Source of the DNA: an uncultured Clostridia bacterium
GTDB taxonomy: Bacteria; Bacillota; Clostridia; Oscillospirales; CAG-272
Assembly: GCA_946410595.1 (NCBI GenBank)
Contig: CAMKAU010000013.1
Span: 1-36,052 of the forward strand
Direction of reading: 5' to 3'
DNA: 36,052 bases
Positions within the stretch are counted from its first letter, which is position 1; each line of letters starts with the position of its first letter. Under the pieces are notes generated by a model. It saw only the letters and a list, made by a program, of their open reading frames with translations. It searched no databases and was not told the origin of the DNA. The position numbers and the translations under genes are program-made. Of this stretch, positions 1 through 36,052 are shown in pieces.

Positions 1-24
1 ACATATAGGAAATAACTCTATTGG

Positions 25-205
25 TGTAGGGCGGGGGTTTATCTCCCGCCGTCCCACCGAAACAGAAAGCCGACCCACGCTAATCGGGTCGGCTTTCGTA
101 TTAGATTTGCTATGAATACGCTGACTTTCCATTTATCCCTTTTCAAAAAGTCTTTTGCCTACTTTTCTTCAGAAAAGCAGGTCATTTTCTTCAGAAAAGG
201 AAGGA
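25..205 (-). repeat. Dispersed 3'-end repeat, copy A
   Basis: This segment recurs at about 24103-24290 (same orientation) and 35828-35960 (opposite orientation). Shared parts are a GC hairpin with CGGGGGTTTATCTCCCG (present in copies A and B only), the GAAAGCCGACCC/GGGTCGGCTTTC hairpin, a CCCTTTTCAAAAAGTCTTTT block, and one or two small TTTTCTTCAGAAAA hairpins next to the gene. Here it abuts the stop codon of the minus-strand hydrolase at 206. Strand is given as minus because, in all three copies, the element is read in the direction of the gene ending next to it. No open reading frame in it looks real. Confidence 0.85.
65..97 (-). terminator. Terminator-like hairpin in repeat copy A
   Basis: A 12-bp perfect stem (65-76 with 86-97) surrounds a 9-nt loop. 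Read on the minus strand it is followed by CTTTCTGTTTCGG, a weak U-rich tail. It is the first strong stem after the operon that ends at 206 and is the best candidate for its transcript end. Confidence 0.6.
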
Positions 206-991
206 TTATTTCCTCTGCGCAAAGAGCCAGTCGACGGTGGCGGTATCGCGGCCGGCGGCGCCGAAGCAGAGGGAGGCGTGGTGGCCGACGCCCTCGTAGG
301 TGATCAGCTCGGCGTCGCGGGCGCCGGCGGCCTTCATCGCTTCGATCATCTTGCGCGAGCCCTCGTAGCTGACGATCTTATCCGCGGTGCCGTGATAGGC
401 GCGGACGGGGATATGGGCGATGCGGTCCGCCTTGTCCGGGTCTCCGCCGCCCGCGACGGCGACAAACGCCGTGAAAAAGTCGGGATACCGGGTGGAGAGA
501 TCCCAGAGGGCGTAGGCGCCCATCGAGTTGCCCCAGCCGTAGACGCGGCGGGAGTCGAGGGGAAAGCTGGCGAGCGCGAGATCGAAGAGCTCCTTGGCGG
601 CGGCGAGGGAGTCGACCGGCTCCGCCTCCTGCCGGCAGATCCCCTCGAGCGCGGGGATCTTTACTCTGACCCACGGCTTTTCCCGCGTGGTCTGCGGGGC
701 GAGGATGACGAGACTGTTGCGGTATTCGGGCGAGCCGACGAGCCCGGAGAGGACGGAGGTGATCTCCGGCTTGCGGATATGCTCGCCGTCCGTGCCGACC
801 GAGCCCATCCCGTGCATGAAGAAGAGGACGGGATAGTTATGCTGCATCGTGAAGTTGGCGGGCCGGTAGAACTGGCAGGGGAGGGTCACGCCGTTTTTGG
901 CGGTATAGAAGAACAGATGCCAGCCGGGGCGTTTGTTCTTTAGCTGATAGAGGGGATTTGCGCTTGCGGCGTCCGGGCTTCCCGTGTTCAT
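206..991 (-). CDS. Alpha/beta hydrolase (PHB depolymerase/esterase-like)
   Basis: A 261-residue cytoplasmic alpha/beta hydrolase with no signal peptide. The strand-turn FFMHGMG near residues 57-62 supplies the oxyanion region. GNSMGA places the nucleophile at Ser156, HGTAD gives Asp204, and GVGHH gives His237, so the triad is complete. It resembles the carboxy-terminal domain of the lipoprotein at 14050-15288, with shared GxSMGA, HGTAD, EGxGH and a DWLF ending near the C terminus, so the two are paralogues. It is the last gene of a run with the hydratase and the UPF0371 protein; the spacer to the UPF0371 stop is 13 nt. Substrate unknown; a carboxylic ester of a plant or cell-wall compound is possible but not shown. 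Confidence 0.88.
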   Translation of the reverse strand: MNTGSPDAASANPLYQLKNKRPGWHLFFYTAKNGVTLPCQFYRPANFTMQHNYPVLFFMHGMGSVGTDGEHIRKPEITSVLSGLVGSPEYRNSLVILAPQTTREKPWVRVKIPALEGICRQEAEPVDSLAAAKELFDLALASFPLDSRRVYGWGNSMGAYALWDLSTRYPDFFTAFVAVAGGGDPDKADRIAHIPVRAYHGTADKIVSYEGSRKMIEAMKAAGARDAELITYEGVGHHASLCFGAAGRDTATVDWLFAQRK

Positions 992-1004
992 CTCTCTTTC
1001 CTCC

Positions 1005-2495
1005 TTATTTGGTGCGGTAGAGCTTTTTCGTTTCGTAGACCGGCTCGCAGGTGCAGTTGACGCCGATCTTTTTGAAGGTGGCGGCGTCCACCGCCGGCAA
1101 AACGACCGAGGAGTGCAGCTCCAGCCCGCGCATCTTCGGCAGAGCGGCGAGCGCTTTTTTCGCCGTTTCGTCGGAGGCGGCGCAGACGGAGAGCGCGATC
1201 AGCGTTTCGTCCGTGTGGAGGCGGGGGTTGCGGTTGCCGAGGAACTCGGTCTTCAGACGCTGGACCGGCTCGATGACCTCGGCGGAGAGGAGCTTGACCT
1301 CGTCGTCGATCCCGGCGATATACTTGATCGCGTTGAGCAGGGCGGCGGAGGAGGAACCGAGGAGGCCGGAGGTCTTGCCGGTGATCAGCTTTCCGTCCGG
1401 CATCTGGATACAGACGGCGGGCTTGCCGGTCTCGTTTGCCGTTTCCACGGCGGGGGCGATGACCCGGCGGTAGGCGGAGGTGATGCCCGCCTGGCTCATG
1501 ATCATCTCGCAGCGGTAGACCGTTTCGTCGTCGACCCGGCAGAGGACGCGGTCGCACTTGGCGGCGTAGTAGCGGCGGATGATCTCCTCCCGCGCGGCGT
1601 CGCAGACGGCGCTGTCGTCGGTGATGCAGAAGCCCGCCATATTCACGCCCATGTCGGTCGGAGACTGGTAGGGGCATTTGCCCGTGATCTTTTCGAGGAT
1701 GTTCTGCAGAAGCGGGAACGCCTCCACGTCGCGGTTATAGTTGACGGCGGTCTTGCCGTACGCCTCGAGGTGGAAGGGGTCGATGGTGTTGACGTCCTTG
1801 AGATCGGCGGTCGCCGCCTCGTAGGCGAGGTTGACGGGGTGTTTTAAGGGGAGGTTCCAGATCGGGAAGGTCTCGAACTTGGCGTAACCGGCGCGCACGC
1901 CGCGCTTGTACTCGTGGTAGAGCTGGGAGAGGCAGGTCGCCATCTTCCCGCTGCCGGGGCCGGGCGCCGTGACGATCACGAGCGGCCGCTCGGTCTCGAT
2001 GTAATCGTTTTTGCCGTAGCCGTCGTCGCTGACGATCAGAGAGAGGTTGGAGGGGTAGCCGGAGATGGGATAGTGGATCGCCACCTTGATCCCCATGGAG
2101 ATCAGCCGGCGGCGGAAGACGTCCGCCGCGTACTGACCGGCGTACTGGGTGATGACGACGTTGCCGACGTGCAGCCCCCGCGCGCGGAACGCGTCGATCA
2201 GGCGGAGCACGTCCGCTTCGTAGGTGATGCCGAGGTCGGAGCGGGCCTTGTTCTTTTCGATGTCCGCGGCGTTGATCGCGATCACGACCTCCGCCCGGTC
2301 GGCGAGCTGGGTCAGCATCTTGATCTTGCTGTCCGGCTCGAAGCCCGGCAGCACGCGGGAGGCGTGATAGTCGTCAAAGAGCTTGCCGCCGAGCTCCAGA
2401 TAGAGCTTGTTTCCGAACTGGGAAATGCGCTTTTTGATATGCTCAGACTGCAGCTCGAGATATTTTTGATTGTCAAAGCCGATCCTGTGTCCCAT
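1005..2495 (-). CDS. UPF0371 / DUF1846 family protein
   Basis: A 496-residue soluble protein matching the UPF0371 (DUF1846) family at full length. Recognisable features are the opening GFDNQKYLELQ, the GGKLFDDYHASRVLPGFEPD segment near residues 36-55, ITQYAGQ, and TAPGPGSGKMATCLSQ, which resembles a nucleotide-binding loop. The family is common in Firmicutes; structures exist but, as far as I know, no enzymatic role is settled. It lies 12 nt after the aconitase-family hydratase and 13 nt before an alpha/beta hydrolase, so all three probably share one transcript. The start is an ATG with upstream ACGGAGATGG as a Shine-Dalgarno site. Family assignment is strong; function is unknown. Confidence 0.9.
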   Translation of the reverse strand: MGHRIGFDNQKYLELQSEHIKKRISQFGNKLYLELGGKLFDDYHASRVLPGFEPDSKIKMLTQLADRAEVVIAINAADIEKNKARSDLGITYEADVLRLIDAFRARGLHVGNVVITQYAGQYAADVFRRRLISMGIKVAIHYPISGYPSNLSLIVSDDGYGKNDYIETERPLVIVTAPGPGSGKMATCLSQLYHEYKRGVRAGYAKFETFPIWNLPLKHPVNLAYEAATADLKDVNTIDPFHLEAYGKTAVNYNRDVEAFPLLQNILEKITGKCPYQSPTDMGVNMAGFCITDDSAVCDAAREEIIRRYYAAKCDRVLCRVDDETVYRCEMIMSQAGITSAYRRVIAPAVETANETGKPAVCIQMPDGKLITGKTSGLLGSSSAALLNAIKYIAGIDDEVKLLSAEVIEPVQRLKTEFLGNRNPRLHTDETLIALSVCAASDETAKKALAALPKMRGLELHSSVVLPAVDAATFKKIGVNCTCEPVYETKKLYRTK

Positions 2496-2507
2496 AATCC
2501 ATCTCCG

Positions 2508-4730
2508 TTATTTCTTGTTTTTCCAGTAATTCATCAAGCAGCCGGCCGAGAGGATCTCCCGCTCGTCCGGGGTGAGCCTGCCGAGGGAAAGGCGGATCGG
2601 TTCCGCCGTTTCGCCGGAGAGGCGCCAGGCGTCGAACGCACCGTCTCCGCAGGCGAGCGCCCCGCGCAGATCGGGCAGCCAGAGGAAATCCCCGACCGCG
2701 AGCGTGAAATCCGAGCGGCGCAGGAGGGGGAGCATCCCCCAGTTGATCAGGTTGGAGCGGTAGCGCTTGGTCGCGTACTCGTCCGCGACGTTGGCGTAGC
2801 CGCCCAGCACCTTCTGGCAGGAGGCGGCCTGCTCGCGGGCGGAGCCGTCCCCCGGATTGTGCGCGAAGATCGCGGAGCCGAAGGAATAGGGCCCTTTGCC
2901 GCCGGGGAGAGAGGCGAGGAGGGCGCGCTGCCTGTCGTCAAGATGGGAGGCGGACGCCGCCTTCGCCCGGCCGACGTAGGCGGGATCCTTGCGGGAGAGG
3001 GTGAACTCCGCCAGCTTCATCGGATTGGAGCGGTAGGAGGAGGTCTCGCCGGAGGGGATCAGCTCGTCTGTGGTGGTGACGGGGTCGTCGATCACCGAAA
3101 CGATCTCCAGGAGAAGGGCGTTTTCCGGCGTTTCAAAGGCGGGCCAGTCCTTGATGTTCGGCCCGTAGCGCAGGGGTGTGTCCGGTTCCGCCTTCCCCCA
3201 GCCGTTGTAGACGCGCGCACGGTAGGCGCTGTCGTCGTAGCGGTAGGCGTAGGCGGTAAACGCGGGGTCGAGATCGGTCGCGGCGGTGATGATCCCGCCG
3301 TTTGCCGCGGTGGCGGCGATCGAACGCGCGTCCATCAGGGCGACCGAGGCGATCTGCCCCTGCCCGGGTTTGGAGCCCTCGCGGTTCGGGAAGTTGCGGG
3401 TGGTGTGGCGGACGCTGAGGCAGTTGTTGGCCGGCACGTCCCCGGCGCCGAAGCAGGGGCCGCAGAAGGCGGTCCGGACGGTCGCGCCCGCCCGCAAAAG
3501 CTCCGCCATCACGCCGTTTGCGGCCAGCTCGGTCATCACCGGCTGGCTCGCGGGGTAGACGGAAAGGGCGAAGGGGCCGTTTCCGAGCGCACTCGCGCGC
3601 AAGAGGTCGGCGGCGGCGCAGACGTTTTCAAAGGTGCCGCCCGCGCAGCCCGCGATCACGCCCTGATCGGCAAGGACGCCGCGCGGGGTGATCTTATCGG
3701 TGAGGGTAAAGCGCCCTTCCGGCAGACCGAGCTGGGAAACGGCGCGTTTTTCCGCCTCGCGGAGAACGTCGCCGGGGTTTTCGCAGAGCTCGCGGATCGG
3801 ATAGGCGCAGCTCGGGTGGAAGGGGAGCGCGATCATCGGCTCGACCGAGGAAAGATCGATCTCCACCATCCGGTCGTAGCAGGCAAGGGGGGCGGGGGCG
3901 AGTTTTTTGTACGCCTCGGGGCGCTTGTGCGTCTCGAAATACGCGCGGATCGTCTCGTCCGTCTCCCAGATCGAGGAGAGGCACGCCGTCTCGGTGGTCA
4001 TCACGTCGATCCCGCAGCGGTAGTCGGCGGAGAGAGAGGCGATCCCGTCCCCGATGAACTCGAGCACGGCGTTTTTGACAAAGCCGGAGGAATAGACCGC
4101 GCCGATCAGCGCGATCGCCACGTCCTGCGGGCCGACGCCGGGACGCGGTCTGCCCGTCAGCCGGACGGCGACGACGGCGGGATAGTCGATATCGTAGGTG
4201 CGGGAGAGGAGCTGCTTGACAAGCTCGGGTCCTCCTTCTCCGACCGCGAGCGTACCGAGCGCGCCGTAGCGGGTATGGCTGTCCGAGCCAAGGATCATCC
4301 GGCCGCATCCGCTCATCTCCTCCCGCATATAGGAGTGGATGACCGCCTGATGCGCGGGAACGTAGATGCCGCCGTATTTTTTGGCCGCGGAGAGACCGAA
4401 GAGATGGTCGTCCTCGTTGATCGTACCGCCGACGGCGCAGAGACTGTTGTGGCAGTTGGTGAGGACGTACGGCAGGGGGAAGGTCTCGAGCCCGCTTGCC
4501 CGCGCGGTCTGGATGATGCCGACGTAGGTGATATCGTGGGACGCCATCGCGTCAAAGCGGATCGAAAGATGCTCGTCCGAGCCGGAGAGGTTGTGGGCGG
4601 AGAGGATCGACCAGGCGATCGTTCCCTTCTTCGCCGCCTCCCGCTCGGCGGGTGTGAGCGCGGCGGCTTCCGCTTCCGTGAGAGGGCGTCCGTCCCGGAT
4701 GAAGACGGGGCCGTTTACAAGCTGGATCAT
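2508..4730 (-). CDS. Aconitase-superfamily hydratase
   Basis: A 740-residue Fe-S hydro-lyase of the aconitase superfamily. The three cluster cysteines are present: Cys362 in AGCAGG, and Cys423 and Cys426 in FCGPCFG. Other aconitase landmarks are DDHL (107-110), SDSHT (149-153), TTRNFPNREGS (about 443-453) and the C-terminal swivel-domain motifs GDGSAREQAA and RSNLINWGMLPL. Overall length and motif order match clostridial proteins called only 'hydratase'; it is not a clear AcnA, LeuC or AcnX. I start at 4730 because AACGGAG lies 9-13 nt upstream; the longer frame to 4793 would begin inside the preceding gene's terminator. First gene of the run to 206. No clear sigma-A promoter precedes it, so it may depend partly on readthrough from 4836-6203. 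Substrate not assignable. Confidence 0.9.
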   Translation of the reverse strand: MIQLVNGPVFIRDGRPLTEAEAAALTPAEREAAKKGTIAWSILSAHNLSGSDEHLSIRFDAMASHDITYVGIIQTARASGLETFPLPYVLTNCHNSLCAVGGTINEDDHLFGLSAAKKYGGIYVPAHQAVIHSYMREEMSGCGRMILGSDSHTRYGALGTLAVGEGGPELVKQLLSRTYDIDYPAVVAVRLTGRPRPGVGPQDVAIALIGAVYSSGFVKNAVLEFIGDGIASLSADYRCGIDVMTTETACLSSIWETDETIRAYFETHKRPEAYKKLAPAPLACYDRMVEIDLSSVEPMIALPFHPSCAYPIRELCENPGDVLREAEKRAVSQLGLPEGRFTLTDKITPRGVLADQGVIAGCAGGTFENVCAAADLLRASALGNGPFALSVYPASQPVMTELAANGVMAELLRAGATVRTAFCGPCFGAGDVPANNCLSVRHTTRNFPNREGSKPGQGQIASVALMDARSIAATAANGGIITAATDLDPAFTAYAYRYDDSAYRARVYNGWGKAEPDTPLRYGPNIKDWPAFETPENALLLEIVSVIDDPVTTTDELIPSGETSSYRSNPMKLAEFTLSRKDPAYVGRAKAASASHLDDRQRALLASLPGGKGPYSFGSAIFAHNPGDGSAREQAASCQKVLGGYANVADEYATKRYRSNLINWGMLPLLRRSDFTLAVGDFLWLPDLRGALACGDGAFDAWRLSGETAEPIRLSLGRLTPDEREILSAGCLMNYWKNKK

Positions 4731-4783
4731 ATCGGTATTCTCCGTTTTTTCGTGCTTTTGTTGTTTTTTGTCGAACGCTTGCA

Positions 4784-4819
4784 AGTAAAACAAGGACGGG
4801 CAGAGCGCACGTCCTTGTT
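4784..4819 (-). terminator. Rho-independent terminator
   Basis: Follows the FKBP/trigger-factor-like lipoprotein gene. A perfect 10-bp stem pairs 4810-4819 with 4789-4798 around an 11-nt loop, and minus-strand TTTTAC follows the descending arm. The U tract is short, so some readthrough into the hydratase gene is possible. Confidence 0.75.
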
Positions 4820-4835
4820 GTCTTTCCGGAAGATT

Positions 4836-6203
4836 TTATTTTTCCGTGACGGAGGCGGTCGCGAGCAGGGTTTCCATTCCCTTTTCCCAGAGGAGGATAT
4901 CGCGGACGGCGTCGTGATCGACGACCGCGTCAAAGTCCTCGAGGGTGGGGTAGTCCTCCTGGGACTCTTCCGCGTAGAGCTTTTCCACTTTCGCCGCCAG
5001 ATCCTCGTCGGAAACCTCCCAGCCCTCCGCTTTGATCAGAGAGTAGAAGACGAGTTTTTCCTTGATCGCAGCCTCGGCGGCGGGGACGCAGACCTTCTCC
5101 CTGAACTCGGAGAGACTGGCGTATCCCGTGCTCTTCACATACTCGCGCAGGGAGAGCTTGTAGTAAAGCCCGGCGATGCTGTCGTAATAATCGTAGTTCT
5201 TCTGAACGGCTTCCTTGAGCGCGGAGGAGGGATAGCTCTTCACTTCCGCATTGTCGAGGATCGCTTTCCAGAGGGTGGAGTATTTCGCCTTGGTCGCGTT
5301 CTGCTCGTAGGCCTCCTCCAGCTTCTCTTTCAGCGCCTCTTTCGCTTTCGCCGCGGTCTCGTACTCCGTTTCGGCGGCGACCAGCTCGTCGGTGATCTCC
5401 GCGGTCACGATCTCGCGGGACGCTTTGGTGACGGTCACGGCGTACTCGGCGCTCTTGCCCGCGGCGTTGGCGTCGGCAAAGTCCTCCGGCAGGGTCACGG
5501 TGATCTTCTGCTCTTCCCCGATCTTCACGCCGACGAGCTTTTCCTGCACGGCGGCGGGGAGTCTCTCCGAGGAAACGCTCTCGCCCTCGGAGCCTTCAAA
5601 CTTTTCGCCGCCCACCGTTGCGGAGAAGGTAACGGTCAGCGCGTCGTCCTTCTCGGTGAGAGTGCCCTCGGCGAGCTCCTTGTCGTACGCGTAAGCGGGG
5701 ACGGAAACGCTGTTGACGGTCACTTCAAAAACGACCGCTTTGCCCGAGAGGTCGGTGTTGCTCGTATAAGGATCCGGGAAGGTCAGGTTGAGGGTGGCGG
5801 TATCGCCTTTCTTCTTCCCGATCAGCCCGTCTTCAAAGCCGTCGATGTAGCTGTCCGAGCCGAGGACGAGATCCTGTCCTTCGGCGGTACCGCCGTCGAA
5901 CGCCTCGCCGTCGATCTTGCCCGCGTAGTCGATGTTGACGGTGTCGCCGTCTTTGGCGGCGTAATCGTCTTCCGCGAGCTTGGTCGTCGCGGAAGATTCC
6001 AGCAGCTTTTTCAGCTCTGTTTCGACCGCCTCGTCGTCGACCTTCTCCGGCATTTTGACCTCGAGCGCGAGATTTTTGTACGCGCCGAGGGTCACGTAGC
6101 GGGACAGATCCTCCGTTTTATAGTTGAAGCTTCCGCAGGAGGAAAGCAGCAGAGCGGACAGAAGAACCGCCGCCAGAAGTGCGAAACGTGCTCTCTTTTT
6201 CAT
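4836..6203 (-). CDS. Lipoprotein with FKBP-type and trigger-factor-like domains
   Basis: A 455-residue lipoprotein. A short basic start, a hydrophobic stretch and the lipobox LLSSC (Cys23) mark lipid anchoring outside the membrane. Residues about 80-168 form an FKBP-type peptidyl-prolyl isomerase domain (GDTVNIDYAGKIDGEAFDGG, then LVLGSDSYIDGFEDGLIG). Residues about 180-275 repeat the same strand pattern in weaker form (FSATVGGEKFEG, LVGVKIGEEQ), apparently a second, degenerate FKBP unit. The remainder is helical and resembles the trigger factor C-terminal chaperone arms. The likely role is folding of exported proteins at the outer face of the membrane, like PrsA or secreted trigger-factor relatives. 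It is transcribed alone from the promoter at 6282-6310 and ends at the terminator at 4784-4819. Confidence 0.88.
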   Translation of the reverse strand: MKKRARFALLAAVLLSALLLSSCGSFNYKTEDLSRYVTLGAYKNLALEVKMPEKVDDEAVETELKKLLESSATTKLAEDDYAAKDGDTVNIDYAGKIDGEAFDGGTAEGQDLVLGSDSYIDGFEDGLIGKKKGDTATLNLTFPDPYTSNTDLSGKAVVFEVTVNSVSVPAYAYDKELAEGTLTEKDDALTVTFSATVGGEKFEGSEGESVSSERLPAAVQEKLVGVKIGEEQKITVTLPEDFADANAAGKSAEYAVTVTKASREIVTAEITDELVAAETEYETAAKAKEALKEKLEEAYEQNATKAKYSTLWKAILDNAEVKSYPSSALKEAVQKNYDYYDSIAGLYYKLSLREYVKSTGYASLSEFREKVCVPAAEAAIKEKLVFYSLIKAEGWEVSDEDLAAKVEKLYAEESQEDYPTLEDFDAVVDHDAVRDILLWEKGMETLLATASVTEK

Positions 6204-6281
6204 TGAACCAACTTCCTTACCCTAAAGAATGAGATTGTTCGCCTTTTGCGGGAACGCAAAAGCGCAAATATACAATTCAGA

Positions 6282-6310
6282 ATTATAGCAAAGTTTTTTC
6301 CGGATTGCAA
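6282..6310 (-). promoter_or_regulatory. Sigma-A promoter for the FKBP-like lipoprotein gene
   Basis: On the minus strand TTGCAA (6310-6305), a 17-nt spacer and TATAAT (6287-6282) lie about 80 nt upstream of the start at 6203. Spacing is ideal and the -10 is consensus. Confidence 0.8.
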
Positions 6311-6330
6311 GCCCTTCCCGAAAAAATCGG

Positions 6331-6352
6331 GAAAAATTGCCGGTTTTTCCGG
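6331..6352 (-). terminator. Terminator of glmS
   Basis: Just after the glmS stop the minus strand reads CCGG-AAAAA-CCGG, then CAATTTTT. A second small stem, CCCGA/TCGGG around five T, follows at once (about 6316-6330). The stems are short, so strength is uncertain. Confidence 0.6.
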
Positions 6353-6353
6353 A

Positions 6354-8189
6354 TCACTCGACGGTCACGCTCTTGGCGAGATTGCGGGGCTTGTCAACGT
6401 CCAGTCCCCGCTCCGCCGCGAGGAAGTACGCCAGCAGCTGAAGCGAGGTCGCGCCCGCGATCGTGGAAACGGCGGTGTCGTCCGTCGGGACCGGCAAAAC
6501 GAAGTCCGCCTCCCCGCGGATGTCCTCCGCGGAGGCGGGGCAGAGCGCGATGACCCGCGCGCCGCGCGCCTTGACCTCGCGGATGTTGGAGAGCATCTTC
6601 TCGAACATGGCGGGGACGGTGCAGCAGGCGACGACCGGCGTGCCCGGCTCGATCAGGCTGATGGTGCCGTGCTTGAGTTCTCCCGCGGCGTACGCCTCGC
6701 TGTGCGTGTAGGTGATCTCCTTCAGCTTCAGCGACCCCTCCATCGCAAGGAACCGGTCGGCTCCCCGCCCGATAAAGAACATACTCTTCGTATCCATCAG
6801 GGAGTGCGCCGCCGCCCGGATCCCGCCGTCGTTTGCAAGGATCCCGTCGATCTCTCCCGGCAGGTCGTGTTCAAGCAGGGAGACGACCTCCCGCGCCCGC
6901 TTTTCGGCGAGGGTGCCGCGCGCGAGTCCGGCGGAGACGGCCAAGAGCGTCATCAGCGCCGCCTGCACGGTGTAGGCCTTGGTGGAGCAGACCGAGATCT
7001 CCGGTCCCGCCCAGGTGTAGAGGACGTGGTCCGCCTCCCGCGCGATCGAGGAGCCGATCACGTTGACGACGCCGAGCGTCTTCGCTCCGCGGGCCTTTGC
7101 CAGCCGCAGCGCGGCTAAGGTGTCCGCCGTTTCGCCCGACTGGGAAACGAGGATCACGAGATCCCCCTCTCCGACCAGCGGCTCCGCGTAGCGGAACTCG
7201 GAGGCGATCTCGGTATCCGCGGGGAGCTTGGCGTATTCCTCTAACTTGCATTTGCCGGCGCAGCCCGCGAACATGGCGGTCCCGCAGGCGACGATATGGA
7301 CCTTGTCGATCTGCCGGAAGACGGAAACGTCAAATCCCTCGCCCGAAAAGTCCGGCAGGCCGTTTTTGATCCGCGGAGAGAGCGTGTCGCGCAGGGTCTT
7401 CGCTTCCTCGTTGATCTCCTTGATCATAAAGTGCGGATACCCGCCCTTTTCCGCCGCCTCGACGTCCCAGGTCGCCGTTTCCAGCGGAGGATGCACCTCC
7501 TCGCCCCGGCTGTTTTTCACCGTGACGCCGTCCGGACGGACGACGGCGAAATCCCGCTCGCCGAGCTGATAGTAGTGTTTCGTATAGCGGAGGATGGCGG
7601 TGATATCGGAGGCGACGTAGTTCTCCCCTTTTCCGACCCCGACGATCAGCGGACTGCCCATCCGCGCGGCGTAGACCGTGCCGGGCTCGTCGGCGAACAC
7701 GCAGGCGAAGGCGTAGGAGCCGACAAGCTCCTGCATCGCGGCGTAAAACGCCGCCTCCTTGTCGCCGAGTTTTTTATAATAGGAGGTAAGCAGCACGGCC
7801 GCGACCTCGGTATCCGTTTCCGAGAGGAAAACGTACCCCTCGCCCGTGAGCCGCTCGCGCAGCTCCGCGTAGTTCTCGATGATGCCGTTGTGGACCAGCT
7901 GCAGCGCGTCTGTCCCGTGGGGGTGGGAGTTGACGTCAGAGGGAGCGCCGTGGGTCGCCCAGCGGGTATGCCCGATGCCGCAGGAGGAGGTCTTCGCCTC
8001 CGGGCAGGCGTCGACCTTGGCGCTTACGTTCGCAAGCCGCCCCCGCGCCTTCAGGGTAATGAGCTTCCCCTCCTCGGAAAAAAAGGAGACGCCCGCCGAG
8101 TCGTAGCCGCGGTACTCAAGCGCCGCAAGACCCTCCAGCAGCCGCTTGGCCGCTTCCTTTTTGCCGGTGTAGCCGATAATGCCGCACAT
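6354..8189 (-). CDS. glmS: Glutamine-fructose-6-phosphate aminotransferase
   Basis: GlmS makes glucosamine-6-phosphate from fructose-6-phosphate and glutamine, the entry step to UDP-GlcNAc. The 611-residue length is normal. Cys2 of MCGIIGY is the N-terminal nucleophile of the glutaminase domain (about 1-220, with LEYRGYDSAG and LVHNGIIENY). Two SIS isomerase domains follow: the first carries VACGTA, ASEFRY, SQSGETADT and STKA, the second GRGADRFLAMEGSLKLKEI. It ends with the typical DKPRNLAKSVTVE. The leader contains a glmS ribozyme, so expression is expected to be shut off by glucosamine-6-phosphate. No Shine-Dalgarno sequence is visible near the ATG; instead a strong hairpin and T-rich stretch lie directly upstream (separate entry). 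Confidence 0.98.
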   Translation of the reverse strand: MCGIIGYTGKKEAAKRLLEGLAALEYRGYDSAGVSFFSEEGKLITLKARGRLANVSAKVDACPEAKTSSCGIGHTRWATHGAPSDVNSHPHGTDALQLVHNGIIENYAELRERLTGEGYVFLSETDTEVAAVLLTSYYKKLGDKEAAFYAAMQELVGSYAFACVFADEPGTVYAARMGSPLIVGVGKGENYVASDITAILRYTKHYYQLGERDFAVVRPDGVTVKNSRGEEVHPPLETATWDVEAAEKGGYPHFMIKEINEEAKTLRDTLSPRIKNGLPDFSGEGFDVSVFRQIDKVHIVACGTAMFAGCAGKCKLEEYAKLPADTEIASEFRYAEPLVGEGDLVILVSQSGETADTLAALRLAKARGAKTLGVVNVIGSSIAREADHVLYTWAGPEISVCSTKAYTVQAALMTLLAVSAGLARGTLAEKRAREVVSLLEHDLPGEIDGILANDGGIRAAAHSLMDTKSMFFIGRGADRFLAMEGSLKLKEITYTHSEAYAAGELKHGTISLIEPGTPVVACCTVPAMFEKMLSNIREVKARGARVIALCPASAEDIRGEADFVLPVPTDDTAVSTIAGATSLQLLAYFLAAERGLDVDKPRNLAKSVTVE

Positions 8190-8201
8190 AGAAAAACCGA
8201 A

Positions 8202-8230
8202 GTCCGCGGCGGCGGGGAAACGCCGCGGAC
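8202..8230 (-). promoter_or_regulatory. Hairpin with T run directly before the glmS start
   Basis: A perfect 10-bp GC-rich stem (8221-8230 with 8202-8211) surrounds a 9-nt loop. On the minus strand TTCGGTTTTTCT follows, then the glmS ATG. It looks like an intrinsic terminator yet sits between the ribozyme and the start codon, where a Shine-Dalgarno site would be expected. It may act as an attenuator or a translational structure. Confidence 0.6.
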
Positions 8231-8249
8231 CGTCCCTATTCTTTCATTC

Positions 8250-8383
8250 TCCGCAAAAGACCTTTTGTCCTCCGGTCGCCCGGGGGCTTTGTAATCTTTC
8301 TCCGACAGGAGTGTGCCGCGCGGACATCCGCCGAATCTTCGATCGTCCGCTTCCTCGTTAACCGCTTCCGCGGTCTGGCGCTG
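8250..8383 (-). ncRNA. glmS ribozyme (glucosamine-6-phosphate riboswitch)
   Basis: The leader of glmS matches the glmS ribozyme (Rfam RF00234 class). Minus strand from 8382 reads AGCGCCAGACC, with self-cleavage expected between A8382 and G8381. Next comes GTTAACGAGG, the conserved catalytic-core strand, then AAGCGGACGATCGAAGATTC and GGCGGATGTCCGC forming the central stems. The 3' part has CCTGTCGGAG, AGATTACAAAG and GGACAAAAGG, as in known members. It binds glucosamine-6-phosphate and cleaves the mRNA, lowering GlmS. The 3' boundary is approximate. A nearly perfect inverted repeat, ACGGCGCC/GGCGCCGT (8384-8400), sits directly before the cleavage site. Confidence 0.93.
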
Positions 8384-8434
8384 ACGGCGCCGGGCGCCGT
8401 TTTTTCCCCTGAAAATGCCTTTCGGCGTTTTTTC

Positions 8435-9793
8435 TCAGTAAATGGCGAGTCGTTTCTGGATCGCCGCCGCCGTCTCCGTGGTCAGAGCGGCGATGAAGTC
8501 CTCGTCCTCCCCTTCCGCCATCACGCGGACCAGCGGCTCGGTGCCGGAGGGCCGGATCACAAGGCGGCCGGAGGAGCCGATCTTCTCCTCGGCGCGGCGG
8601 ACGATCTCCTTGACGTCCGGGTCGGTGAAGAGCGCGATCTTCGCTTCCGGGGAAACGGTGATATTGACCATCTTCTGCGGATATTTTTTCATGACCGTCT
8701 GCAGCTCGGAGAGCTTTTTCTCCGTCCGGATGAGGGTGGAAAGGAGCTGAACGGCGGTCAGCTGCCCGTCGCCGGTGGTGGCGAACTCCCGGATGATGAT
8801 ATGCCCGGACTGCTCGCCGCCGAGGGAATAGCCCTCCAGCTGCATCTGCTCGAGCACGTACCGGTCGCCTACCTTGGTGGCGATGAAGGAAAGCCCGTTC
8901 TCCTCGCAGAACTTGCCGAACCCGAAGTTGGTCATGATCGTGCCGACGACGGTATCGTGCGCGAGCACGCCGCGCCGCTTCATATCCGCCGCCATGACCG
9001 CCATGATGACGTCCCCGTCGATGATCTCGCCGTGGTCGTCCACGCAGAGGAAACGGTCGGCGTCGCCGTCGAAGGCGAGCCCCGCGTCGAGCTTGTGGGA
9101 GATCACGTATTCGCGGAGATTTTCCATATGGGTGGAGCCGCAGTTTTTGTTGATATTAAGCCCGTTTGGGGTGTGGAAAAGCATGTGGCACTCGGCGCCG
9201 AGGCCGCAAAAGAGCTTTTCGGCCGAAACGGAGGCGGAGCCGTTCGCGCAGTCGATCGCCACGCGCAGCCCGTCGAACCGGACGTCCGTGGTGCTCTTGA
9301 TATAGTCGATATAGTCGTCCACGGCGCGATCGGCGTAAAAAACGGTGCCGAGGGAGAGGGGATCCGCGACGGCGCAGGGCGGGGTGTTGTCGAGAACGAC
9401 GGACTCGATCCGCTCCTCCAGCTCGTCCGCGAGCTTAAAGCCCTCGCCGTTGAAGATCTTGATGCCGTTGAACTCCGCGGAGTTGTGCGAGGCGGAGATC
9501 ATCACGCCCGCCGCCGCGCCGTACCTGCGTACGAGGTAGGCGACCGCCGGCGTGGGGACGACGTTGAGCATCAACACGTCCGCGCCGACCGAGCAGATGC
9601 CCGCCGCCAGAGCCGACGCGAGCATCGCGGAGGACTGGCGGGTATCCGTCCCGATCAGGATCTTTTGTTTTTCCTCCCCTTTTTTGGGGAACAGCACGTT
9701 GGCGGCGGCGCGTCCGATCGCAAGCGCGCGCTCACAGGTGAGCATCTCGTTGGCGATCCCGCGTACTCCGTCCGTTCCGAACAGTCTTCCCAT
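8435..9793 (-). CDS. glmM: Phosphoglucosamine mutase
   Basis: GlmM interconverts glucosamine-6-phosphate and glucosamine-1-phosphate for UDP-GlcNAc synthesis. The 452-residue protein has the standard opening MGRLFGTDGVRG, the phosphoserine loop ISASHNSAEFNG (catalytic Ser102, as in E. coli), the metal loop FDGDADR, GGEQSGH for sugar binding and the C-terminal phosphate-binding RPSGTEPLVRVMAE. Start ATG at 9793 follows GAAAGGA. It lies 44 nt after the hexapeptide acetyltransferase gene and precedes the glmS ribozyme, so three consecutive amino-sugar steps are genetically linked, probably from the promoter at 10569-10597. Confidence 0.97.
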   Translation of the reverse strand: MGRLFGTDGVRGIANEMLTCERALAIGRAAANVLFPKKGEEKQKILIGTDTRQSSAMLASALAAGICSVGADVLMLNVVPTPAVAYLVRRYGAAAGVMISASHNSAEFNGIKIFNGEGFKLADELEERIESVVLDNTPPCAVADPLSLGTVFYADRAVDDYIDYIKSTTDVRFDGLRVAIDCANGSASVSAEKLFCGLGAECHMLFHTPNGLNINKNCGSTHMENLREYVISHKLDAGLAFDGDADRFLCVDDHGEIIDGDVIMAVMAADMKRRGVLAHDTVVGTIMTNFGFGKFCEENGLSFIATKVGDRYVLEQMQLEGYSLGGEQSGHIIIREFATTGDGQLTAVQLLSTLIRTEKKLSELQTVMKKYPQKMVNITVSPEAKIALFTDPDVKEIVRRAEEKIGSSGRLVIRPSGTEPLVRVMAEGEDEDFIAALTTETAAAIQKRLAIY

Positions 9794-9837
9794 AACGGTT
9801 GTCCTTTCCTTTCTCCGCAGGCCGCAGAGGACGTTTT

Positions 9838-10503
9838 TTAATCGGGGCGCTTTTTCTCGGTTTTTTCGCCCTTGCAGATGCTGTCCGCCGGGACGACGCC
9901 GCGCACGCGGCAGAGCGGGTAGACGGTGGCGTTCCGCCCGATCACGCTGCCGGGACAGAGGACGCTGTTGCAGCCGACCTCCACCAGATCCCCGACCATC
10001 GAGCCGATCTTGCGCAGACCCGTTTCGATCCGCTCCTCCCCGTCGCGCACGACGATATTTTTGCGGTCGCTTTTGATATTCGAGGTGATGGCGCCGGCGC
10101 CGAGATGCGCCTTGTAGCCGAGGAAGGAATCCCCGACGTAGTTGAAGTGCGGGACCTGCGCGCCGTCGAAGAGAACGGCGTTTTTCATTTCGCAGGAGTT
10201 GCCGAGCACCGCGCCGCGGCCGACGATGGCGGCGGAGCGGATGAAGGCGCAGTGGCGCACCTCCGCCCCCTCCATCACGATGCAGGGGCCGCCGAGATAC
10301 GCCGTCGGCGCGACGGAAGCGGTCCGGGAGACCCAGACGTCCTCCCCGCGCTTTTCATATTCTTCTTCCGGGAGGGTCGCGCCGAGCGCGCGGATAAAAT
10401 CCTTCAGCCCCGCCAGCGCTTCCCACGGATACTCGGTCTCCGCGAGGAGCGGAGCGGCGGCGGTTTTGGTCAGGTCGAACAGCTCTTTCGTTTTCGGGAT
10501 CAT
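9838..10503 (-). CDS. GlmU acetyltransferase-like left-handed beta-helix protein
   Basis: A 221-residue hexapeptide-repeat protein corresponding to the C-terminal acetyltransferase half of GlmU. Residues about 55-205 give left-handed beta-helix repeats. VPHFNYVGDSFLGYKAHLGA and the following GAITSNIKSD match the GlmU active-site region, with His119 in the place of the catalytic histidine. The N-terminal uridylyltransferase domain is absent; about 50 residues of unrelated helix precede the repeats. Likely role: acetyl-CoA-dependent N-acetylation of glucosamine-1-phosphate, made by the neighbouring GlmM. A separate uridylyltransferase would then be needed elsewhere. Clostridial homologues are often labelled UDP-N-acetylglucosamine pyrophosphorylase, which the domain content here does not support. 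First gene after the 10569-10597 promoter. Confidence 0.85.
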   Translation of the reverse strand: MIPKTKELFDLTKTAAAPLLAETEYPWEALAGLKDFIRALGATLPEEEYEKRGEDVWVSRTASVAPTAYLGGPCIVMEGAEVRHCAFIRSAAIVGRGAVLGNSCEMKNAVLFDGAQVPHFNYVGDSFLGYKAHLGAGAITSNIKSDRKNIVVRDGEERIETGLRKIGSMVGDLVEVGCNSVLCPGSVIGRNATVYPLCRVRGVVPADSICKGEKTEKKRPD

Positions 10504-10568
10504 GGCGTCTTCTTTCTCCGGCAGAGCGGCGCTCTTCTTTTCCGCGCCGCGCCGGACGTATTCGTTTC

Positions 10569-10597
10569 AGTATAGCACGCCGTTTCCCCGATGTCAA
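10569..10597 (-). promoter_or_regulatory. Sigma-A promoter for the amino-sugar block
   Basis: Minus strand TTGACA (10597-10592), 17-nt spacer, TATACT (10574-10569). It lies about 65 nt before the acetyltransferase start at 10503 and probably drives that gene, glmM and glmS. Confidence 0.85.
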
Positions 10598-10620
10598 GCA
10601 GACGAACGGGCAAAACGGAA

Positions 10621-10653
10621 GAAAAATCCCCGCTCGCGGGGGAGGAAGCGGGG
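10621..10653 (-). terminator. Terminator after the YgjV-family gene
   Basis: On the minus strand CCCCGCT (10653-10647) can pair with AGCGGGG (10634-10628), followed by ATTTTTC. A tighter alternative stem, CCCCG-CGAG-CGGGG, uses the same descending arm. It closes the CNNM/CNNM/YgjV operon. Confidence 0.7.
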
Positions 10654-10670
10654 AGGGAAAAACGCGCCGG

Positions 10671-11222
10671 TTACGCTTTTTTGCGGAAAAAGAAACGGAG
10701 ATAGGAAACGATGATCGAAACGACGACCATCGTTTCGGTGAACACGCCCGCCCAGGCGTGTGTGAAAAGGTTGTAAAGCAGCCACATGGGCGAGCAGGCG
10801 AAAAGGTTGACCCGCCGCAGAAAGAGGGGGTCGGAGCGCCAGAGCGCAAAGATGAACAGGATCATCGAAACGGGCGGCAGCAGGGAGAGGGGCCCGTCGC
10901 AGGAGAGGACGGCGGCGGCGAGAAAGAGGAGAACGAACCCCCACACCCAGGGAGAGCGGAAGGAGGAGGCGTCCTTTTTTTCTCCCGGCAGAACGCCGCG
11001 CTTTGCCCGCAGATAGACGGCGACGCGCAGAAAAACGCCGCACAGGTTGGTCAGAGCGCCGGAAAAGGCGCCGAGAAAGACGAACTGCAGCCCGAACAGG
11101 ACGCTTGACGCGATCTGAAAAAAGAGAAGGCGCCGCAGATCCTTGAACTGGAAGGAAAAGATGATGAGAAAGGAGGCGATCCCCCCGACGACGTGGGGCA
11201 GGACGCTGTGAACAAAATCCAT
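10671..11222 (-). CDS. YgjV-family inner membrane protein
   Basis: A 183-residue membrane protein with about five or six hydrophobic segments. It matches the YgjV (Imp-YgjV) family of unknown function: HVVGGIASFLIIFSFQFKD near the start, a central hydrophobic block with LLPPVSMILFIFALWRSD, and FACSPMWLLYNLFTHAWAGV before a last helix. The basic end, RFFFRKKA, is probably cytoplasmic. It is third in a transcript with two CNNM/CBS proteins, 18 nt after the second. Family assignment is moderately sure; no function can be given. Confidence 0.8.
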   Translation of the reverse strand: MDFVHSVLPHVVGGIASFLIIFSFQFKDLRRLLFFQIASSVLFGLQFVFLGAFSGALTNLCGVFLRVAVYLRAKRGVLPGEKKDASSFRSPWVWGFVLLFLAAAVLSCDGPLSLLPPVSMILFIFALWRSDPLFLRRVNLFACSPMWLLYNLFTHAWAGVFTETMVVVSIIVSYLRFFFRKKA

Positions 11223-11240
11223 AAAAACGCTCTCGGAGCT

Positions 11241-12527
11241 TTATTCTTCGTCTTCTTCCGTTTCCGGCGTGAGAAGGACGGTGAGTTTCATCACCCGCAT
11301 ATCCGCCATCTCGGCGATGACGATGCAGAGGTTTTTGTAGGTAAAGCTGTCGCCCTCGTGCGGCTCGCCCTCGAGCATCTCGATCGCCCAGCCGCCGACG
11401 GTGGTGTAGTCGGACTCGAAATCCCGGTCGTCCACCTCCAGCTCCTCAAAAAAGTCGGAGACGTTCATATCGCCGGAGACCTCGTAGGTGTTCTCCGCCG
11501 TCTTGACGATCTCGGTCTTGATCTCGTCGCTTTCGTCCCAGATATCGCCGACGATCTCCTCCAGCACGTCCTCAAGCGTCACCAGCCCCAGCGTGCCGCC
11601 GAACTCGTCGGTGACGATGGCGAGGTGCTGCTGTTTCGCGCGCATCTGCCGCAGCGCGGCGGGGAGATGCATCGCCTTGTGGAAGAAGATCGGCTCGGTG
11701 CAGAGGGAGGAAACGTCGACCTGCTCGCAGCCCTTTTCCGCCACTTCCTTGAAGTAGTTGTTGAGGTGGAGAACGCCGACGATCTCGTCGATGCTGTCCC
11801 GGTAAACGGGCAGACGGGAGAAGGTGGATTTCATCGCGACCGCGAGGGTCTTTTTCGGGTCGTCCTCGAGATCGACCGTGACCATATCGGTCCGGGGGGT
11901 GAGGATCTCGCCGAGGGTCGTTTCGTGGAACTCGATCGCCGACTGGAGGATCTCGCTGCTGCCCTCGTCGATGACCTTTTCCTCCTCCGCCGTCTCGATG
12001 ATGCTGACAAGCTCGTCTTCGGTCACGGTGGGCTCGGTCTCGCCCGGTTCCTCGCCGCGCGCGCGGGCGATCAGGCGGATGATCGCCGTGGAAAGGAGGA
12101 TCACGGGATAAAAGAGGAGGATCGTAAGCCGGATCGGGAGCGCCACGAGACGGGCGACCGCGTCCGGCTTGTTCGCCGCGATCAGCTTCGGCGTGATCTC
12201 GCCGAAGATGAGGATCACGACCGTCATCACCGCGGTCGAAACGACGGCGGCGAGCTCCGTGTTGCCGGAGAGCAGCTGCAAGAAGAGCAGGGTGGAAACG
12301 GAGGAACAGAGGATATTGACGAGGTTGTTGCCGACAAGGACGCCGGAGAGCATCCGGTCGTAGTCGGAGGCGACCTTCAGCGCGCGGCGCGCCTTTTTAT
12401 CGCCTTCCTCCGCCGCCTTCGTGAGGCGGAGCTTGTTGGCCGCGGTCAGCGCCAGCTCCGAGCCGGAGAAAAAGGCGGAGAGCAGGACGCAGATCACGAT
12501 GATCAGAATCTGAACGGGACGGCTCAT
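11241..12527 (-). CDS. CNNM/CBS/CorC-HlyC domain membrane protein (second of pair)
   Basis: A 428-residue hemolysin-family (CNNM) protein. An N-terminal transmembrane CNNM domain covers about residues 1-190, starting with a helix and FFSGSELALTAANKLRL, typical of the family. The acidic linker VTEDELVSIIETAEEEKVI leads to a CBS pair (about 205-330; ILTPRTDMV, DEFGGTLGLVTLEDVLEEIVGDIWDE) and a CorC/HlyC C-terminal domain. Relatives act in magnesium or cobalt homeostasis, probably Mg2+/Na+ exchange with CBS sensing of ATP-Mg; transport here is inference. It overlaps the upstream paralogue by 4 nt (ATGA), so translation is coupled. Confidence 0.93.
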   Translation of the reverse strand: MSRPVQILIIVICVLLSAFFSGSELALTAANKLRLTKAAEEGDKKARRALKVASDYDRMLSGVLVGNNLVNILCSSVSTLLFLQLLSGNTELAAVVSTAVMTVVILIFGEITPKLIAANKPDAVARLVALPIRLTILLFYPVILLSTAIIRLIARARGEEPGETEPTVTEDELVSIIETAEEEKVIDEGSSEILQSAIEFHETTLGEILTPRTDMVTVDLEDDPKKTLAVAMKSTFSRLPVYRDSIDEIVGVLHLNNYFKEVAEKGCEQVDVSSLCTEPIFFHKAMHLPAALRQMRAKQQHLAIVTDEFGGTLGLVTLEDVLEEIVGDIWDESDEIKTEIVKTAENTYEVSGDMNVSDFFEELEVDDRDFESDYTTVGGWAIEMLEGEPHEGDSFTYKNLCIVIAEMADMRVMKLTVLLTPETEEDEE

Positions 12528-13864
12528 TTCGCTCCCTCCTTTGCGGCGGGAGCGGGGGCGGGCTCCGCTTTTTTCTTTTTATCGGGAACGCGCAGGCGCA
12601 GGATCACGCGGGAGAGCTTGCCCTCTCCGTCAAAATCGGAGGCCTCCACGGTAAGCGAGCCGTAGCGGAAGCTCTCCTCCTCCTCGGGGAAATGCCCGAG
12701 CGCCTCGATCATCCAGACGGCGAGCGGCTTTTGCGTGAGGCGGGGATCCCTCGTGCGGACGCCCATCCGCCCGAGCGCCTCGCCGACGGTCATCGTCGCG
12801 CTCACGTCGTAGGCGTAACCGCCCAGCTTGATGAAGTTTTCGTCCACCACGTCGCCCTCGTCCCAGATCTCGCCGACGAGCTCCTCGAGGAAGTCCTCGA
12901 TCGTGGCGATGCCGAGGGTATGCCCCTCGTCGTCCTTGACGACCGCCATATAGATCTTGGAGCTGCGCATCGAGTCAAAAAGCCCGTGGATCGGGGTATC
13001 GGGCGCGACGATAAGCGGCCGGTAGAGAATGGAACGGACGTCCAGCCGGTCGCGGGAAATGTATTTGCGGAGAAAGGTCCGGATCGGCAGAACGCCGATC
13101 ACGTTGTCCGGGTCGTTTTCGTAGATCGGGATGCGGGAATGACGCGTCTTTTTGATCGCCTCGAGGATCTTTTCCTTCGGGAGGCGGACGTCGAGCGCTT
13201 CCATATCCTCCCGCACGGTCATCACCTCGGAGACCGCGGTGTCGGAAAACTCGATCGCCGACTGCAGAAGATCGCTGCGCTCCTCGTCAAGCACCCCTTC
13301 CTCCTCGCCGTTTTCGATGATGGTGACGAGCTCATCTTCGGTATAAGTGGGGTCATCCGAGGGGGGAAAGATCTTTTTGAGGATCGCCGAGATCCCCTGG
13401 AAGAGGAACGCCGCGGGAAAGAGGAGCGTCATGATCACGCGCAGAGAGCCCGCGAGCGCGCAGGCGGTCTTTTCCGCGTTGGCTTTGGCAAAGGATTTGG
13501 GGATCAGCTCGCTCACAAAGAAGACCAGCACGGTCGTAACGGCCGTGGCGTAGGTGGTGACGGTCCCCTCGCCGGCAACGTCCGCGCCGTAGACATTTTC
13601 CCACACGGCAAGCCCCAGCACGGTGGAGAGCGAGGCGCAGCCGATGTGCATGAGATTGGTGCCGATCAGAAGGGTCGTCAGCGCCCGATCGAACTTTGCG
13701 GAGATCGAGAGGGCGGCTTTTGCTTTTTTATCTCCGTCCTCCGCCATCGCGCGGAGACGGATCCTGTTTACGGCCGAATAGGCGCTTTCCGCGGCGGCGA
13801 AATACGCCCCGCCAAGCAAAAACAAAAGATAGAGAAGTAATCGCGGCCAACTGTCGCCGTCCAT
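12524..13864 (-). CDS. CNNM/CBS/CorC-HlyC domain membrane protein (first of pair)
   Basis: A 446-residue paralogue of the next gene with the same layout: CNNM transmembrane domain (FAAAESAYSAVNRIRL near the start), linker YTEDELVTIIENGEEEGVLD, CBS pair (VMTVREDMEALDV, TLGIATIEDFLEELVGEIWDE) and CorC/HlyC domain, then a Lys/Ala/Pro tail. The two may form a heteromer, as tandem copies in other Firmicutes are thought to. The ATG at 13864 has only a distant AAAGGA (about 17 nt upstream), but in-frame upstream starts are blocked by a TGA, so the start stands. It is transcribed from a near-consensus promoter at 13940-13968. Confidence 0.92.
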   Translation of the reverse strand: MDGDSWPRLLLYLLFLLGGAYFAAAESAYSAVNRIRLRAMAEDGDKKAKAALSISAKFDRALTTLLIGTNLMHIGCASLSTVLGLAVWENVYGADVAGEGTVTTYATAVTTVLVFFVSELIPKSFAKANAEKTACALAGSLRVIMTLLFPAAFLFQGISAILKKIFPPSDDPTYTEDELVTIIENGEEEGVLDEERSDLLQSAIEFSDTAVSEVMTVREDMEALDVRLPKEKILEAIKKTRHSRIPIYENDPDNVIGVLPIRTFLRKYISRDRLDVRSILYRPLIVAPDTPIHGLFDSMRSSKIYMAVVKDDEGHTLGIATIEDFLEELVGEIWDEGDVVDENFIKLGGYAYDVSATMTVGEALGRMGVRTRDPRLTQKPLAVWMIEALGHFPEEEESFRYGSLTVEASDFDGEGKLSRVILRLRVPDKKKKAEPAPAPAAKEGAK

Positions 13865-13939
13865 GTAGGGAGATCAACATCCTTTCAGCGGTCGGATTTT
13901 TGCCGGAGCAAATCCCGCTTTTTTTGCATATTACAGTTT

Positions 13940-13968
13940 ATTATAAAGGTTTCCCCGCTTTTTGTCAA
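13940..13968 (-). promoter_or_regulatory. Consensus sigma-A promoter of the CNNM operon
   Basis: Minus strand TTGACA (13968-13963), 17-nt spacer, TATAAT (13945-13940): both hexamers consensus. The predicted leader to 13864 is about 70 nt and shows no recognised riboswitch, notably no M-box-like length. Confidence 0.92.
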
Positions 13969-13998
13969 GCGGGCAAAACCGCCGAAAACGGACGGCAG

Positions 13999-14040
13999 AA
14001 GGCGGGAAAAACCGCTTTACCCGGTTTTTCCCGCCTTTTT
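13999..14040 (-). terminator. Terminator of the lipoprotein esterase gene
   Basis: A perfect 16-bp stem pairs 13999-14014 with 14022-14037 around a 7-nt loop, just beyond the stop at 14050. Runs of five A and five T lie inside the stem. T-rich sequence flanks the plus-strand side (14036-14040), so it may work in both directions. Confidence 0.8.
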
Positions 14041-14049
14041 CCCCGTTTT

Positions 14050-15288
14050 TCAGCGTCTTTTGGAGAAAAGCCAGTCAAAAAGCCCCTCGGTGTCCGCCGT
14101 GGCGCTCCAGATGCCGTGCCCCGCTCCCTCGAAGGCGGTAAAGCGCACCTCAAGGCCGGGCGCCTTCTCCGCGAGCGCCGCCTTCATCACCTCGGCGCTC
14201 TCATAGGGGACGGCGGTATCCGCCGTGCCGTGGAAGATCCAGAGCGGCGTATCGTACCGCTCGGCGTGGTCGGCGTCCCCCGCGCCGGCGGCAAGCGCCG
14301 CGCCGGCGAACACGCCGGGATGCCGGCAAAGCGTGAAGTAAACGCCGAAGGCGCCCATGCTCATCCCGTAGGTATAAAGGCGGGACCGGTCGACCGGGTA
14401 AGAGGCGAGCGTCGCCTCAAAGAGCTCCCACGCCGCCGCCATATAGGGGGTCGTCTCGCCGTTCGTAAAGTCGTACTTCACCGCCTTCCAGGTCTTGGCG
14501 GGGACCCACTGGGCGGTCTTCGGGCAGCAGGGAGCGACGACGATCATCTCCTCCGCGTACCGGCTGTTTTCCAGATTCCGCAGAAACTTCGCCTCGCCCG
14601 TATAGATGTGGGAGTTATCGTCGCAGCGCACGCCGGCGCTGTGCAGGAAGAACAGGCAGCCGTAGCTCTTTTCGGGGTCGTAGTTTTTCGGGAGCCAGAG
14701 CTGGTAGAGCAGCTCGATCCCGTTCTCAGCCGGGAAGACAGCGGGATTCCAGCCCGCTTTGAAATCGTTTGAAAGCATCTCGCAGGTTCCTTTCACATCC
14801 AGGTCGCGGGGGATCGCGATCCGATCCTTCGCGTTCTCAAAATAGGTCTGATAAAGCCGCTTGGCCCCTTCGCGCGCCGCGGCGTTCGAGCCGCCGGCGA
14901 CCACGATCTTTTCCCCGATCACGGTGATCCGGTACTCGGCGACGCCGAGCCCCTCGCCCGCCGTCCGGGATTCCGGACGGTCCGTTTTGCCGAGGAGGAT
15001 CTCCTTTTCCTCGGGATCGGCGCTCCCCTCCGCGCGGATGAAAAGCTGCCGGCCGCTGACGGTGTAGCCCTCGCTTTTCATGCGGGTCGCCTGTTCGCGC
15101 AGCGCGGAGGCGCCGGAGGGGACGACGAAGACGTAGTACGCGCCCGCCCCGTCGGCAACGATCAGGTCGTCTCCGGGCGGCGATCCGCTCTCCGCCGGCG
15201 GATCCGTTCCGGCGGGCGGCGCGGGGACCTTTGCGCAGGCGCCGAGCAGCAGGCAAAGCAAGAGACAGAGGGCAAGCGTTCGTTTCAT
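14050..15288 (-). CDS. Lipoprotein esterase, alpha/beta hydrolase fold
   Basis: A 412-residue exported lipoprotein: hydrophobic signal and lipobox LLGAC (Cys18), then a Pro/Gly-rich linker. Residues about 48-150 form a small alpha/beta module (EEKEILLGKTDRPES, VIGEKIVVAGG) of a kind seen before catalytic domains in clostridial surface proteins. Residues about 185-412 are an esterase domain with oxyanion FFLHSAG, nucleophile Ser310 in GMSMGA, Asp357 in HGTAD and His391 in GAGHG. It is a paralogue of the hydrolase at 206-991. A feruloyl/acetyl-xylan-type or similar extracellular esterase is plausible; substrate not shown. Single gene with its own promoter (15320-15349) and terminator, divergent from the GH42 gene. 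Confidence 0.87.
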   Translation of the reverse strand: MKRTLALCLLLCLLLGACAKVPAPPAGTDPPAESGSPPGDDLIVADGAGAYYVFVVPSGASALREQATRMKSEGYTVSGRQLFIRAEGSADPEEKEILLGKTDRPESRTAGEGLGVAEYRITVIGEKIVVAGGSNAAAREGAKRLYQTYFENAKDRIAIPRDLDVKGTCEMLSNDFKAGWNPAVFPAENGIELLYQLWLPKNYDPEKSYGCLFFLHSAGVRCDDNSHIYTGEAKFLRNLENSRYAEEMIVVAPCCPKTAQWVPAKTWKAVKYDFTNGETTPYMAAAWELFEATLASYPVDRSRLYTYGMSMGAFGVYFTLCRHPGVFAGAALAAGAGDADHAERYDTPLWIFHGTADTAVPYESAEVMKAALAEKAPGLEVRFTAFEGAGHGIWSATADTEGLFDWLFSKRR

Positions 15289-15319
15289 CGTTCGTTTCCT
15301 TTCCGTTTTTTCTGTTTCT

Positions 15320-15349
15320 ATTATAAATGAGATCCGGCCGCCCTGTCAA
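15320..15349 (-). promoter_or_regulatory. Sigma-A promoter of the lipoprotein esterase
   Basis: Minus strand TTGACA (15349-15344), 18-nt spacer, TATAAT (15325-15320), about 32 nt upstream of the start at 15288. Confidence 0.85.
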
Positions 15350-15422
15350 TAAAAACCGCCGTTTTGACGCAAAACGCCCCCGGCGGCTTTTCCCCGAGTT
15401 CCCTCTTTTTGCGGGAACGGGC

Positions 15423-15451
15423 TTGAAATAAACGGCGAAAAACGATATAAT
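15423..15451 (+). promoter_or_regulatory. Sigma-A promoter of the GH42 gene
   Basis: TTGAAA (15423-15428), 17-nt spacer, TATAAT (15446-15451), 46 nt before the ATG at 15498. It sits about 75 bp from the divergent esterase promoter, without overlap. Confidence 0.88.
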
Positions 15452-15497
15452 AAAGAAAAAAGCGGCCCGCAAAAAAACGAAGCGAAAGGAACAAGCG

Positions 15498-17507
15498 ATG
15501 AAACTGAGCGACAAGATCCTCTTCGGCGGCGATTACAATCCCGAGCAATGGCGCGAAACGCCGGAAATCTGGGACGAGGATATGCGCCTGATGCGCCTCG
15601 CCCGCTGGAACGAGGCGACCGTCGGGGTCTTCTCCTTTGCCGAGCTGGAGCCGGAGGAGGGGGTATTCGACTTCTCCGTGCCGGACGCGATCTTTGAAAA
15701 AGCGGAACAAAACGGCGTGAAGATCATCCTCTCCACCCCCTCCGGCGCGATGCCGCGCTGGATGGCGGAAAAATACCCGGAGATCCTGCGCACCCTCGAC
15801 GACCGGCGCAAGGCGGTCTACGGCCGCCGGGAAAACCACTGCTTTACCTCCCCCGTCTACCGGGAGAAGGTCGCGGAGATCGACCGCAAGCTCTCCGAGC
15901 GCTACGGCCGCCACCCCGCGCTGCTCGCCTGGCATATCTCGAACGAGTTCAACGGCGAGTGCCACTGCCCGCTCTGCCGCGCGGCGTTCTGCGCATTTCT
16001 GGAGAAAAAGTACGGCGCGATCGACCGGCTCAACGCCGCGTGGTGGACCCGCTTCTGGAGCCACCGGGCGAACGCCTTTTCGGAGATCGAGCCCCCCTCC
16101 CCGATCGGGGAGACCTGCGTCCACGGGCTGACGCTGGACTGGAAGCGCTTTGTGACCGCGCAGACGGCGGACTTTGCCCGTGTGGAGATCGAGGCGGTCC
16201 GCGCCTTTTCCGACCGGCCGGTCACGACCAACCTGATGGGCTTTTACACCGGGCTCGACTACCGCGAGCTCTCCAAACCGTTCGACTTCGTTTCCTGGGA
16301 CAACTACCCCGACTGGGGCAAACCGGAGGGGGACGAGGGAACGGCGGCGTGGATCGCCCTCACCCACGACCTGATGCGCTCGATGAAGCGGGACAACTTC
16401 CTTTTGATGGAGTCCACCCCCTCCCACACCAACTGGAAGGAGATCAACAAGCTCTACCGCCCCGGGATGATGCGGCTCGCCTCCCTGCAGGCGCTGGCGC
16501 ACGGCTCGGAGAGCGTGCAGTATTTCCAGTGGCGCAAAAGCCGCGGCTCGAGCGAGAAGATGCACGGCGCCGTGGTCGACCACTACGGAAAAGAGGACAC
16601 CCGCGTCTTTGGGGAGGTCGCCGCGCTCGGCGAGGAGCTCGAAAAGCTCGCCCCGATCGTCGGCAGTACCCCGCGCCCCCGGGTCGCCCTCCTCTACGAC
16701 TGGGACAACGTCTGGGCGCTGCAGGATCTGCAGGGAATGCAGAAAAAGAACAAGCAGGTCGGCGCCACGCTGCTCCGCCAGTATCTCCCCTTCTGGCGGG
16801 CGGGGATCTCCTGCGACGTGATCGGGCGGCGGGAGAGTTACGGGAGCTATTCCTTGCTCGTCGCGCCGATGACCTATCTCTGCGAAGCGGAAACGGCAAA
16901 GCGCCTCGCCGCCTTCGTGCGGGAGGGCGGAACGCTCGTCGCCACCTACGCCCTCGCCCAAACGGACGAAAACGACCTCTGCCACCTCGGCGGCTTCCCC
17001 GGCGCGGGACTTTCCGAGGTCTTCGGCCTGCGGGCGGAGGAGCTTGACACCCTCTACCCCGAGGAACGGGTGAAGATCTCCGCCCTCGGCGAAAGCTATC
17101 TGGCAAAGGACTACTGCGAGATCCTCAAGCCGGAGGCGGACACTGAGATCCTCGGCGTTTACGAAAGCGAGTTTTACGCCGGGACCCCCTGCCTGACCTC
17201 CCACGCCTACGGGAAAGGCAGGGCGTACTATATCGCCTTCCGGGACGCGGACGGCGCCTTCTCCGGGGCGTTCTACCGGCGCCTTGCGGACGAGCTCGGG
17301 CTGGAAAGTCCCCTCTCCGAGATCCCCGCGGGCGTCTCGGCGCAGACGCGGGTAAACGAAAAGGGGGAAACCTTCCTCTTTTTGCTCAACTTTTCCCGCG
17401 AGGAGCGGAAGATCCCCCTCGGGCGGGAGATGACCCTCCTCAAAACCGGCAAGCCCTTGTCGCAACTGGTCCTGCCGCCTTACGGCGGGGAGGTTTTGAA
17501 GGGCTGA
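15498..17507 (+). CDS. Beta-galactosidase, glycoside hydrolase family 42
   Basis: A 669-residue GH42 enzyme that hydrolyses terminal beta-galactosides; no signal peptide, so it acts on imported oligosaccharides. The (beta/alpha)8 domain opens with FGGDYNPEQW. The acid/base is Glu150 in HISNE and the nucleophile Glu305 in LLMES. The zinc cysteines typical of the family are present (Cys115, Cys155, Cys157, Cys160). A trimerisation/amidotransferase-like domain (about 395-590) and a short beta domain follow, full length for the family. Start ATG follows GAAAGGA. No transporter or regulator adjoins it. It stands alone after its promoter, and I see no strong terminator before the sigma-factor promoter region. 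Confidence 0.95.
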   Translation: MKLSDKILFGGDYNPEQWRETPEIWDEDMRLMRLARWNEATVGVFSFAELEPEEGVFDFSVPDAIFEKAEQNGVKIILSTPSGAMPRWMAEKYPEILRTLDDRRKAVYGRRENHCFTSPVYREKVAEIDRKLSERYGRHPALLAWHISNEFNGECHCPLCRAAFCAFLEKKYGAIDRLNAAWWTRFWSHRANAFSEIEPPSPIGETCVHGLTLDWKRFVTAQTADFARVEIEAVRAFSDRPVTTNLMGFYTGLDYRELSKPFDFVSWDNYPDWGKPEGDEGTAAWIALTHDLMRSMKRDNFLLMESTPSHTNWKEINKLYRPGMMRLASLQALAHGSESVQYFQWRKSRGSSEKMHGAVVDHYGKEDTRVFGEVAALGEELEKLAPIVGSTPRPRVALLYDWDNVWALQDLQGMQKKNKQVGATLLRQYLPFWRAGISCDVIGRRESYGSYSLLVAPMTYLCEAETAKRLAAFVREGGTLVATYALAQTDENDLCHLGGFPGAGLSEVFGLRAEELDTLYPEERVKISALGESYLAKDYCEILKPEADTEILGVYESEFYAGTPCLTSHAYGKGRAYYIAFRDADGAFSGAFYRRLADELGLESPLSEIPAGVSAQTRVNEKGETFLFLLNFSREERKIPLGREMTLLKTGKPLSQLVLPPYGGEVLKG

Positions 17508-17520
17508 AACCGGGTGCGGA

Positions 17521-17599
17521 AAAAGTTTTTTGAAAAAATTATGAAAATTTTTTGAAAAACCGGTTGAAAAAACGCCCCCTCGTTCGTTTTATAGGATGA
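17521..17599 (+). promoter_or_regulatory. Promoter P1 of the sigma-factor gene (twin of P2)
   Basis: A 46-bp block (17554-17599) is repeated at 19020-19065 with four mismatches. It includes AAACCGGTTGAAA and CGCCCCCTCGTTCGTT. As a sigma-A promoter it reads TTGAAA (17564-17569), 17-nt spacer, TTTTAT (17587-17592). TGAAAA steps occur upstream at 17531, 17542, 17553 and 17565, about one helical turn apart, suggesting curved DNA or an UP element. Conservation of the spacer hints that an alternative sigma factor or an activator also reads it. Confidence 0.7.
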
Positions 17600-17615
17600 A
17601 GAGGAAAGAACAAGG

Positions 17616-18161
17616 ATGAAACGAGACCACGCTTTAGGCGCGGCGGCGTACGGAGATCGCCTGCTCGCCTGCCGCGAGAGGATGCTTTGGGTCGCGCTTG
17701 GCGTTCTCCATAACGAGCAGGACGCCTGCGACGCGGTGCAAAACGCCTTCTGCTCCCTCTTAAAACGGGGAGCGGCAAGAGAAAAACTGGAAAAAGCGGA
17801 CCCGGAGCTCTTCCGGTGGTACGTCTATCAGACGGCGAAGAACGCGGCTCTGGATCTCTGCCGGCAACGGCGGCGGGAGGCGGAGCGGCTTTCCGGAGCG
17901 CAGGAGGCGGATCTCTGCCCGGACGGCGGAGGGGACCCCGCCGAGCGCCTGATCCTGCGGGAGAAAAAGGCGGCGCTGCGGCGCGCGGTCGACACTCTGC
18001 CCGCCGATATCCGCGCCGTGATGATCCGCGTCCTTGTCCTGGGGGAAAAGGAGACGGAGGTCGCGGCGTCGCTCGGGATCTCGTGCCAGGCGGTCTCCGC
18101 CAGACTGAAAAAGGGAAAAAAACTGTTGGCTGCCCGGATGCGGCAGGAGGAAAAACAATGA
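17616..18161 (+). CDS. ECF-type sigma-70 family RNA polymerase sigma factor
   Basis: A 181-residue sigma factor with only regions 2 and 4. Region 2 covers about residues 20-90 (NEQDACDAVQNAFCSLL and FRWYVYQTAKNAALDLCR). Region 4 covers about 120-172, with the helix-turn-helix EKETEVAASLGISCQAVSAR. Start ATG at 17616 follows GAACAAGG. The stop overlaps the next start (ATGA), the usual arrangement for a sigma factor and its membrane-bound partner. Its promoter block is copied before the small secreted protein gene at 19116, so that gene is a candidate target. Signal sensed: unknown, perhaps envelope state. Confidence 0.92.
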   Translation: MKRDHALGAAAYGDRLLACRERMLWVALGVLHNEQDACDAVQNAFCSLLKRGAAREKLEKADPELFRWYVYQTAKNAALDLCRQRRREAERLSGAQEADLCPDGGGDPAERLILREKKAALRRAVDTLPADIRAVMIRVLVLGEKETEVAASLGISCQAVSARLKKGKKLLAARMRQEEKQ

Positions 18162-18892
18162 AACGGATCCCGGAAAAGGAACTGAGAGAGGTCCTGCTCG
18201 ACGCGGCGCGGGAAGAAACGGCGCAGATCGAAAACGCCGGCGGGGAGATCCCCGTCCCCGCCTCCCTGATCGCCGCAACGGACGCGATGGTCGCGCTCGA
18301 TCAGGCCGCCGCCCGCCGCCGCCGCTCGCTGCGCCGCGTGATCGCCGCCGGCCTCGCCGCCGCGCTGCTCTTCGTCTTCTTCGTCGTCCCGGTCTCCGCC
18401 GGGGGAAAAACGGCGGCGGGTTTTCTCTTCGACGTACTGGAAAAACACACCTTCTTCTACGCAAAGCCGAACGGTCAGAATATCCCGGACCGGATCGAGA
18501 CCTTCTATACGGTCGAGCCGCCGGAGGGATATGCGATTTATAGAAAGCACATCTTTCTTTTTCCTGAAGAAATCGATCCGTTTTGGTGCGATGCTTTGTC
18601 GTTTGAATGGAAAGGGGAAAAAGGGATGATCGCTTTTTCCCAAAGTCTGATCGGCGGGAGCGATACGATGGATTCGGAAAACGCCTACCACGAGGTGATC
18701 GACTGGAACGGATACAGCGTTTACTACTATTACAAATGGGGGCAATCCTACGCCCTCTGGCTGACGGAGGAGTACAAGTTCTTCCTGATCGCGGACAACA
18801 CGGACAAGGAAGCGTTTTTTGCGATCATGGACACGCTCCGGGAGTTGACGCCGGAGGAGGTCGACGCGCTCGAACGGACCTATCCGACGTAA
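18158..18892 (+). CDS. Membrane protein with DUF4367-like domain, probable anti-sigma factor
   Basis: A 244-residue single-pass protein translationally coupled to the sigma-factor gene. Residues 1-58 are charged and cytoplasmic (ELREVLLDAAREETAQIENA). A transmembrane helix spans about 60-81 (AAGLAAALLFVFFVVPVSAG). The outside part (about 110-240) resembles DUF4367: YTVEPPEGYAI, an aromatic-rich VYYYYKWGQSYALWLTEEYK, and IMDTLRELTPEEVDALE at the end. Position and layout suggest it holds the sigma factor at the membrane until a signal arrives, but no anti-sigma zinc-finger motif is visible, so this is inference. The middle of the gene (about 18530-18660) is visibly less GC-rich than its ends. 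Confidence 0.82.
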   Translation: MKRIPEKELREVLLDAAREETAQIENAGGEIPVPASLIAATDAMVALDQAAARRRRSLRRVIAAGLAAALLFVFFVVPVSAGGKTAAGFLFDVLEKHTFFYAKPNGQNIPDRIETFYTVEPPEGYAIYRKHIFLFPEEIDPFWCDALSFEWKGEKGMIAFSQSLIGGSDTMDSENAYHEVIDWNGYSVYYYYKWGQSYALWLTEEYKFFLIADNTDKEAFFAIMDTLRELTPEEVDALERTYPT

Positions 18893-18907
18893 CCTCCCGG
18901 CGTTCTG

Positions 18908-18948
18908 CCGGTCAAAACAAGCAATTGCTTGTTTTGACCGGTTTTTTC
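18908..18948 (+). terminator. Strong Rho-independent terminator
   Basis: A perfect 34-nt palindrome (18908-18941) centred on AAGCAATTGCTT, followed by a T6 run (18942-18947), 16 nt after the DUF4367-like gene stop. It clearly ends the sigma-factor operon. A second small stem, TTTTCGGG/CCCGAAAA, follows directly. Confidence 0.93.
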
Positions 18949-18990
18949 TTTTCGGGCACCCCGAAAAAGTCGTTTTCGCGGCTCTCAAAA

Positions 18991-19065
18991 ATTTTTTTGG
19001 AAGATTTTGAATTTTTTTTGAAAAACTGGTTGAAAAATCGCCCCCTCGTTCGTTATATAGGGTGA
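18991..19065 (+). promoter_or_regulatory. Promoter P2 of the small secreted protein gene (twin of P1)
   Basis: Block 19020-19065 is 42/46 identical to the sigma-factor promoter region. The sigma-A reading is TTGAAA (19030-19035), 17-nt spacer, TTATAT (19053-19058). T/A-rich steps with TGG or TGA at 18998, 19008, 19019 and 19031 repeat about every 10-12 bp, as upstream of P1. The predicted leader is about 50 nt. Confidence 0.75.
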
Positions 19066-19115
19066 GAGAAAAGAGAAACCCCGCAAAATCAAAAAAAGAA
19101 AGGACCGTACATACT

Positions 19116-19514
19116 ATGAAAAAACTCCTCTGCCTCCTCCTGACCGCACTGACCCTTTTTGCCCTGCTCGCCCCCGGCGCCCTCGCCGCAACGAAGGACG
19201 ACGACACCTCCCGAACTGAGGAGATCTTTACGATCACCTCCGGCGGGTATGCGTCTATAAAAGGAAAATACTACGGCAAAACCGGCACAACCGGCGCCAC
19301 GATCACGATCAAGCTGCAAAAGCGCTTCCTCCTCTTCTTCTGGAGCGACGTGGACGGCGCCGAGTGGACCGACTACAAGAGCGGGCAGAACAATTCAACG
19401 TCGCACGGGTTCCAGCTCACCTCCACCGGCAACTACCGCGCCGTGTATACCTACGACATCTACGGCACCGGAACCACCGACCACATCGAGAAAACGGCAG
19501 AAGCCTCTTACTGA
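19116..19514 (+). CDS. Small secreted protein, function unknown
   Basis: A 132-residue exported protein. Residues 1-24 are a signal peptide (MKKLLCLLLTALTLFALLAP then GALAA, signal peptidase I type). The mature part of about 108 residues is rich in Thr, Gly, Ser and Tyr, with alternating strand patterns (TIKLQKRFLLFFWSDVDGAE, GNYRAVYTYDIYGTGTTDHI), suggesting a compact beta-sandwich. I start at ATG 19116 because AAAGAAAGGA precedes it and the signal peptide begins there; the frame's earlier ATG lies before the ribosome site. Its promoter copies that of the sigma-factor operon upstream, so it is probably a target of that regulatory unit. No family recognised. Confidence 0.8.
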   Translation: MKKLLCLLLTALTLFALLAPGALAATKDDDTSRTEEIFTITSGGYASIKGKYYGKTGTTGATITIKLQKRFLLFFWSDVDGAEWTDYKSGQNNSTSHGFQLTSTGNYRAVYTYDIYGTGTTDHIEKTAEASY

Positions 19515-19700
19515 TCGCCAAGGCGCACTCCCCGGGTCTCTTTTCTCTTCACTTCCGCCGACAGGCGGATAAACTCCGGGGAGCGAAAGGAAACAGGCAA
19601 GGCGCCGCCTTTCCCCGGCGCCCGGCGCCTTGCCGCCTTCCTCCTATCCTCCGCGTTTCTCCCGCAGAGGGCTCTCCTCTCCGGGCAAAATAAACACAAA
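19515..19700 (+). other. Intergenic stretch with nested GC-rich hairpins
   Basis: No gene is seen between 19514 and 19813. CTCCCCGG near 19529 can pair with CCGGGGAG near 19576, enclosing TCCGCC-GACA-GGCGGA. Beyond it a perfect 11-bp stem pairs GGCAAGGCGCC (19596-19606) with GGCGCCTTGCC (19624-19634). None is followed by a T run, so these are not ordinary terminators, though they may end or stabilise the 19116 transcript. They could equally be remnants of a dispersed repeat. Confidence 0.45.
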
Positions 19701-19769
19701 AAAGAAAAGAGGCGGTCCTATGCGTGCACTCATCTGACCCCGCGCCGGACAGATCCGGTCCTTCTGCCG

Positions 19770-19798
19770 TTGACAAAAAAAGACCGATAAACTATAAT
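19770..19798 (+). promoter_or_regulatory. Consensus sigma-A promoter very close to a start codon
   Basis: TTGACA (19770-19775), 17-nt spacer, TATAAT (19793-19798): fully consensus. The start codon of the large secreted protein is at 19814, so transcription should start near 19805 and give a leader of about 9 nt with GGAG at its extreme 5' end. Confidence 0.85.
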
Positions 19799-19813
19799 GA
19801 AAAAGGAGACTGT

Positions 19814-22800
19814 ATGAAAGCATATCTGAAAAAGACTTCCTTGCTTCTCGCGCTCTTGCTCACTCTTTCCGTTTTTCTCCCCTCCCTGCAGACGGCCGTC
19901 GCAGCGGAACCGGACGAGCCGCCCCGCCTGACCCCGGAGGAGGTCCGCGCCGAGCTTGCAAAAACCCGCGGAGAACGGGTGCCCGAAGAAGAGTTTGACC
20001 TGTATTCCAAAGCCTTCTCGAACGGCGACGGCACCAATACCCTGATCTCCTACAGTCACCCCGTCAAATACATGGATGAAAAGGGCGAGATCCGGGATAT
20101 TTCCCTCAAGCTGACCGCCGGAAAGGACGGCGGCTTCCGGACGGAACAAAGCAATATCCTCGTCGGTCTGCCGGAGCGCCTCTCCGACGGGATCGCGCTC
20201 TCCTATGACGAAGTGGAGACCACGATGATCCCGAAGGACGCGCAAAAAAAGGACGCCGCCGGTCTCCTCTCCGAGGATCGGGAAACGGCGACCTACCGTC
20301 TTGATGAACAGACAAGCTATTCTTACTCTCTCTCCTATACCGGGATCCGGGAGGTGATCGAGGTCGCCTCCTATACGGGGCAGACCGAATACGCCTTTAC
20401 CCTCCGGACGGGCGGACTCTCCCTCCGGGAGGAGCGGGACGGCTCCTTTGCCCTCTATGACAAAACGGGAGCGCGGAAGGTCGCTCTCGGGGACGTGATC
20501 GTCTTCTCGGCGGACGAACGGAACAACACCTTCGGCGCCATGCGGGCGGAGACCGTCCGGGAAAACGAAGAATATACCGTGACCCTCTTACTGGATCCCG
20601 ACTATCTCGCGGACGAGCGGACGGTCTACCCGATCCGCATCGACCCCGATATCACCCTCCCCGATTCTTCAGTCGGTACCATCGAGGACGTGACGGTCAA
20701 CAGCGCGGATCCCATTTCCGCGACCTCCAACACGATCAGCGCGGGACGCTACCCGAGCGATTCCTCTCTCTCCTATATCCTGATGCGTTTCCCGTATCTC
20801 AACCTTAGCGGGATCGCCAACTCCAACCAGATCGTCTCCGCCACGGTGGAGATCCGGGATCTGATGTGCCAGTCCGAGCCGCTGGATCTGGAGTGCCGGA
20901 TCTACAACGAGAGTGCCGCCGGATGGAGCGAGGCGGGCAGCCCGACCTGGTGGTCGATCCCCTCCGAGTCCGTCTACGTGGGGGGTTATCTGGATTCTCG
21001 CACGATCACCTACGGCAACGGCAACGTCCCGGACGCGCCGCAGCGCTACGGGTACAATATCACGAACCTTGCGGTCAACTGGAAGAAAGGGACCAATTCT
21101 CCCTCCAAGGGGATCGTCTTCCGTCCCTCCGCCGCCTTTCTTGCCGGGACCGCCGGAATCTACAAGACCTTTGCCTCCTACAACGCGGCGTCCGGCTTCA
21201 GCCCCACGCTTACCATCATCTATTACGCGGGTACGCCGAGTTTCTCGGTTGAGGAAGGGCAGACCTATAACCTGGCTTCCGCGCTGGCGATTACGGGCGG
21301 AACGGTGACCGGATGGTCGTCGACCAACACCTCGGTCGCCACGGTAAACGCAAACGGCGTGGTGACGGGGGTGCACGCGGGCTATACAACCGTAAAAGCT
21401 TACGTCTCCTACGCAAACGGCAGCACCGGAACGGTAAACTGCTATGTGACCGTGACCCTGCCGACAGGCGTCTATAACCTTTATAATATCGAACAAGGTC
21501 TTTGCTTTACCTCGGACGGTATGATCAACGAGGGCAATATCATGCTGTTCGGGACGACCCGTTACTACCCGGCGGATGATCTGATCGACCGGCTCCGTCA
21601 GCAGTGGAAGATCGAATATATCGCCTACGGCTATTACGTGATCCGTCCTTACAATAATCTTGCGATGGGACTTTGCAACGACGACGGGCAGGGCGACGTC
21701 TGCCTGCGGACGGTCGGTACCGCCACAACGACTTCGCTGGATGATGACGCGTGGTGGGAGATCTGGTGGAACGGAACCGGCTATGAGATCTGGAATGATT
21801 CCTACGATATGGAGAGTCTTGCACTAAGTTATACCAACAATGCGTATCTCTCCTACGGGGACGGGGATATGACGTGGGCGATCCAGGATCCGGTCGAGGT
21901 GTTCCAGGACGATACCTACCTCGAGATCGAGCAGGGGATCCTCTTCTACGACACAACTACTTGGACTTATCTAAATGATCCGGAGGCATATGTTGCACCG
22001 GAAGAGACAAGAACGCTCAGCCAGCTTGGGCTGAAAACGGTCGTCTTCCGACCGGACACAAACTCCCAGCAGCACGGGTGGTCTTTTCTCCAACCCGCCA
22101 AAGTTTCTGTCAACGCAAGCGGAACGGTAACGGGGATCTCTCCGGGAGAAACAACCGTGTTTGCCGAAATCTTTGATCCCTGGATCTTCAGCTTCTGCAC
22201 GCTGAATGTGACAGAGATTGCAAACGGCAAATATCTTTTGAAAAATAAAGCAACTGCAAAATACGTTGATACTGCAAATCAACAAATGCTACCTGGTACA
22301 CAAATATGTCAAGGTAGTTTTAGTGGAGATGGTTCGCAATTTTGGCTTTTCACACATCTCGGGGACGGATCTTATTCCATTCGTTCCGCCAATTCGGCTC
22401 TCGACTATTATCTCGGCGTACAAAACGACGCGACGGCGACAGACACACCGGTCGTTCTCCGGACGGGATCTCTTACTAACGGGATGAAGTGGAAGATAAG
22501 CAAAACTACAAGCGGAGCGTACAAGATTACTCCCAAGACTGGGGAATCAAATAATCGCGTCCTCGCGATTGGATCCTATAACTCCGGCATTTTTGAATAC
22601 GATATAAGACAAAAAAACTATGTTGGAGATACTGATTATAAGGATGAATGGTCGTTTACCTCTTTGCTCTATGATGTCCCCCACAATTTAACATCAACCA
22701 TTTCCCACTTGTGTATTCCTTGCGCAATAACAAATGTTGCCGCGTTTTGGTGCAATAAAGGTTATACACAGTTCGATTGTTCTTCTTCAGCCGCACAAGA

Positions 22801-23182
22801 AAATGCAGCAATAGCGGTTCAAACGGCTATGGGAGGTCATCATACAGCAAATGACTATATCCAGCTTGGATTTGATGTCTTTTCACATACCAGCGGAGGA
22901 ATCACTTATAAGTTAGCATCAGACAATTATTGGCAAGGATATTTTTCCGAAACTGATATTATGTCCGAATTGGATGCAGGAAGACCTTTAATGTTAGGTT
23001 TTGCAGATGTTACCGGTTCTCCTTATGCTGGGCATATGACTGTTTGCGTCGGTTACGAATGGGAGGGGAATAAGATGTATGTTTATGTAAGCGATGCACA
23101 TCAACACAAGTATGCCCGTCAGGAATTGAATCTAACAACATATAATGACTTTATCTCAAAGGTAGTTATTACAGAAGAATGA
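19814..23182 (+). CDS. Large secreted multidomain protein with C39-like cysteine peptidase domain
   Basis: An exported 1122-residue protein. Signal peptide to about residue 32. Residues about 35-280 are a conserved-looking N-terminal region; about 280-470 resemble DNRLRE-type structural domains; about 471-549 is a bacterial Ig-like (Big_2) domain (WSSTNTSVATVNANGVVTGV). About 551-697 looks like a ricin-type beta-trefoil, about 740-800 a partial second Big_2 (VSVNASGTVTGISPGETTV), and about 801-952 a second trefoil. Residues about 955-1122 form a papain-like C39 peptidase domain with Cys967 in CIPCAITN, His1074 in AGHMTVCVGY and Asp1094. It probably binds glycans or cell wall and cleaves peptides. 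AAAGGAG sets the start; the longer frame has no such site. GC content drops from about 22220 onward. Confidence 0.87.
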   Translation: MKAYLKKTSLLLALLLTLSVFLPSLQTAVAAEPDEPPRLTPEEVRAELAKTRGERVPEEEFDLYSKAFSNGDGTNTLISYSHPVKYMDEKGEIRDISLKLTAGKDGGFRTEQSNILVGLPERLSDGIALSYDEVETTMIPKDAQKKDAAGLLSEDRETATYRLDEQTSYSYSLSYTGIREVIEVASYTGQTEYAFTLRTGGLSLREERDGSFALYDKTGARKVALGDVIVFSADERNNTFGAMRAETVRENEEYTVTLLLDPDYLADERTVYPIRIDPDITLPDSSVGTIEDVTVNSADPISATSNTISAGRYPSDSSLSYILMRFPYLNLSGIANSNQIVSATVEIRDLMCQSEPLDLECRIYNESAAGWSEAGSPTWWSIPSESVYVGGYLDSRTITYGNGNVPDAPQRYGYNITNLAVNWKKGTNSPSKGIVFRPSAAFLAGTAGIYKTFASYNAASGFSPTLTIIYYAGTPSFSVEEGQTYNLASALAITGGTVTGWSSTNTSVATVNANGVVTGVHAGYTTVKAYVSYANGSTGTVNCYVTVTLPTGVYNLYNIEQGLCFTSDGMINEGNIMLFGTTRYYPADDLIDRLRQQWKIEYIAYGYYVIRPYNNLAMGLCNDDGQGDVCLRTVGTATTTSLDDDAWWEIWWNGTGYEIWNDSYDMESLALSYTNNAYLSYGDGDMTWAIQDPVEVFQDDTYLEIEQGILFYDTTTWTYLNDPEAYVAPEETRTLSQLGLKTVVFRPDTNSQQHGWSFLQPAKVSVNASGTVTGISPGETTVFAEIFDPWIFSFCTLNVTEIANGKYLLKNKATAKYVDTANQQMLPGTQICQGSFSGDGSQFWLFTHLGDGSYSIRSANSALDYYLGVQNDATATDTPVVLRTGSLTNGMKWKISKTTSGAYKITPKTGESNNRVLAIGSYNSGIFEYDIRQKNYVGDTDYKDEWSFTSLLYDVPHNLTSTISHLCIPCAITNVAAFWCNKGYTQFDCSSSAAQENAAIAVQTAMGGHHTANDYIQLGFDVFSHTSGGITYKLASDNYWQGYFSETDIMSELDAGRPLMLGFADVTGSPYAGHMTVCVGYEWEGNKMYVYVSDAHQHKYARQELNLTTYNDFISKVVITEE

Positions 23183-23197
23183 TTCAGAGGAGGATTC

Positions 23198-23887
23198 ATG
23201 AAAAAAATCAGTTTTGGATTCGTTTGTTTGGTTCTGCCTGTTTTACTGCTTTGCTCCTGCTGTTCCGCTCCGACCACGGATCATAAAGAAGACTCCGGCT
23301 TGGCTTTTCAAATCGGATCATTCTATACCGACCCGGATTCTTTTGCAGCCGTTCATTATGTGGAGCGCGCCCCGACCCCGCTGACAAAGGAAGAACTGGA
23401 AGCCTGTGCAGAATCCGCTTCAGGGAAACTGCGTTTCGCTTGCCAAAACGCTGACAGGATAGAGGCCATTCCGATCGTCGGACTCTATTTGGAAGAAACC
23501 GATTTGGTCGCTTATCTTTTCTATAAGAACAATGAGTGTTTTCGCCTGTTAACTCTGGAAATAGAGGAAACTCCCCGCGGTGCAAAAATAGAGGAATTGT
23601 TTCTCGATCCGCCGAAAGAATGCTCGGCTACTTCTTTTGACGCCTTGTGTCTCGGCGCAGTTTCAACATGTCGAGAGATTGCACCTGCGTTTGAAATACT
23701 CGCTATTTCCTTTACAGGAACACCGTATCCGGGATTTGTTCCAATCGGTCGAGTGGATGGAAAAGCCGGGATAAAATGCTGTAACGGTGGAATATTAATG
23801 GATTTTCCTCTTGTGGATCCTTTCGATTCTCTGGAAGCGGGTAGAGAACTCTTGCGTTCTTATTATGCAAAACAAAACGCCAAATGA
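23198..23887 (+). CDS. Small lipoprotein, function unknown
   Basis: A 229-residue lipoprotein: basic start, hydrophobic core and a lipobox-like LLLCSC (Cys21 the likely lipidation site, Cys22 adjacent). No family recognised. It has several cysteines in the mature part (including ACQNAD, ECSAT and KCCNGG regions) and an alpha/beta pattern. It starts 15 nt after the peptidase gene behind AGAGGAGG, so both are probably co-transcribed. Base composition is as AT-rich as the end of the preceding gene and unlike the rest of the window, so the pair may have arrived together. It could be a partner or immunity-type protein for the peptidase, but that is only a guess from position. Confidence 0.8.
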   Translation: MKKISFGFVCLVLPVLLLCSCCSAPTTDHKEDSGLAFQIGSFYTDPDSFAAVHYVERAPTPLTKEELEACAESASGKLRFACQNADRIEAIPIVGLYLEETDLVAYLFYKNNECFRLLTLEIEETPRGAKIEELFLDPPKECSATSFDALCLGAVSTCREIAPAFEILAISFTGTPYPGFVPIGRVDGKAGIKCCNGGILMDFPLVDPFDSLEAGRELLRSYYAKQNAK

Positions 23888-23966
23888 TTCGGGTTCCTTC
23901 GCTCCTTCCTTGGCGTGATCTTCCTCGCCGCGAAAAAGAAAAAACGGGCAAATTGACGCACGATGC

Positions 23967-23997
23967 GAAAAGAGCAGGCAAACCGCCTGCTCTTTTC
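23967..23997 (+). terminator. Bidirectional terminator hairpin
   Basis: A perfect 13-bp stem, GAAAAGAGCAGGC (23967-23979) with its complement at 23985-23997, around a 5-nt loop. A4 and T4 runs lie within the stem. It is 80 nt after the lipoprotein stop and could serve transcripts from either side. The stretch 23888-23966 between shows nothing recognisable. Confidence 0.75.
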
Positions 23998-24066
23998 CGT
24001 TGGCAGGAGGAAGGAGTTTTCCCCCGTTTGCCTTCCTCGGGGAGGACGCCAAACGGCAGGAGCAAG

Positions 24067-24290
24067 CCCCTGCCCTACAAATAGACAACGCACTTTAGTT
24101 TCGTGTAGGGCGGGGGTTTATCTCCCGCCGTCCCGCCAAAACAGAAAGCCGACCCACGCTTACCGGGTCGGCTTTCGTATTTATTTCGCTATGAACACGC
24201 TTTCTCTAATTCTTTACCCTTTTCAAAAAGTCTTTTGCTTCCTTTTCTTCAGAAAAGGAAGTGCCTGCTTTTCTTCAGAAAAGTAGGGCG
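24067..24290 (-). repeat. Dispersed 3'-end repeat, copy B, with flanking inverted repeat
   Basis: About 24103-24290 matches copy A (25-205) along its length, including the GC hairpin GGCGGG/CCCGCC (24109-24129), the 12-bp stem (24144-24155 with 24165-24176), CCCTTTTCAAAAAGTCTTTT, and two TTTTCTTCAGAAAA hairpins (about 24238-24286). An extra outer inverted repeat pairs CCCCTGCCCTACA (24067-24079) with TGTAGGGCGGGG (24104-24115). It lies about 25 nt beyond the stop of the last gene of the minus-strand sugar operon. Confidence 0.85.
24144..24176 (-). terminator. Terminator-like hairpin in repeat copy B
   Basis: Same 12-bp GAAAGCCGACCC stem as copies A and C. Minus-strand tail CTTTCTGTTTTGG is moderately U-rich. 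Likely end of the eight-gene operon transcript. Confidence 0.6.
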
Positions 24291-24312
24291 TTCTCCCGTT
24301 CTCCCGTCCCCC

Positions 24313-25680
24313 TCAGAAGGGGGCGACGACGCCGTAGTCGGCGCAGTCGAAGATGCGGGCGGAGCGGTCGGGGTTCCAGGCGATGACGGCGCCGGCGTTT
24401 TCGACGGCGCAGGTATGGCGCACGGCGCCGGAGATCCCGACGGCGAGGTAGACGGAGGGGGTAACGGTGCGGCCGGTGAGCCCGACCTGCCGCTCGTAGG
24501 GGAGGAGCCCGTCGTCGACGAGCGGGCGGGAGCAGCATAGCTCGGCGCCGAGCGAGTCGGCGAAGGCGCGCACGCGATCCAGTTCCCCGGAAACACCCCG
24601 GCCGGCGGCGACGATCAGGTCGCCGGAGGGCTCGGGGCAGCGGACGGTGGCAAGCGGCAGCCCGACGGAGCGGATCTCCGCGATCACGTTGCCGGAGCGG
24701 GCGGGCCGGTAGAGAAAGAGGGACTTGCCGTCTGTCTTCAGGTCGGTGCAATCGGCGCAGAGGCCGCAGCCAAGCATTGCCTGCAGCGCGGGCGCGGTGC
24801 GCCTGCCCCACAGATCGGCGGGAAAGAGGACGGCGTCCGGGGCAAGGCGCTTTACCTCCCGCAGGATCGCCTCCGGCGCGGTCTCCCGGATCACCGAAAC
24901 GCGCTCCGCGACCGCGGCGGCGCGTTTTTGCGGCCGCTCGCCGATCACGGCGATATGGGGGAGCTTTGTTTTGCTTTCCGGGTACCGCTCCTCGCGGCCG
25001 CCCCTGCCGGCGAGCTCCCGCAGCAGGGCGGGCAGCTCCTCCGGGGCGATGAAGCGGCAGGAGCGGCGGCCCCCCTCGTTTTCCTTGACCGAGAGGACGC
25101 GGGTGGGGGAGCCCTCCAGCCCGCAGAGGGCGGGATCCGCCCCGACCGTCCGGTTGTCCCAGACCTCGATCTCCCCCGCGCGGGAGAAGATCGAAGGGGC
25201 GCGCAGCACCGTGAACCGCTCGAAGGTGAGGAGCGCGGGCAGCGGCGCCTTTTCCCTGCCGAATCGGGTGCGGACCGAAACCGTTTTGCCGGTGAGGACG
25301 GGCGGCTCCATCGCGTTCGTCAGCGCGGGAACGCCGCAGAGCGCGGCGAGGCAGGGCCCGACCTGGGCGGTATCGCCGTCGGTGGACTGCCTGCCGCAGA
25401 AGATGAGATCACAGGGGATCTTGCGGACCGCCTCCCGCAGGATACGGGCGGTCGCCAGCGTGTCCGAGCCGGCGTAGAGGGGGTCGGAGAGGAGGATCAC
25501 GCGCAGATCGCCGAGGCGGGTGAGAGCGGCGAGGCAGGGACGGGCGGAAAGGGGCGCCATCGAGAGGACGGTCACCTCCGCCCCGTCAAGGGAAAGGGCG
25601 GCTTCGAGAGCCGCCCCGTCGAAGGGAGTGATCTCCCCGCCGACCGGCTTGACAAGGACGAGGACGTTCAGCTTTTTCAT
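24313..25680 (-). CDS. Fused electron transfer flavoprotein (EtfB-EtfA, shortened alpha part)
   Basis: A 455-residue single chain holding both ETF subunits. Residues 1-225 are EtfB-like (VLVLVKPV start; FCGRQSTDGDTAQVGPCLA at 94-112 is the beta nucleotide-binding signature). Residues about 241-345 are a shortened EtfA domain I (DAVLFPADLWGRRTAP, GLCADCTDL). Residues about 353-455 are the EtfA FAD domain (GRGVSGE, RQVGLTGRTVTP, YLAVGISGAVRH, IFDCADYG). EtfA normally has about 320 residues; here about 210, lacking the first part of domain I and the last C-terminal helix. It probably carries electrons from the FAD-linked oxidase/Fe-S pair of the same operon. Last gene, 9 nt after the FGGY kinase. 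Whether it confurcates cannot be read from sequence. Confidence 0.87.
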   Translation of the reverse strand: MKKLNVLVLVKPVGGEITPFDGAALEAALSLDGAEVTVLSMAPLSARPCLAALTRLGDLRVILLSDPLYAGSDTLATARILREAVRKIPCDLIFCGRQSTDGDTAQVGPCLAALCGVPALTNAMEPPVLTGKTVSVRTRFGREKAPLPALLTFERFTVLRAPSIFSRAGEIEVWDNRTVGADPALCGLEGSPTRVLSVKENEGGRRSCRFIAPEELPALLRELAGRGGREERYPESKTKLPHIAVIGERPQKRAAAVAERVSVIRETAPEAILREVKRLAPDAVLFPADLWGRRTAPALQAMLGCGLCADCTDLKTDGKSLFLYRPARSGNVIAEIRSVGLPLATVRCPEPSGDLIVAAGRGVSGELDRVRAFADSLGAELCCSRPLVDDGLLPYERQVGLTGRTVTPSVYLAVGISGAVRHTCAVENAGAVIAWNPDRSARIFDCADYGVVAPF

Positions 25681-25689
25681 TTTTTCTCC

Positions 25690-27168
25690 TTACAGAGGGG
25701 CGCGGTAGACAGGCGCGAGCGCGTCGTGGATCGCCTTGTACCGCCCGAAGAGACGCGCGTAGATCTCCCCGCGCGCGGGATCGGGCGAAACGGACGCCAC
25801 GGTAACCGAGCAGGCGCGCGCCGCGTCCGCGGGGGTGTTCCAGACCCCGGCGGCAACGCCCGCGAGCATCGCGGAGCCGAGGGAGGAGTCGCCGGAGCGG
25901 CGGACCTCCAGCTCCATGCCGAGCGCGTCGGAAACGATCTGCCGCCAGAGCGGGCTTTTGGCCCCGCCGCCGATCAGGGCGGCCTTTTTGTCGTGCGGGA
26001 GACCGAGCGAGTCGAGCGCGGCGAGGCAGTCGACGAGCGAGAGCGCCACGCCCTCCATGACCGCGCGCACGAAATGCCCCTTTGTGTGTCCGGCGCGGAA
26101 GCCGGTAAAGGAGGCGCAGAGCTGCGGGTCGGCGTAGGGGGTGAGCTCCCCGTTGAGATAGGGATGGTAGAGCAGTCCGTCCGCGCCGGCGGGCGCCGCC
26201 TCCGCGAGACGGTCGAGCGCCGGGTAGTCCATCCCGTCCCCGAAGGTATCGCGGAACCAGCGCAGCGAGGAGGCGCAGGCCTTCGTCGCCGTGCCGGGGT
26301 ACCAGAGCCCGTCGGAGATATGCGAATAGTTGATGAGGTAGTCGGAGGGATAGGCGCGGTCGGTGATGACACAGATCCGCCCGGCGGTCGCCAGTTTGAC
26401 CGTCATATTCCCGGGCGCGACGGCGCCCGAGGCAAAGACCTCCGCCGCCGTGTCCGTCATCCCCGTGAGGACCGGCAGCCCCTCCGGGAGCCCGAGCTCG
26501 CGCGCGGCCTCCGCCGTGACCGTACCGGCAAGATCTGTCGGCCGGACGACGCGGGGCAGGACCTCCGGGGAGATCCCGGCAAGCGAGCAGAGAAACTCCG
26601 ACCAGCGGCCGGCGCCGTTGTCCCAGAGCATGGAGCCCTGCGCCTCGATACTGTCGGTGAGAAAGTCGCCGGTGACGCGGTGGCGGACGAAGTCCTTGGC
26701 AAAGAGGACGCGCCGGATCCGGGAGAAAAGCTCCGGCTCGTTTTCCCGCACCCAGATCAGCTGCGGGAGGGTCCAGATCGGATCCGGGCGAGAGAGCGCG
26801 AGGGAAAAGATCCGCTCGCCGTACCGCTCCCGCAGATCCTTTGCGATTGCCGCGGAGCGGGTGTCCGTCCAGTAGATCGCCGGGCGGAGAGGCGTGAAAT
26901 CCTCCCCGCAGAGAACGGCGGTGTGGGTGGCGGCGTCGAGGGAGAGCGCGGCGATATCGGAGGGGGCAACGCCGCTTTTTTCAAGCAGCGCCCGGACGTT
27001 TTTCACCGTGGCGGCGTACCAGTCCTCCGGGTCCTGCTCGACCTGTCCGGGGGCGGGGTAGCGGGTCGGGTACTCGACGGCGTTTTCCGCCGCGACCGTT
27101 CCGTCCTCCGCGAGCAGCGTCGCCTTCGACGAGCCGCCGCCGAAGTCAACGCCGATCAGGTATTTCAT
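25690..27168 (-). CDS. FGGY-family carbohydrate kinase (xylulokinase-like)
   Basis: A 492-residue FGGY sugar kinase that phosphorylates a ketose or polyol with ATP. The two actin-like halves are evident: LIGVDFGGGSSKATL at the start, PAIYWTDTRS near 117, VLTGMTDTAAEVFASGAV near 245, and ALIGGGAKSPLWRQIVSDAL with SSLGSAMLAGVAAG in the C-terminal half. Length fits xylulokinase, but FGGY substrate calls from sequence alone are unreliable. In this operon it accompanies an L-fucose/L-arabinose isomerase-like protein, which could supply its ketose. It lies 21 nt after the iolB-type gene and 9 nt before the fused ETF gene. Confidence 0.9.
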   Translation of the reverse strand: MKYLIGVDFGGGSSKATLLAEDGTVAAENAVEYPTRYPAPGQVEQDPEDWYAATVKNVRALLEKSGVAPSDIAALSLDAATHTAVLCGEDFTPLRPAIYWTDTRSAAIAKDLRERYGERIFSLALSRPDPIWTLPQLIWVRENEPELFSRIRRVLFAKDFVRHRVTGDFLTDSIEAQGSMLWDNGAGRWSEFLCSLAGISPEVLPRVVRPTDLAGTVTAEAARELGLPEGLPVLTGMTDTAAEVFASGAVAPGNMTVKLATAGRICVITDRAYPSDYLINYSHISDGLWYPGTATKACASSLRWFRDTFGDGMDYPALDRLAEAAPAGADGLLYHPYLNGELTPYADPQLCASFTGFRAGHTKGHFVRAVMEGVALSLVDCLAALDSLGLPHDKKAALIGGGAKSPLWRQIVSDALGMELEVRRSGDSSLGSAMLAGVAAGVWNTPADAARACSVTVASVSPDPARGEIYARLFGRYKAIHDALAPVYRAPL

Positions 27169-27189
27169 GGAAACGACCGTTCCTTTCGT

Positions 27190-27978
27190 TTATTTCGTGA
27201 GCCACTTATGGTCTTCGTCGGTGGTCATATTGAAGCCGCGGATCTTGCCCGCCATGATCCAGAGGTAGTAGAGCTTATACCCCGGCGCGCAGGTGCAGGG
27301 GTGATAGCCGCGCGGGATCTCGACGGCGTCGTCGTTTTTGACGGTGTAGGTCTCGTCGATATCCCCTTCCTTCGTGTAAACGCGCTGGATGCCGAAGCCG
27401 GTGGGCTTGTCGAAGCGGTAGAAGTAGAGCTCCTCCATAAAGGACTCGTCGGGCATATTGTTGTCGTCGTGCTTGTGGGGGGGATAGGAGGACCACATAC
27501 CGCCCTCGGTCCACGCTTCGCCGATATAGACCTGGTCGGCGTCGACCCGCTCGTCGATGTTGAAGTGCGCCTCGCGCTTCCAGCCGTCCTTGCCGAGGTG
27601 CTTGATGATCACGTCCTCGGGGGAGACGAGGACCGGCTTGGTGACCCGCTCCGCCGGGCATTTCGCAACGACGATCTCCGCCTCGCCCTCCACGGCGGTC
27701 ACGGTGAAGTCGCAGTTCTTCGGCAGATAGACGGAGGCGGCGGGGCCGTCGAAGACGTTCTTTCTCTTGCCGATATTCTCAAAGGAGAAGCCCTCGCCGA
27801 CGATCGAGCATTTGCCGCCGAGGATCACAAGGCCGTACTCCTTGCCGTCCTTTTCGTAGTAGTGCTTCTGCTCGCCCGCGCGGAGCTTGAGCATATCCGC
27901 GTCGATGAGGGCGAGGGTCCCGTTTTTGATAAACGCGGATTTGCCGTACTGACCGTTCCAGTGTTTTTTGAGTTTCAT
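27190..27978 (-). CDS. iolB: IolB-type isomerase (5-deoxy-glucuronate isomerase family)
   Basis: A 262-residue double-cupin protein of the IolB/KduI group. IolB converts 5-deoxy-D-glucuronate to 5-dehydro-2-deoxy-D-gluconate in inositol breakdown. SSYPPHKHDDNN gives the metal ligands His168 and His170, MEELYFYRFDKP supplies a glutamate (182 or 183), and IPRGYHPCTCAPGYKLYYLW the last histidine (His226). These closely follow Bacillus IolB. The ATG overlaps the PfkB kinase stop (ATGA), so the two are coupled. The other inositol genes that act upstream (iolG, iolE, iolD) are absent from this operon, so its true substrate may be a different deoxy or acidic sugar. Confidence 0.87.
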   Translation of the reverse strand: MKLKKHWNGQYGKSAFIKNGTLALIDADMLKLRAGEQKHYYEKDGKEYGLVILGGKCSIVGEGFSFENIGKRKNVFDGPAASVYLPKNCDFTVTAVEGEAEIVVAKCPAERVTKPVLVSPEDVIIKHLGKDGWKREAHFNIDERVDADQVYIGEAWTEGGMWSSYPPHKHDDNNMPDESFMEELYFYRFDKPTGFGIQRVYTKEGDIDETYTVKNDDAVEIPRGYHPCTCAPGYKLYYLWIMAGKIRGFNMTTDEDHKWLTK

Positions 27979-28883
27979 CTTTCATTCTCCTTTATGAATA
28001 ATTCCAGCTCGGGCAGGGTCGGCGTGCTTTGCCGCGCGCCCCCCAGGCCGGTGCATTTGAGAGCCGAACAGGCGGAGGCGAAGGCGGCGCATTCGTCCGC
28101 GTTTCCTCTGCCCGCCGTAAAGGCGTAGGCGTAGGCGCCGTGGAAAACGTCGCCCGCGCCGTTGGTATCCGCCGCTTTGACCTGATACGCCCGGTAGGAG
28201 CGGTATCCGTCTTTGTCGAGGATGACGCCGCCCGCCTTGCCGCGGGTGATCACGAGCGTCTCGGGCGCATAGCGGTCCCGGAGTTCTTTTGCCGCCTCGC
28301 GCAGCGCCGTCTTCCCCGTGATCCCGAGGGCAAACTCCTCGCTGGGGATGAGAAGGTCTACGAGGGGGAGGAGCTCTTCGATCCCCGCGTAGCGGCCGCC
28401 CGCGTCAAGAAGGACCTTGACGCCGTTTGCGCGGGCGATCTCCGCGCCCTCGATCGCCGCCGCCATCTCGTTGCCGTCGAGCAGCAGGAGATCCGCCGAG
28501 GCGATCGCCTTCTTCTGCTCCGGGTCGAGCGAAAGCGGGGAAAGGGAGCCGCGGTCAAACACGCAGGTGCGCGTTGCCGCCGCCTCCGAGAGCCAGATCC
28601 AGGAGGAAAAGGAGGTTCCCTCGCGCCGCCGCGTGAGGGAGGTATCCACCCCCCAGCGCGCCATATCCGCGGCAAGGAAATCCCCGCCCCGGTCGAGCGC
28701 GAGCTGCCCGATATAAGCGCAGTCCGCGCCGAGCTTGGCCGCCGCGACGAGCGCGGTGCCGCAGGGGCCGCCCCCGACCTCCCTGCTCTTCTCCGCGCGG
28801 AGTTTGGTATCCTCCGCGGGGTAGGAGGGGAGGGTGATCAGGGTATCGTGTACGTTTGCGCCGATGCCGACGATCCGTGCCAT
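27975..28883 (-). CDS. PfkB-family sugar kinase
   Basis: A 302-residue ribokinase/PfkB kinase. REVGGGPCGTALVAAAKLG (34-52) is the N-terminal signature, and DTNGAGDVFHGA (239-250) the ATP-site signature with catalytic base Asp245. I start at 28883 (MARIVGIG), where the fold begins and AAGGAGAAAAAG precedes the ATG; an upstream frame extension into the aldolase gene is not credible. With an IolB-type isomerase next and an aldolase before it, a role like IolC (5-dehydro-2-deoxygluconate kinase) is natural. From memory, the VGGGP and GAGDVFHGA regions also resemble sulfofructose kinase YihV. Substrate therefore open. Confidence 0.88.
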   Translation of the reverse strand: MARIVGIGANVHDTLITLPSYPAEDTKLRAEKSREVGGGPCGTALVAAAKLGADCAYIGQLALDRGGDFLAADMARWGVDTSLTRRREGTSFSSWIWLSEAAATRTCVFDRGSLSPLSLDPEQKKAIASADLLLLDGNEMAAAIEGAEIARANGVKVLLDAGGRYAGIEELLPLVDLLIPSEEFALGITGKTALREAAKELRDRYAPETLVITRGKAGGVILDKDGYRSYRAYQVKAADTNGAGDVFHGAYAYAFTAGRGNADECAAFASACSALKCTGLGGARQSTPTLPELELFIKENER

Positions 28884-28893
28884 CTTTTTCTCC

Positions 28894-29727
28894 TTATTTT
28901 GCCTGACCGGCGGAGCCGAGGACCGCGATCTTTGAGAGCGCGAAGGTCTCGACCGCCTTGACGGCGTCCCGCATAAAGAGGTCGATGCCGACCCACTCGC
29001 GGCTGGTGGCGAACACGGTGTCAAGGAAGGAATAGCAGAGATCGGTGGAGAAGTTCATCTTCCGGATCCCGGCCTTCACCGCGGCGCGGATCTCTTCGTC
29101 CGGCACGCCGCTGCCGCCGTGCAGCACGAGCGGAACGCCGGCCGCCTCTTTGATCTCGCGGATCCGTTCGATCGCCAGCTTGGGCGCCTTTTTGTAGCGG
29201 CCGTGCGCCGTTCCGACGGCGACGGCGAGCGCCTCCACCCCCGTCTCTTCCACGAAACGGCGGGCGGCGTCCGGCTCGGTATAGTTGTCGCCGATCTCCT
29301 CTTTGGTCGTCCCGACGTGGCCGAGCTCCCCTTCCACGGCGATATTCCCCGCCTGTTTGCAGAGGGCGACCACCTTTTTCGTCAGGGCGGCGTTGTCGTC
29401 GAACTCCAGCTTCGACGCGTCGATCATAATCCCGGTCGCGCCGGCCTCCAGCGCCCCGACGACCTGCGCCTCGGTGGCGCCGTGATCGAGGTGGAAGGCG
29501 ACGGGAACGGTCGCGTACTTCGCCGCCGCAAGGATGTTCGCGCCGGCGAACTTGCCGTTTTCTCCGTCAAAGAGACGGGAATAGATCTGCATGATCACGG
29601 GGGAACGGGTCGCCTCCGCGGCGTGCAGGACCCCCATGACCGTTTCCATATTGTAGACGTTGAACGCGGGGACGGCGTAGCCGCCTTTTTCCGCGTCGCA
29701 AAGGATCTCTCTCAGCGTTACAAGCAT
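28894..29727 (-). CDS. Class II fructose-bisphosphate-type aldolase
   Basis: A 277-residue zinc aldolase of the FbaA/GatY/IolJ group that splits a phosphorylated ketose into DHAP and an aldehyde. FHLDHG gives catalytic Asp81 and zinc ligand His82; GTAHGRYK gives His175; VLHGGSGVPDEE gives His203 plus the phosphate loop. Start at 29727 (MLVTLREIL) is set by GGAGGAGG upstream and overlaps the Fe-S gene by 10 nt. With an IolB-type isomerase and PfkB kinase it could act like IolJ, yielding DHAP and malonate semialdehyde, or cleave another ketose phosphate such as one made by the FGGY kinase. Confidence 0.92.
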   Translation of the reverse strand: MLVTLREILCDAEKGGYAVPAFNVYNMETVMGVLHAAEATRSPVIMQIYSRLFDGENGKFAGANILAAAKYATVPVAFHLDHGATEAQVVGALEAGATGIMIDASKLEFDDNAALTKKVVALCKQAGNIAVEGELGHVGTTKEEIGDNYTEPDAARRFVEETGVEALAVAVGTAHGRYKKAPKLAIERIREIKEAAGVPLVLHGGSGVPDEEIRAAVKAGIRKMNFSTDLCYSFLDTVFATSREWVGIDLFMRDAVKAVETFALSKIAVLGSAGQAK

Positions 29728-30809
29728 TCCGCGATCGCCTCCTCCAGCGTGATCACGCGCGCGCCCTTCGGCTTCGTCGCCGAGAGGGCGAGGTATTCGG
29801 CGGTGTCCGCCGTTACGAGGGTCTTTGCCCCCATGTTGACGGCCTCGTCCCATCTCCGCTTCGCCATCCCGAGCACCGTTTCGTGCAGGTAGCGATCAAG
29901 GATCAGGTCGCCCGCCAGCACCGTCTCTTTTCCGGCGAGGAGCATTTCCTTCAGTTCCCCGCAGGCGGAGAGGACCGCGCGCGCGGAGGAAACGTCCTCC
30001 AGCGCCCGGGCGAGCGCCGCGGGATCCTGGAAGGTGTAAACGGCCGTTCCCTTTTTCACCTTGAGTTTTTTGCCGATCAGCGTTTCGAGGTACGCGGGGA
30101 AGGTCACAAGCTTCGCCTTCGCGGCGATCCCCAGCTCCGGCGCGTCCTGCTTGGCCGTGCGGGCGTCCTCCGGCTCGTAGAAGACGACGGTCTTGTAGCC
30201 GGAATAGAGCGCCGCGGCGGCCTGCATCGCGTCGCGGGTCTCTTTGGTGTCTCCGCAGAGGAAGGAAAGCTGCCGGCCGCTCTCCGGCTCCTTTTCGAGC
30301 AGGGTGAAGGAGACCTTCGCCCGCTCGAGGAGCGCGATCGCGCCGAGGGCTTTGTCCTTGGCGAAATGCCGGGCGTCGCTGCCGACGTAAAAGAGGACGT
30401 CGGTCTTGGCGGCGTGGCGGCGCGCGGCGTCGGAAAACGCTTTGTTTTTCGGTTCCGCGCCGTAGATATGGCCGGTCTTTGCGTAGGTTTCAAGCAGCAG
30501 ACGGACGGCCTCCGGCGCCTCGCCGGAGAGCACCGCCTCACGGCGCGCCTCGCGGGTGAAGAGCACCGGATCCCAGCCGGTCTTGCAGTCCTCGGTGCAG
30601 GCGCGGCAGAGGGCGCATTCGTAAACGTTCTGCACAAGGTCGCCCTTCAGCTCCGCCGCCCCTCTCCCGACAAGCGAGAGGGAGAGCGCGCGGGCGCGGG
30701 CGGTATTTCTTTCCTGTCCCGTCGTATTGCCGACCGGACAGATATGGCGGCACATCCAGCAGAAGCGGCAGGCGTCCGCCGTCTCGCGGCATTTGTTGGA
30801 AAATGACAT
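29718..30809 (-). CDS. Fe-S electron-transfer protein with two [4Fe-4S] motifs
   Basis: A 363-residue soluble protein. Two Cys-x2-Cys-x2-Cys-x3-Cys motifs near the N terminus, at Cys14/17/20/24 (ACRFCWMCRHICP) and Cys65/68/71/75 (YECALCRACTEDC), make a ferredoxin-like module as in the Fe-S partner (GlcF/LldE/HdrD style) of FAD-linked oxidases. The rest (about 110-363) has the alternating alpha/beta pattern of the CCG-type region, but the double-cysteine CCG motifs are not visible, so that part appears altered. It should pass electrons from the adjacent FAD oxidase to the fused ETF. Start follows GGAGGAACGAAGG, 13 nt after the oxidase gene. Confidence 0.87.
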   Translation of the reverse strand: MSFSNKCRETADACRFCWMCRHICPVGNTTGQERNTARARALSLSLVGRGAAELKGDLVQNVYECALCRACTEDCKTGWDPVLFTREARREAVLSGEAPEAVRLLLETYAKTGHIYGAEPKNKAFSDAARRHAAKTDVLFYVGSDARHFAKDKALGAIALLERAKVSFTLLEKEPESGRQLSFLCGDTKETRDAMQAAAALYSGYKTVVFYEPEDARTAKQDAPELGIAAKAKLVTFPAYLETLIGKKLKVKKGTAVYTFQDPAALARALEDVSSARAVLSACGELKEMLLAGKETVLAGDLILDRYLHETVLGMAKRRWDEAVNMGAKTLVTADTAEYLALSATKPKGARVITLEEAIAECL

Positions 30810-30822
30810 CCTTCGTTCCTCC

Positions 30823-32247
30823 TTACAGTCCGAGCTTGAACGGGTTCATGATCCCGTTCGGGTCGAGCTCTCTCTTCAGTCCTTCAAAGACCTTCATCGC
30901 GGGGCCGTACTGCTCCTTCATCAGGCGGCCGAGCTTGATGCCGACGCCGTGATGGTCGTTGACCACGCCCCCGTTCGCGATCGCCGTGCGGACGCCGCAG
31001 TTCCAGATCGCGTTATGCAGGCGCATCGCTTCCTTCGGGTCGGTGGGAACGTCCTTGCCGTCCACGATGAAGCGGTCGTAGACCATCGCGCCCCACTCGT
31101 ACCAGTGGGAGAAATGCGCGATGAACTTGGCCTGCGGGAAGTTCGTTTCGATCGCCTTTTTCATCGCCCAGTAGATCTCTTCGATCTTCCCGTAGGGGGC
31201 GATCGTGTCCATCGTGCCGAACATCTGCGGCAGATCCATCATGTGGCCGGGATAGAAGAAGGTGATCTTTTCCTTCCACCACTTTTCGCCGTACTCGCTG
31301 CCGAGATCCTCGGCGCCGTATTTGGCGAAGGTGGAGAGCAGGATCTTCTGCTCCAGCTCGACCATCTCGGAAACGCCCTCGATCGCCACGTTCATAAACG
31401 CGCCTTCGCGCTCCACGCCGACGATCTTTTTGATCAGCGAGGCGGTCTCCGCCGGGTCGTAAAGACGCATCACGCTGGGCTTGAACTTTTGCAGGAGCTC
31501 GCGCGCCGCGTCGAACGCGTCGGTCATATTGCGGAAGAGGAAGCCGCGGAAGCGCCGCTCCTCCGGCATATCGTAGATGCGCATCTGGGCCTTCGTCATC
31601 ACGCCGAGCGTCCCCTCGGAGCCGATGAAGATCTGGTTGAGATCGGGCCCCGCCGCGTGCTTGGGCGCGGGGGAGGTATGGATGATCGTGCCGTCCGGCA
31701 AAACGACCTCCATCCCCAGGACCATATCGTCGATCTTGCCGTACTTGGTGGAAACAACGCCGATGCCGCGGTGGGCGAGGAACCCGCCGACCGTGGAGCA
31801 GGTGAGGGAGGACGGGTAGTGCATCGTCGCGTAGCCGCGCTCGTTCGCCTTCCACTCGAGGTGCTTGTAGATCGTGCCGGCGCCGCACTCGATATACATC
31901 CCTTTTTCGTTGAACTCGGTGATCGCGTCCATCCGCTTGGTGTCAAGCAGGATGCCGCCCGCCACCGGGATCGCGCCCCCCTGCGTTCCGCCGCCGCCGC
32001 CCCAGGTGGTAACGGGGATCTTGTAGTAGTTGGCGATCTTGAGAACGGCGGAGGTCTCCTGCGCGTTCTTCGGGGAGACGATATAGTCCGCCTCCGGCAT
32101 CCGCAGTCCGCGGTCCGCCCACATACGGGAGAGCCAGAAGTAGTCCACCCCGTGGGTCAGCTTGTCGATATCCCGGGTGGAGCAGTTTTCGCGGCCGACG
32201 GCGTCCTCAAGCTCCGTCAGCACCTGTGTAAAGAGGAAATCTGTCAT
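30823..32247 (-). CDS. FAD-linked oxidase (VAO/GlcD family)
   Basis: A 474-residue flavoprotein of the FAD_binding_4 / FAD-oxidase C type. TTWGGGGGTQGGAIP (80-94) is the FAD pyrophosphate loop; STVGGFLAHRGIG and IFIGSEGTLGVMT continue the FAD domain. The C-terminal domain ends with NDHHGVGIKLGRLM (from about 430), a His-His motif like alkylglycerone-phosphate synthase and D-lactate/glycolate dehydrogenases, then LDPNGIMNPFKLGL. Relatives oxidise 2-hydroxy acids; alditol and sugar oxidases share the superfamily. Placed between an isomerase and an Fe-S protein, it probably oxidises a pathway intermediate and passes electrons on rather than to oxygen. Start ATG follows AAGGAGAAACA. Confidence 0.93.
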   Translation of the reverse strand: MTDFLFTQVLTELEDAVGRENCSTRDIDKLTHGVDYFWLSRMWADRGLRMPEADYIVSPKNAQETSAVLKIANYYKIPVTTWGGGGGTQGGAIPVAGGILLDTKRMDAITEFNEKGMYIECGAGTIYKHLEWKANERGYATMHYPSSLTCSTVGGFLAHRGIGVVSTKYGKIDDMVLGMEVVLPDGTIIHTSPAPKHAAGPDLNQIFIGSEGTLGVMTKAQMRIYDMPEERRFRGFLFRNMTDAFDAARELLQKFKPSVMRLYDPAETASLIKKIVGVEREGAFMNVAIEGVSEMVELEQKILLSTFAKYGAEDLGSEYGEKWWKEKITFFYPGHMMDLPQMFGTMDTIAPYGKIEEIYWAMKKAIETNFPQAKFIAHFSHWYEWGAMVYDRFIVDGKDVPTDPKEAMRLHNAIWNCGVRTAIANGGVVNDHHGVGIKLGRLMKEQYGPAMKVFEGLKRELDPNGIMNPFKLGL

Positions 32248-32269
32248 CTTGTTTCTCCTTTTTTATTTG

Positions 32270-33664
32270 TCAGCGATCCATCGGATCGTTTTCCAGCATC
32301 GGGATATAGCGGCAGAACTCCGCGATCTCGGCGGTCACGTCGCCCTCGACTTCCACGCAGTGGTGGATGTAGGGCCCGTCGATCAGTTTGTCCTCCCAGC
32401 GCTTGAGTCCGTCGAACTCCGCCCAGAGGTAGGTGCCGAAGGTGTAGGGACCGGTCGTCGCCTTCGCCGTGCCGTTGAGGATCCGGTAGACGCCGTTGTC
32501 CTCCTCAAAGCGCGCGACGGTGTAGGAGCCGTCCTTCACGCGGAACCACTGCCGCATATTGACGTTTTTCGCCTTGCTGTCCGGCGCCTTCAGCGAGTAG
32601 GCGAACGGCCCGCAGTGCCAGAGCAGCTCGGCGTTTTCGTTCTCCGGATGGCGGACGGTGAACTCGCCGAGGAAGGGGATCTTCTTCCCTCTCGTGGCGG
32701 AGGCGAGCAGGACCATCGTGATCACCGCGTGCATATCGCTCTCGCAGCTGATCAGATACCCCTTGTCCGCCAGCACGCTGTACGCCGTGCAGGGCATCGC
32801 GCCGACCGCGAGCTGCATCGCCGTCCAGCACTCCGCCGAGATCGCGCCGACCCCGTACTCCGCGAAGATCTCCTCGTAGAGCAGAACGAAGGCGTAAACT
32901 TTCTCGAGGAGCGGCGGGGTGAGATCGTCCATCTCGTAACGGGAGAGAAGGAGCTCCTTTCCCTTTTCGAGCTCCTCTTTTCTCGTTTCGAGGATGCGGT
33001 TGTACTTGTCGACGATGACGGCAAGGTTGATCGGGATAGTGCGGATGTCGAACTTGCGCATCAGCTCGCCCTCGTTGAAGATGACCGAGCAGAAGGGCCG
33101 CGGCCGCATCCCGACCTGCGCCACCTTCAGCGTGCGGAAGTTGCGGACCATGCACACAACGTTCTCAAAACGGGTGAAGTCCCGCTCAAACGCCGGGGAA
33201 TCCACACGGCAGGTCTCGATATGGGAGAAGGGGATGTTGCGGCGCTGCAGCATCCGGCTGACGCCGAAGATGCCGCACTGGCTGTCGGTGTAGCGCATCC
33301 CGTCCGCGTCGAACCGGTCGTCGAGCGGCGCCCAGATGCAGACCGGCACCTTCAGCGCGGCGGCGACCACGCCGATCGCCTCCTCGTTGCCGAAGTTCGC
33401 GTTGATGAAGAACACGCCGTCCACCTTTTCCGCCTGAAAGCGCTCGATGATCTTCTGCGCGTCCTCCTCGTTGATCATCACGTCGACCGGGTTGATCCCC
33501 TTGATGTCGACAAACTCCGTCTGCCCGTCGCCGTAGCGGGCGATGACCGCCTCGGTCAGTTCGCGGCCGCGGCGCTCCGCCACCTCCCAGTTGAAGATGC
33601 CCGGGCGGGGCGTTACGTCGCGCCGGACCGGAACGATGCCGAGCTTAATCCGATAAGAAAGCAA
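32270..33664 (-). CDS. L-fucose/L-arabinose isomerase-family protein
   Basis: A 464-residue member of the FucI/AraA-like superfamily, which interconverts aldoses and ketoses with a metal. AISAECWTAMQ (Glu278) and ISCESDMHAVI (Glu308/Asp310) match the acidic metal/proton-transfer sites. A late YIHHCVEVEGD supplies histidines. Length is shorter than E. coli FucI (about 590), typical of the broad uncharacterised group. The start is TTG at 33664, supported by GGAGGT seven nt upstream; no nearby ATG competes. First gene of the eight-gene operon, under the promoter at 33702-33731. True sugar unknown; the call does not imply fucose use. Confidence 0.87.
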   Translation of the reverse strand: MLSYRIKLGIVPVRRDVTPRPGIFNWEVAERRGRELTEAVIARYGDGQTEFVDIKGINPVDVMINEEDAQKIIERFQAEKVDGVFFINANFGNEEAIGVVAAALKVPVCIWAPLDDRFDADGMRYTDSQCGIFGVSRMLQRRNIPFSHIETCRVDSPAFERDFTRFENVVCMVRNFRTLKVAQVGMRPRPFCSVIFNEGELMRKFDIRTIPINLAVIVDKYNRILETRKEELEKGKELLLSRYEMDDLTPPLLEKVYAFVLLYEEIFAEYGVGAISAECWTAMQLAVGAMPCTAYSVLADKGYLISCESDMHAVITMVLLASATRGKKIPFLGEFTVRHPENENAELLWHCGPFAYSLKAPDSKAKNVNMRQWFRVKDGSYTVARFEEDNGVYRILNGTAKATTGPYTFGTYLWAEFDGLKRWEDKLIDGPYIHHCVEVEGDVTAEIAEFCRYIPMLENDPMDR

Positions 33665-33701
33665 GGTAGATACCTCCGTAAAGGAAAATTTTTACGTTTC
33701 T

Positions 33702-33731
33702 ATTGTAATCCGGCGGAAAATGTTTTACAAT
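33702..33731. promoter_or_regulatory. Superimposed divergent promoters on one inverted repeat
   Basis: ATTGTAA (33702-33708) and TTACAAT (33725-33731) form an inverted repeat. On the plus strand this reads TTGTAA, 17-nt spacer, TACAAT, pointing to the AraC gene. On the minus strand it reads the same TTGTAA, 17-nt spacer, TACAAT, pointing to the sugar operon. A further ATTGTAAAA (33750-33758) mirrors TTTTACAAT (33723-33731) and may be an operator half-site. Confidence 0.7.
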
Positions 33732-33782
33732 GTAATAAATGATGATGCGATTGTAAAAATCGACGGTTTTTGCGAGGTGGTT

Positions 33783-34625
33783 ATGACGGAACGGACCCTG
33801 TCCTTCGCCGAGCTTGCCCGCGCCGACTTCAACGTCGGGGCGGCGGCCGCCGTCTCCCGCCGCTGGGAGGACGGAAACCGCAACAATTACCTCTCCGGCG
33901 GCCGGCGGGAGAATATCCTCTCCTATACCGCCGAGGGCGGAAAAAATATCTACGTTCCCGGAAAAAAGGACCCCGTCGTTTCCCTCTCCTCCCCCGGCGC
34001 CGTCTTCATCGCCGAGGGTACGCCCTACCTCTCGGAGACCCTCTCCGGCGGCAGAACGGGGCAGACCTTCTGCATCCGCTTCCGGCTGAGCGACGCCGCC
34101 GGCTGCCGCCTTGTAGTAAACGACTCTCCCCTCGCCTTTGCCGACGACCGCTCCGGCTCCCTCGGCCGCGCGTTTCAGGCGGCGTTCGACTGCTTTATCC
34201 GCCCTTCCTCCACCCCCGCGGAGATGAAAAGCTGCTGCTTCGCCGTTTTTGCCCGGCTGTTCGCCTCCCTTTCGGCGGATAACGCGCGCCTCGGCTTTGA
34301 AAACCTCACCCCCGCCGTCCGCGCCATCGAGGACAATCCCGCCGCCGATCTCCCCGTCGCGGAGCTCGCGCGGATGTGCTTTCTCAGCGAAAGCTACTTC
34401 CGCTCCCGCTTCAAACAGTTTTCCGGCGGGCTCTCCCCCTCCGAATACCGCAACCGCCTCCGCATCCGCAAGGCGCAGGAGCTGCTCTCCTCCTCCCTCT
34501 GGACCACCGATCTGATCGCCGAGACGCTCGGCTTTTACGATACCTCGCACTTCTACCGCATCTATAAAAAATACACGGGGAAAACCCCCAAGCAGGCGGA
34601 ACACGCCGGAAAGGAAGCGCTATGA
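33783..34625 (+). CDS. AraC-family transcriptional regulator
   Basis: A 280-residue AraC/XylS regulator. Residues about 1-150 form an effector-binding region of cupin-like strand pattern (ILSYTAEGG, GAVFIAEGTPYL). The C-terminal DNA-binding domain (about 180-275) has two helix-turn-helix units: LPVAELARMCFLSESYFRSR and TTDLIAETLGFYDTSHFYRI, followed by YTGKTPKQ. I start at 33783 because GCGAGGTGG lies just upstream; the longer frame from 33720 would begin within the promoter. It is divergent from the sugar operon and is the obvious candidate for its control. Its stop overlaps the next start (ATGA). Confidence 0.9.
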   Translation: MTERTLSFAELARADFNVGAAAAVSRRWEDGNRNNYLSGGRRENILSYTAEGGKNIYVPGKKDPVVSLSSPGAVFIAEGTPYLSETLSGGRTGQTFCIRFRLSDAAGCRLVVNDSPLAFADDRSGSLGRAFQAAFDCFIRPSSTPAEMKSCCFAVFARLFASLSADNARLGFENLTPAVRAIEDNPAADLPVAELARMCFLSESYFRSRFKQFSGGLSPSEYRNRLRIRKAQELLSSSLWTTDLIAETLGFYDTSHFYRIYKKYTGKTPKQAEHAGKEAL

Positions 34626-35263
34626 TCCTGATCGAACGCACCTCCGTGATGAACCTCGAGAACGCGATGCGCGGCGCGCGCAACCCCCTCAATTCCTGGT
34701 CCAAAAGCGACAGCGCCTACGACGAAAAGGGAAACTATATCCTCGGGGAAAACGACCTCTCCCTCGCCGCCCGCCTCTGCTCCGCCGGATCCGACCACCG
34801 CAAGTTCATCCGGCAGATCTTCGTCTCCGTCGATCTCACCGCCCCCCTCTACTGGTGGAAGGAGTTCGATACCTACAAGGTCGGCACCGTCGCCAATTCC
34901 ACCAGCACGATGCACAAGATCCAGTCCTACCCCTTTTCGCGGGAGATGTTCTCCTGCGACCGGCTCACCCCCGCCGGGCTCGCGCAGCTCGACTCTCTCA
35001 TCGCCTATCTGGAGGAGGTCCGGCAAAAATACAACGAAACGAAGGACCGCGTCTGGTGGCACGAGATGATCCAGCTCCTCCCCTCCAGCTTCAACCAGCT
35101 CCGTACCGTGACGCTGAATTACGAAACGCTTTCCAATATCTACTACGCCCGCCGCGCCCATAAGCTCCCCGAGTGGCACACCCTCTGCGACTGGATCCTC
35201 TCCCTCCCCTACGCCGGCGTGATGATCGCAAACCGCCCGGAGCCGGACGGCGCGCAGGGCTGA
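34622..35263 (+). CDS. Uncharacterised protein, possible distant ThyX-fold homologue
   Basis: A 213-residue soluble protein coupled to the AraC gene by a 4-nt overlap. The central DHRKFIRQIFVSVDLTAP, YWWKEFDTYKVGTVAN and STSTMHKI are strikingly motif-like. Later MIQLLPSSFNQLRTVTLNYE and ARRAHKLPEWHTLCDWI resemble, in order and spacing, the late part of flavin-dependent thymidylate synthase (ThyX). The ThyX signature RHRxxSxNxxSxR is not present, although YWWKEFDTYKVGTVANSTST sits at the corresponding point. So either a distant relative with changed chemistry or a coincidence; I hold this loosely. The pyrR gene follows 11 nt later, which fits a nucleotide link. Confidence 0.6.
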   Translation: MILIERTSVMNLENAMRGARNPLNSWSKSDSAYDEKGNYILGENDLSLAARLCSAGSDHRKFIRQIFVSVDLTAPLYWWKEFDTYKVGTVANSTSTMHKIQSYPFSREMFSCDRLTPAGLAQLDSLIAYLEEVRQKYNETKDRVWWHEMIQLLPSSFNQLRTVTLNYETLSNIYYARRAHKLPEWHTLCDWILSLPYAGVMIANRPEPDGAQG

Positions 35264-35274
35264 GAGGAAACGCC

Positions 35275-35823
35275 ATGCAGGAAAACGAACGCAGGGAAAA
35301 AGCCGTGATCATGGACGAAGCGGCGATCGGCCGCTCCGTTACCCGGATCTCCCACGAGATCCTCGAGCGCAACAAGGGGGTTTCCCGCGTCGCCGTCGTG
35401 GGCATCCAGCGCCGCGGCGCCGACCTCGCCCGCCGGATCTGCGACCGGATCGAAACGATCGAAGGGGTCAGACCCCTCTTCGGCACCCTGGATATCACCT
35501 TTTACCGGGACGATCTCTCCAAACGCTCCCCCCAGCCGACCCTCTCCGGCACCGATCTCCCCTTCTCCCCGGACGGCCTGCACGTCGTCCTCGTCGACGA
35601 CGTGATCTATACCGGCCGCACCGCCCGCGCCGCCATCGACGCGCTGTTTGACAAGGGACGCCCGGACTCCGTCCAGCTCGCCGTTCTCATCGACCGCGGG
35701 CTAAGAGAACTGCCCATCCGCCCCGACTACGTCGGCAAAAACGTCCCCACCCGCCACAGCGAACAGATCTCCGTCCGCCTCGCCGAACGCGACGGCGAGG
35801 AGAAGGTCGCGATATTGGAATAG
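35275..35823 (+). CDS. pyrR: PyrR: pyr regulator / uracil phosphoribosyltransferase
   Basis: A 182-residue PyrR, which binds pyr mRNA to attenuate pyrimidine genes in response to UMP and often has uracil phosphoribosyltransferase activity. The type I phosphoribosyltransferase PRPP loop is VVLVDDVIYTGRTARAA (104-120). MDEAAIGRSVTRISHEILE, VGIQRRGADLARRI and LDITFYRDDL are typical PyrR segments, and RELPIRPDYVGKNVPT precedes the normal C terminus. Start ATG at 35275 follows TGAGAGGAAACG. No pyr biosynthetic gene or visible PyrR-binding attenuator follows within the window; instead repeat copy C closes the transcript. Confidence 0.96.
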   Translation: MQENERREKAVIMDEAAIGRSVTRISHEILERNKGVSRVAVVGIQRRGADLARRICDRIETIEGVRPLFGTLDITFYRDDLSKRSPQPTLSGTDLPFSPDGLHVVLVDDVIYTGRTARAAIDALFDKGRPDSVQLAVLIDRGLRELPIRPDYVGKNVPTRHSEQISVRLAERDGEEKVAILE

Positions 35824-35827
35824 CAGG

Positions 35828-35960
35828 AACGACCTACTTTTCTGAAGAAAAGCAAGCGAAAAGACTTTTTGAAAAGGGATAAAAAAAGAGTCAGCGTATT
35901 CAAAGCGAAACAAATACGAAAGCCGACCCGGTAAGCATGGGTCGGCTTTCTGTTTTGCGT
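35828..35960 (+). repeat. Dispersed 3'-end repeat, copy C
   Basis: Matches copies A and B in reverse orientation: CTTTTCTGAAGAAAAG, GACTTTTTGAAAAGGG, TCAGCGTATTC, and the GAAAGCCGACCC hairpin. It begins about 5 nt after the pyrR stop and runs in the direction of pyrR transcription. It lacks the outer GGCGGG/CCCGCC part seen in A and B. Confidence 0.85.
35918..35957 (+). terminator. Terminator-like hairpin after pyrR
   Basis: A 12-bp stem (35918-35929 with 35939-35950) followed by TGTTTTG. Same hairpin as in copies A and B, here with the best U-rich tail of the three. Confidence 0.65.
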
Positions 35961-35998
35961 TGCGGCAGGAGATTGGATCCCGCTTTTCGATTGCCTCT

Positions 35999-36052
35999 CT
36001 TTGGCTCCCTTGTGTAAAGGGAGCTGTCAGCGGAGCTGACTGAAGGATTGTT
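35999..36052. repeat. Partial dispersed repeat cut by the window end
   Basis: GGCTCCCTT/AAGGGAGCT and GTCAGC/GCTGAC form two small hairpins, followed by TGAAGGATTGTT at the window edge. I recognise this pattern as a common intergenic element in gut Oscillospirales-like genomes (from memory). The spacer 35961-35998 shows nothing else. Confidence 0.6.

Follow-up and report, generated by a model that had tools for sequence, protein, structure and literature searches.

Eight genes that lie on one strand in the DNA of an uncultured Clostridia bacterium combine enzymes for the isomerisation, phosphorylation and cleavage of a sugar with a flavoprotein, a Fe-S protein and an ETF, which raises the question of which sugar would be split here and at which step electrons would pass to the ETF. 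Gene calls and refined coordinates confirmed the predicted layout in the window, i.e., the whole stretch of 36,052 nucleotides that was analysed. The run occupies positions 24313-33664 of the minus strand in the order isomerase, flavoprotein, Fe-S protein, class II aldolase, PfkB kinase, IolB-like protein, FGGY kinase and ETF, with overlaps of 10 or 4 bases and otherwise gaps of 9-22 bases. These genes form one operon, which recurs across Clostridia. The gene set fits a sugar operon in which an isomerase, a kinase and a class II aldolase would yield DHAP and another fragment, and, as originally predicted, none of the eight genes encodes a transporter.

A divergent AraC-type gene (33720-34625, plus strand; PF12833/PF00165) is the probable regulator of the operon, and relatives of this gene (43-98% identity) adjoin the isomerase gene at loci L032-L037 and L067. 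Downstream of the ETF gene, a pattern match revealed a terminator-like hairpin of 13 pairs (24144-24176, minus strand); three terminator-like sites were found there, compared with a mean of 1.0 in shuffled sequences, and the evidence that this hairpin may terminate the operon is weak. A plus-strand reading frame over the operon (24928-28128, 1066 aa) was judged to be an artefact of the coding frames.

Conservation of the gene set

A gene-neighbourhood search retrieved 51 loci via the isomerase, 37 of which carry the same flavoprotein, and this conservation among relatives excludes a chance grouping. The claim that the operon has no known counterpart holds in that the gene set is not described in the literature searched, but the set itself is widespread in Clostridia, and the first objection named with the original prediction, a neighbourhood absent from all other genomes, does not apply. 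Per-gene counts were taken over the 24 loci with sufficient flanking sequence: the Fe-S and IolB-like genes are each present in all 24, the aldolase, PfkB and FGGY genes in 23 each and the ETF gene in 22. The isomerase, found in 18 of the 24 loci (10 of 16 when loci picked through the isomerase are left out), is the loosest member of the operon. The flavoprotein is the most conserved one within the main group of the window, where its identity amounts to 80-99%. Flavoproteins with an identity of at least 80% were found in 26 genomes among the 391 sampled from the class, spread over 11 family labels, and the operon therefore probably serves a sugar common in those habitats, by a route without description in the literature searched. 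A cultured entry point is offered by Hungatella hathewayi WAL-18680, which carries a version of the operon (locus L061). Most of the more distant relatives encode the ETF subunits separately; an apparent ETF-IolB fusion at loci L041 and L044 proved to be an artefact of overlapping reading frames.

In genome G407, the genes are found at two separate places, one locus (L114) encoding the flavoprotein, the Fe-S protein, IolB, a DUF4867 protein, FGGY and ETF, and the other (L145) the isomerase, the aldolase and the PfkB kinase. This suggests a first module of isomerase, aldolase and PfkB kinase and a second module of flavoprotein, Fe-S protein, ETF, FGGY kinase and IolB-like protein. Among seven genomes without the isomerase at the flavoprotein locus, five encode it elsewhere (48-55% identity), and it was found nowhere in the other two (89% and 92% complete). 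The isomerase of G336 belongs to a sister gene set that brings a PfkB kinase and an aldolase of its own, that of G043 adjoins a transaldolase-like gene and those of G560 and G642 adjoin NagA- and NagB-like genes, so that G407 is the only clean split into modules. NagA-like and NagB-like genes also appear among the neighbours of some loci.

The flavoprotein and its putative electron-transfer partners

By sequence and predicted fold, the flavoprotein (30823-32247, minus strand, 474 aa; PF01565 and PF02913) groups with alkyl-DHAP synthase (AGPS), an enzyme of ether-lipid formation. Its best sequence match in the PDB was 2uuu (141 bits), and the best 36 Foldseek matches of its predicted model (pLDDT 66) were all AGPS. 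Four of its residues, R261, Y390, H432 and H433, are kept in 55 of 55 sequences and occupy the positions of Arg419, Tyr578, His616 and His617 of AGPS (numbering from an alignment to the mammalian enzyme), whereas the positions of Arg515 and His615 hold Met and Asp in 54 of the 55. We take R419, R515, Y578 and H615-H617 to be active-site residues of AGPS. The predicted ETF-linked flavin protein was supported as such, while its assignment as a 2-hydroxy-acid dehydrogenase was rejected on the basis of closest sequence, fold and residues.

The adjacent gene encodes a Fe-S protein with two 4Fe-4S motifs and an EtfD/HdrB-like fold (29718-30809, minus strand; PF13183), in which eight Cys are kept in 53 of 53 sequences. 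It resembles EtfD in its modelled fold, the top Foldseek match of the prediction (pLDDT 92) being EtfD 9ojn (E 1.5e-12). The last gene of the run encodes a fused and shortened ETF beta-alpha protein of 455 aa (24313-25680, minus strand; PF01012 and PF00766). It is conceivable, albeit still doubtful, that gut Clostridia recruited the AGPS fold for an enzyme that dehydrogenates a DHAP-like intermediate, i.e., a ketose or ketose 1-phosphate, in an ETF-coupled manner and together with the EtfD-like Fe-S protein. If true, this would be an unexpected use of the fold and a new class of sugar oxidoreductases, central to an undescribed anaerobic sugar-splitting pathway.

Distant homologues of the flavoprotein (31-35%) adjoin FGGY kinases, and further neighbours, judged from their sequence starts, presumably resemble GlpA, GlpB and DUF1667; this surrounding hints at phosphorylated polyols.

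Proposed pathway and alternative substrates

We tentatively favour an anaerobic pathway in which a ketose 1-phosphate is split and the flavoprotein transfers electrons to the ETF. Gene set, conservation, family and fold assignments and kept residues are observed here, whereas we infer what is split, which way the reactions run and how they follow each other. The isomerase would convert a hexose-type aldose to a ketose, the PfkB kinase would phosphorylate this ketose on C1, and cleavage by the class II aldolase would yield DHAP plus an aldehyde without a phosphate. The flavoprotein would probably oxidise an alcohol group of a pathway sugar, with electrons passing via the EtfD-like Fe-S protein to the ETF.

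The isomerase (32270-33664, minus strand, 464 aa) starts with TTG, with GGAGG eight bases upstream. Its label as a FucI/AraA-like aldose-ketose isomerase is a fair one: it matched the NCBIfam sulfoquinovose isomerase model NF048012 with 116.5 bits (cut-off 700), and its E278, D310 and H350, the presumed metal ligands, are kept in all 60 sequences compared, that of the window among them. Neither a Pfam scan nor a PDB sequence search at E 0.01 gave a match for the protein, which appears to be a distant relative of sulfoquinovose isomerase. The closest PDB match of the PfkB kinase (27975-28883, minus strand; PF00294; scanned as 27975-28889, i.e., two codons longer than the refined gene) was the sulfofructose kinase 7ag6 with 124 bits, followed by a match of 92 bits. 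Sulfofructose kinase YihV is described as forming a ketose 1-phosphate (PMC12890257), and this proximity supports a phosphorylation on C1.

For the aldolase (28894-29727, minus strand, 277 aa; PF01116), the best PDB match was the YdjI aldolase 6ofu, and motifs of the His/Glu/His metal-ligand type are kept in 57 to 60 of 60 sequences. In FbaA of E. coli, the Arg of a C-terminal DPR motif binds the far phosphate. The absence of this motif from the last 60 residues in all 60 sequences, together with the proximity to YdjI, counts for the cut of a non-bisphosphate ketose, but is not decisive on the substrate because 8q57, named a tagatose-1,6-bisphosphate aldolase, likewise lacks DPR in the alignment. 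Since the aldolase is presumably of the fructose/tagatose type, a D-gluco or D-galacto configuration of the sugar is probable, and its far end would carry no phosphate.

Two isomerases and two kinases exceed the needs of the first module. The xylulokinase-like FGGY kinase (25690-27168, minus strand, 492 aa) stays below the cut-off of TIGR01312 (360.9 against 380.25 bits) and has xylulose kinase 2itm as best PDB match. The IolB-like cupin isomerase (27190-27978, minus strand, 262 aa), with H168, H170, E182, E183 and H226 in 38 of 38 sequences, exceeds the cut-off of TIGR04378 (244.6 against 205 bits). IolB-family enzymes act on sugar acids, and a uronate could accordingly be the substrate: an IolB-like or FucI-like enzyme would isomerise glucuronate or galacturonate, tartronate semialdehyde would arise beside DHAP through PfkB kinase and aldolase, and oxidation of the hydroxyl beside the carboxylate would fall to the flavoprotein. 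A kinase nearest to one for an anionic ketose and a LarA-family gene (2-hydroxy-acid racemase) near 6 of 51 loci are in line with such a route. We nevertheless consider it unlikely, as the flavoprotein groups with AGPS instead of 2-hydroxy-acid dehydrogenases and the eight genes include no enzyme for tartronate semialdehyde.

The relatives give hints of another product. EtfB-EtfA-LctD-like genes lie within the gene run in five of them (L039, L043, L046, L047 and L049), in L039 and L043 together with LarA. The LctD of L039, a true LctD encoded by a separate extra gene and the only one of these that was searched, scored 572.7 bits against LctD of Acetobacterium woodii (7qh2_C), compared with 94.5 bits for the operon flavoprotein, which does not rank as an LctD orthologue. 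A 6-deoxyhexose of the D-quinovose or D-fucose type could thus be split into DHAP and lactaldehyde, the latter being converted via lactate to pyruvate, but the window's eight genes include neither LctD nor LarA, and FGGY kinase and IolB-like protein would be left without a role, which renders this route similarly improbable. In a sister gene set without the flavoprotein (L078), the neighbours of isomerase, PfkB kinase and aldolase are an enolase paralogue, an aldehyde dehydrogenase and a MOFRL protein resembling glycerate kinase, a surrounding compatible with a C3 aldehyde that carries no phosphate. The hints conflict, as the LctD/LarA genes would suit a lactate-type product and the sister set glyceraldehyde.

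Quite unlikely is an inositol-type lower pathway from 5-deoxyglucuronate to malonate semialdehyde and DHAP, as in the originally predicted IolB/IolC/IolJ route. The myo-inositol pathway likewise unites an IolB-family isomerase, a PfkB kinase and a class II aldolase, and the TIGR04378 score speaks for this kinship. However, the PfkB kinase remains far below the cut-off of the IolC model TIGR04382 (90.1 against 300 bits), and IolD exceeded its cut-off in none of 10 carrier genomes (weaker matches in 7), compared with 3 of 14 named genomes in a control search. The source genome itself gave no IolD match, in agreement with the prediction that iolD is missing, and IolG and IolE are not among the eight genes. 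IolB-like proteins of the operon type score 220-254 bits, against 333 and 343 bits for two IolBs of iol operons, but bit score alone cannot separate the types because a further iol-operon IolB (G468) reaches only 124 bits. In a tree, the operon proteins form their own groups, on long and unsure branches. On IolC score, IolD search, IolB scores and tree, we reject the inositol route as a whole pathway, and cut-off-based annotation would label the IolB-like gene a 5-deoxy-glucuronate isomerase, implying inositol use without IolD.

There is a slim chance that electrons flow in reverse, in which case a sugar intermediate would be reduced at the flavoprotein with electrons from ETF and Fe-S protein, giving the cell a fermentative electron sink. 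An EtfD-like protein beside an ETF is compatible with both directions, and AGPS forms a flavin adduct next to a ketone, but a sugar reductase of the AGPS-type/Fe-S/ETF kind is not known to us.

Comparison with known systems

The preferred pathway, i.e., cleavage of a ketose 1-phosphate with electron transfer to the ETF, has one of its closest relatives in sulfo-EMP2 (SqvD, SqvB, SqiK, SqiA). Both share a FucI-family isomerase and a PF01116 class II aldolase, and sulfo-EMP2 also has a kinase giving a ketose 1-phosphate that is split into DHAP and an unphosphorylated aldehyde, as we infer for the operon. Moreover, a DUF4867 gene occurs in 17 of 51 loci (one representative named), though not among the window proteins scanned; DUF4867 is described as SqvB/SftX, a partner in sulfoglycolysis (PMC9594981; PMC11968277). 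A sulfoquinovose route proper, drawing on these affinities of isomerase, PfkB kinase and relatives, has the slimmest chance of all and, in its strict form, is rejected: the isomerase lies far below the SqvD/SftI cut-off, the kinase is of the PfkB type (PF00294) and not PfkA-type (PF00365) as SqiK, profile scans of the eight genes found no sulfoquinovosidase or sulfolactaldehyde enzyme, and GH31 genes occur at just two of 73 loci (L057 and L060), the L057 one, the only one scanned, remaining below every GH31 cut-off. A search with a single query for each family likewise found GH36, GH4 and GH2 at two of the 73 loci each, GH20 at one and GH42 at none, and these glycosidases were dropped as a pointer to the substrate. 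A GalM-type epimerase gene (one representative named) is present in 6 of 51 loci. Beyond sulfo-EMP2, the operon adds the flavoprotein, the Fe-S protein, the ETF, the IolB-like protein and the FGGY kinase.

The AGPS reaction is redox-neutral. The operon flavoprotein is shorter than AGPS and, unlike it, is encoded with a Fe-S protein and an ETF among sugar genes. In its ETF partner it resembles the lactate dehydrogenase LctBCD of A. woodii, where a FAD-linked protein is likewise encoded with an ETF, but differs from it by its extra Fe-S partner and its AGPS-type residues.

Operon architecture and conservation

The operon lies on contig C13 of a 2.0-Mb assembly (111 contigs, 98.6% complete). It forms an unbroken minus-strand run, as laid out in the original prediction: from 33664 to 24313, genes for an isomerase, an FAD-dependent flavoprotein, an Fe-S protein, a class II aldolase, a PfkB kinase, an IolB-like isomerase, an FGGY kinase and a fused ETF follow each other with overlaps of 10 or 4 bases or gaps of 9 to 22 bases. 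None of the eight encodes a transporter, again as anticipated, or a glycosidase. The unit is bounded by a divergent AraC gene (33720-34625) and, at the other end, by a terminator-like hairpin (24176-24144; pattern match only), and the eight-gene operon is real. A 1066-aa open frame antisense to it (24928-28128, plus strand) was judged a coding-frame artefact. Elsewhere, the window holds a GH42 beta-galactosidase gene (15498-17507, plus strand) about 7 kb from the operon, a predicted large protein of 1152 aa (19724-23182) with Big_2, ricin-type lectin and C39-like peptidase domains, and an adjacent pair of CNNM/CBS-domain genes (11241-13864, minus strand).

Searching genome contigs with the isomerase yielded 51 distinct loci, mostly from MAGs labelled Clostridia or families thereof, many of ruminant gut and some of other origin, and including the isolate Hungatella hathewayi WAL-18680; the nearest loci, at 97-98%, belong to RUG12395 (L032) and to a MAG from goat rumen (L067). 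The gene set proved conserved across Clostridia, with the flavoprotein (30823-32247) present at at least 59% identity in 37 of the 51 loci; several of the remaining 14 are short contigs. With the flavoprotein as query (E ≤ 1e-60), 29 of 391 genomes of the class were positive, 26 at at least 80% (own genome counted), one at 52% and two as distant homologues at 34-35%; within one order, 8 of 16 genomes carried it. Neighbourhoods were examined for 20 of these 29 genomes plus some further ones, and genes were counted at 24 loci whose sequence extends at least 8 kb beyond the flavoprotein gene downstream and at least 2 kb upstream, all from the group at 80-99% flavoprotein identity, the flank rule having excluded the 59-66% group. 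Here, the Fe-S and IolB-like proteins were found at 24 loci, aldolase, PfkB and FGGY at 23 each, ETF at 22, the isomerase at 18 and DUF4867 at 11. The isomerase count is biased upward because eight loci were chosen via this protein; among the other 16 it was present in 10. The operon is widespread, and in the literature searched we found no description of the eight-gene combination, in line with the earlier claim of no known counterpart.

IolB-like protein and inositol genes

The IolB-like protein exceeds the equivalog cut-off (244.6 vs 205). So do matches in 24 of 291 genomes of this class, of which two reach 333 and 343 bits and the other 22 score 220-254; a further 32 genomes gave weaker matches. 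By reading of neighbour genes, the two high-scoring proteins lie in iol operons, as does a weak IolB of genome G468 at 124 bits, and bit score alone is therefore no marker of an iol IolB. In the 220-254-bit band, 21 of 22 genomes carry the flavoprotein, the exception being G506 (82% complete). A 43-row tree placed operon IolBs in groups apart from eight iol-labelled rows, for three of which neighbours were read and whose long branches leave the joins unsure. The absence of iolD was supported, as no IolD passed the cut-off in any of ten carrier genomes (weaker matches in seven; control passing in 3 of 14).

Flavoprotein and putative electron partners

As best mechanism we tentatively propose an EMP-like sugar split, which would be coupled to a flavin/ETF arm of the alkyl-DHAP synthase (AGPS) type. 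In the main group, the flavoprotein is the best-conserved member (80-99% identity), the other proteins being mostly at 36-68%, closest loci excepted; in the second group it reaches 59-66%, no better than the isomerase (60-68%) via which those loci were chosen. The 2-hydroxy-acid dehydrogenase originally considered is not supported: in a PDB sequence search AGPS ranked first at 141 bits, against 129 for D-lactate dehydrogenase and 94.5 for the Acetobacterium woodii lactate dehydrogenase subunit LctD. Likewise, the best 36 Foldseek matches of the predicted model (pLDDT 66) are AGPS chains, followed by D-lactate dehydrogenase. Aligned to mammalian AGPS, all 55 flavoproteins match it at Arg419, Tyr578, His616 and His617, and Arg419 and Tyr578 mutants are named in PDB titles among the Foldseek matches; the proteins differ from AGPS at Arg515 (Met in 54 of 55) and His615 (Asp in 54 of 55). 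The flavoprotein is thus AGPS-like, which does not make it an AGPS. Distant homologues (31-35%; L156-L159 in G663 and G548) lie beside FGGY kinases and, in L156, L158 and L159, also beside what we take to be GlpA/GlpB/DUF1667-type genes.

The Fe-S protein retains eight Cys in 53 of 53 sequences, and the top match of its model (pLDDT 92) is mycobacterial EtfD (E 1.5e-12); LutA-LutB comes next, and HdrB subunits and racemases score more weakly. The ETF of the window (24313-25680) is fused and short (455 aa); relatives carry fusions of 450-559 aa, and most members of the more distant group encode the two subunits separately. Compared with L039-L063, the family thus spans unfused ETFs, long fusions reaching 559 aa and a shortened one of ~450 aa. 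Electrons would putatively pass from the flavoprotein via the EtfD-like Fe-S protein to ETF.

Proposed sugar splitting, substrate hints and known systems

Genome G407 encodes flavoprotein, Fe-S protein, IolB, DUF4867, FGGY and ETF at one locus (L114) and isomerase, aldolase and PfkB apart (L145), which suggests two modules. Among seven genomes with an isomerase-less flavoprotein locus, five encode an isomerase elsewhere (48-55% identity), while none was found in the other two. Support for two modules is mixed, because the G336 isomerase belongs to a different gene set that has a PfkB and an aldolase of its own (L153, by length and identity the same contig as L078), that of G043 adjoins a transaldolase-like gene, and those of G560 and G642 adjoin NagA- and NagB-like genes. 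A NagA-like deacetylase and a NagB-like protein recur beside the isomerase or within the flavoprotein operon (L118, L124, L117, L049, L056, L154, L155, L146); the former passes its cut-off in L118, the latter stays below its own in L118 and L124.

Hints at the substrate disagree between a lactaldehyde and a glyceraldehyde product. EtfB-EtfA-LctD-LarA genes continue the operon run in L039 and L043, and EtfB-EtfA-LctD-like genes lie within it in L046, L047 and L049; the one LctD searched, that of L039, matches its A. woodii counterpart at 572.7 bits. LarA neighbours 6 of the 51 loci and is encoded on the opposite strand in L045. Such neighbours would fit a 6-deoxy sugar that yields lactaldehyde. 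Conversely, glyceraldehyde would fit a sister set in L078, where genes for an aldehyde dehydrogenase, an enolase paralogue and a MOFRL glycerate-kinase-like protein accompany those for isomerase, PfkB and aldolase; among specific models, the Eda subfamily model alone passed its cut-off there. Sister-set genes, including Eda and AKR genes, also occur in L065, L075 and L079, the trio being whole in L078 and partial in the other loci, with DUF4867 in L065 and L078. Of the 51 loci, 11 to 12 have sugar-ABC-like transporter genes (type judged from sequence) close to the operon, and glycosidases are rare and mixed; family counts over the 51 loci take no account of near-identical pairs.

All 60 isomerase sequences carry Glu, Asp and His at three positions presumed to bind the metal. 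As for the other proteins of the putative splitting module, PfkB is nearest in the PDB to sulfofructose kinase (124 bits vs 92 for ribokinase), and the aldolase to YdjI. The Arg of the DPR motif binds the far phosphate in Escherichia coli FbaA, and this motif is absent from the last 60 residues of the aldolase in 60 of 60 sequences. Its absence may hint at an unphosphorylated far end, a lead and no proof, because 8q57, named tagatose-1,6-bisphosphate aldolase, likewise lacks DPR when aligned to the operon aldolase. The class II aldolase would then cut a ketose 1-phosphate into DHAP and an unphosphorylated aldehyde.

According to PMC9594981 and PMC12890257, sulfo-EMP2 combines a FucI-type isomerase with an aldolase of PF01116, commonly alongside a DUF4867 protein. 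DUF4867 is no proof of a sulfosugar, because it occurs widely in aldose/ketose clusters that also contain FucI-type and FGGY genes (PMC11968277). The operon would follow the same logic as sulfo-EMP2, a ketose 1-phosphate being split to DHAP and an unphosphorylated aldehyde.
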